Source: Streptomyces violaceoruber
GTDB taxonomy: Bacteria > Actinomycetota > Actinomycetes > Streptomycetales > Streptomycetaceae
NCBI GenBank assembly: GCA_000720805.1
Contig: JODI01000005.1
Coordinates: 1-64,000, forward strand
Direction: 5' to 3'
Length of the DNA: 64,000 nucleotides
The notes beneath the pieces were generated by a model that ran no database searches, had not been told where the DNA came from, and saw nothing but the letters and a program-made list of their open reading frames with translations. Below are positions 1 to 64,000 of this stretch, piece after piece. The position numbers and the translations under genes were made by a program. The number at the start of each line of letters is the position of its first letter. Position 1 is the stretch's first letter.

Positions 1-1242
1 GGGCTCGGGGGCGGCCGGCGGGTCCGAGGACGGTGGCCGGGAGCCGGGCGGCCTGCTCGACGCCGGGGGCTCCGAGCCAGGTGGGGTGGCGGGCGTACCG
101 GAGGCACCAGATGGGCTGGACGTCCCGGAGGAGGGGGGCTTCGGTCCACTGCCGGACGGCGGTGGCGGTGTCGTCGTACCGGAGGACCCGGAGGCCCCTG
201 ATGACGAGGACGGGGAGGACGGGGGAGTGGTCGCCCCACGGGACGTGCCCTCACCGGGCCCCTTGGGCGTAGTTCCCTGCCCGCCTCCGGACCCGCCCCC
301 GGCCACGCTCAGCATCACGTACTCCCCGAACCTCAGCTCGGTCCCCGCGGGCGGATCGGTCGCCGTGACCCTGGCCCCGGCCGGAGGCAGCCCCTGGCCG
401 TCATGGCCGGCCGCCAGCCCCGAGTCGGCCAGCCGTCGGCTCGCCTGCCCGAACGTCGTCCCGGTGAGGTCCGGCACCGCGCGTCGCTCGCGCGTGTCGA
501 ACGTGGAGTCGTCCTCGCCCGTCGTGCCGACCGGCCGTTGGATGCCCCGCTCGGGCTGCTCGACGTCGACGAGGGCGAGCCGCTCCAGTGGCCGGGAGGC
601 GGGCCGCACGGCCACCACGGACGAATGCTCGTATCCCTGCCACTTCTTGTTGCCGTTCTCGAACTCGACGGAGATCCGGCTCGTGTCGCCCTCGAAAGGC
701 CGGAGCGGATTTCCGCATGAGCACTTCACGGCGGGAAGCCCCTGCCGATCGACGAGAATGGCGATTCCCGCCTGGAGCAGGGAGTTGTAAGGGACGGCCT
801 TTCCCTTTTTGTAGTCGTGGTTCCTCACGAGAGTGTCGTGACGCAGCAGCACAGGTGTGAGCCGTTCCAGGAAATCCGGAATCCTGTCGGTCGAGATGTT
901 CAGGGCCCGCGCCCAGGCCTGAGCCTTCCGTTCGTTCCTGCGATCCGCGAGGAACTGTTCGAGCCGCTCGACGTCACAGACCGTCGGTTGCTTCGAACCC
1001 CCGTACAGCCCAGGCGTGTCGCCCTGCTGGAGCCCGCCCCGCACCGGCTGCGAGCGGACCTGGGCGTCCTGGCCGAGTCCGCTGCGCTCGTCGAAGAACG
1101 GCGCCAGGGAGGGCATTCCCGCGGCGACCGCCTTCACCACCGACAAGGGCGTCCCCCGGTCGCAGCCGCTCAGCGCGAGCACGAGAACCAGCAGACACGC
1201 AACCCTTTTCCCGAGTTTTTGCATCAATGCGCGAAGTGTCAT
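1..1242 (-). CDS. DUF6777/PASTA lipoprotein, 3' end outside window
   Basis: Predicted secreted lipoprotein of unknown function. Reading leftward from an ATG with a GGAG ribosome site 5 nt upstream, the frame stays open to the window edge (at least 414 codons). Residues 1-27 form a lipoprotein signal with lipobox LSGC. Residues about 80-220 match the actinobacterial DUF6777 family as I know it, including the LTPVLLRHDT and CSCGNPL segments. A PASTA-like module (VPDLTGTTFGQASRRL) follows, then a tail of over 100 residues made of Ser, Pro, Gly and Thr, as expected of a wall-spanning linker. PASTA modules bind peptidoglycan or muropeptides in other proteins, so an envelope role is inferred. The C-terminus is not visible. 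Family call from memory, moderate confidence. Confidence 0.72.
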   Translation of the reverse strand, partial: MTLRALMQKLGKRVACLLVLVLALSGCDRGTPLSVVKAVAAGMPSLAPFFDERSGLGQDAQVRSQPVRGGLQQGDTPGLYGGSKQPTVCDVERLEQFLADRRNERKAQAWARALNISTDRIPDFLERLTPVLLRHDTLVRNHDYKKGKAVPYNSLLQAGIAILVDRQGLPAVKCSCGNPLRPFEGDTSRISVEFENGNKKWQGYEHSSVVAVRPASRPLERLALVDVEQPERGIQRPVGTTGEDDSTFDTRERRAVPDLTGTTFGQASRRLADSGLAAGHDGQGLPPAGARVTATDPPAGTELRFGEYVMLSVAGGGSGGGQGTTPKGPGEGTSRGATTPPSSPSSSSGASGSSGTTTPPPPSGSGPKPPSSGTSSPSGASGTPATPPGSEPPASSRPPGSRPPSSDPPAAPEP

Positions 1243-1299
1243 CACCGCTCCCCCCGGCGGTTCCCCCAACGCGCTTCATGCTACTGAAAAAGAAGCCCC

Positions 1300-2250
1300 T
1301 CAACGCCCGCGTGCGTTCAATGAGGCCAAATAGGCGTTGTATGCCTCGAGTTCCTTGTCACCGTCCCGGTCGGCGGCCCGGTCCGTGCGCTTGGCGTGGC
1401 GTTGTTCGGAGCGATACCACTGGAACAGAAGTGCGATCAGCACCAGTACGGACGGAATCTCACTGAACGCCCACGCGATCCCGCCGGCCGCGTTCTGGTC
1501 CGAGAGCGCGTCGATACCGAGAGAGGCGGGCGGGTTCCTGAACGTCTCGACCAGGGGCGTGGACGCCATCATCAGCGCGATGCCGAAGAAGGCGTGGAAC
1601 GGCATACCGGCGAACAGCTCCAGCATCCGCATCAGATAACCGGGGCGGCTGGGGCCCGGGTCCACGCCCATGATCGGCCAGAAGAAGACCACACCGACGG
1701 CGAGGAAGTGCACCATCATCGCGATGTGCCCCGTCTTGGACCCCATCAGGAAGTCGAAGATCGGCGTGAAGTACAGCGCGTACAGGCTGGCGATGAACAG
1801 CGGGATGGTGAACGCCGGATGGGTGATGATCCGCATGTACCGGCTGTGCAGGAACATCAGCAGCACCTCGCGCGGCCCCTTGCGCCCGCGCGAGGCCGGC
1901 GGCAGCGCCCGCAGCGCCAGCGTGACCGGGGCGCCGAGCAGGATCAGGATCGGCGACAGCATGCTGATGATCATGTGCTGCACCATGTGCACACTGAACA
2001 TGATCATGCCGTAGTCGTTGAGCCTGGTGCACATCACCAGCCCGATGCTCAGCACCCCCGCGGCGAACGCGATCGTCCGTCCCACCGGCCACGCGTCCCC
2101 GCGCCGCCGCAGCCGTACGACCCCCCACCCGTACAGCGCGAGCCCCATCAGGCAGGCCACCAGAAAGAACGGGTCCGCCGACCACTGAAGGCCCCGTCCC
2201 AGCGTGAACGGCGGCAGATCCATGGTCATGCCGTGCCCGCTGTGATCCAT
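1300..2250 (-). CDS. CtaG/caa3-type cytochrome c oxidase assembly membrane protein
   Basis: Polytopic membrane protein of 316 residues resembling the caa3-type CtaG family (cytochrome oxidase assembly, copper delivery). The N-terminus after the chosen start is His/Met-rich (MDHSGHGM), as expected for copper handling. About seven hydrophobic segments follow, with conserved His residues in VHMVQHMIISM and MMVHFLAVG. The chosen ATG has AGGAG 8 nt upstream; an ATG 15 codons further upstream is possible but lacks such a site. It lies downstream of pfkA behind a strong hairpin, so it is probably transcribed separately. The charged C-terminal tail is cytoplasmic by inference. Confidence 0.85.
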   Translation of the reverse strand: MDHSGHGMTMDLPPFTLGRGLQWSADPFFLVACLMGLALYGWGVVRLRRRGDAWPVGRTIAFAAGVLSIGLVMCTRLNDYGMIMFSVHMVQHMIISMLSPILILLGAPVTLALRALPPASRGRKGPREVLLMFLHSRYMRIITHPAFTIPLFIASLYALYFTPIFDFLMGSKTGHIAMMVHFLAVGVVFFWPIMGVDPGPSRPGYLMRMLELFAGMPFHAFFGIALMMASTPLVETFRNPPASLGIDALSDQNAAGGIAWAFSEIPSVLVLIALLFQWYRSEQRHAKRTDRAADRDGDKELEAYNAYLASLNARGR

Positions 2251-2305
2251 TCCGCCGGCTCCTGTTTCGTGGGGGTTGTGCAAGTCTGTCCGCACACAGA
2301 CTAGA

Positions 2306-2339
2306 ACCGCCCCCGGCCGCTCCTGCGACCGGGGGCGGT
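2306..2339 (-). terminator. Intrinsic terminator after pfkA
   Basis: An inverted repeat with arms of about 11-12 bp (ACCGCCCCCGG paired with CCGGGGGCGGT) and a short loop lies just past the pfkA stop and before the next minus-strand gene. There is no long T tract, which is common for Streptomyces terminators. Confidence 0.7.
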
Positions 2340-2361
2340 GCAGCGCCTCAGGGGCGGTACG

Positions 2362-3387
2362 TCACAACACGCACTCCGCTTCCGCGTACCGCTCCGCGGG
2401 AACCGTCTTCAACGTCTCCACGGCCTCCGTCAACGACACCATCACGATGTCCGTCCCCCGCAGCGCCGTCATCTTCCCGAACTCCCCCCGGTGCACGGCC
2501 TCCACCGCGTGCCACCCGAACCGGGTCGCCAGCACCCGGTCGTACGCGGTGGGCGTACCGCCCCGCTGCACATGCCCGAGGATCACCGGCCGGGCCTCCT
2601 TGCCGAGCCGTTCCTCCAACTCGACGGAGAGCTGCCGCGCGATCCCGGCGAACCGCTCGTGCCCGTAGATGTCCTTGCCGCCCTCGTCGAAGGCCATCGT
2701 CCCCGGCATCGGCTTGGCGCCCTCCGCCGCGACGACGATCGCGAACCGCTTGCCCGCCGCGAACCGCGCGCCGACCGTGCGGGCCAACTCCTCGATGTCG
2801 AAGGGCCGTTCCGGTACGACGATGGCGTGGGCGCCGGCGGCCATGCCGGAGTGCAGCGCTATCCAGCCGGTGTGGCGGCCCATGACCTCGACGACCAGGA
2901 CGCGCTGGTGGGACTCGGCGGTGGTCTTCAGCCGGTCCAGGGCCTCCGTCGCCACCCCCACGGCCGTGTCGAAGCCGAAGGTGACGTCGGTGACGGCGAT
3001 GTCGTTGTCGATGGTCTTCGGCACGCCCACGATCGGCAGGCCGGCGTCGGACATCAGCCGGGCGGCCTTGAGCGTGCCCTCGCCGCCGATCGGGATGACC
3101 GCGTCGAGGCCGAGTTCCTCGAGGTGGCCCCGGGCCCGCTCCACGCCGTCCCGCAGCTGGGAGGGCTGGACCCGGGAGGAGCCGAGGATGGTGCCGCCGC
3201 GAGCGAGGATGCCGCCCACCGCGTCGAGGTCGAGCTTGAGGTAGTCGCACTCCAGGAGGCCCTTCCAGCCGTCCCGGAAACCGATGACCTCGTCGCCGTG
3301 GTCGGCGACGGCACGGTGCACGACGGACCGGATGACGGCGTTCAGGCCGGGGCAGTCGCCGCCGGACGTGAGGACACCAATGCGCAT
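2362..3387 (-). CDS. pfkA: 6-phosphofructokinase
   Basis: Cytoplasmic glycolytic kinase converting fructose 6-phosphate to the 1,6-bisphosphate. The 341 residues match the usual bacterial length. The N-terminal loop is LTSGGDCPGLNA. GGEGT stands at about 103-107 where nucleotide specificity is set; Gly after the acidic residue fits ATP rather than pyrophosphate use, as known for actinobacterial enzymes. The substrate and catalytic stretch PKTIDNDI, the sugar-phosphate motif MGRHTGWIA and the C-terminal HVQRGGTP are all present. It is transcribed alone between the MurT/GatD pair and its own terminator. Start ATG chosen because the protein begins directly with the first beta strand. Confidence 0.96.
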   Translation of the reverse strand: MRIGVLTSGGDCPGLNAVIRSVVHRAVADHGDEVIGFRDGWKGLLECDYLKLDLDAVGGILARGGTILGSSRVQPSQLRDGVERARGHLEELGLDAVIPIGGEGTLKAARLMSDAGLPIVGVPKTIDNDIAVTDVTFGFDTAVGVATEALDRLKTTAESHQRVLVVEVMGRHTGWIALHSGMAAGAHAIVVPERPFDIEELARTVGARFAAGKRFAIVVAAEGAKPMPGTMAFDEGGKDIYGHERFAGIARQLSVELEERLGKEARPVILGHVQRGGTPTAYDRVLATRFGWHAVEAVHRGEFGKMTALRGTDIVMVSLTEAVETLKTVPAERYAEAECVL

Positions 3388-3595
3388 AGCCCGAAATACC
3401 TTCTCGAAGTGGGCCGGGAGCCGGACCGCACTGTCCGGCTGGACCCGGCCACCTTAACGGCGTGCGGGGGTGGCGCCGTAGCAGGCGTCCGCCTGATGGA
3501 CGCGGCCGCCCAGGTGAGCGGACCGGACGCCAGACGGGCTCGCCGTAGCCCCCGCCGAACCGTGCCGGGACCTCGCACGGGCCCCGGGCCGCTCC

Positions 3596-4324
3596 TTACG
3601 CGGGCTGCTGAGCGGCGGCGATGCGTTCGTTGCGGAGCGCCTCGTACCAGCGGTCGTCGGTCGGCGGCAGCGCGTTCACGTCGAGCGCCAGCTTCAGCAG
3701 CAGGTCCGCGATGAGCGGGTTGCGCGCGAGGACGGGGCCGTGCATGTACGTACCGAAGACCGTGTCGTTGTACGCCCCCTCGGTGCCGTCGCCGGTCCCG
3801 TTGCCGTTGCCGAGGCGGACCTGGGCGAACGGGCGGGCGGTGGGGCCGAGGTGGGTGACGCCCTGGTGGTTCTCGAAGCCGGTCAGCGGGGGCAGGCCCA
3901 GGCGGGGGTCGATGTCGCCGAGCACGTCACCGACGCACCGCTCGCCCTCGCCGCGCACCGAGACTACGTCGAGCAGGCCGAGGCCGGGCTCGCGCTGGCC
4001 GAGGTCGTTGATGAACTCGTGGCCGAGGATCTGGTAGCCGGCGCAGACCGAGAAGACGATCGCGCCGTTCTCCACGGCCCGGTGCAGACCGCCGTCGCGG
4101 CGCAGCCGCTCGGCGGCGAGCCGCTGCGGCCGGTCCTCGCCACCGCCGATCAGGTAGATGTCGCCGGAGGTCGGGATCGGCTGGTCGCTGCGCACGTCGA
4201 GGCGGGCCACGTCGAGGCGGCGCTGCCGGGCCCGCCGCTCCACGACGAGGGCGTTGCCCTGGTCGCCGTAGGTGCTGAGCAGGTCGGGGTAGATCCAGAC
4301 GATCCGCAGCTGGTTGTCGCTCAC
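3596..4324 (-). CDS. gatD: Lipid II isoglutaminyl synthase, glutamine amidotransferase subunit GatD
   Basis: Class I glutaminase partner of MurT. It releases ammonia that MurT uses to amidate the D-Glu of lipid II stem peptides. The 242 residues carry the nucleophile in VFSVCAGYQ (Cys94) and the partner His in ENHQG (His153), the two catalytic positions known for the staphylococcal enzyme. The start is GTG with AGGGGAC upstream, only 18 nt after the murT stop, so the two are co-transcribed. Peptidoglycan amidation is standard in actinobacteria; nothing unusual is seen. Confidence 0.94.
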   Translation of the reverse strand: MSDNQLRIVWIYPDLLSTYGDQGNALVVERRARQRRLDVARLDVRSDQPIPTSGDIYLIGGGEDRPQRLAAERLRRDGGLHRAVENGAIVFSVCAGYQILGHEFINDLGQREPGLGLLDVVSVRGEGERCVGDVLGDIDPRLGLPPLTGFENHQGVTHLGPTARPFAQVRLGNGNGTGDGTEGAYNDTVFGTYMHGPVLARNPLIADLLLKLALDVNALPPTDDRWYEALRNERIAAAQQPA

Positions 4325-4342
4325 AAAAGTCCCCTGAGAGTG

Positions 4343-5581
4343 TCAGTTGCCGACGCGGCGGCGCAGGTCCTGGAAGGCGGTGTAGTTGGCGATGACCTCG
4401 ATCCGGCCGGGCGGGCTCATCTGCACCGCCTGGTCGAGGTTCTCGCACACCTGGAAGTGCTGGTCGGCGACCTCCAGACGTACCGCGAGGTCGAGCTTGC
4501 GGTCGCCGATGACACAGATCGGGTGGCCGGTCAGGCGGGTGTAGTCGACGTCCCACAGCCAGGAGGTGTCGGTGCCGTCGGCGCCGCGCGCGTTGACCGA
4601 GAGGATCACCGGGGTCGGCGGCGGGTCGATCAGACTGAACGTCTCGAGCCAGCCCGCCGGGTTCTTGGCGAGCAGGAGCCTGAGGTCGCGCTCCATGAAC
4701 TGCACCACGTCGTACCGGCCGGCCACCGCCTGCACCTGGTACATGCGCTCCAGGGCGACCTGCGGCGGCACCCCGAAGACGGCGGCGACGGCGGCCGAGG
4801 AGGCGGCGTTGGCCTTGTTGGCGCGGCCGGGCAGCTGGAGGTGGATCGGCCAGGCGGAGCCGTGCGGGTCGAGGACGTGGTCACCGGAGAGCGCCCAGCT
4901 CGGCGTCGGCCGGCGGAAGCCGCACTCGCCGCAGAACCAGTCGTCGCCGGGGCGCTGCATCACCCCACCGCAGGACGGGCACGACCAGGCGTCGTCCTTC
5001 CACATCTGTCCGGCGGCGACCCAGATCACGTTGGGGGAGGAGGACGCGGCCCACACCACCAGGGGGTCGTCCGCGTTGGCCACGATCACCGCCTTGGAAC
5101 CGGCGAGCCCCTCACGCCAGTTCTCGGCGAGCATGCGGGTCTCGGCCGCACGGTCGAGCTGGTCGCGGGAGAGGTTGAGCAGGGCGATGCACTTGGGGTC
5201 GGTGTCCCGGGCGACCCCGGCGAGGTACTTCTCGTCGACCTCGATGACGCCGTAGCGTGCGTCCGAGCTGCCGGCCAGCGCCGAGGTGATACCGGCCGGC
5301 ATGTTGGCGCCGAGGGCGTTGGAGACGACCGGCCCCGCGGCGCGCAGCGCCTCGGCGATCAGCCGGGTGGTGGTGGTCTTGCCGTTGGTGGCCGACACCA
5401 GAACGACGTCCAGGTTCTGGGCGAGCCGGGCGAGCAGGTCGGGGTCGAGTTTGAGTGCCACCCGGCCGCCGATCACTGAACCGCTGCCGCGCCCCGCGGC
5501 GCGCGACGCCGCCGCGACCGCCTTGCCCGCGGTCACGGCGATCTTGGCCCGCGGCGTGAGCGGGTCCGAGTTGCCTGCCAT
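4343..5581 (-). CDS. murT: Lipid II isoglutaminyl synthase, Mur ligase-like subunit MurT
   Basis: ATP-dependent ligase subunit of 412 residues that activates the alpha-carboxylate of D-isoglutamate in lipid II and works with GatD. The P-loop is SATNGKTTTT near residue 63. A four-cysteine zinc ribbon (CPSC and CGEC) is inserted at about residues 200-222, characteristic of MurT. The C-terminal third carries the DUF1727 fold with VNARGADGTD. The start has AGGAGG about 10 nt upstream. It heads the murT-gatD operon and is divergent from def across about 150 bp. Confidence 0.94.
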   Translation of the reverse strand: MAGNSDPLTPRAKIAVTAGKAVAAASRAAGRGSGSVIGGRVALKLDPDLLARLAQNLDVVLVSATNGKTTTTRLIAEALRAAGPVVSNALGANMPAGITSALAGSSDARYGVIEVDEKYLAGVARDTDPKCIALLNLSRDQLDRAAETRMLAENWREGLAGSKAVIVANADDPLVVWAASSSPNVIWVAAGQMWKDDAWSCPSCGGVMQRPGDDWFCGECGFRRPTPSWALSGDHVLDPHGSAWPIHLQLPGRANKANAASSAAVAAVFGVPPQVALERMYQVQAVAGRYDVVQFMERDLRLLLAKNPAGWLETFSLIDPPPTPVILSVNARGADGTDTSWLWDVDYTRLTGHPICVIGDRKLDLAVRLEVADQHFQVCENLDQAVQMSPPGRIEVIANYTAFQDLRRRVGN

Positions 5582-5716
5582 CAGTTCTCGATCCTCCTTG
5601 CGTACGCGCCGCGCCTGAAGCCATCCGGCAACGTGGTGTGGACCTCAGCCTATCGAGATCCATTCGCACTCCCGAACCGCGGCGCCCGCACGAGCTTCGC
5701 GTGACAGTCAGGACCG

Positions 5717-5722
5717 TACCCT
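5717..5722 (+). promoter_or_regulatory. Likely -10 element of a leaderless def transcript
   Basis: TACCCT ends 7 nt before the def ATG, and no ribosome binding site precedes that ATG. This spacing is typical of leaderless Streptomyces transcripts that begin at the A of the start codon. No convincing -35 hexamer was found. Confidence 0.4.
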
Positions 5723-5729
5723 TGCCGCC

Positions 5730-6269
5730 ATGCGAAACGGCTCCATCCCGGGCGCCCGGGGCCGCGTCCGGCCCCTCACCCTGCTCGGCGACCCCCTCCT
5801 GCACACCCCCTGCGCCCAGGTCACCGACTTCGGCCCCGAACTGGCTCGTCTCGTCGAGGACTTGTTCGCGACCATGTACGCAGCCCAGGGCGTGGGCCTG
5901 GCCGCGAACCAGATCGGCGTCCCGCTACGGGTGTTCGTGTACGACTGCCCGGACGACGAGGAGGTCCGCCACCTCGGCCATGTGGTGAACCCGACGCTCG
6001 TCGAGGCGGACGGTGTGGTCCTGCGGGGGCCCGAGGGCTGCCTGTCCCTGCCGGGCCTGGAGGCGGGGACGGAACGCCACGACCACGCGGTGATCGAGGG
6101 TTTCACGGTGACGGGAGAGCCGGTCACCGTGCACGGGACGGGTTTCTTCGCCAGATGCCTACAACACGAGCACGACCATGTGGAGGGCCGGGTCTACGCT
6201 GACCACCTCAAGGGCCGGCGCCACCGCCGCCTGATGCGACAGGTGGCGCGAGCCTCATGGCGCCGGTGA
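5730..6269 (+). CDS. def: Peptide deformylase
   Basis: Cytoplasmic metalloenzyme that removes the formyl group from nascent protein N-termini. All three signature motifs are present in 179 residues: GVGLAANQIG, EGCLSLPG with the metal-binding Cys, and HEHDH (His146, Glu147, His150), the HExxH zinc/iron site. The short N-terminal lead (about 17 residues) is variable in the family. The start lacks a Shine-Dalgarno sequence and may be leaderless. It stands alone, convergent with the TetR gene. Confidence 0.96.
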   Translation: MRNGSIPGARGRVRPLTLLGDPLLHTPCAQVTDFGPELARLVEDLFATMYAAQGVGLAANQIGVPLRVFVYDCPDDEEVRHLGHVVNPTLVEADGVVLRGPEGCLSLPGLEAGTERHDHAVIEGFTVTGEPVTVHGTGFFARCLQHEHDHVEGRVYADHLKGRRHRRLMRQVARASWRR

Positions 6270-6271
6270 GC

Positions 6272-6294
6272 CGTCCGACCTGAAGGGGCGGACG
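6272..6294. terminator. Weak hairpin between def and the tetR gene
   Basis: CGTCCG and CGGACG form a 6-bp stem with an 11-nt loop in the 36-bp gap between the two convergent genes. Too short to be sure that it terminates transcription. Confidence 0.3.
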
Positions 6295-6305
6295 ACACAC
6301 GACCG

Positions 6306-6950
6306 TCAGAACCCCGGCCCGCCCACCTTGTCCCCCGCCGCGGCGAGCCGCCCCCACAGCAGGTCCGCCAGGCTCCGCACCAACTCGGCGCGCGAGCAGG
6401 GCCGTTCGCCCAGCCACCAGTCCCCGGCCGCATGCATCATGCCGACGATCCCGTGCCCCCACACCCGGGCCAGCTGCTGTCCCCCGGGTCCCAGGTCGAG
6501 CCGGTCCTCGATGACCTGGGCCAGCTCCTCGCCCATCCGTCGCAGGAGCGGAGCGAAATGCTTGCCGACATCGAAGCCCTGGTCTCCGACCTGGCCCCCC
6601 TCGGCCGGATGCATCAGGAACCGGTACACCTGGGGACGTGCCTCGATCGCCGCGAGGTAGGTGTCCAACGTCGCCTCGACGCGCTCCCGTCGCTCGGCCG
6701 GCGCGTCCAGCGCAGCCCGCAGCGAGTTCAGCAACGCGTCCGTGTGCCGCTTGGCCAACGCGGCGTAGAGCCCGCCCTTGTCACCGAAGTGCCGGTAGAG
6801 AATCGGCTTGGTGATGCCCGCTTCGGCGGCGATCGCGTTCATCGAGGCCTGCGGCCCGTCGCGCAGGACCACCCGGTCCGCGGCCTCCAGCAGCTCGCGT
6901 CGGCGGCGGTCCGCCGACCTCTGCTGATCGGTCCGCTGCGTGGTGTCCAT
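6306..6950 (-). CDS. TetR/AcrR family repressor
   Basis: A 214-residue regulator. The N-terminal helix-turn-helix runs over about residues 27-65, with AIAAEAGITKPILYRHF as recognition core. The remaining helical domain would bind an effector. It is divergent from an acyl-CoA dehydrogenase gene, and the 173 bp between them contains a perfect 9-bp-armed palindrome, so it probably represses both. A fatty acyl-CoA or related thioester is the natural guess for the ligand. The start is ATG, and alternatives downstream would remove part of the first helix. Confidence 0.9.
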   Translation of the reverse strand: MDTTQRTDQQRSADRRRRELLEAADRVVLRDGPQASMNAIAAEAGITKPILYRHFGDKGGLYAALAKRHTDALLNSLRAALDAPAERRERVEATLDTYLAAIEARPQVYRFLMHPAEGGQVGDQGFDVGKHFAPLLRRMGEELAQVIEDRLDLGPGGQQLARVWGHGIVGMMHAAGDWWLGERPCSRAELVRSLADLLWGRLAAAGDKVGGPGF

Positions 6951-7064
6951 GTGCTCTCCCCACCCGTGGTGATTAGGTAACGCATGCGCAAACTAACACC
7001 CAGCATGCCCCGTAGATCGAACGGGCGGGCGGACAGTCATCAGGAGTTGACTTTTCCTACCCGT

Positions 7065-7087
7065 CGGTAACACACTCGGTGTTACCG
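7065..7087. promoter_or_regulatory. Palindromic operator between tetR and acyl-CoA dehydrogenase genes
   Basis: Perfect inverted repeat CGGTAACAC / GTGTTACCG with a 5-nt centre, 37 bp before the dehydrogenase start. A second, overlapping palindrome, GTTAC-CGTAA-GTAAC, spans 7081-7095. The position fits an operator for the divergent TetR protein. A weaker symmetric site centred on GCATGC lies near 6983, close to the regulator start. Confidence 0.7.
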
Positions 7088-7123
7088 TAAGTAACACGCA
7101 CGTGCGTCGCCGCTGGAGGGGAC

Positions 7124-8350
7124 ATGGCCGAGTTCACCATGGAGCTCAACGACGAACAGAAGGAGGTCCGGGACTGGCTGCACGGCTTCGCCGCCGACGT
7201 CATCCGCCCCGCGGCCGCCGAATGGGACGAGCGTGAGGAGACTCCCTGGCCGGTCATCCAGGAGGCCGCCAAGGTCGGCATCTACTCCCTCGACTTCTAC
7301 GCCCAGCAGTACTTCGACCCCACCGGCCTCGGCATCCCGATGGCCATGGAGGAGCTGTTCTGGGGCGACGCGGGCATAGCCCTGTCCATCGTCGGCACCG
7401 GCCTCGCCGCCGTGGGCGTCCTCGCCAACGGCACCGAGGAGCAGGTCGGCACCTGGATCCCGCAGATGTACGGCGACGCGGGCGACGTCAAGGTGGCCGC
7501 GTTCTGCTCCTCCGAGCCCGACGCCGGCTCCGACGTGGCCTCGATGCGTACCCGGGCCGTGTACGACGAGGCCAAGGACGAGTGGGTGATCAACGGCACG
7601 AAGACGTGGGCCACCAACGGCGGCATCGCCAACGTCCATGTCGTCGTCGCGGTCGTCGACGCGGAGCTGGGCTCCAAGGGCCACGCCTCCTTCATCGTCC
7701 CGCCCAACACCCCCGGCCTGTCCCAGGGTCAGAAGTTCAAGAAGCACGGCATCCGTGCCTCGCACACCGCCGAGGTCGTCCTCGACAACGTACGCGTTCC
7801 CGGCTCCTGCCTGCTCGGCGGCAAGGAGAAGCTCGACGAGCGTCTCGCGCGGGCCCGGGAGCGGGCCAAGGCGGGTGGCGAGCGGGTGAAGAACGCGGCG
7901 ATGGCCACCTTCGAAGCGTCGCGGCCGGCCGTCGGCGCCATGGCGGTCGGCACCGCCCGGGCCGCGTACGAGGTCGCCCTCGAGTACGCGAAGACGCGGG
8001 AGCAGTTCGGCCGGCCGATCATCGACAACCAGGGTGTGGCCTTCCAGCTGGCGGACATGCGGACGTCCATCGACGCGGCCCGGCTGCTGGTCTGGCGGGC
8101 GTCCTGGATGGCGATCAACGGCAAGCAGTTCACGGCGGCCGAGGGCTCGATGTCCAAGCTGTTCGCGAGTGAGACCGCCAAGAAGGTCACGGGGCAGGCG
8201 ATCCAGATCCTGGGCGGCAACGGCTACACCAGGGAGTACCCGGTGGAGCGGATGCACCGGGACGCCGCGATCTACACGATCTTCGAGGGCACGAGCGAGA
8301 TCCAGCGGCTGGTGATCGCGCGAACGCTGGCGGGGATGCCGATCCGATAG
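7124..8350 (+). CDS. Acyl-CoA dehydrogenase
   Basis: FAD-dependent alpha,beta-dehydrogenation of an acyl-CoA thioester, electrons passing to electron-transfer flavoprotein. The 408 residues show the family layout: helical N-terminal domain, FAD-contacting beta domain with [10 protein letters not shown], and a C-terminal domain with REQFGRPI and [10 protein letters not shown], whose Glu is the catalytic base. Length is slightly above average owing to a charged insert ([19 protein letters not shown]). RBS GGAGGGG lies 4 nt before ATG. Regulation by the divergent TetR protein is likely. Confidence 0.93.
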
Positions 8351-8430
8351 CGCCGTGGGGGGACTGTGCGACTCGGTCCGCCGCTTGTCGGCGGCCGGTC
8401 GCGCGGTTCCCCGCGGCGGCCCCTGTCCGG

Positions 8431-8667
8431 TTATCCGGTCTGCCCGCTGCTGTGCGCGATGCACGCCACGTCGATCCGGTCGGCCAGCTTCGCGAGCTCG
8501 ATCGTCAGCGCGGCCACCGTGTCCTCGTCGAGCCCGTCCTCCCCGGCCTCGACAAGATGCAGCCACCGGCCGCCCACCGTCCGCAACAACTTACTCACGT
8601 CGGCGGCAGACACCTGCAAGGTCCCGCGGTCGTCGACGATCAGAGGCAGAGTCACTTCGCGGTTCAC
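8431..8667 (-). CDS. DUF6213 family small protein
   Basis: A 78-residue protein, probably cytoplasmic and acidic, matching what I recall as DUF6213, a short family restricted to streptomycetes and relatives. It has a beta-rich start (REVTLPLIVDD), then WLHLVEAGEDGLDEDTV and a helical end. I chose the internal GTG; it avoids overlap with gabD and begins the conserved region. No function is known. It sits 25 bp downstream of the gabD stop on the same strand and may be co-transcribed. Confidence 0.7.
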   Translation of the reverse strand: MNREVTLPLIVDDRGTLQVSAADVSKLLRTVGGRWLHLVEAGEDGLDEDTVAALTIELAKLADRIDVACIAHSSGQTG

Positions 8668-8692
8668 AAAGGGGATCGTAGCCGCGGAAGCC

Positions 8693-10078
8693 TCACGCTC
8701 CGTGCCATACGGTCGTGATGTTGCAGAACTCCCGGATTCCGTGCCCGGACAGCTCACGCCCGTACCCGGACCGCTTCACACCGCCGAACGGGAACGCCGG
8801 ATGGGAGGCGGTCATCCCGTTGACGAACACGCCACCGGCCTCCAGGTCCCGTACGAAACGATCGACCTCGGCCTCGTCCCGCGTCCAGACGTTCGAACTC
8901 AGTCCGAACGGCGAGTCGTTCGCGATCAGGACGGCCTCGTCCAGGTCGGCCGCGCGGTACAGCGTGGCGACCGGGCCGAAGGCCTCCTCGCGGTGGATGC
9001 GCATCTCACGGGTGATGCCGGCGAGGACGGTCGGCGGGTAGTACCAGCCGTCCCCGTCGGGCCGCTCGCCGCCGCACAGGACGCTCGCGCCACTGCGCCC
9101 GGCGTCGTCGACCAGCTCCTCCAGATCGGTCCGCCCCCGCTCGCTGGCGAGCGGTCCGACCTCGGTCTCCTCCTCCAGCGGGTCGCCGACCTTCAGCGCC
9201 TTCATCCCCTCGACGAACCGCTCGGCGAACGCGTCGTACACGTCCGTGTGCACGATGAACCGCTTGGCGGCGATGCAGGACTGCCCGTTGTTCTGCACCC
9301 GCGCGGTCACCGCGACCCGCGCGGCGCGGTCGATGTCGGCGGAGGGCATCACCACGAACGGATCGCTGCCGCCCAGCTCCAGCACCGTCTTCTTGATCAT
9401 CTCGCCGGCGGTGGAGGCGACCGCGCGCCCGGCCGGCTCGCTGCCGGTGAGGGTGGCCGCCTTGACGCGGTCGTCGCGCAGGATCTCGTCGACCGCGCCG
9501 GAGCCGATGAGCAGGGTCTGGAAGCAGCCCTCGGTGAAGCCCGCCCGATGGAACAGGTCCTCCAGGTAGAGGGCGGTCTGCGGGACGTTGGAGGCGTGTT
9601 TGAGCAGGCCCACGTTGCCCGCCATCAGAGCCGGGGCCGCGAAGCGGACCACCTGCCACAGCGGGAAGTTCCACGGCATCACCGCGAGCACCGGGCCCAT
9701 GGGCCGGTAGCGGACCAGGGCGCGGGAGGCGCCGGAGTCCTTCACGTCGGCGGCCGCCGGCTCCTCGTCGACGAGCAGTTCCTCGGCGTGGTCGGCGTAC
9801 CAGTGCATCGCCTTGGCGCACTTCGCGGCCTCCGCGCGGGCCTGCTTGACCGGCTTGCCCATTTCGGTCGTCATCACGCGGGCGATGTCGTTCTGGTCCT
9901 CGTCGAGGAGGTCGGCCGCCCGGTGCAGCAGCCGGGCGCGCTCGGCGAAGGCCGTCGTCCGGTACGTACGGAACGTGGCCTCGGCGAGCTGGAGCCGGCG
10001 CTCGATCTCCTCCTCGCCCATGGCCTGGTACGTCTTGATGGTCTCGCCGTTCGCCGGGTTCACCGTTGCGATGGGCAT
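8693..10078 (-). CDS. gabD: NADP-dependent succinate-semialdehyde dehydrogenase
   Basis: Aldehyde dehydrogenase superfamily enzyme oxidising succinate semialdehyde to succinate, the last step of the GABA shunt. The 461 residues include the cofactor-binding MPWNFPLWQ, the general base Glu in LELGGSDPF, the nucleophile Cys in NNGQSCIAAKR, and the C-terminal FGGVKRSGYGRE. The short form (about 460 residues) fits the GabD2/SAD branch. The start has AGGAGG 6 nt upstream. Substrate is assigned by family resemblance; other semialdehydes are possible. Confidence 0.88.
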   Translation of the reverse strand: MPIATVNPANGETIKTYQAMGEEEIERRLQLAEATFRTYRTTAFAERARLLHRAADLLDEDQNDIARVMTTEMGKPVKQARAEAAKCAKAMHWYADHAEELLVDEEPAAADVKDSGASRALVRYRPMGPVLAVMPWNFPLWQVVRFAAPALMAGNVGLLKHASNVPQTALYLEDLFHRAGFTEGCFQTLLIGSGAVDEILRDDRVKAATLTGSEPAGRAVASTAGEMIKKTVLELGGSDPFVVMPSADIDRAARVAVTARVQNNGQSCIAAKRFIVHTDVYDAFAERFVEGMKALKVGDPLEEETEVGPLASERGRTDLEELVDDAGRSGASVLCGGERPDGDGWYYPPTVLAGITREMRIHREEAFGPVATLYRAADLDEAVLIANDSPFGLSSNVWTRDEAEVDRFVRDLEAGGVFVNGMTASHPAFPFGGVKRSGYGRELSGHGIREFCNITTVWHGA

Positions 10079-10153
10079 GGCCGACCTCCTGAAAAGCTGG
10101 CTTACTCAGACCTTCCCGCGCCGCGGTGGGGACCGCAACGCGTACGCCTCTGC

Positions 10154-10615
10154 TCAGGGCGAGTGCTCCGCCAGCCGGTCGAGAAACGCGGCCTGCGCCT
10201 TCACGATCACCGCCCGCGCGCCGTCCAGGCCGAACCAGGCCACGCGGTCCAGTTCAGGGAACTCCCGGGTCTGCCCGGACTTCGGCGGCCACTCCATGAG
10301 GAAGGTGCCCGGGCTGATCGTGGCCGGGTCGAGGTCCGCCTCGACCGCCCATGCCGTGACGATCTTGCCGTTCGTCTGCCGGATCTCGCCGAGCGGGACG
10401 GCCTCCCCGTCGGGCGGCGGCAGCCCCAGCTCCTCCTGGAACTCGCGGCGGGCCGCGTCCCAGGCGGGCTCGTCGGGCTCGTACTCGCCCTTCGGCACGG
10501 TCCACGCCCCGGCGTCGCGCCGCGCGTAGAAAGGACCGCCCATGTGGCCGAGCAGCACCTCGATCCCGAGATCGGCGCCGCGGCGGAAGAGCAGCAGGCC
10601 CGCGCTGCGCTTCAC
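10154..10615 (-). CDS. Nudix hydrolase translationally coupled to DNA ligase
   Basis: Pyrophosphohydrolase of 153 residues. The Nudix box begins in GEYEPDEPAWDAARREFQEE, with the REFQEELG metal-binding core. The N-terminus (KRSAGLLLF) is a typical first strand. The GTG start overlaps the ligase stop as GTGA, so ribosomes may re-initiate and the two proteins are made together. That pairing suggests nucleotide-pool sanitation or DNA-repair support, though the substrate cannot be read from sequence. Confidence 0.88.
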   Translation of the reverse strand: MKRSAGLLLFRRGADLGIEVLLGHMGGPFYARRDAGAWTVPKGEYEPDEPAWDAARREFQEELGLPPPDGEAVPLGEIRQTNGKIVTAWAVEADLDPATISPGTFLMEWPPKSGQTREFPELDRVAWFGLDGARAVIVKAQAAFLDRLAEHSP

Positions 10616-12150
10616 GGCCGCACCTCCGGATGGGCCGCGAGCAGCGTCTCGACGGTGTCGGCGTCCTCCGGGCGTTTGTCCTCGCGGTAGCGGACCACGC
10701 GGGCGAAGCGCAGGGTGACGCCGGCCGGGTAGCGGGTGGACCTCTGCAGGCCGTCGTAGGCGATCTCGACGACGAGTTCGGGGCGTACGGTCACCACGTA
10801 CCCGCCTGTGTCCACGGCCAGCTCCTGGAGCCGTTCGGTCTGCCAGGTGAGCATCGCGTCGGTCATGCCCTTGAAGGTCTTGCCGAGCATCGCGAAGGAG
10901 CCGTCCGCGGTACGGGCGCCGAGGTGCAGGTTGGAGAGCTTGCCGGTGCGGCGGCCGTGGCCCCACTCGGCCGCCAGGACCACCAGGTCGAGCGTGTGGA
11001 CGGGCTTGACCTTCAGCCAGGACGCGCCGCGCCGGCCCGCGCTGTAGGGGGCGTCGAGGGACTTCACGACGACGCCCTCGTGGCCGCGCTCGAGCGTCTC
11101 GGCGAGGAACTCCTCGGCCGCGTGCACGTCCTCGGGTCCGGACACCAGCGTCCGGCGCACCCGCATCGGCTCCGGCACCAGCCGCTCCAGTTCGGCGTGC
11201 CGTTCGGCGAACGGGAGGTCCAGCAGGTCGTGGTCGTCGACCGACAGGGCGTCGAAGAAGACGGGGGAGACGGGGACCGCCTCGGCCGCCGTCGTCACGT
11301 CCACCCGGGACCCGACCCGGCCGGCGGTCTCCTGGAAGGAACGCGGGCGGCCGTCCTCGTCGAAGGCGATGACCTCACCGTCCAGGATGAAGCGGTCACC
11401 CCTCAACTCCAGGGCCGCCGAGGTCAGTTCGGGCAGGCGGTCGGTGATGTCGTCCAGGGTGCGGGTGTACAGCCGTACCGTGTCGCCGTCGCGGTGGACC
11501 TGGACGCGGATGCCGTCCAGCTTCTCCTCGACCGCGCACGCGCCGAGCTTGTCGACCGCTTCGGCGACCGAGGAGGCGCTGTGCGCGAGCATCGGCAGGA
11601 CCGGGCGGCCGACGGTGAGCCGGAAGCGGTCCAGGGCGCCGGGACCGTCCGCGAGCAGCGCCTGGGCCACCGTCTGGAGCGAGCCCGCGAGCATCACGGC
11701 ACGCCGGACGTCCGCCGACGGCGCCTCGGTGGCCTGGGCGAGGCCCTCGATCGCGACCGCGTCCAGCGCGCCCTGTCGCACCTCGCCGCTGATCAGCCCG
11801 AGCAGGAACCGCTGCTCGTCCCGCGTGGCCGCACCCATCAACTCCCCGACGAGCCGCGCCCGCTCGGCCTGCGAGCCCGCGCCGGACACCTTGCCCAGCT
11901 CGCTCAGCAGGGCGTCCACCTCGCGGACGGTCAGGGTCGGCTCGGCGGCCGGGGCGACGGGCCGGCTGAGCACCTTCCAGCCGACGCCGAGCCGCCCCTG
12001 GGGCAGCCGTCCGGCGAGGTAGGGGATGACGATCGGCACGTCGTCCGCCTCGGCGTCCCGGAAGAGCTCGGCGAGGAGCGCGATCTTCCGGGAGCGCGCC
12101 GAGGTGGCGGCGACCTCCTGGGACACCTGGGCCAGCCGGGTCAGCAGCAT
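10612..12150 (-). CDS. ATP-dependent DNA ligase
   Basis: Joins nicked DNA using ATP; in actinobacteria this is an accessory enzyme beside the NAD-dependent replicative ligase. The 512 residues comprise an N-terminal DNA-binding domain, then adenylation motif I EEKLDGIRVQ (Lys210 is the adenylated residue), motif III FILDGEVIA, motif IV GHEGVVVKS and motif V ASWLKVKP, then an OB-fold. Start taken at MLLTRLAQV; an ATG five codons upstream adds only MHHGC. Followed by a coupled Nudix hydrolase. No LigD-type polymerase or phosphoesterase domains. Confidence 0.93.
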   Translation of the reverse strand: MLLTRLAQVSQEVAATSARSRKIALLAELFRDAEADDVPIVIPYLAGRLPQGRLGVGWKVLSRPVAPAAEPTLTVREVDALLSELGKVSGAGSQAERARLVGELMGAATRDEQRFLLGLISGEVRQGALDAVAIEGLAQATEAPSADVRRAVMLAGSLQTVAQALLADGPGALDRFRLTVGRPVLPMLAHSASSVAEAVDKLGACAVEEKLDGIRVQVHRDGDTVRLYTRTLDDITDRLPELTSAALELRGDRFILDGEVIAFDEDGRPRSFQETAGRVGSRVDVTTAAEAVPVSPVFFDALSVDDHDLLDLPFAERHAELERLVPEPMRVRRTLVSGPEDVHAAEEFLAETLERGHEGVVVKSLDAPYSAGRRGASWLKVKPVHTLDLVVLAAEWGHGRRTGKLSNLHLGARTADGSFAMLGKTFKGMTDAMLTWQTERLQELAVDTGGYVVTVRPELVVEIAYDGLQRSTRYPAGVTLRFARVVRYREDKRPEDADTVETLLAAHPEVRP

Positions 12151-12179
12151 GCAGCCATGGTGCACCGGAGGCGGGCGGT

Positions 12180-13118
12180 CTACACCCGGACGGCCGCGAC
12201 GGCCGCATCCAGGTCCGCCATCAGCAACTCACCGTTGATCGTGGCGCCTGCCCGGTACCCGCCGGCCGCCGCGTTGACCACCTGCTCGGCGAAGCCCATC
12301 GCGTTGCCCGCCGACCACACGCCGGGCACAGTCGTCAGCCCCGTCTCGTCCACCACCGGGTACGCGCCGAACGGCGTCTCCCGCAGCTCGGCGCCCAGCC
12401 GCCGCAGCAGATCCGTCCGCGGGACGGCGCGGGGGGCCACGAACAGCACCTCGCGCTCATGGACCCTGCCGTCCGCGAGCCGGACCCCGGTGAGGCGGTC
12501 GTCGGCGGCCACCACCTCCGCGACCTCACCGGGCACCACCTTCACCCCGGCCGCGGCGAGCCTGCGCAGGTCGTCGTCCGACAGCTCGTCCTCGGCGACC
12601 GTGTGCAGGAAGAAGGCCACGTCCTTGGACCACTGGGACACCATCAGCGCCTGGTGCACGCTCATCGGGCTCGTCGCGAGCACGCCGAAGGCCTGGTCCC
12701 GCACCTCCCAGCCGTGGCAGTACGGGCAGTGCAGCACGTCGCGTCCGAACCGCTCGGCGAGACCCGGGACGGCCGGCAGCTCGTCCTTGAGGCCGGTGGC
12801 GACGACCAGCCTGCGGGCACGCACGGTACGCCCGCTCGCCAGCGCCACGGCGAAGTCCCCGTCCCGGCCGGCATCCACCACCCGGTCCCGGACCAGCTCC
12901 ACGCCGTACCGCGCGATCTCCTCGCGGCCCGCGGCCAGGAACTCGGCGGGGGACATGCCGTCCCGGGACAGATAGCCCTGCATGTGCGCGGCGGGCGCGT
13001 TGCGCGGTTCGCCCGCGTCGACGACCAGCGTGTGGCGCCGGGCCCGGCCCAGGACCAGCGCGGCGGACAGCCCGGCCGCTCCGCCGCCGACGACGACCAC
13101 TTCGTAGTTCTCGGTCAT
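12180..13118 (-). CDS. Thioredoxin-reductase-like FAD-dependent oxidoreductase
   Basis: Two-domain flavoprotein of 312 residues. VVGGGAAGLSAAL near the N-terminus binds FAD. CPYC at about 149-152 is a redox-active pair. The C-terminal FAD motif reads VWSAGNAMG instead of the usual aspartate-containing form. The central NADPH domain lacks a clean GxGxxA loop, so this may be a ferredoxin- or disulfide-linked member rather than true TrxB, and no thioredoxin gene is adjacent. The start has GGAGGTGG upstream; the gene is divergent from an XRE/cupin regulator that probably controls it. Confidence 0.82.
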   Translation of the reverse strand: MTENYEVVVVGGGAAGLSAALVLGRARRHTLVVDAGEPRNAPAAHMQGYLSRDGMSPAEFLAAGREEIARYGVELVRDRVVDAGRDGDFAVALASGRTVRARRLVVATGLKDELPAVPGLAERFGRDVLHCPYCHGWEVRDQAFGVLATSPMSVHQALMVSQWSKDVAFFLHTVAEDELSDDDLRRLAAAGVKVVPGEVAEVVAADDRLTGVRLADGRVHEREVLFVAPRAVPRTDLLRRLGAELRETPFGAYPVVDETGLTTVPGVWSAGNAMGFAEQVVNAAAGGYRAGATINGELLMADLDAAVAAVRV

Positions 13119-13162
13119 GGGGTGACCACCTCCACCGAGACGGTCACTCTTCCGATGCGACA

Positions 13163-13191
13163 TTGACAAATGGGTTTGCCGAAACTGCAAT
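13163..13191 (+). promoter_or_regulatory. Candidate promoter for XRE regulator (leaderless)
   Basis: TTGACA is followed after 17 nt by TGCAAT, and the ATG at 13199 begins 7 nt after that hexamer, which would give a leaderless message. The element lies in the 80-bp divergent region shared with the flavoprotein gene, so autorepression by the XRE protein is plausible. Confidence 0.4.
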
Positions 13192-13198
13192 GGACGTC

Positions 13199-13783
13199 AT
13201 GAGTGACGACGACATGGACGAGGTCCTCGCCGAGGTCGGCCCGAGGCTGCGCCGGATCCGGAAGGAACGAGGGGCGACGCTGGCCGGCCTGTCCGAGGCG
13301 ACCGGCATCTCCGTGAGCACGCTCTCCCGGCTGGAGTCGGGGCTGCGCAGGCCCAGCCTGGAGCTGCTGTTGCCGATCGCGCGGGCCCACGAGGTGGCGC
13401 TGGACGAACTGGTGGGAGCGCCCGCGGTACGCGACCCCCGGGTGCGGGCCGAGCCGATCAGGCGGCACGGACGCACGTACTGGCCGCTGACCCGGCAGCC
13501 CGGCGGCCTCCAGGCCTTCAAGATGCTCATTCCGCCGTCGGCTGAGGCGCCGGAGCCGCGAACCCATGAGGGCTACGAGTGGCTCTATGTGCTGTCCGGG
13601 CGGCTGCGACTGGTCCTGGGCGAGCACGACGTCGTGCTGAGTGCGGGGGAGGCGGCTGAGTTCGACACCCGGGTGCCGCACTGGTTCGGGCCCGAAGAAG
13701 GTCAGGGGCCGGTGGAGTGTCTCAGTCTGTTCGGGCCGCAGGGGGAGCGGATGCACGTACGGGCCCGGCCCAAGCGGTCGTGA
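13199..13783 (+). CDS. XRE-family regulator with C-terminal cupin domain
   Basis: A 194-residue regulator. The helix-turn-helix (about residues 10-65) contains TLAGLSEATGISVSTLSRLE. The C-terminal cupin barrel (about 105-185) includes THEGYEWLYVLSG and HWFGPEEG. Cupin-fused XRE proteins usually sense a small ligand. The divergent thioredoxin-reductase-like gene is the obvious target. Three starts are possible (TTG 13163, ATG 13190, ATG 13199); I favour 13199 because the only promoter-like sequence would put the transcription start there and because the conserved region begins soon after. Confidence 0.85.
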   Translation: MSDDDMDEVLAEVGPRLRRIRKERGATLAGLSEATGISVSTLSRLESGLRRPSLELLLPIARAHEVALDELVGAPAVRDPRVRAEPIRRHGRTYWPLTRQPGGLQAFKMLIPPSAEAPEPRTHEGYEWLYVLSGRLRLVLGEHDVVLSAGEAAEFDTRVPHWFGPEEGQGPVECLSLFGPQGERMHVRARPKRS

Positions 13784-13808
13784 CGCACGTGACGGTTCCC
13801 TGATCGGC

Positions 13809-13820
13809 AAGCGACCGCTT
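13809..13820. promoter_or_regulatory. Operator-like palindrome before quinone oxidoreductase operon
   Basis: AAGCG-AC-CGCTT, a perfect 5-bp-armed palindrome, abuts TAGTAT (13820-13825), a good -10 candidate, about 60 bp before the oxidoreductase start. A TetR-type repressor encoded elsewhere could bind here; no regulator is adjacent. Confidence 0.45.
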
Positions 13821-13881
13821 AGTATGCGAGGGACCCCGGTCATGACTCCGGTAAGACGACGCAGTCCCGTGGAGGCCCCGC

Positions 13882-14859
13882 ATGCAGGCATGGCAAGTGC
13901 ACGAGAACGGCGAGCCGGGCGAGGTGATGCGCCTGGAGGAGGTGGCGCGGCCCACACCCGGTGACGGCCAGGTCCTGCTGAAGGTGCGCGCCGCGAACAT
14001 CAACTTCCCGGACGCACTGATGGCCCGCGGTCACTACCAGGTCCGGCCGCCACTGCCGTTCACGCCCGGCGTGGAGATCTGCGGCGAGACCGAGGACGGC
14101 CGCCGGGTCCTCGCCAACCCCGCGCTGCCGTACGGCGGCTTCGCCGAATACGCCGTCGCGGACTCCGCCGCCCTGTTGCCCGCCCCCGACTCGCTGGACG
14201 ACGCCGAGGCCGCCGCCCTGCACATCGGCTACCAGACGGGCTGGTTCGGTCTGCACCGGCGGGCCCGCCTGGAAGCCGGCGAGACGCTGCTCGTCCACGC
14301 TGCCGCCGGAGGGGTCGGCAGCGCGGCCGTGGAGCTCGGGAAGGCGGCCGGGGCGAGGGTGATCGGTGTGGTCGGCGGCGCCGACAAGGCCGTGGTCGCC
14401 CGGGAACTGGGCTGTGACGTGGTGATCGACCGGCGGAGCGAGGACGTCATCACCGCCGTGAAGGAGGCGACCGGCGGCCGGGGCGCCGACGTGATCTACG
14501 ACCCGGTCGGCGGCGACGCCTACACCCAGTCGACCAAGGTCGTCGCCTTCGAGGGCCGGATCGTCGTCGTCGGCTTCGCGAGCGGCGCCATTCCCAGCCC
14601 GTCGCTCAACCATGCCCTGGTGAAGAACTACGCGATCCTCGGCCTGCACTGGGGCCTGTACAACACCAAGAACCCGAAACTCGTCCAGCACTGCCACGAG
14701 CAGCTCACCGAGCTGGCCGCCCGGGGCGCGATCAAGCCGCTGGTGAGCGAGCGGGTGCCGCTGGCCGGCGCCGCGGCAGCCGTGCAGCGGGTCGCCGACG
14801 GGGTCACCACCGGCCGGGTCGCCGTCGTTCCCGGCCTCACCGAAGGAGGCGCGGCGTGA
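13882..14859 (+). CDS. NADPH:quinone oxidoreductase (MDR family, zinc-free)
   Basis: Medium-chain reductase of 325 residues. The catalytic domain starts MQAWQVHENG and includes the substrate-loop region ANINFPDALMARG. The Rossmann loop is HAAAGGVGSAAVELG. The zinc-ligand cysteines of true alcohol dehydrogenases are absent, so it is a quinone- or enoyl-type reductase. It is the first gene of a three-gene operon with two acyl-CoA dehydrogenases, overlapping the next by GTGA-type coupling (4 nt). The context suggests reduction of an enone or enoyl intermediate in fatty acid-like catabolism. Confidence 0.88.
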   Translation: MQAWQVHENGEPGEVMRLEEVARPTPGDGQVLLKVRAANINFPDALMARGHYQVRPPLPFTPGVEICGETEDGRRVLANPALPYGGFAEYAVADSAALLPAPDSLDDAEAAALHIGYQTGWFGLHRRARLEAGETLLVHAAAGGVGSAAVELGKAAGARVIGVVGGADKAVVARELGCDVVIDRRSEDVITAVKEATGGRGADVIYDPVGGDAYTQSTKVVAFEGRIVVVGFASGAIPSPSLNHALVKNYAILGLHWGLYNTKNPKLVQHCHEQLTELAARGAIKPLVSERVPLAGAAAAVQRVADGVTTGRVAVVPGLTEGGAA

Positions 14860-16037
14860 TCGACGCAGCCGGACTCAGGCGTCGTACCGCGCGGTTGCTG
14901 GCCGCGCACCCACCGGCGACCACCGAGCGCCTCGACTTCCTGAAGGCCCGCTTCGACGCCGGCCTCGCCTGGGTGCACTACCCCGAGGGCCTCGGCGGCC
15001 TCGGCGCCCCCCGTTCCCTCCAGGCTGTCGTGGACGCCGAGTTGGAGGCAGCGGGCGCGCCCGACAACAACCCGCGGCGCATCGGCATCGGTCTCGGGAT
15101 GGCCGCGCCGACGATCCTGCAGGTCGGCACGGAGGAGCAGAAGCAGCGGTTCCTGCGGCCCCTGTGGGTGGGCGAGGAGGTCTGGTGCCAGCTGTTCAGC
15201 GAGCCCGGCGCCGGATCCGACCTGGCCGCGCTCGGCACCCGGGCGGTCCGCGAGGGCGACACCTGGGTCGTCAACGGGCAGAAGGTGTGGACGTCCAGTG
15301 CCCACCTCGCCCGCTGGGCGATCCTCATCGCCCGCACCGACCCGGAGGTGCCCAAGCACCAGGGCATCACCTACTTCATCTGCGACATGACCGATCCCGG
15401 CGTCGAGGTCAGGCCGCTGCGCCAGATCACCGGCGAGGCCGAGTTCAACGAGGTCTTCCTCACCGATGTCCGCATCCCCGACTCCCGCCGTCTCGGTGAC
15501 GTCGGCGACGGCTGGCGGGTCGCGCAGACCACCCTGAACAACGAACGCGTCGCCATCGGCGGCATGCGGCTGCCCCGCGAGGGCGGCATGATCGGCCCGG
15601 TCGCCGCCACCTGGCGCGCCCGCCCAGAGCTGCGCACCCACGACCTGCACCAGCGGCTGCTCACCCTCTGGGTGGAGGCCGAGGTCGCCCGCCTCACCGG
15701 GGAGCGACTGCGCCAGCAGCTCGTCGCCGGACAGCCCGGCCCCGAGGGCGCCGGCATGAAGCTCGCCTTCGCGCGCCTCAACCAGGAGATCAGCGGCCTG
15801 GAGGTCGAACTGCGCGGTGAGGAGGGCCTGTTGTACGACGACTGGACCATGCGCCGTCCGGAGCTGGTCGACTTCACCGGCCGGGACGCCGGCTACCGCT
15901 ACCTCCGCTCCAAGGGCAACAGCATCGAGGGCGGGACCAGCGAGGTCCTGCTGAACATCGTCGCCGAACGCGTCCTGGGCCTGCCCGGTGAGCCGCGCAG
16001 CGACAAGGACGTCGCCTGGAAGGACCTGACCCGATGA
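14856..16037 (+). CDS. Acyl-CoA dehydrogenase (long form)
   Basis: FAD enzyme of 393 residues. It carries the beta-domain motif FSEPGAGSDLA, NGQKVWTSSA, and the C-terminal EGGTSEVLLNIVAERVLGLP that substitutes for the classical YEGTSE catalytic region. It is paired with a second, shorter dehydrogenase encoded immediately downstream with an ATGA overlap. Such adjacent unequal pairs are known to form alpha2beta2 heterotetramers in steroid and branched-acid catabolism of actinobacteria, so heteromer formation is inferred here. GTG start overlaps the upstream stop. Confidence 0.9.
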   Translation: MIDAAGLRRRTARLLAAHPPATTERLDFLKARFDAGLAWVHYPEGLGGLGAPRSLQAVVDAELEAAGAPDNNPRRIGIGLGMAAPTILQVGTEEQKQRFLRPLWVGEEVWCQLFSEPGAGSDLAALGTRAVREGDTWVVNGQKVWTSSAHLARWAILIARTDPEVPKHQGITYFICDMTDPGVEVRPLRQITGEAEFNEVFLTDVRIPDSRRLGDVGDGWRVAQTTLNNERVAIGGMRLPREGGMIGPVAATWRARPELRTHDLHQRLLTLWVEAEVARLTGERLRQQLVAGQPGPEGAGMKLAFARLNQEISGLEVELRGEEGLLYDDWTMRRPELVDFTGRDAGYRYLRSKGNSIEGGTSEVLLNIVAERVLGLPGEPRSDKDVAWKDLTR

Positions 16038-17113
16038 CGCAGCCCGATCTTCTCTACTCCGAGGAGGAAGAGGCCCTCCGCGCCGCCGTCCGCGACCTGC
16101 TCGGCGACCACTGCGACCCGGCGGGCGTGATCGCCCGGACCGAATCGGACACGCCCCACGACCGCGAGACGTGGAAGGCGCTCACCGACGGCATGGGTCT
16201 CGCCGGGCTGCTGGTGCCCGAGGCGCAGGGCGGCCAGGGCGCCACCCACCGCGAAGTCGCCGTCGTCCTGGAGGAGTTGGGTCGTTCGGTCGCGCCCGTG
16301 CCCTACCTGACGAGCGCCGTCGTCGCCACCGAGGCGCTCCTGGAGTGCGGGGCCGGCGACCTGCTCGCCCAGCTGGCGACCGGCCGGACCATCGCCGTCC
16401 TCGCGGTCGGACTGCACCTGGCTCCCGGCGCCGCCTTCCCGGCCGTACGACGGGAGAACGGCGCGCTGCACGGGGAGGTGACCGGGATCGCGGACGCCGC
16501 GGTCACCGACGTCCTGCTCGTTCCGGCCGAGGACGGCGGGCTGTACGCCGTCGGCACGGACGCCGTGACCGTCACCCCGCAGGTGCCGCTGGACCTGACC
16601 CGGCCGCTCGCGACCGTCACCCTCGACGGGGCCGACGGGTGCCGCGTCGGCGACGCCGCACCCGCCGTACGACGGGCGCTGCGCGCCGGAGCCGGACTGC
16701 TCGCCTCGGAGCAACTCGGCCTCGCCGAGTGGGCGTTGACCGAGACGGTTCGCTATCTCAAGGAGCGCAGGCAGTTCAACCGGCCCGTCGGCGGCTTCCA
16801 GGCGCTCAAGCACCGGCTCGCCCGGCTGTGGCTGGAGGTCGTCAACCTGCGGGCGGCCGCCCGGGGCGCGGCGGACGCGCTCGCGACCGGCGAGGACGTC
16901 GACGTGGCGGTCGCGGTCGCGCAGGCCTACGCGGCGCCCGTCGCCGTCCGCGTCGCCGAGGAGGCCCTGCAGTTGCACGGCGGCATCGGCATGACGTGGG
17001 AGCACCCGGTCCACCTGAACCTGAAGCGGGCGAAGGCCGACTCGATCGCCTACGGCACGGCCGGCGCCCACCGGGAGGCTGTGGCCGAACTGGTCGACCT
17101 CCCAACTCCCTGA
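16034..17113 (+). CDS. Acyl-CoA dehydrogenase (short partner)
   Basis: A 359-residue acyl-CoA dehydrogenase homologue, third in the operon. The recognisable C-terminal region reads RRQFNRPVGGFQALKHRLA and LHGGIGMTWEHPVHL. The Glu-containing EGTSE segment of ordinary dehydrogenases is missing, which fits a subunit that completes an active site with its 393-residue neighbour rather than acting alone. ATG overlaps the preceding stop. A strong terminator follows 15 bp after the stop. Confidence 0.88.
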   Translation: MTQPDLLYSEEEEALRAAVRDLLGDHCDPAGVIARTESDTPHDRETWKALTDGMGLAGLLVPEAQGGQGATHREVAVVLEELGRSVAPVPYLTSAVVATEALLECGAGDLLAQLATGRTIAVLAVGLHLAPGAAFPAVRRENGALHGEVTGIADAAVTDVLLVPAEDGGLYAVGTDAVTVTPQVPLDLTRPLATVTLDGADGCRVGDAAPAVRRALRAGAGLLASEQLGLAEWALTETVRYLKERRQFNRPVGGFQALKHRLARLWLEVVNLRAAARGAADALATGEDVDVAVAVAQAYAAPVAVRVAEEALQLHGGIGMTWEHPVHLNLKRAKADSIAYGTAGAHREAVAELVDLPTP

Positions 17114-17125
17114 CGTTCACCCGGG

Positions 17126-17155
17126 AAAGCCCGCCCGACCTGGGGCGGGCTTTTT
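17126..17155 (+). terminator. Intrinsic terminator ending the acyl-CoA dehydrogenase operon
   Basis: Stem GCCCGCCC / GGGCGGGC with a 6-nt loop, followed by five T residues and preceded by AAA. One of the few classical terminators with a U tract in this window. Confidence 0.85.
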
Positions 17156-17286
17156 CGTGTACGCCGCACGCAGGAGGTGAACGGACAGCGGCGGTCCGGC
17201 CAACTCCTGTTCCGGGCCTGCCCCTTGAGGCCGTACGGATCGCATACTCGCAGCCATCCAGGTACGGCCCATCAGGGAGGCAGAGC

Positions 17287-18165
17287 ATGGCCCTCACCAC
17301 CCGCCGCAGAGCCCTCACCACCCGCCGCAGAGCCCTCACGACCCTCGGTGCCGCCCTCGCCGGCGCGGTCGCCCCGCCCGCCGCCGACGCGCTCGCGGGT
17401 GACCGGAAGCACCGCCCGCGGCCGTTGTGGCGCGCCCACGCGCACAACGACTACGAGCATCCGCGCCCCCTCCTCGACGCCCTCGACCACCGCTTCGGCA
17501 GTGTCGAGGCCGACATCTACCTGGTCGGCGACCAACTCCTGGTCGCCCACGACCCGGTGGATCTCGACCCGGCCCGCACCCTCGAATCCCTCTACCTCGA
17601 CCCGCTGGCCGCCCGCGTCCGCGCCCACCACGGCTCGGTGTACCGGGGGTACCGCAAGCCGTTGCAGCTGCTGATCGACATCAAGACCGAGGGCTCGTCG
17701 ACCTACCTCGAACTCGACCGCCACCTGCGGCGCCACAAGCGCCTGTTCACGACCTACGCACACGGACGCGTGCTGCCCGGCCCGGTCACCGCCGTCATCT
17801 CCGGCGACCGCGCGGCCCGTACCCCCATGGAGGCCCAGACCGTCCGACGGGCCTTCTACGACGGCAGGCTCGCCGATCTCGGTACCTCGGCGCCCGCCTC
17901 CTTCGTCCCGCTGATCAGCGACAACTGGACGCTGAACTTCACCTGGGCGGGCGTCGGCGCCTTCCCGGACGCCGAGCGGCAGAAACTGCGGGGCATCGTC
18001 GGGGCCGCGCACTCCCGTGGGCAGAAGGTGCGGTTCTGGGCCACCCCGGATGCGGCGGGCCCCGCCCGGGACGCGCTGTGGGCCGAACTGCTCGCCGCCG
18101 GCGTCGACCACCTCAACACCGACGACCTGGCCGGACTGGAGGTGTTCCTGGACGCACACCGGTAG
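17287..18165 (+). CDS. Secreted PI-PLC/GDPD-like phosphodiesterase with Tat signal
   Basis: Predicted exported enzyme of 292 residues with a TIM-barrel phosphodiesterase look. HAHNDYEHPRPLLDAL near residue 55 and VEADIYLVGDQLLVAHD (about 75-90) carry the His/Asp/Glu pattern of glycerophosphodiesterase and PI-phospholipase C superfamilies. LLIDIKTEG and DHLNTDDLAGL are further barrel strands. The N-terminus contains two copies of TTRRRAL before a hydrophobic Ala-rich core, which is a Tat signal duplicated by an exact 21-bp DNA repeat. Start ATG has GGGAGG upstream. Substrate unknown; glycerophosphodiesters or inositol lipids are guesses. Confidence 0.8.
   Translation: MALTTRRRALTTRRRALTTLGAALAGAVAPPAADALAGDRKHRPRPLWRAHAHNDYEHPRPLLDALDHRFGSVEADIYLVGDQLLVAHDPVDLDPARTLESLYLDPLAARVRAHHGSVYRGYRKPLQLLIDIKTEGSSTYLELDRHLRRHKRLFTTYAHGRVLPGPVTAVISGDRAARTPMEAQTVRRAFYDGRLADLGTSAPASFVPLISDNWTLNFTWAGVGAFPDAERQKLRGIVGAAHSRGQKVRFWATPDAAGPARDALWAELLAAGVDHLNTDDLAGLEVFLDAHR
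17290..17331 (+). repeat. Exact 21-bp tandem duplication inside Tat signal
   Basis: Two identical 21-bp units (17290-17310 and 17311-17331), then 8 bp of a third, each encoding ALTTRRR. The result is two consecutive twin-arginine motifs in one signal peptide. Confidence 0.95.
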
Positions 18166-18282
18166 CCGCAGACACCACACGTTCGGAGGACAGGTCAGCC
18201 GCACGGACGAACCCTCCGCTACGCCACACTTGCGGCCGAACGCCGTGAACCGGACATGGCGGCGTGGCGGAGGAGGCTGACG

Positions 18283-18477
18283 ATGGCGATTTCCATCTCT
18301 GTGGTGCTGCTGCTGGCGATCCTGGCGGTGATCTTCCTGCGCAGCGGCGGACTGAAGTTCTCCCACGCGCTGGTGTGCCTGCTGCTGGGCTTCTGTCTGG
18401 CCGGCACCAACATCGCGCCCAGCATCAACAGTGGCCTGACGGCGACGGCGGGCATCCTCGACACTCTCAGGCCGTGA
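18283..18477 (+). CDS. Small two-helix membrane protein
   Basis: A 64-residue protein with AGGAGG 7 nt before ATG. A first transmembrane helix (about 3-18, ISISVVLLLAILAVIFL) is followed by KFSHALVCLLLGFCLAG as a second hydrophobic segment, and the end is polar (TATAGILDTLRP). I recall similar short proteins in many streptomycetes without an assigned function. It stands alone, and its stop lies only 3 bp from the convergent phosphodiester glycosidase stop. Confidence 0.7.
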   Translation: MAISISVVLLLAILAVIFLRSGGLKFSHALVCLLLGFCLAGTNIAPSINSGLTATAGILDTLRP

Positions 18478-18480
18478 GCG

Positions 18481-19719
18481 TCATGGGCTCGTGAAGATGC
18501 CGATGCCGTTCGGGACGGGGCGTTCCGCACCGCCGGAGGGATGGTTGCGGACGGTGACGGCACTCGCGCCCGGCTCCCGGGCGACCAGGGCCGTCGAGCC
18601 GCCGCCGTCCAGACTGAAGGCGTCCACCGAACCCAACGTGCGCATCGTGTCCGCCACTTCGGCGATGGTCAGACCGGTGCGGTACTCGGGTGCCCCGTCC
18701 AGCGCGAGCAGCAGCAGACGCCGTCCGCCGTCCGCGACACCGACGGCGGTGCGCACGGCCGATGTCCGGTCGTCGAGACCGGGCAGGGGCCGTCCGCCCC
18801 TGAGGAGCGGGTAACCGCCGAGCGCGAAGCGGTACGGGATCCGGGTCGAGGACGCCACCAGTCGGTGGCGCACGGTCACCGGCTCGCCCAGGAAGAACTT
18901 CCGCAGCCGCCGCGCACCCGCCTCGCGGCCCACCAGCACGGTCGTTCCCGCGGTGACGGGGCCGCTGCCGGGGGTGTCGGACACCGCCACGACCCGGTGG
19001 TGACGGACCGTCACCTCGTAGGTGTCCGTGCTGCACCCAGCGGCCCGGTCGTTGTCCGTGCCGCAGGTGGCGCGCACCCGGGAGACGCTTCCCCAGTCGG
19101 AGGTGAACGCGCCGATGGAGCCCTCCGGCAGCGCGTACTGGTTCAGCCCGCCGAGCGGCAGCCGGCCCTCGGGCGTCCGGATCGAGCCGTCGAGGTCGAG
19201 GGCGTCCAGCCGGGCCCGCCGGTCCACGCCCACACCGATCACGTCCTCGGTGCCGGTGCCCGGCGGCAGCGCGGGACCGAAGCGCTGGCCGGTCGGCACC
19301 GCCGCCTTGAGCACGTGGCCCTTCGCGATCGCCGGGCCCACGGTCGCCCCGGTGGCCTCGACGCCCGGATGCTGGGTCTCGGTGATGTTGAAGAAGTCGC
19401 CGTTGACACCCGCCACGGCCCCGGCCGCGTCGGCCATCCGCGAGACGGGGGAGCGGGCGGCCACCGCCCCCGGGTACAGCAGATCGAGACGGACCCGCGG
19501 ATCACGCAGGTCGACGCTCAGCACATGGGCGTGGGCCACCCCGCCCGCCGCCGGGAGGTCGAACTCCTCGTACGCCACGCCGGGAGCAAGCGCGGTCCGC
19601 TCCGGCAGGGCGCCGGCCGGTGCCGCCCCGACCAGGGCCGCGCCGGCCAGCGTGCCGAGTGCCGCGAGCAATGCCAGTACGTTGCCGCCCGCCGCGAACC
19701 GACTTTGACGACGCGTCAC
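18481..19719 (-). CDS. Secreted phosphodiester glycosidase family protein (NAGPA domain)
   Basis: Predicted exported enzyme of 412 residues. The signal peptide runs to about residue 40 (Ala-rich, ending AGALPE). The NAGPA-type domain is recognisable from GVNGDFFNI near residue 100 and from the C-terminal VDAFSLDGGGSTALV and PNGIGIF. The family removes phosphodiester-linked N-acetylglucosamine in animals; in bacteria it is linked to exopolysaccharide or wall-polymer turnover. GTG start with GGGGGAA upstream; the frame continues upstream without a good start site. Confidence 0.88.
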   Translation of the reverse strand: MTRRQSRFAAGGNVLALLAALGTLAGAALVGAAPAGALPERTALAPGVAYEEFDLPAAGGVAHAHVLSVDLRDPRVRLDLLYPGAVAARSPVSRMADAAGAVAGVNGDFFNITETQHPGVEATGATVGPAIAKGHVLKAAVPTGQRFGPALPPGTGTEDVIGVGVDRRARLDALDLDGSIRTPEGRLPLGGLNQYALPEGSIGAFTSDWGSVSRVRATCGTDNDRAAGCSTDTYEVTVRHHRVVAVSDTPGSGPVTAGTTVLVGREAGARRLRKFFLGEPVTVRHRLVASSTRIPYRFALGGYPLLRGGRPLPGLDDRTSAVRTAVGVADGGRRLLLLALDGAPEYRTGLTIAEVADTMRTLGSVDAFSLDGGGSTALVAREPGASAVTVRNHPSGGAERPVPNGIGIFTSP

Positions 19720-20067
19720 AGTTCCCCCTGATGTCTCGTCAACTGTTGCAGGACTCAGGGGAAGTGCACCAGACGACCGTGACCGGCGTGATGTCCAGGC
19801 GCCGACGACCCGCGAACGGGTGAGGAAACGCACTCCCTCGGGCGTCTCCGGCGAGAATCCGCTGCCCCCGACGTCGACGATCAGCCGGGTGTGGCTCCGC
19901 ACCTCGTACTGGCTGCGCGAGATCCAGAAGGGCACCGGCTCCTCGCCCCCCTCCACGACCGGGTCGGCGAGGTGGGCGATGCCGTCGCAGCGGCCGCCGG
20001 ACTGCTGGAACATCAGCGGCCCGTGGGCCGCACGGAGACGGCGCGGCAGACCTGCGGCCGCGGACGT

Positions 20068-21222
20068 TCAGGGGGAGTACGGGGTGAAGTGGGCCGGTGC
20101 GTGGTCCACGGGCAGGTCCGGACGCCACGCGGTGAGACCCTGCGCGCTGCACACGAACAGGTTCTCCGGCAGCCGGTCGAGCGCGAACCAGCGCCAGTCG
20201 CCGACCTTTTCGCCGGGCTGGTCGGCCGGCTCCCCGCGCCACGCCGTGACCCGGGCGGGCACGGTCACCCGTACGACGCCGTCGACGTGGTCGAGGAGCG
20301 TGCCCAGGAGCTGTACGTCGGCGGGGCTCGCGTCGATCCCGGTCTCCTCGGCGAGTTCGCGCACGACCGTCTCCTGGAGCGACTCGCCGGGTTCCACCGT
20401 GCCGCCGGGCAGCTCCCAGGTGCCCCGGTGGTGCCGGCCCAGGAGCAGGCCGCGCGGGCCGTACAGGATGGCGCCGACACCGAGCGCCGCGTGCGGGGCC
20501 GGCGGTCGGCTCGAGCGCGGACGGGAGGACGCCCGGACCGGCCGGGTCGCCCGGAAGATCCGGTAGGAGGCGTGGTTGTCCTCCTCCGGGGCGTCGAGGA
20601 CGTCGACGTACTCGACGCGCAGGCCGTGCTCGGCGAGCAGCTCGGTCCACAGGTCCGGCGTGAGCACCCACATCCGGACGCCGACGTCGCCGCCGCCACC
20701 GGCCAGCCGCAGGATCTCGGGCCGGGAGGCGACGACGGACGAGGGACCGTCGCCGTCGGAGTTCGTGTGCAGCACGCTGAAGCACAGCGTCCCGCCGGGC
20801 CGGAGCGCGGAGGCCAGGGCGGGCAGCAGCCGGCGGGGATCGATGTACGGCACGGCGTTGACGGAGTAGACCACGTCGTACGGCTCCGCCGAGCGCAGGT
20901 ACTCCACCGCGTCGGCCCGCACCAGGCGCAGTCCGGGCAGCGAGCCGTACTCGGCGCGGGCCCGCTCGTACTGGCTGGGCGAGAAGTCGACCGCGTCCAC
21001 CGAGGCGCCGTACGCGCGGACGAGATGCGCGGCGAGCCGGCCCGTGCCGCACCCGAGGTCCAGCACCCGTCGCCCGGACAGGTCGCCGAGCACTTCGGCG
21101 CCGGGCCCGGCGTCCATGCCCCAGTCGAACCGCCGCACCCGGGGCAGGACCGTGCCGCGGGTGAGGTGGTGGGTGCCGTACGTGTGCCATGCCTCGGCGT
21201 TGACCGACTCCGGCGGCTGCAC
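20068..21222 (-). CDS. Bifunctional SAM-dependent methyltransferase / Nudix hydrolase
   Basis: Two-domain protein of 384 residues. Residues 1-215 form a class I methyltransferase ([15 protein letters not shown] for SAM binding, VRADAVEYL, and [12 protein letters not shown]). Residues about 235-384 form a Nudix domain with [20 protein letters not shown] followed by EETGI. The linker is Arg/Ser/Pro-rich. The GTG start has AAAGGAG 5 nt upstream; longer upstream reading belongs to the neighbouring gene's antisense. It follows the LAL regulator gene by 11 bp and is probably co-transcribed. What is methylated and what is hydrolysed cannot be read from sequence. Confidence 0.86.
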
Positions 21223-21233
21223 GGTGTCTCCTT

Positions 21234-24164
21234 TCACGAGCGGGGCCGGGGAAAGCTCTGCAGGGCCTCGGCGAGGCCCGCGGGATCGGTGCCGACCTTG
21301 CGGTAGACGGCGGAGAGCAGTTGACGCACGCCCTGCTCCGTGAGGCGAAGGTCCTTCGCGACCACGGCTGCCGGATGGCCCAGGGCCGTCATCTCGGCCG
21401 CCCGGCGTTCGGGGGCCGTGAGGGTGTCCGTCTGCGCGTACCGCAGCGGCAGCGGCCTGAGACCGGCGGCGGACAGTTCCGCCCGGGCCCGCGCGGCCAG
21501 CGCCTCGGCCCCGCAGTGGACGGCGCCTTCCAGGCCCTGGTAGAGCCGGTCCGCGGCCTCGTGGAGCCGGCCGCCCCGGGCCAGCGAGGCGCCCTGGCCG
21601 ACCAGCGCGCGGGCGAGGTCGTACGCCGCGGGGGAGCGTTCGAGCTGCTCCACGGCCGCCGCGTGCAGGTCGAGGGCCGGCTGTCCGCCGGTCACCTCGG
21701 CCAGTGTGTGCAGCGCCTGGCCGATCGCCGACGCGGCGCCGAAGTCGCGGGCGCGCTCGACGGCGTCCTGGGCGTACCGGACGGCCCGGTCCGGTGCCGA
21801 GCGGGCCAGCGCGGACGCCAGCCGTAGCTGCCAGGGGCACCAGGCGGGGTTGCGCCAGTCCCGTCCGTCCAGCCAGTCACCGACCTCCGTCAACAGGCGC
21901 TCCGCCTCGGCGTGGCGGCCCTCCGCCAGCAGCAACTCGGCGTACACGGTGCGCGGATCGGGGTAGATGACGGCGTTCGGGACGCTCGCGCCGTAGCGGT
22001 ACCGGTCGGCGAGCCGGCGTGCGTCACCGGTGCGCCCGCGGGCCAGCAGGGTCTGGATGAGGATGCCGAGGGCGAACCACTGGGCGGGCAGCGCCCCTTC
22101 GACCCGCTCGGCGGTGCGCAGGCCCTCGCGCACCCAGGTCTCCGCCTCGGGCAGACAGCCCCGCCGATAGCGGATGTAGGCGAAGAGGGTCTGGCCGACG
22201 GCCAGATGGGAGCCGCGCCAGCCCTTGGCCCCGCACTCGGCCATGCCCTTGCTGAACAGCTCTTCGGCCCGGCGCGGCCGGTCGCAGTACATGAACGTGA
22301 GGGCCACCGAGACGGGCACCTCGAAGCCGCGGTTCTCGTCGGTCCAGCTCATCCCGCCGCGCAGGGCGTCCTCCGCGTGGTCGAGGACCGTCCGGCGTGG
22401 CTCGCCGCGCAACAGGGCGTCCCAGGCGCGCAGGCCCAGGATGCAGCGCTCCTCCAGCCCGCGGCCGTCCGGACGCCCCCGGGCGGACAGCCGCGCCGCC
22501 AGCCGGGTCAGTGTGCGGGAGCGGGCGGACGGGTCGGGCTCGTCGCTGCGGCACATGCTCCAGACGAAGTGATCGGCCTGCATCCCCAACCGTACCCGCG
22601 CGTTGGTGGCCTTGCGGGCCTCGTCGGCGGCCACGGTCGCGGCCTCGGCGATCCGGTCGGTGTGCGCGAGCGCCTGCGTGAGCCGGTACACGATGGAGGC
22701 CCGCAGCCCGGGGCCGATGTCGGGCTCCGCCAGTGCCGCGCGGAGGTGGGTCACGGTGGCCGTGGGATCGATGAGGAAGGTCGAGCCCGCGAGTTCGTGC
22801 AGCAGGGCGGCCCGCTCCCGAGGCGGGGGCGGCTCCTGCAGCGCGCGGGTCAGCAGGCGGCGGGCGGCTTCCGGGGCGCCGGCGTGCAGGGACTCATGGG
22901 CGGCCTCCCTCAGGCAGGCGACCGCTTCGGGGTTGCCGTCGCAGGGCACCTCCAGCAGATGCCGGGCAGCCTCCGCGGGACCGTACCCCGACGCCCGGAG
23001 GGCTTCGGCGGCCGCGTTGTGCATGCCGACCCGCAGGGCCGACGGGATGGACCGGTAGATCGTCGTGGCGATCAACGGGTGGACGAAACCGAGACCGCCC
23101 CCCGGGCCGGGATCGTCGGCCAGGACGCGGGCGGCGCGCAGCCTCTCGGCCGCCTCGGCGGCCTCCTCACGGCCGATCACCGCGATGGTGGCGGCGAGGT
23201 CCGGCGAGAACGGCGCGCCCAGGACGGCGCCCGCGTGCGCGAAGCGGACGGTGCCGGTGCCGAGCCGCTGAAGGCGCTCGACGAGTCCCGGGCCCTTCAC
23301 GGCGGCGGCGAGCTCGCGCATCGCGGGCAGTTCCGCACGGATGCCCCTCAGGTTGCGCCGGCCGAGCCTGATGGCGAGTTCGACGGTCTCGAACGGGCTG
23401 CCGCCGGTGACCGTCCAGCATTGGTCGCAGAACTCGTCCTCGGCGGCGTCCCCCACCTGCTCCCGCACGATCCGCGCCACGCTCGCCGCGGTCAGCGGCG
23501 CGAGTGCGTGCGGGCGGCCGCCGTGGCCGTCGACGAGGGCACGGAGGGGAGCCGCCTCGGGCGGGAGTTCGTCGGGCCGGTAGGCGACGACGATCAGCAG
23601 CGGCAGGTCCGCGGCCCGGGGCGCGAAGGAGGCGAGCCAGCGGAGGGACTCGGCGTCGGCCCAGTGCAGGTCGTCCACGAGCAGCACGACGGGCGTCCTC
23701 CTCATCAGCGTGAGGCGGGTCATGACCCAGTCGAGAGCGTCGCGTACGCCGGCCGGGTCCGGCACCTGGTCGGTGTCCACCGCCTCCAGACCCAGCGCGG
23801 TGGCGACGGTGGCGTACCAACTGCCCAAGAAGGCCCGGCACTCGGTCTCGTCCATCGTCGCCAGCGCGGGCTGGACGAGCCGGCGGACCACATGGAACGC
23901 CAGCTCCTGGTCCGCCTCGCCGCCCCTGCCCGACAGCACCCGGAACCCCTCGGCGAGGGCGCGGACGCGGGCCTGTGTCATCAGGGCCGTCTTGCCGAGC
24001 CCCGCGGGCCCCGTGAAGGCGAGCAGGCCGCCGTGCCGGGCGACGGGGCCGCCGCGGGCGACGGCCCCCAGGTCCGACAGGGCCGCGTCGAGGGCGCCGA
24101 GCTCCCGGTGGCGCTCGAGCAACTGTCCCGAGCGGCCGATCGACTGCCGTGACCCATGCGCCAT
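21234..24164 (-). CDS. LAL-family (large ATP-binding LuxR) transcriptional regulator
   Basis: A 976-residue regulator. The N-terminal AAA-type ATPase has Walker [12 protein letters not shown] near residue 50 and Walker [13 protein letters not shown] near 160. The middle is a long helical, TPR-like repeat region. The C-terminus has a LuxR-type helix-turn-helix ([20 protein letters not shown], then [20 protein letters not shown]). LAL proteins activate catabolic or antibiotic gene sets in streptomycetes. It is adjacent to the methyltransferase-Nudix gene; its targets are unknown. The start at MAHGSRQ is chosen because the conserved region follows soon after; no strong ribosome site is visible. 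Confidence 0.9.
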
Positions 24165-24354
24165 CTGCCCTACCGCTTCCTGTCGTTCGACCACCGGGAG
24201 GCAACGCGAGCGTATGCCCCCACGGTGCGGTACGGACGCATTCCTGAACGGGTACGGCAAGGACGAGTGAATCGCCCCCGGCCTCGGCGTGTGGCCTCCG
24301 TCGTGCGGGTACGGCCATCTGGATACGCGTCCCTCGCCCGTGCGGCGGACCACC

Positions 24355-24663
24355 TCACGGCACCGCGGACACCGTCGCCGTGTCGGCGTAGCGCGGTACC
24401 GTGCGGGACCAGTGGTAACACCCCCCGATCCAGCCCGCCATGCCCTCCACGCAGTCGAGGCCCGCCGGACTCAGCTCCGGTTCAACGCGGGCGCGGAGCT
24501 CCTCGAACTCCCGGACGGCGGTGTTGATCTGCCCGATGGACAGGGCGACGGCGACGGGCAGAGGGCAGCCCTGTGCGCGCTGGTGGGCCGGCGCCAGATG
24601 GATCCGGAATGTGGCGTGTCGGGTGCCGGTCGGTGGTGCCGATCGGAGGGCGGGCCTCCGCAT
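24355..24663 (-). CDS. Hypothetical small protein
   Basis: A 102-residue reading frame with good third-position GC, lying upstream of and divergent from the epimerase gene. The C-terminal part looks protein-like (INTAVREFEELRARVEP, then GMAGWIGGCYHWSRTVPRY) and could be a small helical protein; the first 30 residues are Pro/Arg-rich and may not belong. No ribosome binding site is visible before the ATG, so the true start may be an internal codon. I do not recognise the family. Confidence 0.45.
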   Translation of the reverse strand: MRRPALRSAPPTGTRHATFRIHLAPAHQRAQGCPLPVAVALSIGQINTAVREFEELRARVEPELSPAGLDCVEGMAGWIGGCYHWSRTVPRYADTATVSAVP

Positions 24664-24727
24664 GTGAACACGTCCTGGGGTTACTCAGGTCAGCACGCAC
24701 CTGCCGCGCGAGAGTGAGGAGAGCCGG

Positions 24728-25690
24728 ATGAGTGGACGCGTCTTCCACCGGGCCCTGGTCACCGGCGGAGCCGGATTCGTGGGATCGCATCTGTGCGGGC
24801 GACTGCTCGCCGCGGGTGCCGACGTCGTGTGCCTCGACAACCTGGCCACCGGCTCCCGCGCCAACGTGGCGGACCTGCAGCGCCACGACGGTTTCCGCTT
24901 CGTGCGGGCCGACGCCACCGATCCCGCGGCCTGGCGCGCGCTGCCGGGCCGTTTCGACCTGGTCCTGCACTTCGCCTGCCCGGCCTCGCCCGCCGACTAT
25001 CTGCGGCTGCCGCTGGAGACCCTCGCCGTCGGCAGCGACGGCACCCGGCACGCGCTGGACCGCACCCGCCGCGACGAGGCCCGTTTCGTGCTCGCCTCCA
25101 CCTCCGAGGTGTACGGCGACCCGCTGGAGCATCCGCAGCCGGAGACGTACTGGGGGAACGTCAATCCGGTCGGCCCCCGCAGCGTCTACGACGAGTCCAA
25201 GCGCTTCGCCGAGGCCCTGGTGACCGCCCACCGGGGTGTGCACGGCACCGACGCGGCCATCGTCCGGATCTTCAACACCTACGGTCCGCGCATGCGCGGC
25301 GGCGACGGCCGCGCCGTGCCCACGTTCATCGCCCAGGCCCTCGACGGCGCGCCCCTGACCGTCGCCGGTGACGGTGGCCAGACACGTTCGCTGTGCTACG
25401 TCGACGACACGGTCGACGGCATCCTCGCCCTGGCGGCGTCCGACGAGGCGGGGCCCGTGAACATCGGCGGTGCCGACGAGATCACGATGCTCGAACTCGC
25501 CCGCTGCATCGTCGACCTCACCGGCTCCGCCTCCCGGATCCGCTTCGTCGAACGCCCGGTCGACGACCCGGGGCGCCGCAAGCCCGACACCCGCCTCGCG
25601 CGGGAGCGGCTCGGCTGGCGTCCGGAGGTCGACTGGGACGAGGGCCTCGCCCGTACGATCGACTGGTTCACCCGCTCCGCGGCCGCCTGA
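24728..25690 (+). CDS. NAD-dependent epimerase/dehydratase, UDP-glucuronate decarboxylase-like
   Basis: Extended short-chain dehydrogenase of 320 residues acting on a nucleotide sugar. VTGGAGFVGSHL binds NAD. TSEVYGDP carries the active-site Ser/Thr equivalent. The YDESKRFAEAL segment holds the catalytic Tyr and Lys. HPQPETYWGNVNPVGPRS is the pattern I associate with UXS (UDP-xylose synthase) enzymes. It opens the sugar cluster on the same strand but is separated from the next gene by a hairpin and 315 bp. UDP-pentose supply is the leading guess; a heptose-modifying 4,6-dehydratase is the alternative. Confidence 0.88.
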   Translation: MSGRVFHRALVTGGAGFVGSHLCGRLLAAGADVVCLDNLATGSRANVADLQRHDGFRFVRADATDPAAWRALPGRFDLVLHFACPASPADYLRLPLETLAVGSDGTRHALDRTRRDEARFVLASTSEVYGDPLEHPQPETYWGNVNPVGPRSVYDESKRFAEALVTAHRGVHGTDAAIVRIFNTYGPRMRGGDGRAVPTFIAQALDGAPLTVAGDGGQTRSLCYVDDTVDGILALAASDEAGPVNIGGADEITMLELARCIVDLTGSASRIRFVERPVDDPGRRKPDTRLARERLGWRPEVDWDEGLARTIDWFTRSAAA

Positions 25691-26005
25691 CCCGGGCCGC
25701 CGGCCCACCTCCGCCCCACCGGGCACCCCGCCGAGGGCGCCCGGTGCCCCACTGGCACGCCTCGGCTCCCACCTGCGGAGGAGTCGGGCGCTGCCGGGCG
25801 TTCCCGCGCATTCTTCGGCGCCGATACTCAGCCTTCCGGTGCGGCGCCGACTGTCGCGACTCTGCGTGGTCGATTTACAGCGAACCGTGAAAAATCGGGC
25901 TATTTCATGGCGAGCTATCTCCAAGTGTTTGAGGCAACCCCAAGAGCGGCACTCGCGGACCTGTAGCAAAAGTCCCCATTTGTCACAGGGACGGAGCGAT
26001 TCAAC
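25691..26005 (+). promoter_or_regulatory. Intergenic control region before the carbamoyltransferase operon
   Basis: No convincing gene in these 315 bp. From about 25860 base composition becomes markedly AT-richer than the surroundings, as expected for a promoter region. It contains an inverted repeat CGATTT/AAATCG (25871-25897) and a direct repeat GCTAT (25899-25903 and 25914-25918, 15 bp apart). The ribosome site before the 26006 ATG is GGACGGAG. No confident -35/-10 pair was identified. Confidence 0.45.
25718..25745 (+). terminator. Hairpin terminator after the epimerase gene
   Basis: ACCGGGCACCC pairs with GGGCGCCCGGT (one mismatch) across a 6-nt loop, 28 bp after the epimerase stop. No T tract. 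Confidence 0.65.
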
Positions 26006-27643
26006 ATGCGCATCCTCGGCATCAACGCCCTGTTCCACGACCCGGCCGCCGCTCTCGTCGTCGACGGCCACACCGTCGCCGCCGCCGAAGAGGAGCGTTT
26101 CAGCCGCCGCAAGCACGGCAAGCGCCCGGTGCCGTTCTCCGCCTGGGAGCTGCCCGAGCTGTCCGCCCGCTGGTGCCTGGAGCATGCCGGGATCCGGCCC
26201 GGGGAACTGGACGCGGTGACCTACTCCTTCGACCCCAGGCTCGCCCGCCCCGCCCAGGACATGGGACTGAACGACCCTTTTGACCCGCTGCGCCTGGACT
26301 ACGCGCGCCGCGCCCCCGAGTTCCTCGCCGAGGCCCTGCCCGGCCTCGACCCGGACCAGGTGGTCTTCGTCCCGCACCACGTGGCACACGCCGCCTCCGC
26401 CGGACCCGCCTCCCCGCACCCCGACAGCGCCGTCCTCGTCCTCGACGGCCGCGGCGAGGCCGCCTCCCACCTGGCCGGCCGCTACCGCGACGGCAAGCTC
26501 GACATCCTGGCCGCACAAGCGCTGCCCCACTCCCTGGGCCTGGTCTACGAGGAGCTCACCGAACACCTCGGCTTTCTGCGCAGCAGCGACGAGTACAAGG
26601 TGATGGCCCTCGCCTCCTACGGCGAACCCCGCTTCCTGCCCCGGCTGCGGCAGCACGTCCACCCGACCGGCGACGGCGGCTTCAGCGCCCACGGCGTCGA
26701 CTGGGCCGCCCTCGCCCCGCCCCGCGCGAAGGGCGAGACGTGGACGCGGGAGCACGCCGACCTCGCCGCCAGCACCCAGGCGGTCCTCGAAGACCTCCTG
26801 CTCGAACTCGTCCACTGGCTGCACCGCGAGGCCGGGGGAGAGGCGCTCACCATGGCGGGCGGCGTCGCCCTCAACTGCGTCGCCAACTCCAGGATCGCCG
26901 AACAGGGCCCCTACCGGCACGTGTGGGTGCAGCCGGCCGCCGGGGACGCCGGAACCGCCCTCGGAGGCGCCCTCCACCTGTCCGCACAGCAGCAGGAGAA
27001 CCCGCTGCCCATGCCCGGCGCCGACCTCGGCCGTGGCTGGAGCGACGAGGAGTTGCTGGCCTGGCTCGACCAGGCCGCCGTACCGTACGAGCGCCCCGAC
27101 GACATCGCGGAGGCGGTCGCCGAGGAGCTGGCCCGCGACGGCGTGGTCGCCTGGTTCCAGGGCCGCAGCGAGTACGGGCCGCGCGCCCTCGGACACCGCT
27201 CCCTGTTGGCCCATCCCGGCCGCGCCGAGAACCTGGAACGGCTCAACCACGTCAAGGGCCGTGAGGAGTTCCGGCCGGTCGCGCCCATGGTCCTCGCCGA
27301 CCGCGCCCACGAGCTGTTCACGGGGCCACTGCCCAGCCCGTACATGCTCTTCGTGCACGACGTGGCACATCGGTGGCGCGGGCGCATCCCCGCCGTGGTG
27401 CACGTGGACGGCACCGCCCGCATCCAGACCGTCGACGAGCGGCAGGAGCCGCTGGTGGCGCGGATGCTGCGCGGCTTCGAACGGCGCACCGGACTGCCGG
27501 TGGTCGTCAACACCAGTCTCAACACCGCCGGCCGCCCCATGGTCGACGACCCCCGCGACGCCCTGGAGTGCTTCGGCTCCGCGCCCGTGGACCTGCTGGC
27601 TATCGGTCCGTTCGCGGTGCGGCGGGGAAGGGCGTTCGCATGA
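26006..27643 (+). CDS. Carbamoyltransferase (NodU/CmcH family)
   Basis: Transfers a carbamoyl group from carbamoyl phosphate, via carbamoyl-AMP, to a hydroxyl of a sugar or natural product. The 545 residues comprise an N-terminal Kae1-like domain (MRILGINALFHDPAA, then PHHVAHAASA with the metal-binding HxxxH, and GGVALNCVANSRI) and a C-terminal YrdC-like domain (EYGPRALGHRSLLAHP, then FRPVAPMVL and VNTSLNTAGRPMVDDP). First gene of a long overlapping operon of glycosyltransferases, so a carbamoylated glycan is inferred. The stop overlaps the next start as ATGA. Confidence 0.94.
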   Translation: MRILGINALFHDPAAALVVDGHTVAAAEEERFSRRKHGKRPVPFSAWELPELSARWCLEHAGIRPGELDAVTYSFDPRLARPAQDMGLNDPFDPLRLDYARRAPEFLAEALPGLDPDQVVFVPHHVAHAASAGPASPHPDSAVLVLDGRGEAASHLAGRYRDGKLDILAAQALPHSLGLVYEELTEHLGFLRSSDEYKVMALASYGEPRFLPRLRQHVHPTGDGGFSAHGVDWAALAPPRAKGETWTREHADLAASTQAVLEDLLLELVHWLHREAGGEALTMAGGVALNCVANSRIAEQGPYRHVWVQPAAGDAGTALGGALHLSAQQQENPLPMPGADLGRGWSDEELLAWLDQAAVPYERPDDIAEAVAEELARDGVVAWFQGRSEYGPRALGHRSLLAHPGRAENLERLNHVKGREEFRPVAPMVLADRAHELFTGPLPSPYMLFVHDVAHRWRGRIPAVVHVDGTARIQTVDERQEPLVARMLRGFERRTGLPVVVNTSLNTAGRPMVDDPRDALECFGSAPVDLLAIGPFAVRRGRAFA

Positions 27644-28647
27644 GCCCGGGGTACGCGGTCGTGATACCGACGCTGGTCCGCGCCACCCTCGCCGACTGTC
27701 TCGCCGCGCTCGCCGCCGCCGACGGACCGAAGCCGGACGAGATCGTCCTCGTCGACGACCGGCCCGAACCCGACCCCGCTCCCGGTCCGCTGGAGCACCC
27801 GCTGAGTGTGCTCGGTGACCTGCGGGGGCGTACGACCGTGGTGGCGGGCGGGGGGCGCGGGCCCGCCACCGCCCGCAACACCGGCTGGCACCGCGTCGCC
27901 GCGCCCTGGGTGGCCTTCCTCGACGACGACGTCCAGGTGGGCCCGCACTGGTGCGAGCAGCTGGCGCAGGACCTGACCGACGCGACCCCGGACACCGGAG
28001 GCGTCCAGGGGGTGATCGCCGTACCGCTGCCGGGCGAGCGCCACCCCACCGACTGGGAACGGGGCACCGCCGCTCTGGCGCGGGCCCGCTGGATCACCGC
28101 CGACATGGCGTACCGCACGGACACGCTCAAGCAGGTCGGCGGCTTCGACGAACGCTTCCGGCGCGCCTTCCGCGAGGACGCCGACATCGCCCTGCGGATC
28201 CTGGACGCGGGATGGCGGATCCGGCGAGGTCGGCGCACCACCCGGCACCCCGTGCGCCCCGCCGACCGCTGGGTGTCCCTGCGCGCCCAGCGCGGCAACG
28301 CCGACGACGCCCTGATGCGATACCTGCACGGGCCGGGCTGGTGGCACAAGGCCGCCGCGCCGCGCGGGCGCCTGCACGGCCACCTGGCGGTCACCGCGGC
28401 CGGTGCCGCCGCGTGCGCCCTCGCGGTCGCCGGACGCCGCCGGGCCGCCGTGGCCGCGGCGTTCGGCTGGGCCGCCGGTACCGCGGAGTTCGCGTGGGCG
28501 CGCATCGCGCCGGGGCCACGCACCCGCGACGAGGTGACGACGATGCTCGTCACCAGCGCGCTCATCCCGCCCGCCGCGACCTGGCACTGGCTGAGCGGCC
28601 TCCGGCGGCACCGGAACGCCCCCGACTGGCGGGAGGTGGCGCGATGA
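27640..28647 (+). CDS. Glycosyltransferase family 2
   Basis: Inverting GT-A glycosyltransferase of 335 residues. The N-terminal nucleotide-sugar domain has YAVVIPTLVRATL, IVLVDDRPEPDP and VAFLDDDVQVGP (DxD-type metal site). GGFDERFRRAFREDADIALRI carries the usual acidic catalytic region. Residues about 240-300 form two hydrophobic stretches that suggest membrane association. Coupled by ATGA at both ends. The transferred sugar is unknown; the neighbouring heptose genes make a heptose donor plausible. Confidence 0.9.
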   Translation: MSPGYAVVIPTLVRATLADCLAALAAADGPKPDEIVLVDDRPEPDPAPGPLEHPLSVLGDLRGRTTVVAGGGRGPATARNTGWHRVAAPWVAFLDDDVQVGPHWCEQLAQDLTDATPDTGGVQGVIAVPLPGERHPTDWERGTAALARARWITADMAYRTDTLKQVGGFDERFRRAFREDADIALRILDAGWRIRRGRRTTRHPVRPADRWVSLRAQRGNADDALMRYLHGPGWWHKAAAPRGRLHGHLAVTAAGAAACALAVAGRRRAAVAAAFGWAAGTAEFAWARIAPGPRTRDEVTTMLVTSALIPPAATWHWLSGLRRHRNAPDWREVAR

Positions 28648-29222
28648 GTCCCGTCAAGGCCGTGCTGTTCGACCGTGACGGCACCCTCGTCCACGACGTC
28701 CCCTACAACGGCGACCCGGCCCGCGTCCGCCCCGTCGACGGAGCCCGCGAGGCATTGGACCTGCTCCGCTCGCGCGGCATCCGTACCGGAGTCGTCAGCA
28801 ACCAGTCCGGCATCGCGCGCGGACTGCTCACCGACGCCGACGTGCGCGGCGTCAACCACCGCGTCGACGAGCTTCTCGGCCCCTTCGACGTGTGGGCCGT
28901 GTGCCCGCACGGCCCCGACGACGGCTGCTCCTGCCGCAAACCGGAACCGGGCCTGGTCCTGTGGGCGGCCGGCCGCCTGCGCACCGCACCCGCCGACTGT
29001 GTCGTCATCGGCGACATCGGAGCCGACGTCGAGGCAGCGCGCCGGGCGGGCGCCCACGGCATCCTCGTGCCCACCCCGCGGACGCGACCGCAGGAGACGG
29101 CGAGTGCGGAGCATGTGGCGCCGGACCTGCCGACCGCCGTACGCGACGTGCTGACCGGGCCGCCGGCCCGGAGCGCCCCGACCGCCGAAGCCGCCTACGA
29201 CACCAGCGGGAGACCACGATGA
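28644..29222 (+). CDS. HAD-IIIA phosphatase, GmhB-like (heptose bisphosphate phosphatase)
   Basis: Phosphatase of 192 residues. FDRDGTL near residue 10 is HAD motif I with nucleophile and acid Asp. VVSNQSGIARG is motif II. The CPHGPDDGCSCRKP cysteine/histidine cluster binds zinc in GmhB enzymes. VIGDIGADVEAARRAG is motif IV. GmhB removes the C7 phosphate from heptose 1,7-bisphosphate before nucleotidyl transfer. Together with the GmhA- and HldE-like genes downstream this makes a near-complete ADP-heptose route. Overlaps both neighbours. Confidence 0.9.
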   Translation: MSPVKAVLFDRDGTLVHDVPYNGDPARVRPVDGAREALDLLRSRGIRTGVVSNQSGIARGLLTDADVRGVNHRVDELLGPFDVWAVCPHGPDDGCSCRKPEPGLVLWAAGRLRTAPADCVVIGDIGADVEAARRAGAHGILVPTPRTRPQETASAEHVAPDLPTAVRDVLTGPPARSAPTAEAAYDTSGRPR

Positions 29223-30208
29223 AAGCCCTCGTCACCCGCCTCGACAGCTTCGGTGACGTCCTGCTCGCCGGGCCCGCCGTCCGCGCCGTCGCCGCCCGCG
29301 CCGACACCGTCACGATGCTGGTCGGACCGCGGGGCGCGCCCGCCGCCCGCCTGCTGCCCGACGTGGACGACATCCTCGTCTGGGACGCCCCCTGGGTCGG
29401 CCTCGACCCTCCGCACGTCGGCCGCGGAGAAGTCGAGCTGCTCATCGACACCATCGACGCCGACACGGCCCTGATCCTGACCTCCTTCCATCAGTCCCCG
29501 CTGCCCACCGCCCTGTTGCTGCGCCTGGCCGGCGTCGGCCACATCGCCGCGGACAGCGAGGACTACCCCGGATCCCTCCTCGACGTACGCCATCACCGCG
29601 CACCGCACGCCCATGAAGCGGAGGCCGCGCTCGATCTCGCCGAGGCCGCGGGATTCCCCCGGGTGGACGACGGGCGGCTGCGGGTGCTGCCCCCGCCCGC
29701 CGCGACCGGGGCGACCGGTCCCGGACCGTACGTCGTCCTGCACCCCGGCGCCAGCGTCCCCGCCCGCGCCTGGAGCCGCGAGCGCTGCGCCGAAGCAGTG
29801 CGGGAACTGGCCGGGGCCGGGCACCGGGTCGTGGTGACCGGCGGGCCGGACGAGCGGGACCTGACCGCGTACGTCGCCGGCGAGCAGGCCCTCGACCTCG
29901 GCGGCCGGACCGGTGCCGGGGAACTGGCCGGCGTGCTCGCCGGGGCCGACGCCGTCGTCACCGGCAACACCGGGCCCGCCCACCTCGCCGCCGCCGTCGG
30001 CACCCCGGTCGTCTCGCTCTTCGCGCCCGTCGTCCCCGCCGAACGCTGGCGACCGTACGGCGTGCCGTACGTGCTGCTCGGCGACCAGCTGGCGCCCTGT
30101 GCCGACACCAGGGCCCGGACGTGTCCCGTGCCCGGCCATCCGTGCCTGGAGTCGGTGACCGGGCACGACGTCGCGGCCGCCGTCGAGAAGCTGATGGGGG
30201 AGACATGA
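29219..30208 (+). CDS. Glycosyltransferase family 9 (heptosyltransferase-like)
   Basis: GT-B fold enzyme of 329 residues related to ADP-heptose:LPS heptosyltransferases. LVTRLDSFGDVLLAGPAVRA is the N-terminal acceptor-side motif. VVLHPGASVPARAW and GNTGPAHLAAAVGTPVVSLF form the donor-binding C-domain. Streptomyces has no LPS, so an ADP-heptose-like donor passes its sugar to some other acceptor. A second GT9 gene lies about 4.3 kb further on in the same operon. ATG overlaps the preceding stop. Confidence 0.92.
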   Translation: MKALVTRLDSFGDVLLAGPAVRAVAARADTVTMLVGPRGAPAARLLPDVDDILVWDAPWVGLDPPHVGRGEVELLIDTIDADTALILTSFHQSPLPTALLLRLAGVGHIAADSEDYPGSLLDVRHHRAPHAHEAEAALDLAEAAGFPRVDDGRLRVLPPPAATGATGPGPYVVLHPGASVPARAWSRERCAEAVRELAGAGHRVVVTGGPDERDLTAYVAGEQALDLGGRTGAGELAGVLAGADAVVTGNTGPAHLAAAVGTPVVSLFAPVVPAERWRPYGVPYVLLGDQLAPCADTRARTCPVPGHPCLESVTGHDVAAAVEKLMGET

Positions 30209-31155
30209 GGATCCTGCTCTGGCACGTACACGGGTCGTGGACCACGGCCTTCGTGCAGGGCCCGCACACCTACGTCGTCCCCGTCACCCCGGACCGCGGA
30301 CCCGACGGCCTCGGCCGGGCCCGCACCTTCGACTGGCCCGACTCCGTCGTCGAGATCCCGCCCGAGCGGCTGCGGGACGAGGACATCGACGTCGTCGTCC
30401 TGCAACGCCCGCACGAACTCGCCCTCGTGGACGCGTGGCTGGGCCGCCGCCCACCCCTGGTGTACCTGGAGCACAACGCCCCGGACGGCGACGTCCCCCA
30501 CACCCGCCACCCGGCCGCCGACCTCCCCGGCGTCACCCTCGTCCACGTCACCCACTTCAACCGGCTGATGTGGGACGCCGGAAACACCCCCGCGGTCGTC
30601 ATCGAGCACGGCATCGTCGACCCCGGCCGGCTGTGGACCGGTGAGCTGCCCCGGGCCGCCGTCGTCGTCAACGAGCCCGTGCGGCGCGGCCGTACGGTGG
30701 GCACCGACCTGCTGCCGGCGTTCGCGCGGACCGCCCCGCTGGACGTGTTCGGCATGCGGACCGAAGGGCTCGCCGGCCACCTCGGTGTCCCGGAGGAGAG
30801 CTGCCGCTCCCACGAACTCGTCCAGCGTGACCTGCATGCCGCGATGGCGCGGCGCCGCCTCTACCTCCACCCCGTCCGCTGGACCTCCCTGGGCCTGTCC
30901 CTGCTGGAGGCGATGCACCTCGGCATGCCGGTGGTGGCCCTCGCCACCACCGAGGTGACCGAGGCGGTACCGCCGGGCGCCGGAGTGGTCTCCCACCGCA
31001 TCGACGTACTGCAAGACGCCGTACGGGACTTCCTCGCCGACCCGCCGCACGCCCGCTCCGTCGGAGAGGGCGCTCGCGCCGCCGCGCTCGCCCGCTACGG
31101 ACTGACCCGCTTCCTGGACGACTGGGAGCGGCTGCTGAAGGAGGTGGCCCGATGA
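30205..31155 (+). CDS. Glycosyltransferase (GT4-like, short)
   Basis: A 316-residue GT-B type protein. The N-terminal half has MRILLWHVHGSW, VVVLQRPHELALVD and THFNRLMW. The C-terminal half has the GT4-style donor region LYLHPVRWTSLGLSLLEAMH and GMPVVALATTE, where the family's E-x7-E acidic motif is only partly kept. Shorter than ordinary GT4 enzymes. Coupled by ATGA on both sides within the sugar operon. Donor and acceptor unknown. Confidence 0.82.
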   Translation: MRILLWHVHGSWTTAFVQGPHTYVVPVTPDRGPDGLGRARTFDWPDSVVEIPPERLRDEDIDVVVLQRPHELALVDAWLGRRPPLVYLEHNAPDGDVPHTRHPAADLPGVTLVHVTHFNRLMWDAGNTPAVVIEHGIVDPGRLWTGELPRAAVVVNEPVRRGRTVGTDLLPAFARTAPLDVFGMRTEGLAGHLGVPEESCRSHELVQRDLHAAMARRRLYLHPVRWTSLGLSLLEAMHLGMPVVALATTEVTEAVPPGAGVVSHRIDVLQDAVRDFLADPPHARSVGEGARAAALARYGLTRFLDDWERLLKEVAR

Positions 31156-32369
31156 GGATCGCCATGGTGTCCGAGCACGCCAGCCCCCTGGCGGCGCTCG
31201 GCGGCGTCGACGCCGGTGGCCAGAACGTGTACGTGGCCCGGCTCAGCGAGGAGCTGGCGCGCCGCGGCCACGACGTCACCGTCCACACCCGGCGCGACTC
31301 CACCGAGTTGCCCGACCGCGTGGCCCTGCCCGGCGGCGCCGTCGTGGAGCACGTGCCGGCCGGACCGCCCGTACCGGTCCCCAAGGACGAGCTGTTGCCG
31401 TACATGCCGGCCTTCGGCGCGTACCTCGCCCGGGTCTGGGAGGACGAGCCGCCTCGGGCCGTGCACGCCCACTTCTGGATGTCGGGACTGGCCGCCCGTA
31501 CCGGCGCCGGGCCCCACGACATCCCCGTCGTGCAGACCTTCCACGCCCTCGGCACCGTCAAGCGACGCCACCAGGGCCACGAGGACACCAGTCCCGCCGA
31601 ACGCGTGGGCATCGAGCGGCAGCTCGGCCGCGGCTGTGCCCGGGTGCTGGCCACCTGCACCGACGAGGTGCTCGAACTCGCCGACATGGGCGTGCCGCCC
31701 CGACGGGTGTCCGTGGTGCCGTGCGGGGTGGACGTACGCCACTTCCGTCCCGGAGCGCGGGCCGCCGACATCCCGGCACGCCGGGAGCGGCACCGGCTGC
31801 TGGCCTGCGGACGGCTCGTCCGCCGCAAGGGCTACGACCAGGCCATCCGCGCCCTCACTCGGATACCCGACACCGAACTCGTCGTGGCCGGCGGGCCCCC
31901 GCCCGAACTGCTGGGCGCCGAACCGGAGGCCCGACGGCTGCTGGCCCTGGCCGACCGGCACGGCGTCGCCGACCGGGTACGGCTGCTCGGTGCCGTGGAC
32001 CCGGCCCGGATGCCGGCGCTCATCGGCAGCGCGGACGCGGTGCTGTGCACCCCGACGTACGAGCCGTTCGGCATCGTCCCGCTGGAGGCCATGGCCTGCG
32101 GTGTGCCCGTCGTCGCCACCGATGTCGGCGGCCACCGGGACACCGTCTCCGACGGGGTGACGGGCCGGCTGGTACCGGCGGCCGACCCCGGGGCGATCGC
32201 TGAGGCGGTCCGCGACGTACTCGCCGACGAACGGCTGCGCCGCACCATGGGCGCGATCGGCCGGGACCGCGCGCTCGCCCGCTACACCTGGCAGCGCGTC
32301 GCGGACGGCGTCGAAGAGGTCTACCAACGCGTCACGGCACGTGACGAGATTCCGTCGGAGGTGGCGTGA
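31152..32369 (+). CDS. Glycosyltransferase family 4
   Basis: Retaining GT-B glycosyltransferase of 405 residues. ALGGVDAGGQNVYVARLSEEL is the N-terminal glycine-rich acceptor-side loop shared with sucrose-phosphate-synthase-like GT4 enzymes. HAHFWMSG and VVPCGVDVRHFRP follow. The C-domain has RLVRRKGYDQAI and TYEPFGIVPLEAMACGVPVV, with the E-x7-E pair for nucleotide-sugar binding. Sits between the shorter GT4 and the GmhA-like gene with 1-4 nt overlaps. Confidence 0.93.
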   Translation: MRIAMVSEHASPLAALGGVDAGGQNVYVARLSEELARRGHDVTVHTRRDSTELPDRVALPGGAVVEHVPAGPPVPVPKDELLPYMPAFGAYLARVWEDEPPRAVHAHFWMSGLAARTGAGPHDIPVVQTFHALGTVKRRHQGHEDTSPAERVGIERQLGRGCARVLATCTDEVLELADMGVPPRRVSVVPCGVDVRHFRPGARAADIPARRERHRLLACGRLVRRKGYDQAIRALTRIPDTELVVAGGPPPELLGAEPEARRLLALADRHGVADRVRLLGAVDPARMPALIGSADAVLCTPTYEPFGIVPLEAMACGVPVVATDVGGHRDTVSDGVTGRLVPAADPGAIAEAVRDVLADERLRRTMGAIGRDRALARYTWQRVADGVEEVYQRVTARDEIPSEVA

Positions 32370-32953
32370 TGAGCACAGAGGTATCCCGGGGTGTCGGGCA
32401 CTGCGACGAACTCCTCGACGCCCTCGGGGCGTTCCGGGCCTCCGCCCACATCACCGAGCGGTGGGGCCACAAGCTCGCCGCCGTGCTCGGGGGCGGCGGT
32501 CGGCTGCTCGCGGCGGGCAACGGCGGCAGCGCGGCCCAGGCCCAGCACCTGACGGCCGAACTCGTTGGCCGCTACCGCGACGACCGGCCCGCCTTCTCGG
32601 CGATCGCCCTGCACGCGGACACCTCCAGCACGACCGCCATCGCCAACGACTACGGCGTCGACGCGGTGTTCGCCCGCCAGGTACGCGCTCACGGCCGCCG
32701 CGGCGACGTGCTGATGCTGCTGTCCACCAGCGGCGCCAGCGCCAACCTGCTGTCGGCCGCCGACGCGGCGCGCGCGGCGGGCCTGCACGTGTGGGCGCTG
32801 ACCGGAGCGGCTCCGAACCCGCTGCTGGCCGGCAGTGACGAGGCCCTGTGCGTGAACGCCGGTTCGGCCGCGACCGTGCAGGAACTCCACCTGGTGGCCG
32901 TGCACATGGTGTGCGCGGCGTTCGACGCGGCCCTGGCCGGGAAGGGGAGCTGA
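32369..32953 (+). CDS. gmhA: SIS-domain phosphoheptose isomerase, GmhA-like
   Basis: Converts sedoheptulose 7-phosphate to D-glycero-D-manno-heptose 7-phosphate, the first committed heptose step. The 194 residues match GmhA length. GGRLLAAGNGGSAAQAQHLTAEL is the substrate-binding SIS loop region with Asn-Gly-Gly-Ser. LSTSGASANLL binds the phosphate. QELHLVAVHMVCAAFD supplies the C-terminal catalytic Glu/His region. I chose ATG at 32369 (1-nt overlap with the previous stop, TGATG); an in-frame GTG 3 nt earlier is equally possible. Immediately followed by the HldE-like gene. Confidence 0.9.
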   Translation: MSTEVSRGVGHCDELLDALGAFRASAHITERWGHKLAAVLGGGGRLLAAGNGGSAAQAQHLTAELVGRYRDDRPAFSAIALHADTSSTTAIANDYGVDAVFARQVRAHGRRGDVLMLLSTSGASANLLSAADAARAAGLHVWALTGAAPNPLLAGSDEALCVNAGSAATVQELHLVAVHMVCAAFDAALAGKGS

Positions 32954-32954
32954 C

Positions 32955-34316
32955 GTGCCCGGCAAGGCCCCCCTCGTCGTGGTCGGCGACGCCCTTCTGG
33001 ACCGTGACCTGACCGGCACCGCCGAGCGCCTCGCCCCCGACGCGCCCGTGCCCGTCGTCGCCGACTGCGCGCAGCGGACGCGTCCGGGAGGCGCCGCCCT
33101 CACCGCGTACCTCGCGGCACGCGACGGCCGCGAGGTCACCCTGATCACTGGAGTCGGCGACGATTCTGCGAGCGAGGAACTGCGTCAACTCCTCGCTCCC
33201 GAACTGAAGTTGATCGAGCTCCCGCTGACCGGCGCGCTGCCGGAGAAGACCCGCGTCCTGGCCCGGGGCAGCCCGGTGGTCCGTCTGGACCGGGGCACCG
33301 GGCGCGTCCGCGAGGCCACGGAGGAGGCCCGCGAGGCGCTCCGCTCGGCCTCCGCCGTGCTGGTCTCCGACTACGGGCGGGGCGCGGCGGACTCCCTGCG
33401 GGACGCTCTCGCCGAGCGGCCACCGCTGGTCTGGGACCCGCACCCGCGCGGCGGGCCGCCCGTGCCGGGCACCCGGCTGGTCTCCCCGGCCCGGTCGGAG
33501 GCGCGTACGTTCGCCGACCAGGAGGGCAACGGGAACCCCCTGCGGGACGCCGCCCGGGACGCCGCCGCACTGGTGAGGCAGTGGCGGGTCGCCGCCGTCG
33601 CGGTGACCCTCGGTGCGAGCGGGGCCCTGCTGTCGTACGGGGAGCACCCGCTGCTCGTCCCGGCGGGAGCCGTGCATCCCGGGGACACCTGCGGCGCCGG
33701 GGACCGTTTCGCCGCGACGGCGGCCGGACTGCTGGCCGACGGGGCCCTGGTCGGTGAGGCCGTCGAGGGTGCCGTGGCCGCGGCGACCGAGTTCGTCGGC
33801 GCCGGCGGGGCAGGGGGCGTCACGCACGCCGACAGCGGGCCGGGGCCCCTCACCGACTCCGCCGACGCCCGCGACCTGGTCGCGCGCGTCCGTGCCACCG
33901 GCGGCACCGTCGTCGCCGCGGGCGGCTGCTTCGACCTGCTGCACGCCGGGCACGTCGGACTGCTCCAGGCCGCCCGGCGGCTCGGCGACTGCCTGGTCGT
34001 CTGCGTCAACTCGGACGCGTCGGTGCGGCGGCGCAAGGGCCCGGAGCGGCCGGTGAACCCGTTGGCCGACCGCACCCGGGTGCTCAACGCCCTCGCCTGC
34101 GTCGACGCCGTCGCCGTGTTCGACGAGGACACCCCCGAACGGCTGCTGGCCGACCTGCGCCCGGACATCTGGGTGAAGGGCGGCGACTACTCCGGCGCCG
34201 ACCTGCCCGAGGCCGCCCTGCTCCAGGAGTGGGGCGGACAGGCGGTCCTGCTCCCGTACCTCGACGGCCGCTCCTCGACCGCGCTGATGGCACGGGTGAG
34301 GGAAGGAGCCCGATGA
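32955..34316 (+). CDS. hldE: HldE-like bifunctional heptose 7-phosphate kinase / heptose 1-phosphate adenylyltransferase
   Basis: Two fused enzymes in 453 residues. The PfkB-type kinase domain (1-300) has VVVGDALLDRDL at the start and GDTCGAGDRFAATAA with catalytic Asp near 249. The cytidylyltransferase-fold domain (about 315-453) has GGCFDLLHAGHVGLLQ with the HxGH pair at about 331-334, then RRRKGPERPVNPL. In Gram-negatives this fusion makes ADP-heptose for LPS; in a Gram-positive it must serve another glycoconjugate. GTG start with AGGGGAG upstream. The stop overlaps the ATG of a 51-codon ORF. Confidence 0.92.
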   Translation: MPGKAPLVVVGDALLDRDLTGTAERLAPDAPVPVVADCAQRTRPGGAALTAYLAARDGREVTLITGVGDDSASEELRQLLAPELKLIELPLTGALPEKTRVLARGSPVVRLDRGTGRVREATEEAREALRSASAVLVSDYGRGAADSLRDALAERPPLVWDPHPRGGPPVPGTRLVSPARSEARTFADQEGNGNPLRDAARDAAALVRQWRVAAVAVTLGASGALLSYGEHPLLVPAGAVHPGDTCGAGDRFAATAAGLLADGALVGEAVEGAVAAATEFVGAGGAGGVTHADSGPGPLTDSADARDLVARVRATGGTVVAAGGCFDLLHAGHVGLLQAARRLGDCLVVCVNSDASVRRRKGPERPVNPLADRTRVLNALACVDAVAVFDEDTPERLLADLRPDIWVKGGDYSGADLPEAALLQEWGGQAVLLPYLDGRSSTALMARVREGAR

Positions 34317-34586
34317 CGACGCGTCCCCGTTTGCCGGTCCCGCGTGCTGCGTGCCTGGGCGATCTCCTCGCCGGGGTCTCGGCGCCGAGCGCACCGCGTG
34401 TGGGTTTTCCCGGCCACGAGCTGGTGCCGGCCCTTTCGGTGGCGCGAGTGAGGGAGGAAGTGCGATGAGCGCGTGCCCTCGTCTGCTGGTCCTGCGTGCC
34501 CTGGGCCTGGGCGACCTCCTCGCCGGCGTCCCCGCCCTGCGCGCGCTGCGCCGGGGCTTCCCGGACCACGAACTGGTGCTGGCCGC
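34289..34586 (+). repeat. Diverged 152-bp tandem duplication across the hldE / GT9 junction
   Basis: Unit 1 (34289-34434) and unit 2 (34441-34586) align at a constant 152-bp offset. Each contains the end of a frame reading ARVRE...R-stop, an ATGA junction, then the first about 40 codons of a GT9 gene. Similarity is clear but imperfect, so the event is not recent. Confidence 0.8.
34313..34468 (+). pseudogene. 51-codon remnant duplicated from the N-terminus of the next GT9 gene
   Basis: The encoded peptide has PRLPVPRAACLGDLLAGVSA and GFPGHELV, aligning with PRLLVLRALGLGDLLAGVPA and GFPDHELV of the following GT9 protein, then ends in VARVREEVR, which echoes the hldE C-terminus (MARVREGAR). It starts in an ATGA overlap with hldE and stops in an ATGA overlap with the GT9 gene, so translational coupling through the operon is preserved. 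Without the rest of the fold it cannot be a transferase. Either a duplication scar or a tolerated leader-like ORF. Confidence 0.65.
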
Positions 34587-35418
34587 CCCGGAGGAACTCG
34601 CCCCGGCGGCCGCGGCCATGGGAGCGGCCGACCGGCTGCTGCCCGCCTCCGCTCCCGGCCGGGCCGTACCGCGCCGCCTCGACTGGACCGGCCCGCCACC
34701 AGACGTCGCCGTCGACCTGCACGGCAACGGCCCGCCCAGCCACCGGCTTCTGCAGTCCCTGCGGCCGGGCCGGCTCCTGGCCTTCGCGCACCCCGACACA
34801 CCCGGCATCGGCGGACCGCTCTGGTACGCCGAGGAACACGAACGGGACCGCTGGTGCCGGTTCCTCCAGGCGTACGGCATCCCCGCCGACGCGACCGACC
34901 TGCGGCTGCCCCGCCCGGCGGACCCGTCCCCGGCGCCCGGCGCGATCGTCCTGCACCCCGGCGCCGGAGCGCCCTCGCGCTGCTGGCCCGTCGACCGGTA
35001 CGCCACCGTGGCCACCGCCCTGCGCGAGCGCGGCCACCGGGTCGTGGTCACCGGAGGAGCGGACGAGGAGGACCTGGTGGCGCGGCTGGCCAAGGAGGCC
35101 CGGCTGCCCGACACCGACGTGTTCGGCGGCGGACTGCCCTTCGGACGGCTCTCCGCCCTCGTCGTCGACGCCCGCGCCGTCGTCAGCGGCGACACCGGCA
35201 TCGCCCACCTCGCCGTCGCCCACGCCGCCCCCTCCGTCACCCTCTTCGGCCCGGTACCGCCCAGCCGTTGGGGCCCGCCCGCGCACCCGCGCCACCAGGT
35301 GCTGTGGCACCCGGGCCCGGACGGCGACCCGCACGGCCGCCGCACCGACCCGGTCCTGCTGCGGATCCGCCCCGAAGACGTCCTGGAAGCCTTCGACCGG
35401 CTCATCGACTCGCCATGA
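34465..35418 (+). CDS. Glycosyltransferase family 9 (second heptosyltransferase-like)
   Basis: GT-B enzyme of 317 residues. The N-terminal LVLRALGLGDLLAGVPALRAL is the GT9 acceptor-domain start. AIVLHPGAGAPSRCWPVDRYA and SGDTGIAHLAVAHAAPSVTLFGP form the donor-binding half. It is related to but distinct from the GT9 encoded at 29219. ATG overlaps the stop of the 51-codon ORF. Two GT9 enzymes suggest at least two heptose (or related) residues in the product. Confidence 0.92.
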   Translation: MSACPRLLVLRALGLGDLLAGVPALRALRRGFPDHELVLAAPEELAPAAAAMGAADRLLPASAPGRAVPRRLDWTGPPPDVAVDLHGNGPPSHRLLQSLRPGRLLAFAHPDTPGIGGPLWYAEEHERDRWCRFLQAYGIPADATDLRLPRPADPSPAPGAIVLHPGAGAPSRCWPVDRYATVATALRERGHRVVVTGGADEEDLVARLAKEARLPDTDVFGGGLPFGRLSALVVDARAVVSGDTGIAHLAVAHAAPSVTLFGPVPPSRWGPPAHPRHQVLWHPGPDGDPHGRRTDPVLLRIRPEDVLEAFDRLIDSP

Positions 35419-36307
35419 CCCACGCATCCGTCGGCGTCGTCATCGCCACCCGCGACCGCGAGCCCTCGCTCGCCCGTACCCTCGGCCGCCTCCTCGACCT
35501 CCCCGAGCGGCCGCCCGTCGTCGTCGACAACGCCTCCACCCACGGCACCGCCGACGCCGTCACCCGGCACCACCCCGCGGTGCCGGTGCTGCGACCCGGC
35601 CACAACCTCGGCGCGGTCGGCCGCAACTGGCCATGCGCCATGTGCACACGCCCTACGTGGCCTTCTGCGACGACGACTCCTCGTGGGCGCCCGGCTCGCT
35701 GCCGGGGGCCGCCGACCTGCTCGACCGGCACCCCGCGCTGGGCGCCGTCACGGCACGCATCGTCGTCGAACCGGACGGCACCGAGGGCCCGATCGTCACC
35801 GAACTGCGCAACTCACCTTCGCCCCGGCCGAGTTGGCTGCCCGGCCCGGCCCTCGGTTCCTTCCTGGCCGCGGCGACGGTCCTGCGGTCCGGCGCCTTGC
35901 GCGCCGCGGGCGGCTTCCACCCCCGGCTGTGGCTCGGCGGAGAGGAGGAGCTGCTCGCCGCGGACCTCGCGGGCGACGGCTGGTGGCTGACGTACGCCGA
36001 TCACCTGACGGCCCATCACCGAGCGTCGGTGGTCAGGGAAGCCACCCCGCGTCGGGCCCACGGCATCCGCAACACGCTGTGGTTCACCTGGCTGCGCCGC
36101 CCGGTCGGCCGCGCCCTGCGCCGCACCGTGCACCTGGCCCGCACCGTGCCGCGCGACACCGTGTCCCTGCGTGCCTTCGCCGAGGCCACCGCCGCGCTGC
36201 CGTGGGTGCTGCGCGAGCGACGGGTGCTGCCGAGCGAGGTCGAGTCCCGGCTGCGGCTGCTGGAGGATCCCCAACGCCGGTCCACCACACGCCGCTACAC
36301 GGGCTGA
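35415..36307 (+). pseudogene. Family 2 glycosyltransferase with a single-base frameshift
   Basis: The ATG overlaps the GT9 stop. The first 71 codons read as a GT2 N-terminus (VGVVIATRDREPSLARTL, VVVDNASTHGTADAV, HNLGAVGRN). At about 35629-35632 the frame moves by one base; the remainder (MRHVHTPYVAFCDDDSSWAP, GGFHPRLWLGGEEELLAADL) continues as a normal GT2 to 36307. Adding one G at the TGGCC site would give an uninterrupted protein of about 297 residues. Either a genuine loss of function or a sequencing error; sequence alone cannot say. Confidence 0.82.
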
Positions 36308-36406
36308 GCGGGGCCGCGCTCGTGCGCGCTCCCGTGGCACGGACCTGACATGGCCGCCCGGGACGCCCAGCCCCCTCCCTGTCGCTCAGGACTCGGTTGT
36401 CGCCGC

Positions 36407-36721
36407 TCAGGGCTCCGTCCACTTGCAGAGCAACCTGAACCCCGCATACAGCGTCACCGGCCAGACGGTGGCGAAGGCCCAGATCACCGCCGGCTCCATG
36501 GTGTCGATACCGGCCGCCATGAGGGCGACGGAGACCACCAGCAGCAGCGCGACGGTCCACGGGCGCGGACGATAGCCCGCCACGCGGGCCAACACGGGTC
36601 GCCGACGCGGACGTCGGCCCAGCGCGCGCATCCGCCGGTCGAGACGGCGGTCGCGGCGCAGAGCACGCTCCATCTCGTCGAGGATGTGCCGCTCGTCATC
36701 GTGGAGGGGGCCGGTCGTCAC
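36407..36721 (-). CDS. DUF3040 membrane protein
   Basis: A 104-residue protein typical of actinobacterial DUF3040. The N-terminal segment LHDDERHILDEMERALRRDRR is followed by an Arg-rich stretch and two adjacent hydrophobic helices (about 55-95: WTVALLLVVSVALMAAG and VIWAFATVWPVTLYAGF). GTG start with GGAGAG 4 nt upstream; the longer upstream frame has no ribosome site. Function unknown; often near stress- or envelope-related genes. Convergent with the frameshifted GT2. Confidence 0.82.
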   Translation of the reverse strand: MTTGPLHDDERHILDEMERALRRDRRLDRRMRALGRRPRRRPVLARVAGYRPRPWTVALLLVVSVALMAAGIDTMEPAVIWAFATVWPVTLYAGFRLLCKWTEP

Positions 36722-36779
36722 TGTCTCTCCTCGTCGCGGCCGCGGGGGGTATGACCCGGGTGCCCCGACACGCGCCCGA

Positions 36780-37391
36780 CTAACGGGTGGAGTGCGGGGC
36801 GAGGGCCTGGAGGAGACCGTCCGCGCCGTCCGACGCGGCATCCTGGCGGATCCGGGCACCGATGTCCCGGGCGAGTTCGCGGCCGGCGGTCCCGCACCAG
36901 TCCCACCAGTGATCAGGCGCCGACGCGTCGAGCCGTTCGGAGACCCTGCAGCGCGGGCCGGCCGCAGGCGCGCGCCTGCGCCGTCACCTTCGAGCCGCCC
37001 TCGACCGGGTCGACGGCCACCGCCGGAACCCCCGCCCGCGGGGCGAACACCATTCCGTGCAGCCGGTCGGTGACGACCGGGCCGAGCCGGGAGAGCACGG
37101 CCTCCGACTGGGCGGGGGTCGCGCTCAGCCGCCAGTCGTGCACGTCGAGCCGGGTCTCCAGTTCCAGGCGCGCGCAGTCCCGGCCGGACAGCCGGCGCGT
37201 CACCTCGTCGGCGCCCCGCTCGTGCCGTCGGCGCGTTCCGCACTCGCGCCGGCCGTGGGTGAGGATCACCCCGACGACAGGCCGGGAGGCAGGGGCGGGG
37301 GCCGGTGCAGCGCCAGCACGTCCCCGGCGGTCGCCTCCCCGTCCAGGAAACTGAACCAGCCCGTCAGCAGGATCCGCGGTCGCTCCGGCAC
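36780..37391 (-). pseudogene. Polysaccharide pyruvyl transferase family remnant
   Basis: Pieces of one protein lie in order on the minus strand. RILLTGWFSFLDGEATAGDV starts from GTG at 37391. After about 26 codons the reading jumps, by internal deletion, to VVGVILTHGRRECGTRRRH, LELETRLDVHDWRLSATPAQ and VVTDRLHGMVFAPRAGVPAV. Near 36950 a further frame change leads to RLDASAPDHWWDWCGTAGRE and a stop at 36780. VVTDRLHGM is the signature of this transferase family. The intact enzyme would probably exceed 250 residues. Its position at the end of the glycan cluster suggests a lost pyruvyl or related decoration. Confidence 0.72.
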
Positions 37392-37493
37392 AGCGCCCCG
37401 GATGCACTGCCCGCCGGGTCGGCAATCAGCGTGACCTCGCCGAAGGACCTGAGGAACCCGAAGGAGCCGGTTCACCCGGATTTCCCCGCGGCG

Positions 37494-38798
37494 TCAGCCG
37501 CGCGCTTCGAGTGCCGTGGGGATGCGGTCCAGTACGGGGAACGGGAGCAGACCGTAGTGGTAGAAGTCCACCGCGTCCGCCCGTCCGGGACCGGTGACCG
37601 CCGCGGTCTTCTCCGCCAGCGCGGCGGCGGACGCGGTGTCCGGCGCACCGGGGCGCAGTACGGTCCGCAGGGCGCAGGTGTCCGGCAGGACGGCCCGGTA
37701 GGCGGCGGTGTCGGCCGCGACGCGGTGCGGGTCGCGGGCGTAGGCGAGGACGGCGTAGCCCGGGACGACGGCTCCGACCGCCGCCGGGTCGACGCCGACC
37801 CGCCAGGCCTCCTCGGCCGCGAGCGGGCCGGTCGGCAGGCCGTCCGCGTAGCCCTTGACGGCGCCGGTCAGATCGAGGAAGACCAGCCGGGACCCCTCGC
37901 CCGCCACGGCGTCGGCCACGGTGGCGGCGAGCGAGGTGACGGTGTCGCAGCGAGTGCGCGCGTACGCGGCGACGGGCTCCCCGGCCGTGTCGGCGAGTGC
38001 GCCGGGGTCGAGGGCGCCCGGCAGCGGGTCCGCGCCGTCGAGCAGCCGGACGACGGTCCGCGCGGCTCCGGCGCGTGCGGCGGCACAGTCCACTCCCGCG
38101 CTGTCGGCGCGCCGCACGCAGTGCGAGCAGAAGCACAGGCCGAGCAGGAACTCCTCCACCGGGCCGAGCGGCACGAAGCTGCGCTCGTGGTGGTAGCCGT
38201 GACCGAAGGAGCCGAAGTGGAGCGACTCGGACACCACCGCGTCCACTCCCTGGCGGGCAACGGAACGGGCGAGAGCGACGGCGTACGCCCGGACGTCCGG
38301 GTTGGCGGGGCACAGGTCGGCCGGAGCCGCGTGGTCGCCGAAGCAGTTCTCCTGGGCGACGTCGGGGTGCGCGAGGCCGAGGGTGGTGTTGTGCAGGAAG
38401 ACGGTCCAGCCGTGCAGCGCGGCGCCGCGTTCGGCCGTACGGCGGCGCAGCTCGCGCAGCGGCTCCCGCTCGGCGCCCGGCTGCACCGGCGGTCTCAGGC
38501 GCAGCCCGTCGAACAGATCGGCCGGAGGCGGGACGTGGGTGCCGTCCTGCCGCAGGGTGACCCGTGCGGGGCCGTGCGGGGTGACGTCGCGGGCGCGGTG
38601 GTAGGCGGCGGCGACCGTCAGGGTGTCGCAGCCGTACCTGCCGAGCACCCGGTCGAGGACGGCGTCCGCGCCCTCCGCGCGGATGTCCTCGACGAAGGTG
38701 TAGACGGAGGCCGTAGACGGCACGGACGGCACGGACGGCACGGACGGCACGGCCTGCGGCGCCGGGCGCGCCGGTTCCGTCCGCGAGGAGGTGTGCAT
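37494..38798 (-). CDS. Unrecognised 434-residue protein, possibly glycoside-hydrolase-like
   Basis: Last gene of the minus-strand transport operon. After an N-terminal VPSVPSVPSVPS repeat comes a domain starting VYTFVEDIRAEGADAVLDRV. It contains HNTTLGLAHPDVAQENCFGD, VDAVVSESLHFGSFGHGYHH, CFCSHCVRRAD and a final DAVDFYHYGLLPFPVL. The pattern of His/Glu-rich strand ends (ESLHFGSFGHG, YHYGL) recalls TIM-barrel glycoside-hydrolase-like proteins, but I cannot assign a family. The cysteine cluster CFCSHC could bind metal. No signal peptide. Context suggests catabolism of the transported ligand. Confidence 0.7.
   Translation of the reverse strand: MHTSSRTEPARPAPQAVPSVPSVPSVPSTASVYTFVEDIRAEGADAVLDRVLGRYGCDTLTVAAAYHRARDVTPHGPARVTLRQDGTHVPPPADLFDGLRLRPPVQPGAEREPLRELRRRTAERGAALHGWTVFLHNTTLGLAHPDVAQENCFGDHAAPADLCPANPDVRAYAVALARSVARQGVDAVVSESLHFGSFGHGYHHERSFVPLGPVEEFLLGLCFCSHCVRRADSAGVDCAAARAGAARTVVRLLDGADPLPGALDPGALADTAGEPVAAYARTRCDTVTSLAATVADAVAGEGSRLVFLDLTGAVKGYADGLPTGPLAAEEAWRVGVDPAAVGAVVPGYAVLAYARDPHRVAADTAAYRAVLPDTCALRTVLRPGAPDTASAAALAEKTAAVTGPGRADAVDFYHYGLLPFPVLDRIPTALEARG
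38716..38751 (-). repeat. Four 9-bp tandem repeats encoding VPS
   Basis: GACGGCACG repeated four times exactly, read on the minus strand as Val-Pro-Ser repeats near residues 18-29 of the neighbouring protein. Copy-number change would keep the frame. Confidence 0.9.
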
Positions 38799-38864
38799 GG
38801 GCTTCCTGTCGCTTGCCGGGCGCGGGTGTGGGCGAGGTGTCGGGGGGCGGCGGTGCGGTGGCCC

Positions 38865-39683
38865 TCAGTGGTCGGCGGCCTTCTGCTGTCCGCCGTCCCG
38901 TACGCGGGACGAGCCGAGGACATGGGAGATCTCCATGCCGGTGCGGACGACCACGGGCCCGACCTCCCGGACCCGGGCGGGGGTCATCCGGGTGGTGAGG
39001 CCGGAGACGCTGAGGGCGCCGATCGGCGCGTCGGTGTGGTCGAAGACGGGCGCGGCGACGCACCGCACCTCCGGTTCGTTCTCCCGGTCGTCGATCGCGT
39101 AGCCCCGGCGCCGGACGCGGTCGAGTTCGCGGCGCAGCCGTTCGGCGTCGGTGACCGTGTGCACGGTGACCGGGGGCATCCCGGCGGCGACGACGACACG
39201 GAACGCCTCCTCGCCGAGCCAGGCGAGGATGGCCTTGCCGACGGCGGTCCGGTAGGCGGGAACGCGGCTGCCGATACGGGAGCCCATGCGGACGTTGGTC
39301 TCGTTCTCGACCTTGTCGATGTAGACGACGTCGGGCGGCTCGTAGACGACGAGGTGGCAGGTCTCTCCCACCGTGTGCTGGAGCAGCCGGAGCGGTTCCG
39401 CGGCGACGGTCCGCAGGTCGAGCGAGGAGAGGTAGGCCTGGCCGAGCCGCAGGGTGCCGTGGCCGAGCCGGAACCAGCCTGTCTCGCGGTCCCGGACCAG
39501 CAGGTCGGACTCCATGAAGGGTGAGGTCAGGCGCAGCACCGTGCTCTTGCTGATGCCGAGATCCTCCGCGATCCGCGTCAGGGACATGCCGCGGCCCGAC
39601 CCGGCGTGGTCGCGGATGTGCTCGAGGACGGTGAGCGCGCGGCGCAGCGACGTGGCCTGGTTGCGGCGGACCGGTGCGGTCAT
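38865..39683 (-). CDS. IclR-family transcriptional regulator
   Basis: A 272-residue regulator. The winged helix-turn-helix (about 10-70) has SLTRIAEDLGISKSTVLRLT. The effector-binding GAF-like domain (about 85-255) has VVYEPPDVVYIDKVE, VPAYRTAVGKAILAWL and the terminal GALSVSGLTTRM. It lies inside the transport/catabolic operon and overlaps the hydrolase stop upstream as ATGA, so it is probably the local regulator and autoregulated. The effector is likely the imported ligand or its product. Confidence 0.93.
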   Translation of the reverse strand: MTAPVRRNQATSLRRALTVLEHIRDHAGSGRGMSLTRIAEDLGISKSTVLRLTSPFMESDLLVRDRETGWFRLGHGTLRLGQAYLSSLDLRTVAAEPLRLLQHTVGETCHLVVYEPPDVVYIDKVENETNVRMGSRIGSRVPAYRTAVGKAILAWLGEEAFRVVVAAGMPPVTVHTVTDAERLRRELDRVRRRGYAIDDRENEPEVRCVAAPVFDHTDAPIGALSVSGLTTRMTPARVREVGPVVVRTGMEISHVLGSSRVRDGGQQKAADH

Positions 39684-40417
39684 GTCGTACTCCTCGGCAG
39701 CAGGCCGCGGGCGACGGCGTCGCGGGCGGTGGTCAGGTGCCTCCCGGCACGGGCGAGTGAGACCTCGTGGTGGCCGGGGAAGAGCGCGTCGACGTCGAGC
39801 GCGGCCAGCCGGGTCAGACTGTCCGCGTACGCGGACACGCGGCAGTCATGCAGATTCTGCAACGAGATGCGTCCCCCGGTGAAGACGCAGTCGCCGGAGA
39901 AGAGTGCCTGGTAGGCCGGGGTCCGCAGGTGGTAGCAGGTGTGGCCGTCGGCATGGCCGGGGGTGGCGACGGCCCGGACGACCACTCCGCCTCCCAGATC
40001 GATCTCCGTGCCGTCGGTGAGGGGTTCGACGCGGGGGCAGGGCCGGAAGGCGTAGTCGGCAGGATAGACCCCGGCGGCTTTGCCCCTGTCCACGCTGAGT
40101 CCCCGCTCGTCGCCCTCGGCGATCCAGCGCACGGCCGCGGCCCCGGCCAGCACGCGCAGCCCGGGAAGTTCCTCGGCGAGGGCGGCGGCTCCGCCCGCGT
40201 GATCGGCGTGCCCGTGGGTGAGCAGGAGGTGGTCGGGGATGGTGCCCGTACTGCCCGCTTTCCGCAGGATGGTGGGGGCGGACCGGCCGCCGCCGGCGTC
40301 GACGAGGACGCTGCGGCGGCCGCCTCGCACGAGGTAGACATGACAGTCCAGCGGGTCGCTGAGATCGAATCCGGCGGCGCCGCTGGCGAGGAGATGGACG
40401 TGTTCGGTCAGCTGCAT
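39680..40417 (-). CDS. Metallo-beta-lactamase-fold hydrolase
   Basis: A 245-residue MBL-fold enzyme. LLTHGHADHAGGAAAL carries the HxHxDH dinuclear zinc motif near residue 69. TPGHADGHTCYHL supplies the next His ligand. LFSGDCVF has the bridging Asp. PGHHEVSL has the last His. Such proteins hydrolyse lactones, thioesters or phosphodiesters. Start ATG has AGGAG 8 nt upstream and lies inside the last codons of the M20 gene. Substrate unknown; operon context suggests an intermediate of the imported compound. Confidence 0.9.
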   Translation of the reverse strand: MQLTEHVHLLASGAAGFDLSDPLDCHVYLVRGGRRSVLVDAGGGRSAPTILRKAGSTGTIPDHLLLTHGHADHAGGAAALAEELPGLRVLAGAAAVRWIAEGDERGLSVDRGKAAGVYPADYAFRPCPRVEPLTDGTEIDLGGGVVVRAVATPGHADGHTCYHLRTPAYQALFSGDCVFTGGRISLQNLHDCRVSAYADSLTRLAALDVDALFPGHHEVSLARAGRHLTTARDAVARGLLPRSTT

Positions 40418-41652
40418 GTCCGCCGCTCCTGCGACGGGATGTCCAGGCGGGCGTCCCCGCGGAGACGCTCCTGAGGGGGCGCCGGGGCGGGTGCGCTCCG
40501 GTGGAGCCGCCTGCCCGTCTCGTGGACCGTCGCCACCACGATCCGCGCGGCCAGCTCCACCTCCGCCAGATCCACCGATTCGGCCGCGGCGTGGGCGTCC
40601 GTCACCGAGCCGGGGCCGAACACCACCGACGGCATCCCGGCGCGGGCGAGCTTGCTGGCGTCCGTGCCGAAGGGCATGCCCTGGATGTGGTGGGGGCGGC
40701 CGTGGGCGGCGAGGGCATCGCACAGCGCGCTGACGACAGGGGTGCCGGGCGGGGTGTCCAGGGCCGGGTCGACGGTGAAGGGAGGGTCCACCTCGGTGCC
40801 GAGTGCGGTGAGTTCGTCGCGGTCCTGCTGCCAGACGGCTTCCGGGTCCTCGCCGGGCAGCGTACGGCGGTCGATGTCCACCTCACAGCTGCCGGGGATG
40901 GTGTTGGGGCCCGTGCCGCCGCGGACCCGGGTGACCGAACGGGTGGCGGGTCCCAGGAGCGGGTGCGGTGCCACGGCCGGGCGCGTGGCGGTGAGGTGGG
41001 CGATGACGGGCGCCATCAGCGAGATCGCGTTGACCGCCTCCTCGGGGCGCGAACTGTGTCCGGGGCGGCCCGTGGTGCGCACGGTGTAGCGCACGACGCC
41101 CTTGTGGGCGGTGGCCGGCACCAGTCCGGTGGGCTCACCGACCAGCGCGCCGACGACAGGGCGGTCCGCCAGCGTTTCGAGCAGGTGCAGGACGCCCCGG
41201 TAGGCGTGTTCCTCGTCGCAGACCCCGGCCAGCACCAGCGTGAGCGGCGGCGGCCCGCCGCGGGCGAGTTCGGCGGCGGCCAGCATGAACGCGGCGAGCG
41301 GCCCCTTGGCGTCGCAGGCACCCCGCCCGTACAGCCGGCCGTCGCGGGTCTCGCCGTCGTGGGGCCGGACCGTCATGCCGTCCGTCTCGACCGTGTCGAG
41401 GTGCGATTCGAGAAGGACCACCGCGGGGTCCCGGCCGGGAACGACGGCGACCACGTTGCACCGCCCCGGCAGCACTTCGTGCAGCTCGGCCCGCACACCG
41501 TGCCGGCCCAGCCAGTCCCGTACGTAGACGGCCACCGCCGTCTCACCCCCGTCGCCCGGCGCGCCCCGGGGGTTCACGCTGGGGATGCGAACGAGATCGC
41601 GCAGGAGATCGAGGACGGCCGAGGTGGCGTCCTGCGACGACGGGGACGTCAT
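40408..41652 (-). CDS. M20-family metallohydrolase (ArgE/DapE type)
   Basis: Dinuclear zinc deacylase or dipeptidase of 414 residues. LLESHLDTVE (His, Asp), GRGACDAKGPLA (bridging Asp), VCDEEHAYRG (catalytic Glu pair), VGEPTG and GRPGHSSRPEEAVNAI (dimerisation-domain His) are all present. FGTDASKLARAGMPSVVFGPG closes the active site. ArgE/DapE-like enzymes remove acetyl or succinyl groups from amino acids. Here it is likely to deacylate or cleave the compound brought in by the adjacent transporter. Overlaps the permease gene upstream (ATGA) and the hydrolase gene downstream. Confidence 0.92.
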   Translation of the reverse strand: MTSPSSQDATSAVLDLLRDLVRIPSVNPRGAPGDGGETAVAVYVRDWLGRHGVRAELHEVLPGRCNVVAVVPGRDPAVVLLESHLDTVETDGMTVRPHDGETRDGRLYGRGACDAKGPLAAFMLAAAELARGGPPPLTLVLAGVCDEEHAYRGVLHLLETLADRPVVGALVGEPTGLVPATAHKGVVRYTVRTTGRPGHSSRPEEAVNAISLMAPVIAHLTATRPAVAPHPLLGPATRSVTRVRGGTGPNTIPGSCEVDIDRRTLPGEDPEAVWQQDRDELTALGTEVDPPFTVDPALDTPPGTPVVSALCDALAAHGRPHHIQGMPFGTDASKLARAGMPSVVFGPGSVTDAHAAAESVDLAEVELAARIVVATVHETGRRLHRSAPAPAPPQERLRGDARLDIPSQERRTCS

Positions 41653-42614
41653 GTCCTGCGCTCCCTCGCATAGACCAGCAACAGGCCGATGATCAGTACG
41701 CCGAGGACGACCTGGCGTACGCCCTCCGAGAGGTTCCAGGAGATCAGCAGCGCGGTCAGCAGGGTGAGCAGCAGGGCGCCGCCGACCGTGCCGAGGAGGT
41801 GGCCCCGGCCACCGAGAATGGAGGTGCCGCCGAGCACGACGGAGGCGATGGACAGCAGCTGGTACGGGTTGCCCATGGTCAGCGAGCTGGTGCCGGTGAA
41901 GCCGAGCAGTACCAGACCGGCCACTCCGGCGAGCAGCGCGCAGGACACGTACGCGGTGAACGCCGTCGCGCCGAGCGGTACTCCGGAGGCGCGTGCGGCG
42001 TGCTCGCCGGCGCCGAGCGCGAACGCGTGGCGGCCGGTGCGGGACAGGTGCAGCAGCCAGCCGGCGACGGCCGTGACGACCAGCCACAGGACGAACGCCC
42101 AGGGCACTCCCAGCAGTCGGCCGTTGGCGAGCGAGTCGAGCAGGGGCAGGTGGGCCGAACTGGGTGAGCCGTCGGTGTACACGAGCAGGGCGCCGGACAG
42201 GATGGTGCCGGTGGCCAGGGTCATCACCATCGGTGGCACCCGCAGCCACACCACGCCGGCCGCGTTCACGGCGCCCACCAGCGCGCACAGCGCCAGGGCC
42301 GCCGCGATGCCGCTCGCGCCGCCGCCCGAGCCGGAGGCGACCTTGGCGCAGACGACGGCGGACAGGGCCACCACACCGGACACCGACAGGTCGATACCGC
42401 TCATGATCACGACGAGGGTCTGGCCGACCGCGACGATGCCCAGGAACGACGCCGTCTGCACCAGGTAGCGGACGTTGGAGACGCTGTCGAAACCGTCCGC
42501 GAAGAGGATGGCCGCGATCCAGGTGACGCCGAGGACGCCGAACGCCCAGGCCGCGCGGCTGCCGCGCAGCGCGGCGACCGCTTCGGTTCGGATCGTGCCC
42601 GTCACGCCGGTCAT
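41649..42614 (-). CDS. Ribose-type ABC transporter permease
   Basis: Integral membrane permease of 321 residues of the RbsC type with 8-10 hydrophobic helices. VGQTLVVIMSGIDLSVSGVVALS is the conserved early signature. ALGAGEHAARASGV precedes a coupling-helix region, and VLGGTSILGGRGHLLGTV is the conserved cytoplasmic loop near the C-terminus. It pairs with the second permease encoded immediately upstream (4-nt overlap) as a heterodimer served by the double ATPase. Confidence 0.92.
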   Translation of the reverse strand: MTGVTGTIRTEAVAALRGSRAAWAFGVLGVTWIAAILFADGFDSVSNVRYLVQTASFLGIVAVGQTLVVIMSGIDLSVSGVVALSAVVCAKVASGSGGGASGIAAALALCALVGAVNAAGVVWLRVPPMVMTLATGTILSGALLVYTDGSPSSAHLPLLDSLANGRLLGVPWAFVLWLVVTAVAGWLLHLSRTGRHAFALGAGEHAARASGVPLGATAFTAYVSCALLAGVAGLVLLGFTGTSSLTMGNPYQLLSIASVVLGGTSILGGRGHLLGTVGGALLLTLLTALLISWNLSEGVRQVVLGVLIIGLLLVYARERRT

Positions 42615-43564
42615 ACGGCGGCCTCCCTCGTGAGGTACGTCTTCAGGGCGAGCGCCGCCACGAGGATCACTCCTTGCACGATGAGCTGGTAGAAGGGCGA
42701 GATCCCGGTGAACAGCAGCAGGTTGGTGAGCAGGCCGATGACCAGCGCGCCCAGGACCGTGCCGCGCATCCGGCCGACCCCGCCGAAGAAGCTGATGCCG
42801 CCGAGTACGCACGCGGCGATCGAGTTGAGCGTGTACGGCGTGCCGATGGTGGGGTCCGCGGAGCCGGTCTGCACGGCCAGCCCGATCCCGGCGAGTCCGG
42901 TGAACGCGCCCGCCAGCGCGTATCCGGCGATCTTCGTACCGCGGGTGTGCAGACCGCTGGCGTAGGCGCCGTGTTCGTTGCCGCCCACGGCGTAGAGGGC
43001 GAGTCCGTGCCGGGTGGTGCGGAGCACTTTCCACGCGGCGAGCACGAGGACGACGGCGACAGCGGGTACCGCGAGGCCGTTCCAGCCGTTGTTGTACGCG
43101 TTCACCAGTCCGCCCGGGACATGCCCCCCGGGCTGCGGCAGGACGATCAGGGTGACGCCGCCCCACAGGAACGACGCGGCGAGCGTCACGACGATCGGGG
43201 GCAGACCGGCGTACGCCACGAGTGTTCCGTTGGCCGCGCCGGCCGCGACGGCCGCGCACAGGGCTGCGACGGCCGCGGTCACGACCCCGCCCGCGCTGTG
43301 CGCGTCGTAGGTGGCGAACACGGCCATGGCGAGCCCGAGTACGGCGCCCAGGGAGAGGTCGATCCCCCCGAGCAGCATCACGGTCGTCTGCCCCGCGGCG
43401 GCCAGGATCAGCGGCAGGAACTGCGCGGACAGGATGGTGACGGAGGCGGGGTCGAGCAGGCTGGTGTCGTAGTGCTGGTAAGCCACGAGCACCGCCAGCA
43501 GAAGTACGAGCAGGCCCACGAGGTCGGTGTTCCTCCGGGCAGCCGAGGTGATCCGTTCACGCAT
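42611..43564 (-). CDS. Ribose-type ABC transporter permease
   Basis: Second RbsC-like permease, 317 residues. GQTTVMLLGGIDLSLGAVLG, AVGGNEHGAYASGLHTRGTK and CVLGGISFFGGVGRMRGTVL are the family landmarks. Start taken at MRERITS, where the ATG lies 8 nt inside the ATPase gene end. Two distinct permeases instead of one RbsC homodimer is a pattern seen in some AI-2, rhamnose and polyol uptake systems. Confidence 0.92.
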   Translation of the reverse strand: MRERITSAARRNTDLVGLLVLLLAVLVAYQHYDTSLLDPASVTILSAQFLPLILAAAGQTTVMLLGGIDLSLGAVLGLAMAVFATYDAHSAGGVVTAAVAALCAAVAAGAANGTLVAYAGLPPIVVTLAASFLWGGVTLIVLPQPGGHVPGGLVNAYNNGWNGLAVPAVAVVLVLAAWKVLRTTRHGLALYAVGGNEHGAYASGLHTRGTKIAGYALAGAFTGLAGIGLAVQTGSADPTIGTPYTLNSIAACVLGGISFFGGVGRMRGTVLGALVIGLLTNLLLFTGISPFYQLIVQGVILVAALALKTYLTREAAV

Positions 43565-45260
43565 GGGCCACACTCCCGGGCTCGGGCCGGTCACCGGCAT
43601 CGGCATCGGCGGGGGCGGGGGGGGGGGCGGGGGCGGTGAGATCGTGGGGCGTCGTGGTGGGCTCGGCGGAAGCGGGTCCCTCAGGCTCCCCGCGCGGCCG
43701 TTTCTCCGGAGCCGGAGCCGGGTCCAGGTCCGGCGGCGGTTCTGCGGCCAGATCCGTGGCCCTGCCCATCACCGACGCCCGTACGAGGCGTTCCTCCGTC
43801 AGGGCCGGGCCCGTGAGGCGGTCCACGATCGTGCCCTCGTACAGCACCGCGACCTCGTCGCAGAGGCCGACCAGTTCCATGGTGTCTCCCGAGGTGACCA
43901 GCACGGCCAGGCCGTCATCGGCGAGGCGGCGCAGGAGGTGGTAGATCTCGCGTTTGGTGCCGATGTCGATGCCCCGGGTGGGTTCGGCGAGCAGCAGGAC
44001 CCGGGGCCCGGTCGGCAGCCACTTGGCCAGCGCCACCTTCTGCTGGTTGCCGCCCGACAGGCGGCGGGCCTCCTGCGCCGGGGACGCGGCCCTGACCTGC
44101 AACCGCTCGATCAGTTCGCCGACCAACCGCGTCTCGGCGGCGCGGTCGACGGTCGTGAGACGGCGCCCCGGGGCCAGGGTGCGCAGGCTGGGCAGGGCGA
44201 GGTTGTCGCGTACGCTGCGCGCGGTGTGGACGCCCTCGGTCTTGCGGTCCTCGGGGACGTAGGCGATGCCGTGCCGGATCGCGTCACGGGGAGAGGGGAG
44301 CCGTACCGCCCGCCCGTCGAGGGTGACCTGTCCGGTGTGGCGGGCCAGGCCGAACAGGGCGCGCAGCACCTCGCGCTGACCCTGGCCCTGCAGCCCGCCG
44401 AGGCCGAGGATCCGGCCGGGCACCAGGTCCAGGTCGACGGCGGAGCACGCGCCGGCGACGGTGAGGCCGCGGGCCCGGAGCAGGGGTTCAGGTTCACCGG
44501 TGGGGACGGTCGCCTTCTGCGGGAACAGATCCGACAGTTCCCGGCCCACCATCAGCCGCACGATGTCGTCGTGGTCGGTCCGCTCCCGTTCCCGTGTCGC
44601 CATCACCGCCCCGTCCTTCAGCACGGTCAGCCGGTCGCTCACGGCGAAGAGTTCGGCCATCCGGTGGCTGACGAAAATCACCGCACCGCCGCTTTCGCGC
44701 AGTTCCCGCACGACCTCGAAGACGACACCGACCTGTTCCTCGTCGAGCGCCGAGGTCGCCTCGTCGAGGATCAGCAGGCGCGGTCCGGCGGCCAGCGCCT
44801 TGGCCAGTTCCACCAGTTGCTGGCGGCCGAGGGGCAGGCGTCCGGCCCGGGTGCGCGGGTCGACGTCCAGGCCGACCCGCTCCAGCAGGGGCAGGGCCCG
44901 GGACGCGAGGTCGCGGGCCCGTACCAGCCCGTGCCGGCTGGGCCAGGCGCCGAGGAAGATGTTCTCCGCGACGCTCTGGTGCGGGTTGAGGCTCAGCTCC
45001 TGATGGACGGAGCCGATCCCGGCGGCCCGGGCGCGGTGGGGAGACCACGCCCGGGTGACGGGAGCGCCGTCGTGGACGATCCGGCCGGAGTCGGGCGCCA
45101 GCAACCCGGTGACGAGGGAGAGCACGGTGGACTTGCCGGCCCCGTTCTCACCGACGAGCGCCAGGACCTCTCCGGGCTCGACGGTGAAGCTCACCTCCCG
45201 CAGCACCTGGTTCCCGGCGAACGACTTGGACAGCTCTTCCACGCTCAGCAGCGGCGCCAT
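43557..45260 (-). CDS. Double-ATPase subunit of ribose-type ABC transporter (RbsA-like)
   Basis: Cytoplasmic ATPase of 567 residues with two fused nucleotide-binding domains. Domain 1 has GENGAGKSTVL (Walker A), LPLGRQQLVE (signature) and LLILDEATSALD (Walker B). Domain 2 has a degenerate Walker A (GLGGLQGQGQREVL), the intact signature RLSGGNQQKVALAKWL, and LLLAEPTRGIDIG, as usual for RbsA. About 60 extra C-terminal residues rich in Pro and Ala are unusual and include an 11-base C homopolymer in the coding strand. ATG chosen; an in-frame GTG lies two codons upstream. Confidence 0.93.
   Translation of the reverse strand: MAPLLSVEELSKSFAGNQVLREVSFTVEPGEVLALVGENGAGKSTVLSLVTGLLAPDSGRIVHDGAPVTRAWSPHRARAAGIGSVHQELSLNPHQSVAENIFLGAWPSRHGLVRARDLASRALPLLERVGLDVDPRTRAGRLPLGRQQLVELAKALAAGPRLLILDEATSALDEEQVGVVFEVVRELRESGGAVIFVSHRMAELFAVSDRLTVLKDGAVMATRERERTDHDDIVRLMVGRELSDLFPQKATVPTGEPEPLLRARGLTVAGACSAVDLDLVPGRILGLGGLQGQGQREVLRALFGLARHTGQVTLDGRAVRLPSPRDAIRHGIAYVPEDRKTEGVHTARSVRDNLALPSLRTLAPGRRLTTVDRAAETRLVGELIERLQVRAASPAQEARRLSGGNQQKVALAKWLPTGPRVLLLAEPTRGIDIGTKREIYHLLRRLADDGLAVLVTSGDTMELVGLCDEVAVLYEGTIVDRLTGPALTEERLVRASVMGRATDLAAEPPPDLDPAPAPEKRPRGEPEGPASAEPTTTPHDLTAPAPPPAPADADAGDRPEPGSVAHA
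43617..43627. repeat. 11-base G homopolymer in the ATPase C-terminal tail
   Basis: Run of eleven G on the + strand (C on the coding strand) inside a longer G-rich stretch 43611-43634. It codes for consecutive prolines. Slippage here would change the reading of the last about 20 residues and the junction with the permease start. Confidence 0.9.
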
Positions 45261-45262
45261 GG

Positions 45263-46330
45263 TCACTTTCCGATGAGCTTGTCGATCTCGGTCTGCGGCA
45301 GGTCGGTGATCGGGTAGGAGTCGTCCGGCTGGTCCGGCTTCACGTAGTCGGCCAGGTTCTTGTCGGTGATCTCGGGCAACGGGACGGTGATGTCCTGCGG
45401 AACGGACACACCCTCCCGCTTGGCGACCGCCGCCTCCAGGGCGATGACCGCGAGGTAGTTGGGCTGGGCGGTGGCGAGGGACGAGAAGCCGGCCTTCTGG
45501 TGGGACCGCCACATCTTCAGGAAGCCGTTGTAGTTCTCACCGGTGATGGGAACGAGCTTCTTGTCCTGCTTGACCAGTGTCTGCAGTGCGGCCGCCGACA
45601 GCGCGCCGCCCTGCGAGAAGACACCGTCGATCTCCGGGTGCGCGGAGTAGGCGGAGGCGAAGGCCTGCGCGGCGGGGGCGAGGTTGTACTCGCTGTGCAC
45701 GTTGCTGACGATCTTGATGTCGGGGTACTTCTTGAAGACCGCCGCGGCGCCGGCCCAACGGTCCTCGCTCACGGACACCCCGGCCGGGCCGTTCATGGCG
45801 ATGACGCTGCCCTTGCCCTTCAGCTTGTCCGCCAGCCAGGTGGCCATCATCGACCCCCACGCCTTCTGGTCGGTGCCGACTCTGATGACCTTCGTGCTGG
45901 TGGGCAGGGAGTCGAAAGCCACGACGGTGATGCCGGCCGCCACGGCCTGTTCGAGTGCCGGGTTCAGCGCCGTGGAGGAACCGGCGTCGACGATGATCAC
46001 GTCGTACTTCTGCTGGATCATGGCGCGGATCTGCGCGATCTGCTGCGACGTGTCGCCGTTGGCGTTCAAGGTCTTGAACGAGCTGACCTTTCCCGCCGAC
46101 TTCAGCTTGGTGACGTCGCCTTCCATCATCTTCAGGGTCTGCTGCATCCACGACGGGGTCAGGTAGATGGTCGACCAGCCGACCTTGAGGTCCTTGGCCG
46201 CCGCCGGGGAGGCACTCGCGCCGCTCTTGGCGGTGGAGCTGTCGGACTGGACGTCGCACGCGCTGATGCCGGCCAGCGCGCACAGGGAGGCTGCGACTGC
46301 CACCGCACCTCGAACAGAACCTGCGTTCAT
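45263..46330 (-). CDS. Sugar-type ABC transporter substrate-binding lipoprotein (periplasmic-binding-protein type I)
   Basis: Extracellular lipoprotein of 355 residues. The signal peptide ends at LAGISAC (lipobox Cys near 25), followed by a Ser/Ala linker. The RbsB-like fold is visible in DLKVGWSTIYLTPSWMQQTL, IRAMIQQKYDVIIVDAGSST, VAFDSLPTSTKVIRVGTDQ and DGVFSQGGALSAAALQTL. First gene of a seven-gene minus-strand operon; the next gene starts 3 nt after its stop or overlaps it. The binding pocket does not reveal the ligand. ATG start directly precedes a basic n-region, with an AGGAG-like site upstream. Confidence 0.93.
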   Translation of the reverse strand: MNAGSVRGAVAVAASLCALAGISACDVQSDSSTAKSGASASPAAAKDLKVGWSTIYLTPSWMQQTLKMMEGDVTKLKSAGKVSSFKTLNANGDTSQQIAQIRAMIQQKYDVIIVDAGSSTALNPALEQAVAAGITVVAFDSLPTSTKVIRVGTDQKAWGSMMATWLADKLKGKGSVIAMNGPAGVSVSEDRWAGAAAVFKKYPDIKIVSNVHSEYNLAPAAQAFASAYSAHPEIDGVFSQGGALSAAALQTLVKQDKKLVPITGENYNGFLKMWRSHQKAGFSSLATAQPNYLAVIALEAAVAKREGVSVPQDITVPLPEITDKNLADYVKPDQPDDSYPITDLPQTEIDKLIGK

Positions 46331-46885
46331 GGAAGCTCCTCAGTCGTTCTGGAGACCCCGGGCCAGACGGGTGGGCCGGGTCTTGGTGAGTTGGGGAGCG
46401 GTCTTTCGCGAGGCCCGCGCGCCGGAACAGCGGTGGTCCGGCAGGTGGGGGGCGCTGTGCCCGGTGAGGACCGGTCTGTTGAGACGGCAACGTAGGAGGT
46501 GCGCGAGGGCGCGCACCATATCCGCAACACTTAATTTCGCATTGCACAACATGGCCGCTCGCAGGGCTGCGACGGCGGTCGGTCCTCGAGTGACGGAACG
46601 GGTCGTCCACGCCGGCCACAGGGTGCGGTCGGCAAAACCGCCGGCGGCTGCCGGCGGCGCGATGCGGCAGACCGGATCCGCGCCGTACGACGCCCGTCAC
46701 GACGCCCGTCACGACGTCGCGGTGCACCGGGAGGCACCGGCCGAACGTGCCCGCGGGAGAACTCCCTCCACCCTGACAAGCCCGTGACCTGCACCGTGTG
46801 AGGTGACCGGACGGTGTGGGGTACCCGGTCCGCCGTGGAGGCGGACAGCAGGCCTCCGGCTCGGGCAGACCAGAGGAGGTACGGG
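46331..46885. other. Gene-free 555-bp divergent region
   Basis: No convincing coding region. An AT-richer island (46517-46552, including CTTAATTTCGCATTG) lies about 190-220 bp upstream of the substrate-binding-protein start and is the best place for its promoter and an IclR-type operator; GCAA and TTGC arms are present but short. At 46687-46716 there is a 12-bp tandem repeat (ACGACGCCCGTC, two and a half copies). The ribosome site of the SDR gene, AGAGGAGG, closes the region on the right. Confidence 0.5.
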
Positions 46886-47875
46886 ATGGGACTGCGCAAC
46901 CACGTCGTGGTGGTGACCGGAGCGTCCAGCGGGATCGGACGGGCCACGGCCGAGGCCTTCGCCGGCAAGGGCTGTGCCGTGGTACTGGCCGCGCGCCGCG
47001 AGGAGGCGCTGGAGACGACCGCCGAGGCATGCGAGAAGCACCGTGGGGCACGGACGCTGGTCGTGCCGACCGACACGACGGACGTCAACGCCGTCGAGGA
47101 CCTGGCGCGGCGCGCGGTGGAGGAGTTCGGCCGGATCGACGTGTGGGTCAACAACGCGGCCGTCAACGCCTTCGGCCGTTTCGAGGACGTGCCGCTGGAG
47201 GACTTCCGCAAGGTCCTCGACGTCAACGTGATGGGCTACGTGTACGGGGCGCGGGCGGCTCTGCGGGTGATGCGCGAGCAGGGTACGGGCACGCTGGTCA
47301 ACATCTCGTCCATCGCGGGCGCCGTGTCGCAGCCGTACAGCCACCCGTACAGCATGTCCAAGCACGCGGTGCAGGGGCTCGGGTCCAGCCTGCGGCAGCA
47401 GCTGCGGGTGGAGGGGGCGAAGGGCATCCACGTGTGCACGGTGATGCCCGCGACCATCGACACCCCGCACTTCGAACAGGCGGCCAACTACACCGGGCGC
47501 AAGGTGGTCGCCATGCCTCCGGTCTACAGCCCCGAGCGGGTCGCCAGGGCGGTCGTGGGCCTCGTCGGCCATCCGCGTCGGGAAGTGGTGGTCGGCCCCG
47601 CGGGCCGGGCTCTGGTACGTCAGTCCCGGATGGCGCCGGGACTCGCGGAGCGGGCCATGGCACGGCAGACGGACAAGGGCCACCTCGACCACGACGAGGA
47701 GGCCCCGGCCACGCACGGCGCGCTGCACGTGCCGGCCCCCGGCGAGGGAGCCGTGCACGGCGGCTGGCACGGGCGGCGGCGCACCGCGGTGCGCAGGACG
47801 GCCGTCGCCGCGGCGGTGGCGGGAGCGGCGGTGGCGGCCGGCCGCCGGGTGACCCGGAGCACGGTGGGCGCCTGA
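46886..47875 (+). CDS. Short-chain dehydrogenase/reductase with basic C-terminal extension
   Basis: Classical SDR of 329 residues. TGASSGIGRA binds NAD(P). WVNNAAVNAF holds the structural Asn. NISSIAGAVSQPYSHPYSMS followed by Lys gives the catalytic Ser, Tyr and Lys. The core ends near residue 250; about 80 further residues are His/Arg/Ala-rich and finish with a hydrophobic stretch (AVAAAVAGAAVAAGRRV) that could anchor it to the membrane. AGAGGAGG precedes the ATG. Substrate unknown. Confidence 0.9.
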   Translation: MGLRNHVVVVTGASSGIGRATAEAFAGKGCAVVLAARREEALETTAEACEKHRGARTLVVPTDTTDVNAVEDLARRAVEEFGRIDVWVNNAAVNAFGRFEDVPLEDFRKVLDVNVMGYVYGARAALRVMREQGTGTLVNISSIAGAVSQPYSHPYSMSKHAVQGLGSSLRQQLRVEGAKGIHVCTVMPATIDTPHFEQAANYTGRKVVAMPPVYSPERVARAVVGLVGHPRREVVVGPAGRALVRQSRMAPGLAERAMARQTDKGHLDHDEEAPATHGALHVPAPGEGAVHGGWHGRRRTAVRRTAVAAAVAGAAVAAGRRVTRSTVGA

Positions 47876-47915
47876 CCGGCACCTGGCAGTGCGGTCGTAG
47901 CAGTCGGCGCCTGAC

Positions 47916-47953
47916 GTGTGGAGGGGTCCGCCGTACGGCGGACCCCTCCACAC
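47916..47953. terminator. Perfect 38-bp palindrome, bidirectional terminator
   Basis: Nineteen-bp arms (GTGTGGAGGGGTCCGCCGT and its exact complement) with no unpaired centre, placed between the convergent SDR and P450 genes, 41 bp after one stop and 14 bp after the other. Transcripts from both sides would form the same very stable hairpin. Confidence 0.85.
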
Positions 47954-47966
47954 CACGACGGTGCCC

Positions 47967-49241
47967 TCAGCCCGCCACCCGCTGGTCCAGAGGAGTCGAC
48001 GCCGGTACACGGATCGCCTCGATGACGAACCCGCTGCGTACGCGGGCCGGTACCCGGCTCAGGGGGATGGACAGGTCCTGGTCCGGCACGGTGTACACCA
48101 GCTGGGCCAGCCGTGGCCCGAGGGCCCGCAGCAGCGCGACGGTGATGTCCTCACCGGGGCAGCGGTGGCCGGCGGCGCGGTCACCGCCGCCCTGCGGAAC
48201 GAGTTCGTCGCGCTGAGGCGGACGCTCCAGGAAGCGCCGAGGGTCGAAGGTGTACGGATCGGCCCACAGGCCGGGGTCGTGGTTCTGCCCGTACAGGTCG
48301 AGCAGGACCATCGCGCCGGACGGGATCGGTTCTCCCCGCCACTCCAGATCGGTGACGGCCCGCCCGCCGAGGAACGGGGCGAAGGGGTAGAAGCGCCGCA
48401 GTTCGTGGGCGAAGGCCACGGCGTACGCGGCGTCGTCCTCGCGCAGCTGTTCTCGGATGCCGGGCCCGCGGTGCAGCGCGTGACCGGCGTAGGCGACGAA
48501 CCAGCACACCGCGACCGTCGGACGGATGACGTTGAGCAGTTCGACCGCGGCCGTGCGCGGGTCCAGGAACCGGCCGTCGCCGTCCCGGTGCCGGACCACC
48601 ACGTCCAGTGCCGACCCGGCCGGCGCGGTGACGGTCCCCTCCCGTACGTCCTCGACCAGGCGTCCCAGCCACGCCTCACTGCGGGCTCGCGCGCGCCGGG
48701 CCCGCCAGTGGCGCGGGCCCGGCGTGGCGAAGCCGTCGACCATGGCGACCAGGTCCCGCGCCACCTGGTCGGCGTCGCCGAGCGGAATGCCGGCCCACCG
48801 GCAGACACCGTGGGTGAGAATCCGGGCGGCCTCGTGGAACAGGACGACCGACGGACGGCCGGACCACGACGGCACGGCCTCGTCCCACGCCGCGACGACC
48901 GCCTCCACCACACCGGCGACCGCCTCCGGCGCCGTCAGCAGGGAGACGAACATCCCCTTGCGCGCGCGGTGGGGGTGTCCGTCCAGGGTGTGCACGGCTC
49001 CGTGACCGAACAGAGTGCTCAGCACGGGCCCGGGGAGAGCCGTTCCCCGTTCCACATGCCGTTCGTCGTAGAAGAACCGCACCGCTTCCGGCCCGTGCAG
49101 GGCCACGGCGTGCTGTCCCATCAGCCGGGTGCGGACGACGGGACTCGTGGTACGGCGCCGACGGTCGGGCAGCCAGGCGTATCCCTTGGCGAGGAGGGCG
49201 AGCGAGCTGTCGGCGAGCGGGGGGCGACGACGCTGAGACAT
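47967..49241 (-). CDS. Cytochrome P450, CYP152-type fatty-acid peroxygenase
   Basis: Heme enzyme of 424 residues. The Cys-ligand loop QGGGDRAAGHRCPGEDITV (Cys near 361) and NVIRPTVAVCW (Arg240-Pro241 in helix I, replacing the usual acid-alcohol pair) are the hallmarks of H2O2-using CYP152 enzymes that hydroxylate or decarboxylate fatty acids through substrate-assisted catalysis. ELRRFYPFAPFLGGRAV carries the ExxR helix equivalent. No redox partner gene is adjacent, as expected for a peroxygenase. ATG chosen at MSQRRRPP; longer upstream frames are Arg-rich and unlikely. Confidence 0.9.
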   Translation of the reverse strand: MSQRRRPPLADSSLALLAKGYAWLPDRRRRTTSPVVRTRLMGQHAVALHGPEAVRFFYDERHVERGTALPGPVLSTLFGHGAVHTLDGHPHRARKGMFVSLLTAPEAVAGVVEAVVAAWDEAVPSWSGRPSVVLFHEAARILTHGVCRWAGIPLGDADQVARDLVAMVDGFATPGPRHWRARRARARSEAWLGRLVEDVREGTVTAPAGSALDVVVRHRDGDGRFLDPRTAAVELLNVIRPTVAVCWFVAYAGHALHRGPGIREQLREDDAAYAVAFAHELRRFYPFAPFLGGRAVTDLEWRGEPIPSGAMVLLDLYGQNHDPGLWADPYTFDPRRFLERPPQRDELVPQGGGDRAAGHRCPGEDITVALLRALGPRLAQLVYTVPDQDLSIPLSRVPARVRSGFVIEAIRVPASTPLDQRVAG

Positions 49242-49465
49242 GGATCGCTGAGTGCCCGCCGGCTCCCACCGGAAACCCGGGCCGGCCCGGCTCGGGGCCG
49301 GGCGTCGGTGCCCCGGCGTCCGGCGACGGAGCCGCAGCGCGGGCACCGGCGGTGTACCCGGTCGGCGGCTCCTCCGGATTCGGGGAAGGTGTCCGACCAA
49401 GTGATGTGCGGGAAACGAACCAGCTGGGAGCGGCTGAGGGACAGTCCGCAGACGGTCTGGTTCAT
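49121..49465 (-). pseudogene. Possible small CxxC protein or fragment upstream of the P450
   Basis: On the minus strand the peptide starting MNQTVCGLSLSRSQLVRFP and running to RRCPRCGSVAGRR looks protein-like: good codon bias, a Cys-x-Gly-Leu turn and a C-terminal CPRC that could pair as a zinc knuckle. Upstream, in the same frame without a clear start, LPADEVHAREPG also looks conserved in style. The frame then degenerates and overlaps the P450 by 121 nt before stopping. Either a short protein with an unrecognised end or a decayed gene. Confidence 0.3.
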
Positions 49466-49752
49466 GCCGGGCTCCCGGGCGTGGACCTCGTCGGCGGGCA
49501 GTCGCCTGACGCGGCCGCGCCCGGTGAGAGCGGTCGTTCGCGGACATGCCTGCCGTTCCTCCGAACGAGTGCGATGGCACCCCCGAGCTGACCATCGAGG
49601 GCACAGGTTCCATCGGGTTCCATCGGGATCAAGCGGTGAACCGGAGTCGACGCCGGGATTCCGATGAGCAGGAGCGTTGCTGGTTCGATCGTCTGGAGAG
49701 GGGGGTACTCGGAGGCTCCATGAACGGCCGGAACTTCCCGGAGGTGATGGGA
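49242..49752. other. Gene-poor 511-bp stretch between P450 and SPW genes
   Basis: Apart from the doubtful CxxC peptide on the minus strand, no gene is supported. An in-frame ATG at 49720 with GGAGG 4 nt upstream is an alternative start for the SPW gene. No clear hairpins or operator-like palindromes were found. Confidence 0.4.
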
Positions 49753-50247
49753 GTGACAACCTCTCCCAGGTCGTCGATGGAAACCCATCCCGACATCGTC
49801 GCCATGCGCAACCGTCACGAGATGGCGGAGCGCGCCACCAGCACACCCATGGCGCAGGCCATCGAGGCCATGGCCTTCCTCACCGGCGTGTACCTGGCTG
49901 CCTCCCCGTGGATCGCGGGGTTCGACAACCTGTCCGCACTGGCGGTCAACAATCTCATCGTCGGCATCGCCTACGCGCTGCTGATGAGCGGCGGCTTCGG
50001 CCGCGCCTACGAACGCACGCACAGCATGGCCTGGGCCGCCTGCGCACTGGGCGTGTGGACCATCCTCGCGCCCTGGGCCGTCTACGGCGACGTCAGCACC
50101 ACCAGGACCATCGTGAACAACGTCGTCGTCGGCGCCCTCGGCCTCCTTCTGGGTCTGGCCGCCAGTGCCGTCGCCCGCGGTGGCCGGCAGTCGCGGGCCG
50201 GCCGCGATGAGTCGTCGCGGGTCGGGCGCGACACGTCGATGTCGTAG
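49753..50247 (+). CDS. SPW-repeat membrane protein
   Basis: A 164-residue membrane protein. Two SPW-type repeats are visible: FLTGVYLAASPWIAGF (about 40-55) and WTILAPWAVYG (about 98-108), each followed by a hydrophobic helix (VNNLIVGIAYALLMSGGF; TIVNNVVVGALGLLLGLAAS). Four membrane helices are expected. GTG start with GGAGG 8 nt upstream is preferred; ATG at 49720 would add 11 residues. The polar tail is Arg/Ser-rich. Function unknown. Confidence 0.85.
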   Translation: MTTSPRSSMETHPDIVAMRNRHEMAERATSTPMAQAIEAMAFLTGVYLAASPWIAGFDNLSALAVNNLIVGIAYALLMSGGFGRAYERTHSMAWAACALGVWTILAPWAVYGDVSTTRTIVNNVVVGALGLLLGLAASAVARGGRQSRAGRDESSRVGRDTSMS

Positions 50248-50312
50248 GCCGGGGGCGGGTCGTATCGCCCCGCCCGGCCCGCTTCGCCCCGACCGCTGTC
50301 TCCCTGTGAAAG

Positions 50313-50337
50313 CCCGGACCGCCCACTGCGGTCCGGG
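50313..50337. terminator. Hairpin after the SPW gene
   Basis: CCCGGACCGC and GCGGTCCGGG form a perfect 10-bp stem with a 5-nt loop between the SPW stop and the decarboxylase start. No T tract. Confidence 0.7.
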
Positions 50338-50429
50338 TGGGCGCAGGCGTGCGGTCGCACAGTGCGTATCGGCGTACGGGCGGCCGGGGATACCGGGGTT
50401 CGGCGCAGAGGGCCTGTTTGGGAGGAACG

Positions 50430-51893
50430 ATGGATCATTCGCGGGTGCCGGTGCTGGAGGCGTTGCAGGAGTTCCGGCGCCGTGGAGACGTGGCGTACGG
50501 CCCGCCGGGGCACAAACAGGGCCGCGGGGTGGATCCGCGGGTGGCGGAGATCGTCGGGCTCGACGTGTTCCGCTCGGACGTGCTGTCCCTCAACGGCCTG
50601 GACGACCGCCGCCAGTCCCAGGGCGTGCTCAACCAGGCCCAGGAACTGATGGCCGACGCGGTCGGCGCCGAGCAGGCGTTCTTCTCCACGTGCGGCAGTT
50701 CCCTGTCGGTGAAGACCGCCATGCTGGCCGTCGCCGGCCCCGGGGAGAAACTGCTGTTGTCGCGCAACGCGCACAAGTCCGTGGTCGCGGGCGTCGTCGT
50801 CAACGGGGTGGAGCCGATCTGGGTCCGCCCGAAGTTCGACCGGGAGCGGCACATCGCCCACCCGCCGGAGCCCGACGACGTACGCCGCCGCCTTGAGGAG
50901 CACCCGGACGCCAAGGGCATGCTGCTGATCACGCCCACCGACTGGGGCACCTGCGCGGACGTCCGCGGGGTGGCGCGGGTCTGCCACGAGTTCGGCGTTC
51001 CTCTCATCCTCGACGAGGCGTGGGGCGCCCACCTGCCGTTCCACCCCGGCCTGCCCGCCTGGGGCATGGACGCCGAGGCCGATCTGGTGGTCACCAGCGT
51101 CCACAAGATGGGCGGCGCCGTCGAACAGAGCTCCGTTTTCCACCTCCAGTACGACCGGGTGTCGCCGGAAGCGCTCAAGCAACGGGAGGACCTGCTCGGC
51201 ACGACCAGCGCCTCGTCCCTGGTGTACGCGACCCTCGACGGCTGGCGCCGCCACATGGTCCAGCACGGGCACGAGCTCCTGGACACCGCGCTGCACCGGG
51301 CGGAACGGATCCGCGTCGCGGCCGGTGACATGCCGGGGCTGCGGCCCATGGGCCAGGAGGTCGTCGAGGAAGGGCTCGCCGCCTCCTTCGACCCCCTGAA
51401 GATCGTGATCGACGTCCGGAAACTGGGGATCAGCGGCATGCAGGCCGCCGAGTGGCTGCGGGCGCACCAGCACGTGGACGTCGGCGGCTCCGACACCTGT
51501 CGCATCAGCGCCTCGATCACCTACGCCGACGACGACGAGACCGAGAAACTCCTGGTGGACGCCTTGCGTGCCCTCGTCGACAGCGCCGACTCCATCGAAC
51601 GGCAACCACCGGTCCATCTGCCGGAGCCGTCGGTCCTGGAGCTGGAGCAGGCCATGCTGCCGCGCGAGGCGTTCTTCGCCGAGGTGGAGCACGTGCCCGC
51701 CGAGCGCGCCGCGGGACGCGTCGCGGCGGAGATGATCAGCCCGTACCCGCCGGGCGTGCCCGTGATCGCACCCGGCGAGGTGATCACCGACGAGGTCCTC
51801 GACTACCTGCGCAGTGGCGTCGAGCACGGCGTCCTGATCCCGGACGCGTCCGACCCGTCGGTCAGGTCACTGCGGGTGGTGGCGCGGGGCTGA
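50430..51893 (+). CDS. Orn/Lys/Arg decarboxylase-type PLP enzyme
   Basis: Fold-type I PLP enzyme of 487 residues, related to the SpeA/Cad group of basic amino acid decarboxylases without the N-terminal wing domain. YGPPGHKQG near residue 25, STCGSSLSVKTA (cofactor phosphate), DEAWGAHLPFHP (Asp to the pyridine nitrogen) and TSVHKMGGAVEQSS (Lys226, Schiff base) are present. The C-terminal domain includes ISPYPPGVPVIAPGE. Product is probably a polyamine precursor such as putrescine, cadaverine or agmatine; substrate not assignable. RBS GGAGG precedes ATG. Single-gene unit. Confidence 0.92.
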   Translation: MDHSRVPVLEALQEFRRRGDVAYGPPGHKQGRGVDPRVAEIVGLDVFRSDVLSLNGLDDRRQSQGVLNQAQELMADAVGAEQAFFSTCGSSLSVKTAMLAVAGPGEKLLLSRNAHKSVVAGVVVNGVEPIWVRPKFDRERHIAHPPEPDDVRRRLEEHPDAKGMLLITPTDWGTCADVRGVARVCHEFGVPLILDEAWGAHLPFHPGLPAWGMDAEADLVVTSVHKMGGAVEQSSVFHLQYDRVSPEALKQREDLLGTTSASSLVYATLDGWRRHMVQHGHELLDTALHRAERIRVAAGDMPGLRPMGQEVVEEGLAASFDPLKIVIDVRKLGISGMQAAEWLRAHQHVDVGGSDTCRISASITYADDDETEKLLVDALRALVDSADSIERQPPVHLPEPSVLELEQAMLPREAFFAEVEHVPAERAAGRVAAEMISPYPPGVPVIAPGEVITDEVLDYLRSGVEHGVLIPDASDPSVRSLRVVARG

Positions 51894-52094
51894 GTCGGAT
51901 CGCACCACGGCGGACTGCGGGGTCGGTCTTCGAGATCCGTCCCCGTCGGCCGCTCATCCACCCGTCAGGACCGGACCAGCCTCTCGACGTCATCGTCGTC
52001 GCCCTTCGCCTGCGGAGGAGTGGTCCGAGGCACTCACGGGCTCGGGGCTGTCCGTCTCCTGGTCAGGCGAGTTCCGCTGCCGTTCGCCAGAGGA

Positions 52095-53189
52095 TCACGG
52101 CGTGGTGCTCTCGTAGCTGATCAGGTCGGTGACCGCCCGGAGTCCGCCCCGGGAGAACGCGGCGCGCTGGCGGTCCGCGCCGGTTCCGTCCTGGAGGAGG
52201 CGGTGCACCAGGGCCATGACCTGTCGGGTGTCGCCGGCCATCTCGAGTGGGACGGAGATGTGCCGCAGAAGCTCGCCCACCAGGTCACCGGCGCGGCTGC
52301 GATCGCCCCCGGGACCGATCAGGGCGTCGCTCAGACCGTGCCGGGCGGCGTGCCACATGCCCGCCTGCAGCAGTTCGGGGGCGCAGTCCGGCTCGGGAGC
52401 CCCGGCGGCCTCCTCGGTCAGGGCGGTCTCCACCAGGGCCCGGATGATCCCGGCGAACATGACCGCGTCGTCCACGCGCAGCTGGACGTCCAGGCACCGC
52501 ACCTCGATGGTGGGATACCGCTCCGAGACGCGGGCCTGCCAGTACACCTGACCCAGGTCCGAGATCAGACCGCCGTCCAGGAGCCGCCGTATCCGCCGGT
52601 CGTAGTCCGCGGCGTCCTGGAAGGCCGGAGGCACGCCGCTGACCGGCCAGCGGCCGAAGATCACGGTGCGCCAGCTGGCGAAGCCGGTGTCGTGGCCGTC
52701 CCACAGCGGGGAGTTCGCCGCCATCGCCGTCAGCGTCGGCAGCCACACCCGGATCCGGTTCATCACCCGCACGCCCGCCTCCCGGCTCGGCACGGCGACG
52801 TGCACGTGCATGCCGTTGACGAGTTGCTCCGCCACCAGCTGGGGCGCCTGCGCGCGCATGGCCCGGTAACGTGCCTGATCGGTGACGGCCACCGGGTGCC
52901 GGTGGCGCAGCGGCGGTGTCGCGCAGGTCGCGATCCGGCAGCCGTGCGCCTCGGCGGCGGCGCCCAGGGCGTGCCGCAACCGCAGCAGATGGCCTCCGAC
53001 CTCCTCCACGGTGCCGCACACCGGGGTGGCCACCTCGACCTGTGCCTGCAGCAGCTCGCACTGCACCTCCTGATCGGTCACGAAGGATCCCAGGCCGGCC
53101 GAGGCCCGCACCTTGTCCGCCAGGGGAACCGGCAGGCCCGTGACCGGGTCCAGCAGCAGGTACTCCTCTTCCACACCGATCGTCGTCAT
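52095..53189 (-). CDS. YbdK-type carboxylate-amine ligase (glutamate-cysteine ligase 2 family)
   Basis: ATP-grasp-like GCS2 enzyme of 364 residues. [19 protein letters not shown] at the N-terminus is the family's Glu-rich metal/ATP site. [20 protein letters not shown] and [19 protein letters not shown] are further signatures. Members show weak glutamate-cysteine ligase activity; the true substrate is uncertain in streptomycetes. The start is chosen at MTTIGVEEE because the conserved strand starts there; the longer frame adds 19 atypical residues. Monocistronic, convergent with the decarboxylase. Confidence 0.9.
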
Positions 53190-53406
53190 CGGCCACCCTC
53201 TGTTCCGCCCGTGTGCCGGGGGTCCGCATGCGCCAGGCCGGCGCATGTCACACAGCAGTGATCACCTCGGAAGCGGTGCACGCTCTCGCGGAAGACCCGA
53301 GTGCCGCGACCACCTCATGACAAACCATGGCAAAGCACTGCGCATCGTGCATCGGGCACGCGCCCGGATACCTGTCGCATCCCGGCACTGAAGACCCATG
53401 GTTGTG

Positions 53407-53418
53407 CAAAACGTTTTG
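53407..53418. promoter_or_regulatory. LacI-type operator 1 (CAAAACGTTTTG)
   Basis: Perfect 12-bp palindrome 20 bp before the amidohydrolase ATG, in a locally AT-rich stretch. Identical core to the site at 57582. CpG-centred palindromes of this type are typical of LacI/GalR-family operators, and a LacI gene lies in the same operon. Confidence 0.85.
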
Positions 53419-53437
53419 GATATCTAGCTTGTGCGCC

Positions 53438-54805
53438 ATGAGCGACAGAACGCCTTCGCGAACCGGCCACCTCCTGGTGAGCGGTTGCGATGTGCTGCGG
53501 GTCCCGCCGCGGGGCGAGTGCGAGATTCTGCGGGCGCAGGACATCGTGGTGGCGGACGGCGTCATCGAGGACGTGCGACCGACCGGTGGCCCCTTCGGTG
53601 CGGGATTCGCGGCCGACGTGATCGACGGACGCGGCCTGCTGGCCGTCCCCGGTCTGGTCAACGCGCACACCCACAGCCCCATGGTCCTGATGCGCGGTGC
53701 GGCCGAGGACGTGACCGTCGAGGGCTGGTTCAACGACCGCGTCTGGCCGATGGAGTCCAACCTCACCCCGGCCGACGTGCGGATCGGGGCCCGGCTGGCC
53801 TGCGCGGAGATGATCCGCTCCGGGGTCACCACCTTCGCCGACCACTACTTCTTCCCCGCGCAGATCGCCGAGGCGGTCACCGAGACCGGCCTGCGGGCCG
53901 ACATCGCGCCCACGTACTTCAGCAGCCGGGGCACAGAGGCCCTGGAGGACACGGTGAGGTTCGCGGAGGCCTGGCACGGCGGTGCCGACGGCCGGGTGAC
54001 CGTCTCGCTCGGACCGCACGCCCCGTACACGGTCGACGACGGTGACCTGCGGACCCTCGCCGGGCACGCACGGCGGCTCGGCCTGCGGATGCACATCCAC
54101 GCCGCCGAGCACCTGGAGCAGACCCGGTCCAGCCTGGATCGGCGCGGCATCACGCCGATCCGGGTGCTGCACGAGACCGGCGTACTGGAGGCCGGGGCGC
54201 TGATCGCGCACGGCTGCGGGATCGTCGAGGACGACCTGCCGCTGCTGGCCGAGTACGCCGGCACGACCGCCGTGGCCTGTTGCCCCAAGGTCTACCTCAA
54301 GCACGCCCTGTCCCCGCTCACCCCGGTCCGCGACCTGCTCGGCGCCGGAGTCACGGTCGCCGTCGGCACGGACGGCGCCGCCGGCCACAACACGCTCGAC
54401 GTGTGGGAGGCGCTGCGGCTGGTAGCCCTCACCCAGAAGCAGGCGGTCCGGGACGCCACCTGGATGACCGTCTCCGACACCCTGCGCCTGGCCGTGCGCG
54501 GCGGGGCCCGAGCCCTCGGTCTGCAGAACGAGATCGGGGCGCTGGAACCGGGCATGCGCGCCGACATCGTCCTGACCGACCTGTCGGGACCGCACTGCCG
54601 TCCCCTGCACGATCCGCGCGCCGCGCTCGTGTACAGCGCCCGCGCCAGTGACGTACGGACGGTCGTCGTCGACGGCCGGATCCTGATGCGCGACGGCCGG
54701 CTGCTCACCGTGGACGAGCCCGCGCTGCTGGCCGAGGCCGACGCCCGGGTGGCGCGGATCCTCGACACCTCCCACGGCAGGGCGGTGCAGCACTATGACC
54801 CCTGA
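53438..54805 (+). CDS. Amidohydrolase, nucleoside/SAH deaminase type
   Basis: Metal-dependent hydrolase of 455 residues of the chlorohydrolase/MtaD group, whose members deaminate S-adenosylhomocysteine, methylthioadenosine, adenosine or guanine-type substrates. VPGLVNAHTHSPMVLMRG carries the HxH metal pair. MHIHAAEHLEQ gives the next His and Glu. VAVGTDGAAGHNTLDVWE gives the Asp ligand. GALEPGMRADIVLTDL is the C-terminal beta-sandwich. The LacI gene starts inside its last codons. With a phosphorylase and a nucleoside transporter nearby, a purine nucleoside is the probable substrate. Confidence 0.88.
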   Translation: MSDRTPSRTGHLLVSGCDVLRVPPRGECEILRAQDIVVADGVIEDVRPTGGPFGAGFAADVIDGRGLLAVPGLVNAHTHSPMVLMRGAAEDVTVEGWFNDRVWPMESNLTPADVRIGARLACAEMIRSGVTTFADHYFFPAQIAEAVTETGLRADIAPTYFSSRGTEALEDTVRFAEAWHGGADGRVTVSLGPHAPYTVDDGDLRTLAGHARRLGLRMHIHAAEHLEQTRSSLDRRGITPIRVLHETGVLEAGALIAHGCGIVEDDLPLLAEYAGTTAVACCPKVYLKHALSPLTPVRDLLGAGVTVAVGTDGAAGHNTLDVWEALRLVALTQKQAVRDATWMTVSDTLRLAVRGGARALGLQNEIGALEPGMRADIVLTDLSGPHCRPLHDPRAALVYSARASDVRTVVVDGRILMRDGRLLTVDEPALLAEADARVARILDTSHGRAVQHYDP

Positions 54806-55955
54806 GCCGTACGAGACGACGACCTCCGAGCCGTACGAGACGACGACCTCCGAGCCGTACGAGACGACGACCTCCGAGCCGTACGAGACCACGACCCCTG
54901 AGCCATACGGGACCAAGACCTCCGAGCCGTACACGCGGGCGGCTGTCCGGCGCCCCGCGTCCATCAAGGACGTGGCCGCCGCGGCGGGCGTCAGCGCCAC
55001 CACCGTCTCCCACGTCCTCAGCGGCAACCGGCCGGTCAACGAACACACCGCCGCACGGGTCCGCAGCGTCGTCAACCGCCTCGGTTACGTCCCGGCGTCG
55101 CTGGCCCGCAGCCTGCAGGCCGGTTCCACCTCGGTGATCGGCCTGCTGATCCCGGACATCAGCAACACCTTCTTCGCCGAACTCGCCAAGGGCGCCGAGG
55201 ACGCCGCCCACGACCTCGGCTACGGCCTCATCCTGTGCAACACCGAGTTCGACGCCGACCGTGAGGACCGGTACCTCGGCATGATCCGCAGCCGGTTCAT
55301 CGACGGCGTGGTGTACGCCTCGGGGTCCCCGCCGTCCCGGCGCAGGCTGGAGGCCCTCATGGGCAAGTTCCCCATCGCGCTCGCCGACGAGGAGGTCGAC
55401 GGCCTCCAAGGCGCCCTCATCGCCACCGCCGACCATGAGGCGGGCGGCCGGCTGGTGGGGGAGCACCTGCGGGCGCTCGGTCACCGCCGGGCCCTCATGC
55501 TGACCGGCCCGCGCGCCCTGAAGAGCAGCAACGCCAGGGCGAACGGTTTCGTACGGGCCTTCCGGGGTGAGGTCGTCGAACGCGTCGGCGACTTCAAGGA
55601 GACCTCCGGATACGGCCTCGTCGCCAAGCTCCTCCAGGAGGGCGGTCTGCCCGAGGACTGCACGGCCGTCTTCGCCGCCAACGACCTGATGGCCTTCGGC
55701 GCCCTCCTCGCGCTGAGGGAGGCGGGGCTGTCCGTCCCGGAGGACGTCTCGGTGGTCGGCTTCGACGACATCCGGGCCGCCTCACTGGCCCACCCGCCCC
55801 TGACCACCGTCCACCAGCCGGCCTACGACGTGGGCCGCACCGCCACCGCGCAACTCCTCCAGTACGTCACCCGGGGCGAGGTCCCGCCCGCCTCCCGCCA
55901 CACGCTCCCCGTCGAACTCAAGGTCCGCGGCAGCACGGCACCGGCCGCCCGCTGA
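54795..55955 (+). CDS. LacI-family repressor with N-terminal octapeptide repeats
   Basis: A 386-residue regulator. The LacI helix-turn-helix occupies about residues 54-80 ([20 protein letters not shown], then the hinge SLARSLQAG). The ligand-binding domain follows ([48 protein letters not shown]). Ahead of the DNA-binding domain lie about 45 residues of [12 protein letters not shown] repeats, absent from ordinary LacI proteins. Two CAAAACGTTTTG palindromes near 53.4 and 57.6 kb are its likely operators, so it would repress both operon halves. An internal start after the repeats cannot be excluded. Overlaps the deaminase gene by 11 nt. Confidence 0.92.
54804..54923 (+). repeat. 24-bp tandem repeats at the 5' end of the LacI gene
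   Basis: Five head-to-tail 24-bp units. Units 1-3 (54804-54875) are identical, units 4 and 5 are diverged, and a partial sixth begins at 54924. Each encodes EPYETTTS or a variant. Unit length is a multiple of three, so copy number can vary without a frameshift. Confidence 0.95.
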
Positions 55956-56040
55956 CCCTCACCTGACCTCAACTGCCCTCGCGTGGCACCAAGTTGCCGT
56001 GCCGCGCGGCGATCCCCCCTGCCTCGAAAGGCGGTCCGCC

Positions 56041-56790
56041 ATGCCCAGAGTGCTCGTTGTGGGCGAGTCCTGGTTCACCTACACGGTTCATCAGAAGGGC
56101 TTCGACGCCTTCCACACCTCCGAGTACACCGAGGGCGGCGGCGCCTTCCTCGACGCGCTCCGCTCACGCGGCCACGACGTGACCTACGTGCCCTCGCACG
56201 AGATCCCGGCCCGGGTTCCGGCCACCGCCGCCGGCTTCGACGCGTACGACGTCGTCGTCATCAGCGATGTGGGCGCCAACAGCTTCCAGCTCCCGCCCGA
56301 GACCTTCCACCACTCCGTCCCCGCGCCCGACCGCTCCGAGCTGGTGCGCGCCTTCGTGGAGCGGGGCGGCGGGGTGCTGATGATCGGCGGCTATCTGACC
56401 TTCAGCGGCATCGACGCCCGGGCCCGATGGGGCCGTTCCCCGCTCGCCGACGCCCTGCCGGTGACGATCCTGGACCGCGACGACCGGGTGGAGCTGCCGG
56501 CCGGTGCCGTCCCCGAGGTGGTGGGCGAGCACGCGGTCGTACGAGGGCTGGAACGGTCCTGGCCCGCGCTGCTCGGCCTCAACGAGGTCACCGCTCGCCA
56601 GGAGGCGTCGCTGCTGGCCGAGTGCGCCGGGCACCCCCTGCTGGTCGTCGGGAGTCACGGCGCGGGCAGATCGGCGGCGTTCACCTCGGACGTGGCACCG
56701 CACTGGGCGCCGCCGCCGTTCCTCGCCTGGGACGGATACGCCGAGCTGTGGGACCGGCTGGTGCGCTGGCTGGCGGGAGCGGAACGGTGA
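56041..56790 (+). CDS. ThuA-like / class I glutamine amidotransferase-fold protein
   Basis: A 249-residue cytoplasmic protein with a flavodoxin-like GATase-1 fold. VLVVGESWFTYTVHQKGFDA starts it; YDVVVISDVGANSF, VERGGGVLMIGGYLTFSGID and GRSAAFTSDVAPHWAP are later strands. The nucleophile elbow position reads GGYLTF, without a Cys, so classical glutaminase activity is unlikely. ThuA-like proteins act in sugar catabolism. Its place between the repressor and the nucleoside phosphorylase suggests a role in using the ribose or base moiety. GTGA overlap with the next gene. Confidence 0.82.
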   Translation: MPRVLVVGESWFTYTVHQKGFDAFHTSEYTEGGGAFLDALRSRGHDVTYVPSHEIPARVPATAAGFDAYDVVVISDVGANSFQLPPETFHHSVPAPDRSELVRAFVERGGGVLMIGGYLTFSGIDARARWGRSPLADALPVTILDRDDRVELPAGAVPEVVGEHAVVRGLERSWPALLGLNEVTARQEASLLAECAGHPLLVVGSHGAGRSAAFTSDVAPHWAPPPFLAWDGYAELWDRLVRWLAGAER

Positions 56791-57539
56791 CGCCCGGACA
56801 GGTGCGTACGTCCGTCACCGGCACCCCCCATATCGAGGCTCGGCCGGGCGACTTCGCCCCGCTGGTACTGATGCCGGGGGATCCGCGCCGCGCCCGACGG
56901 ATCGCTGAAACCTTCCTTCACGACGCACGGCAGGTCACCGACGTACGCGGCATCCTCGGCTACACCGGAACCCACCGGGGCGTGCCGATGTCGGTGCTCG
57001 CCTCCGGCATGGGCATCCCGTCCGTGACGATCTACGCGACGGAGCTGTTCCGCCACTACGGCGTGCGCAGGATCGTCCGGGTCGGCACGGCCGGCGCGAT
57101 CCCGGCGGCGGTGTCCGTACGGGACGTGGTGATCGCCGCCGCAGCGCACACCGACTCCAGCCTCAGCCGCGTCCTCGTGGACGGCGTGACCCTCTCCCTC
57201 GCCCCCTCCTACCGGCTGCTGCGCGCCGCCGCCGACGCCGCCGGGCCGGCGCTCTGTGGGGACGCGGCCGTGCACATCGGACCGGTCCTCACCAGCGACC
57301 ACTTCTACCTGGACCGCCCCGCCCTCTTCGACGCGCTGGAGGACCGGGGCACGTTGGCGGTCGAGATGGAGGCGGCGGGACTCTACGCCGTGGCCTGTGC
57401 CGAAGGCGGCGAGGCCCTCGCCGTGCTCACCGTGTCCGACCATCTGCGCACCGGGGACGCCCTCACCGCCGAGGAACGCGAGAGCGATTTCGACCGGACG
57501 CTGCGCATCGCGGCCACGGCGCTGCTCACCGGCGTCTGA
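56787..57539 (+). CDS. DeoD-type purine-nucleoside phosphorylase
   Basis: Phosphorolysis of purine (possibly uridine-type) nucleosides to base and ribose 1-phosphate, in 250 residues. LVLMPGDPRRARRIAETF binds phosphate. SGMGIPSVTIYATEL, VRVGTAGAIPAAVSVRDVVI and VEMEAAGLYAVA (ribose-contacting Met-Glu) are family landmarks. TVSDHLRTGDAL carries the catalytic Asp region of hexameric phosphorylases. GTG start overlaps the previous stop. Followed by an operator and the nucleoside ABC transporter. Confidence 0.92.
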   Translation: MTPGQVRTSVTGTPHIEARPGDFAPLVLMPGDPRRARRIAETFLHDARQVTDVRGILGYTGTHRGVPMSVLASGMGIPSVTIYATELFRHYGVRRIVRVGTAGAIPAAVSVRDVVIAAAAHTDSSLSRVLVDGVTLSLAPSYRLLRAAADAAGPALCGDAAVHIGPVLTSDHFYLDRPALFDALEDRGTLAVEMEAAGLYAVACAEGGEALAVLTVSDHLRTGDALTAEERESDFDRTLRIAATALLTGV

Positions 57540-57581
57540 AATTCCCTCGACGGAAATCAAACCGAAACCGCGCACCGTAGC

Positions 57582-57593
57582 CAAAACGTTTTG
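57582..57593. promoter_or_regulatory. LacI-type operator 2 (CAAAACGTTTTG)
   Basis: Same 12-bp palindrome as at 53407, 56 bp before the BMP lipoprotein start, in the 109-bp gap after the phosphorylase gene. It marks a second transcription unit under the same repressor. Confidence 0.85.
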
Positions 57594-57648
57594 CACTTTC
57601 TACTGTCGACCCAGCCGCTCACTCGGCAACAAAACGATCAGGAGATCG

Positions 57649-58749
57649 ATGATGAGATACGGAAGAAGCGCCGCAGTCGTGGTGACGGTGACCGGGATGC
57701 TCGCGCTGACCGCGTGCGGAGGATCCGGCGCAGACGATTCAGGGGCGTCCTCCTCCGGCAAGCCGCGCATCAAATTGGTGCTCAATGGCGGACTGGGCGA
57801 CAAGTCGTTCTTCGACTCCGCCTACGCGGGTCTGAAGAAGGCCGAGAAGGACCTCGGCTACGACCTCAAGGTGGTCGAGCTCGGCTCCGACCGCACCAAG
57901 TGGGAGCCCGGCTTCGAGGACGCCGCCTCGGCCGACGACTACGACATCCTCGCCGCCGGCACCTTCGACGTCACCGACTACATCGGCAAACTCGCCCCGG
58001 AATTCCCCGACAAGAAGTTCTGGGTCTTCGACGCGCCCGTCGACTACAGCGGCAAGAACGGCGCCTGTTCCAACAAGTGCGAGAACGTGTACTCCGTCAC
58101 CTTCAAGCAGAACGAGGGCGGTTATCTCGCCGGATTCCTGGCCGAGAAGCTGGTGGCCGCGAAAGCCCTCAAGGGCGCCGAATCCCTGAAGAAGGTCGGC
58201 GTCATGGGCGGCGTGAAGATCCCGTTGATCGAGGACTTCGTCGTCGGTTTCACGTCGGGGTTCCAGGCCGCCGGCGGAAAGAAATCCGACGTCCTCGTGC
58301 AGTACGTGGGCGGCGACAAGCCGTTCGGCGACCCCGCCAAGGGCAAGGAGATCAGCACCGCGATGTACGGCCAGGGCGCCGCGCTGGTGTGGCCGGTGGC
58401 CGGGCTCTCCGGGCTCGGCACCTTCGAGTCGGCCGTCAGCGCCGAGCGGTACGCGTTCGGCGTCGACTCCGACCAGTACCAGACCCTCACCGACCAGGCG
58501 CAGAAGAACACGGTCGTCACCTCCATCCTCAAGAACGTCGGCAACGCCCTCTACAAGGCGGCGCGGGACGACCAGAAGGACACCCTGAAGTACGGCACCG
58601 TCTCCACCGTCGGTCTCGCCGAGGACGCCGTCGGCTATGTGAACGACGACCACTTCAAGGAACTGGTGCCGGAGAAGATCCGTACCGAGCTCCAGGAGGC
58701 CGCCGACAAGGTCAGGTCCGGCTCCGTCACGGTACCCAGCGCCCTCTGA
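57649..58749 (+). CDS. BMP-family nucleoside-binding lipoprotein of ABC transporter
   Basis: Extracellular lipoprotein of 366 residues related to PnrA/BmpA purine-nucleoside receptors. The signal peptide ends at LALTAC (Cys near 23) before a Gly/Ser linker. IKLVLNGGLGDKSFFDSAYAG is the conserved BMP opening. VYSVTFKQNEGGYLAGFLAE, KVGVMGGVKIPLIEDFVVGF and YAFGVDSDQYQTL are further family segments. RBS AGGAG precedes two adjacent ATG codons; the first is taken. It heads the bmp-ATPase-permease-permease unit. Confidence 0.93.
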   Translation: MMRYGRSAAVVVTVTGMLALTACGGSGADDSGASSSGKPRIKLVLNGGLGDKSFFDSAYAGLKKAEKDLGYDLKVVELGSDRTKWEPGFEDAASADDYDILAAGTFDVTDYIGKLAPEFPDKKFWVFDAPVDYSGKNGACSNKCENVYSVTFKQNEGGYLAGFLAEKLVAAKALKGAESLKKVGVMGGVKIPLIEDFVVGFTSGFQAAGGKKSDVLVQYVGGDKPFGDPAKGKEISTAMYGQGAALVWPVAGLSGLGTFESAVSAERYAFGVDSDQYQTLTDQAQKNTVVTSILKNVGNALYKAARDDQKDTLKYGTVSTVGLAEDAVGYVNDDHFKELVPEKIRTELQEAADKVRSGSVTVPSAL

Positions 58750-58762
58750 CCGAACGGCCTTG

Positions 58763-60370
58763 ATGATGAACGAGCCATGGGGCGAGGACGGACCGGCCGT
58801 AGCCGCCCACCAGGTCACCAAGACCTACGCCAACGGGGTGCGCGCGGTCCGGTCCGTGGACCTGGAGGTCCCGCCGGGCGAGATCCGGGCGGTCGTCGGG
58901 GAGAACGGGGCGGGCAAGTCCACGCTGATGAAGATGTTCTACGGCCTGGAACAGCCCAGCGCGGGCGCGATCCTGGTCGGCGGACGGTCCCGTGTGCTGC
59001 GGGGCCCGGCCTCGGCGATCGCCCTGGGCGTGGGCATGGTGCACCAGAACCTCATGCTGGTGCCGTCCTTCACCGTCGCCCAGAACGTCGTCCTCGGAGT
59101 GGAGCCCGGCCGTCGTGGTCTGGTCGACCCGAAGGCGGCCGTGGAGACGACCGCCCGGCTCGCGGAGGAGGCCGGACTCACCGTGGACCCCAGGGCGCGT
59201 GTCGAGGAGGTGTCGGTCGGGATGCGGCAACGCACCGAGATCCTCAAGGCACTTCACCGGAAGGCACGCGTACTGATCCTCGACGAGCCGACGGCCGTGC
59301 TCACCCCGCAGGAGACCGAGGACCTGTTCGCCGCGGTCCGCCGGCTGCGCGACGGCGGCATGACCGTGCTGTTCATCTCGCACAAGCTGCGCGAGGTACG
59401 GGAGATCAGCGACAAGGTGAGCGTGATGCGCGCCGGCTCCCTGGTGGGCACGGTCGCCACCGCCGACGCCACCGAGCGGTCGCTGGCCTCCATGATGGTC
59501 GGCCGCGACCTCTCCCTGGACGTGGAACGTTCCCCGGCCCGCCCCACGGAGACCACCCTGCGGGTACGGAGCCTCGGCTACGAGGTCCCGACCGGCCAGT
59601 GGCTGCACGGCCTCGACTTCGACGTGGCCGCCGGGGAGATCGTCGGCGTGGCCGGCATCGAGGGCAACGGCCAGAGCGAACTCGCGGAGATCCTCGCCGG
59701 GTTGCGCCGCCCCAGCACGGGCACGGTCCACCTCGACGGCACCGACACCGCCGGTCTGGACGTGGCAGGACACCGCAGGGCCGGCATCGGCTACGTACCG
59801 GAGGACCGGCTGTACAACGGCGCCGCCCTCGACGCGTCCATCGCCGACAACCTCGTCGTCGACCGCCATGACCGACCGCCCCTCGCCCGCCGTGGTGTCC
59901 TGCACCCGGGCGCCGTACGCGCCCACGCCGAGGAGCTGATCGACGAGTACGCGATCCGCACCCCCGACCCGTCGGTCCCGGTACGGGCACTGTCCGGCGG
60001 CAACCTGCAGAAGGTGATCGTGGCCCGCGAACTCTCCGCGGGACCACGCCTGTTGGTCGCCTCCCAGGTCACTCGCGGCGTGGACATCGGCGCGATGCGG
60101 TTCATGTACGAGCGTCTGGTCGCCGCGCGCGACGCGGGCGCCGCCGTCTTGCTGATCTCCGCCGACCTCACCGAACTCCTCGCCCTGTCCGACCGGTTGC
60201 TCGTTCTCAAGGACGGCTGCCTGGTCGCCCGGTTCGACGACACGACCGGCCTCACCGAGAAGCGGGTCGGGCTCTACATGCTCGGCGTCGAGGAGCACGA
60301 CCGTGACCGGCTCACGGCCGGCCTGGACACGCTCACGGCCGGTCCGGAAGACCTGGGGGAGACCACGTGA
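58763..60370 (+). CDS. Nucleoside ABC transporter, double ATPase subunit
   Basis: Ral/RbsA-like ATPase of 535 residues. Domain 1 is complete: GENGAGKSTLM, EEVSVGMRQRTEIL, LILDEPTAVLTP. Domain 2 has a degenerate Walker A (VAGIEGNGQSELAE), signature ALSGGNLQKVIVA, and ASQVTRGVDIG where AxQPTRGxD is normal, so its Walker B Glu is lost as is common in this class. The ATG at 58763 (or 58766) follows the lipoprotein stop by 13 nt; stop overlaps the next GTG. Energises nucleoside import. Confidence 0.93.
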   Translation: MMNEPWGEDGPAVAAHQVTKTYANGVRAVRSVDLEVPPGEIRAVVGENGAGKSTLMKMFYGLEQPSAGAILVGGRSRVLRGPASAIALGVGMVHQNLMLVPSFTVAQNVVLGVEPGRRGLVDPKAAVETTARLAEEAGLTVDPRARVEEVSVGMRQRTEILKALHRKARVLILDEPTAVLTPQETEDLFAAVRRLRDGGMTVLFISHKLREVREISDKVSVMRAGSLVGTVATADATERSLASMMVGRDLSLDVERSPARPTETTLRVRSLGYEVPTGQWLHGLDFDVAAGEIVGVAGIEGNGQSELAEILAGLRRPSTGTVHLDGTDTAGLDVAGHRRAGIGYVPEDRLYNGAALDASIADNLVVDRHDRPPLARRGVLHPGAVRAHAEELIDEYAIRTPDPSVPVRALSGGNLQKVIVARELSAGPRLLVASQVTRGVDIGAMRFMYERLVAARDAGAAVLLISADLTELLALSDRLLVLKDGCLVARFDDTTGLTEKRVGLYMLGVEEHDRDRLTAGLDTLTAGPEDLGETT

Positions 60371-61488
60371 CGACCACTGCCATGACGGCGATCGAGACCG
60401 AGGACCGCCGCCAGTACCGAGCCACCCGGCGCCGTGACTTCGCCGTCGACCTCAGCATGGCCCTGGCCACCATCCTGGCCGCCCTGGCCATCGGCTTCCT
60501 CGTCATGCTCGCCACCGGCAACGACCCGGTACGGGCCTACGAGGTGATGCTCACCGGCCCGCTCGAACGCTCCTTCCGCGTCGGCCGCTGGCTGGAGGAC
60601 GCCACCACGCTCACCCTCCTCGGGCTGTCGGTCGCGATCCCCTTCCGGGCCCGGCAGATCAGCCTCGGCGCCGAGAGCCAGGTGTACGCCGGGGCGCTGG
60701 CGGCCGCGACCGTCGCGATCTTCGTACCGCTGCCGCCCGTGGTCGCCGTGATCGCGCCGATGGCCGCCGCCGCCGCCGCGGGCGCCGGAATGGGCCTGGT
60801 GCCCGGCGCGATGAAGGCCCGCCTCGGAGCCAACGAGATCGTGGCGACGCTGATGCTCAACGCCATCGTCGTCCGCGTCTACGACTACCTGGTCAACGGC
60901 CCGCTGAAGGAGTCCGGCAGCAGCGCCGTGCACTCCAAGTCCATCCAGCGGGACTCCGCGCTCACGCCCCTGAGCGACTGGTTCGGCGTCCCGCTGGGCC
61001 GGGCCAACATCGGCTTCGGGGCGATGTTGCTGACCGCCGCGGCCCTGTGGCTGCTCATCACCCGCACCCCGCTCGGCTACCGCATCCGGATGACCGGCGC
61101 CAACCTCGACTTCGCGGCGTACGGCGGCATCCGCGTGCCCCGCGTCATCGAGTGGAGCTTCGTCATCGGCGGCGCCGTCGCGGGCCTCGCCGGAGCCCAC
61201 CTCGTCCAGGGCGTGTACGGACGGCTCGAACCCGGGCTCGCCGGAAGCCTCGCCTTCGAAGGGATCGTGGTCGCCCTGCTCGCCAGGAACAACCCGCTGG
61301 TCGTCGTGATCGCCGGGCTTTTCTACTCCTACCTGCGCGCCGGGGGCGACATCATGGAACAGCAGACCGACGTCGGCACCGAGATCGTGGTGGTCATCCA
61401 AGCGGTCATCGTGCTGCTGGTCACCGCCCAGGCCCTGCCGAACCTGCTCAAGCGGCGCATCGCCCGGAGGCAGGTGGGCGTCCGATGA
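60367..61488 (+). CDS. Nucleoside ABC transporter permease 1
   Basis: Membrane protein of 373 residues of the BMP-transporter permease family (YufP type). It has a cytosolic N-terminus, about eight helices, and the landmarks LLGLSVAIPFRARQISLGAES, LGANEIVATLMLNAIVVRVY and AYGGIRVPRVIEWSFVIGG. GTG start overlaps the ATPase stop; stop overlaps the next ATG. Forms a heterodimeric pore with permease 2. Confidence 0.93.
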   Translation: MTTTAMTAIETEDRRQYRATRRRDFAVDLSMALATILAALAIGFLVMLATGNDPVRAYEVMLTGPLERSFRVGRWLEDATTLTLLGLSVAIPFRARQISLGAESQVYAGALAAATVAIFVPLPPVVAVIAPMAAAAAAGAGMGLVPGAMKARLGANEIVATLMLNAIVVRVYDYLVNGPLKESGSSAVHSKSIQRDSALTPLSDWFGVPLGRANIGFGAMLLTAAALWLLITRTPLGYRIRMTGANLDFAAYGGIRVPRVIEWSFVIGGAVAGLAGAHLVQGVYGRLEPGLAGSLAFEGIVVALLARNNPLVVVIAGLFYSYLRAGGDIMEQQTDVGTEIVVVIQAVIVLLVTAQALPNLLKRRIARRQVGVR

Positions 61489-62420
61489 GTTCCGTGCTCG
61501 ACGTCGTCCTCAGCAGCGCCTTCCTGGCTGCCGTGCTGCGGATCGCCACGCCGTACCTGCTCGCCGCGTTCGGCGGACTGGTCGCCGAACGCGCCGGCAT
61601 CAGCAACATCGCCCTGGAGGGCCAGATGCTCTCCGCCGCCTGCACCGGGGCGCTGGTCGCCGGCTACAGCGGCTCCGTCGCGCTGGGCGCGGTCAGCGGC
61701 GTCGCGGTGGCGGCCCTGCTGGGCGTGCTGCTCGCCGCCCTCCGCCTGGAACTGGGCTCCGACGCGATCATCGCGGGCATCGGCCTCAACCTCCTCGCCT
61801 CCGGCGGCACCGCCTACGCCGTCTACAGCCTCCTCGACGACAAGGGCGGCACCTCCGGCCTGAAGAGCGGCAGCCTGCCGAGCATCACCCTGCCGGGCGT
61901 CGAGAACGTGCCGGTGCTCGGCGACGCGCTGAGCGGCCAGAACCTGGTCACCTGGCTGGCCTTCCTGGCCGCGCCGTTCGTCGCCTGGCTGTTCTACCGC
62001 ACCCGCTTCGGCTTCCACCTGCGGGCCGTCGGCGAGATGCCGGACGCGGCCGAGTCGGTCGGGATCGCGGTACGGCGCGTCCAGTACACCGGCCTCGCCC
62101 TCAGCGGAGCCCTCGCAGGCCTTGCCGGGGTCTTCCTCAGCATGGGCTACGTCTCCTTCTTCGTCCGGGACATGACGGCCGGCCGCGGCTTCATCGCCCT
62201 CGCCGCGGTGTTCCTCGGCGGCCTGCGGCCGTGGGGCGTCTTCCTGGCCGCGCTCGGCTTCGGAGCCGCGGAGGCACTGGCCGTGCAGCTCGGCACCCTC
62301 GACGTACCGCCGCAGCTGGTGTCGACGATCCCGTACGTGATGACGCTGGTCGCCCTGGCGCTGTACGCGTGGCGCCGCAAGCGCCGGGGCCGGACCGTGC
62401 CGGCCGCCGCCTCGCTCTGA
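61485..62420 (+). CDS. Nucleoside ABC transporter permease 2
   Basis: Second permease, 311 residues, YufQ type. RIATPYLLAAFGGLVAERAG and SNIALEGQMLSAACTGA at the start, LELGSDAIIAGIGLNLLASG in the middle, FFVRDMTAGRGFIALAAVFL near the end. About nine hydrophobic helices and a basic cytosolic tail. It completes the transporter. Confidence 0.93.
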   Translation: MSSVLDVVLSSAFLAAVLRIATPYLLAAFGGLVAERAGISNIALEGQMLSAACTGALVAGYSGSVALGAVSGVAVAALLGVLLAALRLELGSDAIIAGIGLNLLASGGTAYAVYSLLDDKGGTSGLKSGSLPSITLPGVENVPVLGDALSGQNLVTWLAFLAAPFVAWLFYRTRFGFHLRAVGEMPDAAESVGIAVRRVQYTGLALSGALAGLAGVFLSMGYVSFFVRDMTAGRGFIALAAVFLGGLRPWGVFLAALGFGAAEALAVQLGTLDVPPQLVSTIPYVMTLVALALYAWRRKRRGRTVPAAASL

Positions 62421-62466
62421 CGCACCCACAGCCCCCTCTTCCCGCCGTCCCTCCGGAAGGACACCC

Positions 62467-63689
62467 ATGCGCCACGGATCGCCCGCGCGCCACCGCACAC
62501 GCGCGCTTCTCAGCTCCCTCGCCGCGGCCGGCCTCCTCGGCAGCCTCGCCCTGACGAACGGTTTCGCGGCGGAACCCGGAGCGACGACCCCCAGGAAGCC
62601 GCAGGAGGCGAGGCTCCTCGACACGCTCACGGTCCCTGCCGGGACGACGGAGTTCGGTATGCCGTTCGGCGGCCTGTCCGGAATCGACTACGACCCACGG
62701 TCCGGCGAGTACGTCGCCATCAGCGACGACCGCTCGGAGAACGGCAAGGCCCGCTTCTACTCCCTCCGGCTCCCCCTCGACGGGGCGGCCTTCGCCGGCG
62801 ACCGGCCCGACCTCGACGGCCTGACCGTGCTCGCCGACACCACCGGAGAGCCCTTCGCCCCCAGGACGGTCGATCCCGAGTCGATCCGCTGGACCCCGGA
62901 CGCCAGCAGCGTGCTGTGGACCAGCGAGGGAGCCTCTTCCGTCGGTCAGCCCGCCGTAGGGCCCTTCTGATGGATCTCCGCGGCGTCGCGACGCCCGGCG
63001 GCGGGTACGTACGCGAACTGCCGCTCCCCCAGGCGTACGCCCCCGTCCGGTCGGCCTCGGGCACCCTGATCGCGGGGGTACGCAACAACCAGGCCCTGGA
63101 AGGGCTCACCCTCACCCCGGACGGGCGCACGGTGGCCACCATCACCGAGAACGCCCTCGTCCAGGACGGCCCCGCGGCCGGCCTGACGACCAAGAGCCCG
63201 TCCCGGCTCCTCCTGATGAACCGTCGGGCAGGGCGGCCGGAGGCCGAGCACGTCTACGAGGTCGACCCGATCTCCGACGCGCCCACCGCCCCCCTGCCGC
63301 CCCCGGTCGGCACGTACTCGGCCGACCGCGGAGTCTCCGAGATCCTCGCCGTCAACCGGACCGACTACCTCACCGTGGAGCGGTCCTTCGCCTCCGGCGT
63401 CGGCTTCTCCATCCGCCTCTACTGGACCAGTACCGTCGGCGCGACGGACGTCAACGGCAAGGAGGCCCTGTCCGGAACCGAGAAGCCGATGCGCAAGAGG
63501 CTGCTGTACGACTTCACCACCTCCGGCACCGACGCCGACAACGTCGAGGGCGTCACCTGGGGACCGCGGCTGCCCGACGGCTCCCGCACGCTCGTGCTCG
63601 TCACCGACGACAACTTCGGCTTCAACGGCGGCGCCACGAAGTTCCATCTGCTGGCCGTCCGGGGCCTTGAACGCCACGACGGTCGCTGA
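62467..63689 (+). pseudogene. Secreted esterase-like/phytase-domain protein with a frameshift
   Basis: ATG preceded by GGAAGGA. A signal peptide (about 1-35) is followed by an esterase-like-of-phytase beta-propeller domain: FGGLSGIDYDPRSGEYVAIS, VDPESIRWTPDASSVLWTSE. At 62966-62968 the frame runs into TGA; reading resumes one base over (GGGYVRELPLPQAY, NQALEGLTLTPDGRTVATIT, NVEGVTWGPRLPDGSRTLVL) to 63689. One missing C before TGATGG would restore a protein of about 408 residues. Family function is hydrolysis of phosphoesters or an uncharacterised secreted activity. Either a true lesion or a sequencing error. Confidence 0.8.
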
Positions 63690-63912
63690 TGTCGCGTCAT
63701 GACCTCGTGTGCCCGTCGGTGCGGCGGCGGCAGGGCGAAGACGATGCCGTGATGGGCCGTTACGGGCCGTGTCGCGGTTTTCGCCAGGCGCCGGTCAGAA
63801 GGGCGCGGAGGCACCTGACCGACCAGGGCTCACCCGTGCCTGCCGCCGCCGGACATCGGCGCTCCGGCAGCGGGCCTGGCTGGCTCCGTCATCCGGTCTG
63901 CCCGGGACCGGT

Positions 63913-64000
63913 TCAGCCGCGGGTGGCGACCGAGGCGCCTCCGAAGACCAGGCCCTTGGTCAGGGGCCGATCCATGAACGACCTCGGGAAGATCGGCTCG
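63913..64000 (-). CDS. C-terminal end of an unidentified minus-strand gene
   Basis: The last 28 codons of a gene entering from the right edge, ending FMDRPLTKGLVFGGASVATRG before TGA. Codon use has the expected third-position GC. Too little is visible to name the product. The 223 bp between it and the phytase-like gene hold no supported gene. Confidence 0.45.
   Translation of the reverse strand, partial: EPIFPRSFMDRPLTKGLVFGGASVATRG

Follow-up and report, generated by a model that had tools for sequence, protein, structure and literature searches.

A cwg-type operon of Streptomyces violaceoruber with a broken 3' end, predicted to build a carbamoylated, heptose-containing envelope glycan

The cwg operon of Streptomyces coelicolor, cwgA to cwgL, reportedly goes back to Hong et al. 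2002. It is described as a vancomycin-induced target of sigma-E, and as one of the two earliest targets recognised for this cell-envelope stress sigma factor of Streptomyces (PMC6767563). Published names designate cwgD a "dehydratase", cwgE a "putative heptosyl transferase", cwgH a "phosphoheptose isomerase" and cwgI a "bifunctional synthase/transferase" (PMC5839063, PMC5882110), and a deacetylase-type gene, SCO6178, is located upstream of the operon on the opposite strand (PMC6767563). No statement on the product of the operon was found in the open-licence literature searched.

The window analyzed here is a stretch of 64,000 nt from Streptomyces violaceoruber (contig JODI01000005.1). From its gene order, the published gene names and the published promoter, we identify the locus as a cwg operon, orthologous to SCO6179-6190. 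A sequence-only reading had seen in it the window's best candidate for an undescribed system; the system is already known. The order of the first ten genes (cwgA-J) was the same in all 64 named Streptomyces loci of at least 19 kb, with 57-98% identity, and 54 of these also had the twelve-gene ending, the other 10 being without the twelve-gene pattern. The named set comprises the top 80 out of 405 confirmed loci and is biased to close relatives, with 64 long enough for the order count; relatives compared include S. coelicoflavus L039 and S. violaceorubidus L041. The window contains the ordered set cwgA-J, from the UXS gene to the second GT9, and not cwgK plus cwgL. These two genes and the sigma-E promoter were not treated as defining, the tail differing among species. 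By position, the published names of cwgD, E, H and I agree with the window genes, and the "dehydratase" label is compatible with the phosphatase found there, as the same HAD group takes in HisB-type phosphatases. In 24 loci a gene that clustered with polysaccharide deacetylase (Pfam-checked on L038 only) was present upstream on the opposite strand, like SCO6178. Gene number and order in relatives, the names, this deacetylase-type gene and the promoter sequence described below are thus shared with S. coelicolor cwg, whereas the window differs by having no recognisable sigma-E site and one broken chimera for cwgK and cwgL.

All operon genes are on the plus strand. The first, a cwgA-type gene of the UXS family (24728..25690), is followed by a spacer of 315 nt (25691..26005) with 67% GC overall and 57% in its last 170 nt; in relatives the spacer varies from 36 to 468 nt (median 144, n=72), and it is a possible internal promoter. 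No Rfam family reached gathering scores anywhere in the window. From the first GT2 (GT2a) through HldE adjacent genes overlap or sit a few nt apart, and the second GT9 (GT9b) starts about 150 nt past HldE, or less if translation begins at a start codon further upstream. Eleven genes had been named by the sequence-only reading: ten are intact and were correctly identified, and the exception is the second GT2 ending at 36307, which turned out to be a frameshifted cwgK/cwgL chimera. Best Pfam E-values of the ten range from 5e-11 (GT4a) to 3e-64 (carbamoyltransferase), and together with the constant gene order they place the gene set far above chance. Comparison of two strains of the species gave pN/pS values of 0.11-0.26 for the stretch of nine genes that starts with UXS and ends with HldE, and 0.48 for GT9b.

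The three heptose enzymes were compared with their Gram-negative counterparts. The cwgH-type sedoheptulose-7-phosphate isomerase GmhA (32369..32953; PDB 5i01, 132 bits) has conserved His, Glu, Gln and His at the zinc ligands H61, E65, Q175 and H183 reported for GmhA (PMC5387315), and the H/E motif was found in 90/90 and the Q..H motif in 87/90 sequences. The cwgI-type HldE (32955..34316) is a fusion of a heptose-7-phosphate kinase (GAGD) and a heptose-1-phosphate nucleotidyltransferase (HxGH), with HldA- and HldC-like folds. Searched against the PDB, its model gave HldA for all of the top 7 matches (E 1.8e-22 to 8.6e-21; best ribokinase 7.6e-17), and its kinase half reads RLAPDAPVPVV where HldA has RISPEAPVPVV. 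The HxGH-type motif is present in 91 of 91 sequences, GAGDRF in 80 and VKGGDY in 66. The cwgD-type GmhB-like HAD phosphatase (28644..29222) scored above the HAD-SF-IIIA cut-off, matches PDB 4pnh and has the DRDGT motif (84/85 sequences) and the CPHGPDDGCSCRKP motif. Partial motif counts, here and below, are influenced by truncated loci and strict patterns. Among NCBIfam equivalogs the only pass was the nucleotidyltransferase half (TIGR02199, 191.2 against a cut-off of 181.5); gmhA (157.6 against 209.45), GmhB (PRK08942, 106.1 against 178), HldE as a whole (274.9 against 521), its kinase half taken alone and the two GT9s were below. The nucleotidyltransferase motif is YLDGRSST, with Arg at the fifth position, as compared to the (F/L)XXGXSTT on record (PMC11461863). 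The active-site comparison that the earlier reading had suggested came out in its favour, with the motifs of all three enzymes conserved and the HldE model nearest to HldA, and motifs, folds and Pfam agree with its joining of a GmhA-HldE-GmhB heptose route to GT9s and a NodU/CmcH carbamoyltransferase. The predicted route to activated D-glycero-D-manno-heptose is supported.

The earlier reading had also remarked that no HldD-type 6-epimerase was evident, and this was borne out: none of 61 genomes had a match above the HldD cut-off (274.6), although weaker SDR matches occurred in all 61. HldD encoded elsewhere in the genome was rejected on this result, and a distant 6-epimerase elsewhere may exist. 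Since no HldD was found, the heptose is predicted to stay D,D. The possibility raised by the earlier reading, that the UXS-like protein fills the HldD role, did not survive, as this protein scored 69 bits against the HldD model and 303.7 bits, over its full length, against human UDP-xylose synthase 1 (4gll). The UXS motif (SEVYGDP/YxxxK, in the window STSEVYGDP and YxxxK) is present in 81 of 83 sequences, and the protein is of the UDP-xylose synthase type (UDP-glucuronate decarboxylase), with predicted activity. For supply of UDP-glucuronate, six genes of the nucleotide-sugar dehydrogenase family were above cut-off in the strain's own genome. As compared to the Gram-negative ADP-heptose pathway, GmhA, HldE and GmhB are thus present with catalytic motifs, whereas HldD is lacking above cut-off, most scores are below equivalog cut-offs and Streptomyces has no LPS. 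Operon identity, enzyme families, catalytic motifs and this lack of HldD were all observed in sequence or structure.

The remaining enzymes are a carbamoyltransferase and glycosyltransferases. GT2a (cwgC-type, 27640..28647) belongs to PF00535 and had no PDB sequence match. GT4a (cwgF-type, 30205..31155) belongs to PF00534, and the MshA-like GT4b (cwgG-type, 31152..32369) to PF00534 and PF13439, its TIGR03449 score of 236.7 bits being below the cut-off of 462.5. Both GT9s, GT9a (cwgE-type, 29219..30208) and GT9b (cwgJ-type, 34465..35418; PDB 3tov, 1psw), were above cut-off for PF01075, and a WaaC/WaaF-like fold was established for the AlphaFold2 model of GT9a only. This model matched 3tov and WaaC/WaaF with a best E of 3.5e-16 and the protein heptosyltransferase TibC with 2.2e-07. 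The GNTG-type motif of GT9a was found in 53 of 87 sequences, and in all 17 aligned sequences, the window included, Asn stands where WaaC has the Asp of the DTG motif. The cwgB-type O-carbamoyltransferase of the NodU/CmcH/TobZ family (26006..27643) exceeded the cut-offs of Carbam_trans_N and Carbam_trans_C, matched PDB 7xb6 at 290 bits and has TobZ, GdmN and the novobiocin enzyme as PDB relatives, with HxxxH-type motifs in 72 of 83 and EYGPRALG-type motifs in 58 of 83 sequences. In the Pseudomonas LPS core, the heptose on which WapO would act is of the L-glycero type. WapO (PA5005) is likewise a putative heptose carbamoyltransferase, Cm-(->7), with the carbamoyl on HepII (PMC8005017), but its setting is an LPS core, whereas here neither acceptor nor carbamoylation site is assignable from sequence.

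The published S. coelicolor cwg promoter was found upstream of UXS in 22 of 82 sequences (the window is among the 82), with 21-28 of 29 bases identical. In the window the site had 16 of 29 bases and in L033 14 of 29, both at chance level (shuffled maximum 17). A strict sigma-E consensus scan upstream was hardly enriched (7/83 against 5.8 expected), and the putative promoter link depends on likeness to the published site, not on strict consensus. The cwg promoter is absent from the 21 that a 2019 paper gives as conserved in at least 9 of 19 species (PMC6767563).

At the 3' end (35415..36307) the first ~130 nt of cwgK are fused to the remainder of cwgL, with a loss of ~0.9 kb. The start-codon frame at 35415 differs from the frame terminating at 36307; the frame changes around 35630, where the chimera is also one base short relative to L033/L119, a same-species locus with cwgK and cwgL both intact that served as reference. 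The in-frame remainder has a pN/pS of 0.64. Downstream and convergent, a pyruvyl-transferase-like gene lies in three fragments (36783..37376, minus strand) and is whole in L033. Such a gene adjoins most Streptomyces copies of the operon; the match covers the last ~38 of 280 model positions, and 4 of the 6 sequences searched exceeded the cut-off. The polysaccharide pyruvyl-transferase-like gene appears to be a conserved neighbour of the operon in the genus, with a putative functional tie. With its terminal transferase disrupted and no match to the published sigma-E site, the window strain might make a product that is truncated or under different regulation.

Taken together, we consider it probable that this cwg orthologue builds a carbamoylated envelope glycan with D,D-heptose and xylose. 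We infer each reaction, as well as sugar order, acceptor, carbamoylation site and export. The HldE kinase half would form the 1,7-bisphosphate, the GmhB-type HAD would take off the 7-phosphate, and the heptose would remain D,D and be transferred by both GT9 enzymes. UXS would convert UDP-glucuronate to UDP-xylose, the donor for one of the remaining transferases, and the carbamoyltransferase would add a carbamoyl group to a sugar hydroxyl. The gene products would jointly assemble an envelope glycan, in S. coelicolor under cell-wall stress, and a wall or envelope location is favoured by analogy with the published vancomycin and sigma-E regulation there. Neither the operon nor the Pfam-annotated flanking sequences (10, 20 and 5) of related loci yielded a recognisable flippase, polymerase, ligase or lipid-carrier enzyme, so the acceptor is left unassigned. 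The simple gene caller also gave antisense frames, and clusters were accepted only with a Pfam-confirmed member. Flanking genes in single loci included one MFS family, one ABC permease and one MgtC, other annotations being mixed. A crude hydropathy scan gave no membrane glycosyltransferase or exporter inside the operon and no clear membrane segment in any enzyme, five having one stretch barely over threshold.

This cytoplasmic appearance of the enzymes would also fit a glycan attached to proteins or to a lipid of the membrane instead of a wall polymer, as would the TibC match of the GT9a model; that match is far weaker than those to 3tov and WaaC/WaaF and no lipid-modifying gene was recognised nearby, and we regard such acceptors as unlikely. 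The same enzymes could alternatively supply a small molecule for secretion, or the sugar moiety of one, since in Streptomyces the antibiotic septacidin is made with the help of NDP-heptose enzymes (PMC11461863). The lack of a recognised polymerase, flippase or ligase nearby and a carbamoyltransferase family that acts on antibiotics point the same way. The bleomycin genes blmC-blmG form a set of nucleotidyltransferase, carbamoyltransferase, glycosyltransferase and epimerase. This likeness is one of gene content, and unlike there, no NRPS-type gene, nor any PKS-type gene, is found in the operon or among annotated neighbours; clusters of bleomycin, septacidin or hygromycin type were rejected for want of a scaffold gene among these neighbours. 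A gene order kept across many species, with the core in other actinobacterial families, is broader than most single-product clusters, polysaccharide pyruvyl-transferase-like and polysaccharide deacetylase genes often adjoin, and the S. coelicolor operon is vancomycin-induced through sigma-E (PMC6767563), which makes a small molecule distinctly unlikely.

Repurposing of the GmhA/HldE/GmhB trio for another sugar phosphate would explain the scores below equivalog cut-offs and the deviating YLDGRSST motif, but appears very improbable given the conserved zinc ligands of GmhA, the HldA-like segment and HldA as nearest fold match. Finally, the operon could be decaying in the window strain and make little or nothing, as the broken chimera, the fragmented pyruvyl-transferase-like neighbour, the raised pN/pS of GT9b and the chimera remainder and the missing sigma-E site suggest. 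Against this, pN/pS is low in all nine genes between and including UXS and HldE, S. cellulosae L033 is also without the site yet has all twelve genes intact, the tail varies in relatives (the 10 of 64 long loci noted above) and the breaks may stem from draft-assembly error; we hold decay to be improbable.

The envelope glycan that we prefer as product may extend beyond the genus. HldE and a cwgB orthologue co-occurred in 21 of 23 genomes with HldE and in 0 of 38 without (Fisher p 2e-14; G009, with fragments only of both genes, was scored as lacking both). Of 40 regions examined, 9 were Streptomyces cwg operons and 17, from other families, carried a heptose core (GmhB, GT9a, GT4a, GT4b, GmhA, HldE, mostly also GT9b). 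In the other 14 the HldE-like gene stood in a different context, and these were excluded from the module count; the HldE-like matches in L131-L135 had no other cwg gene within their 20 kb. Outside the genus the core was found both with and without the UXS-carbamoyltransferase-GT2 module. New here are this finding, the pyruvyl-transferase-like neighbour, a strain without the sigma-E site and the frameshifted GT2 chimera. We tentatively propose, as a view that could well prove wrong, that Actinobacteria widely make a D-glycero-D-manno-heptose envelope glycan by a 6-epimerase-free HldE route, possibly via UDP- or CDP- as well as ADP-heptose because of the Arg at the fifth position of the STT-type motif. 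In some lineages a module of UDP-xylose synthase, carbamoyltransferase and GT2 would modify what the conserved heptose core makes, and pyruvylation may be a further step in Streptomyces, where the resulting glycan would be the product of the vancomycin-induced cwg operon.

For S. coelicolor the prediction is that the induced envelope contains D-glycero-D-manno-heptose, xylose and O-carbamoyl groups. The S-layer glycan of Aneurinibacillus thermoaerophilus uses the GDP-alpha heptose route, whereas the cwg-type operon has the HldE (beta) route. That glycan is an example of D-glycero-D-manno-heptose in a Gram-positive envelope (PMC5387315). The kinase ALPK1 of innate immunity acts as a sensor of NDP-heptoses (PMC11461863). 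The cwg glycan, if the prediction is true, would extend the list of heptose glycans already known from Gram-positive bacteria.

The operon in the window is the cwg operon, an already known system corresponding to SCO6179-6190 of S. coelicolor, a vancomycin-induced sigma-E target. The sequence-only reading had put it forward as the best candidate in the window for an undescribed system, a view that gene order, positional gene names and the promoter in relatives do not support. In such operons the genes encode a UXS-type protein (cwgA), a carbamoyltransferase (cwgB), GT2a, GmhB, GT9a, GT4a, GT4b, GmhA, HldE, GT9b and two GT2 proteins (cwgK, cwgL). Among the best 80 of 405 confirmed loci, which lean to close relatives, 64 named Streptomyces loci span at least 19 kb; all 64 had the first ten genes in one order and orientation (57-98% identity), and 54 had all twelve. 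The available text of PMC5839063 names SCO6182 a dehydratase, SCO6186 a phosphoheptose isomerase and SCO6187 a bifunctional synthase/transferase, and that of PMC5882110 names SCO6183 a putative heptosyl transferase; by position these four names agree with the operon genes.

Of 82 sequences, 22 have the published cwg promoter 148 to 238 bases ahead of the UXS gene, with 21 to 28 of 29 bases matching, as compared to a maximum of 15 to 20 in shuffled-sequence controls. Upstream of the UXS gene in the window it was not found (16 of 29 bases, shuffled maximum 17), nor was it found at this position in L033, the S. cellulosae NRRL B-2687 locus that served as same-species reference with twelve intact genes. 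With a stricter sigma-E consensus, hits were barely above expectation (7 of 83 loci vs. 5.8 expected), and in the part of a 2019 paper available (PMC6767563) cwg is absent from the 21 promoters listed as conserved in 9 or more of 19 species. The cwgA-cwgB spacer of the window (25691-26005) is 315 nt long and its last 170 nt have 57% GC, vs. 72.6% for the window as a whole. Spacers of relatives measure between 36 and 468 nt (median 144, n=72), so the genes from cwgB onward may have their own promoter in this lineage.

A gene related to polysaccharide pyruvyl transferases (PF04230; over the cut-off, although the match spans little of the model) is a neighbour of the cwg operon in 61 of 91 Streptomyces loci, and in 57 it runs on the opposite strand to the operon; none was seen in those non-Streptomyces loci that were searched. 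Its product may decorate the same glycan. In L033 it is the next gene after the second GT2 gene (14591-15484) and convergent to the operon; in the window, likewise convergent, it is present as three pieces only (36783-37376).

The operon end in the window is also damaged. Pfam and NCBIfam confirmed the genes listed in the sequence-only reading with one exception, the last GT2 gene, which is not intact. L033 has GT9b followed by a pair of neighbouring GT2 genes (295 and 298 codons), whereas in the window ~130 nt from the start of the first GT2 gene are joined to the remainder of the second and ~0.9 kb is absent. Since there is one base fewer than in L033 around 35630, the start and end of this chimera are in different frames. 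Between the window and the L033 strain, pN/pS was 0.11 to 0.26 for the nine genes from UXS to HldE, 0.48 for GT9b and 0.64 for the remainder of the last GT2 gene. The window belongs to a draft assembly of 10.5 Mb in 350 contigs, so an assembly slip has to be weighed, and the numbers are small; nevertheless, the chimera, the pyruvyl-transferase-like pieces and the pN/pS pattern fit better with real decay at the operon end. In another genome (G009, contig C1, about 96800-105600) what is left of the cwg HldE and carbamoyltransferase genes is fragmentary, and one fragment contains a stop codon, which suggests that the operon has decayed naturally in that species.

The operon proteins look cytoplasmic in a crude hydropathy scan, and neither the operon nor the flanking sequences given to Pfam (10 + 20 + 5, related loci) showed a recognisable polymerase, flippase, ligase or lipid-carrier gene. 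Flanking genes in single loci were an MFS gene, an ABC permease or an MgtC gene. In S. coelicolor, according to the published text available, a putative deacetylase gene (SCO6178) lies upstream of cwg on the opposite strand, and 24 loci have, in the same position and orientation, a gene grouped by clustering with a polysaccharide deacetylase. As no export or assembly gene was recognised, the label 'cell wall glycan' rests on the published S. coelicolor regulation and the two polysaccharide-type neighbours, and nothing in the window sequence is conclusive on this point. Elsewhere in the window, a MurT-type ligase gene (PF08353, 4343-5581) and the adjoining gene (3596-4324) are probably a lipid II amidation pair. 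At 18481-20013, a single reading frame has matches to a phosphodiester glycosidase domain (NAGPA) and to DUF779; this combination is unusual and may be an artefact of the chosen start site.

The nucleotidyltransferase domain scored over the cut-off in 100 of 295 Streptomyces genomes and in 59 of 296 sampled from the class. In 61 genomes of the genus tested for both genes, a cwgB orthologue (carbamoyltransferase match over 870 bits) was present in 21 of 23 with HldE and in none of the 38 without (Fisher p 2e-14). The GmhB-GT9a-GT4a-GT4b-GmhA-HldE core was found in 17 fetched loci from families outside Streptomyces. Eight of these also had UXS, carbamoyltransferase and GT2a; the other nine had none of the three, even when the search was extended by 20 kb in both directions or up to the end of the contig. 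Across these 17 loci, the carbamoyl/xylose genes thus come as a complete module or not at all, added to a heptose core. Additional copies were seen as well. Loci L124, L129, L151-L155 and L161, from other families of actinobacteria, have a second HldE, which is more divergent (36-39% identity for the three aligned) and lies about 4-14 kb from the first, often beside a further GT9; an aldehyde dehydrogenase gene adjoins it in L161 and L129. Besides its operon copy, genome G026 has a second full-length cwgB-like carbamoyltransferase (contig C19, 124591-126225; 76% identity).

The heptose assignment of the sequence-only reading held up. The best solved relatives of GmhA are phosphoheptose isomerases (5i01, 132 bits), and counterparts of the gonococcal GmhA ligands H61, E65, Q175 and H183, as given in the available part of PMC5387315, are present; the His/Glu motif was found in 90 of 90 sequences and the Gln..His motif in 87. 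The seven best structure matches of the HldE AlphaFold2 model (mean pLDDT 88.6, pTM 0.65) were all Burkholderia HldA chains, with E-values more than three orders of magnitude better than that of ribokinase, and its second domain matched HldC (51% identity). GmhB is a HAD-IIIA protein with DRDGT and a CxH...CxC zinc motif, and its nearest relatives are D,D-heptose 1,7-bisphosphate phosphatases. Counting against a heptose role, most scores fell under the NCBIfam equivalog cut-offs; the nucleotidyltransferase half of HldE was over its own (191.2 vs. 181.5). The GT9a model fits WaaC/WaaF, but all 17 aligned GT9a sequences have Asn in the DTG motif at the position of the WaaC Asp. The nucleotidyltransferase motif is YLDGRSST in the window, and the search pattern recognised some form of the motif in 84 of 91 sequences, with Arg at the fifth place in 79. 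The available text of a commentary on Tang et al. (PMC11461863) ties this Arg to additional CDP- and UDP-heptose synthesis. As two positions of the motif, the first and one of the S/T sites, depart from the published consensus, such synthesis by the operon HldE is only a lead.

The UXS-like protein had been suggested to stand in for the 6-epimerase HldD. It scored 69 bits against HldD (cut-off 274.6) and 303.7 bits against human UDP-glucuronate decarboxylase 1, which argues against this role. HldD was over the cut-off in none of 61 genomes, the window's own among them, with weaker SDR matches in all 61. A separate cluster, in L128 (G051, contig C689) and L113, has GmhA, HldE, a carbamoyltransferase relative and a weak GmhB; directly adjoining its HldE is the top HldD-like match among those listed, which at 179 bits is still under the cut-off. 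In the window's genome, six genes passed the cut-off for nucleotide-sugar dehydrogenases, a family some of whose members supply UDP-glucuronate. Taken together, the UXS-type scores, the absence of HldD over its cut-off and the dehydrogenase genes point to D-glycero-D-manno-heptose and xylose as the predicted sugars of the cwg glycan.
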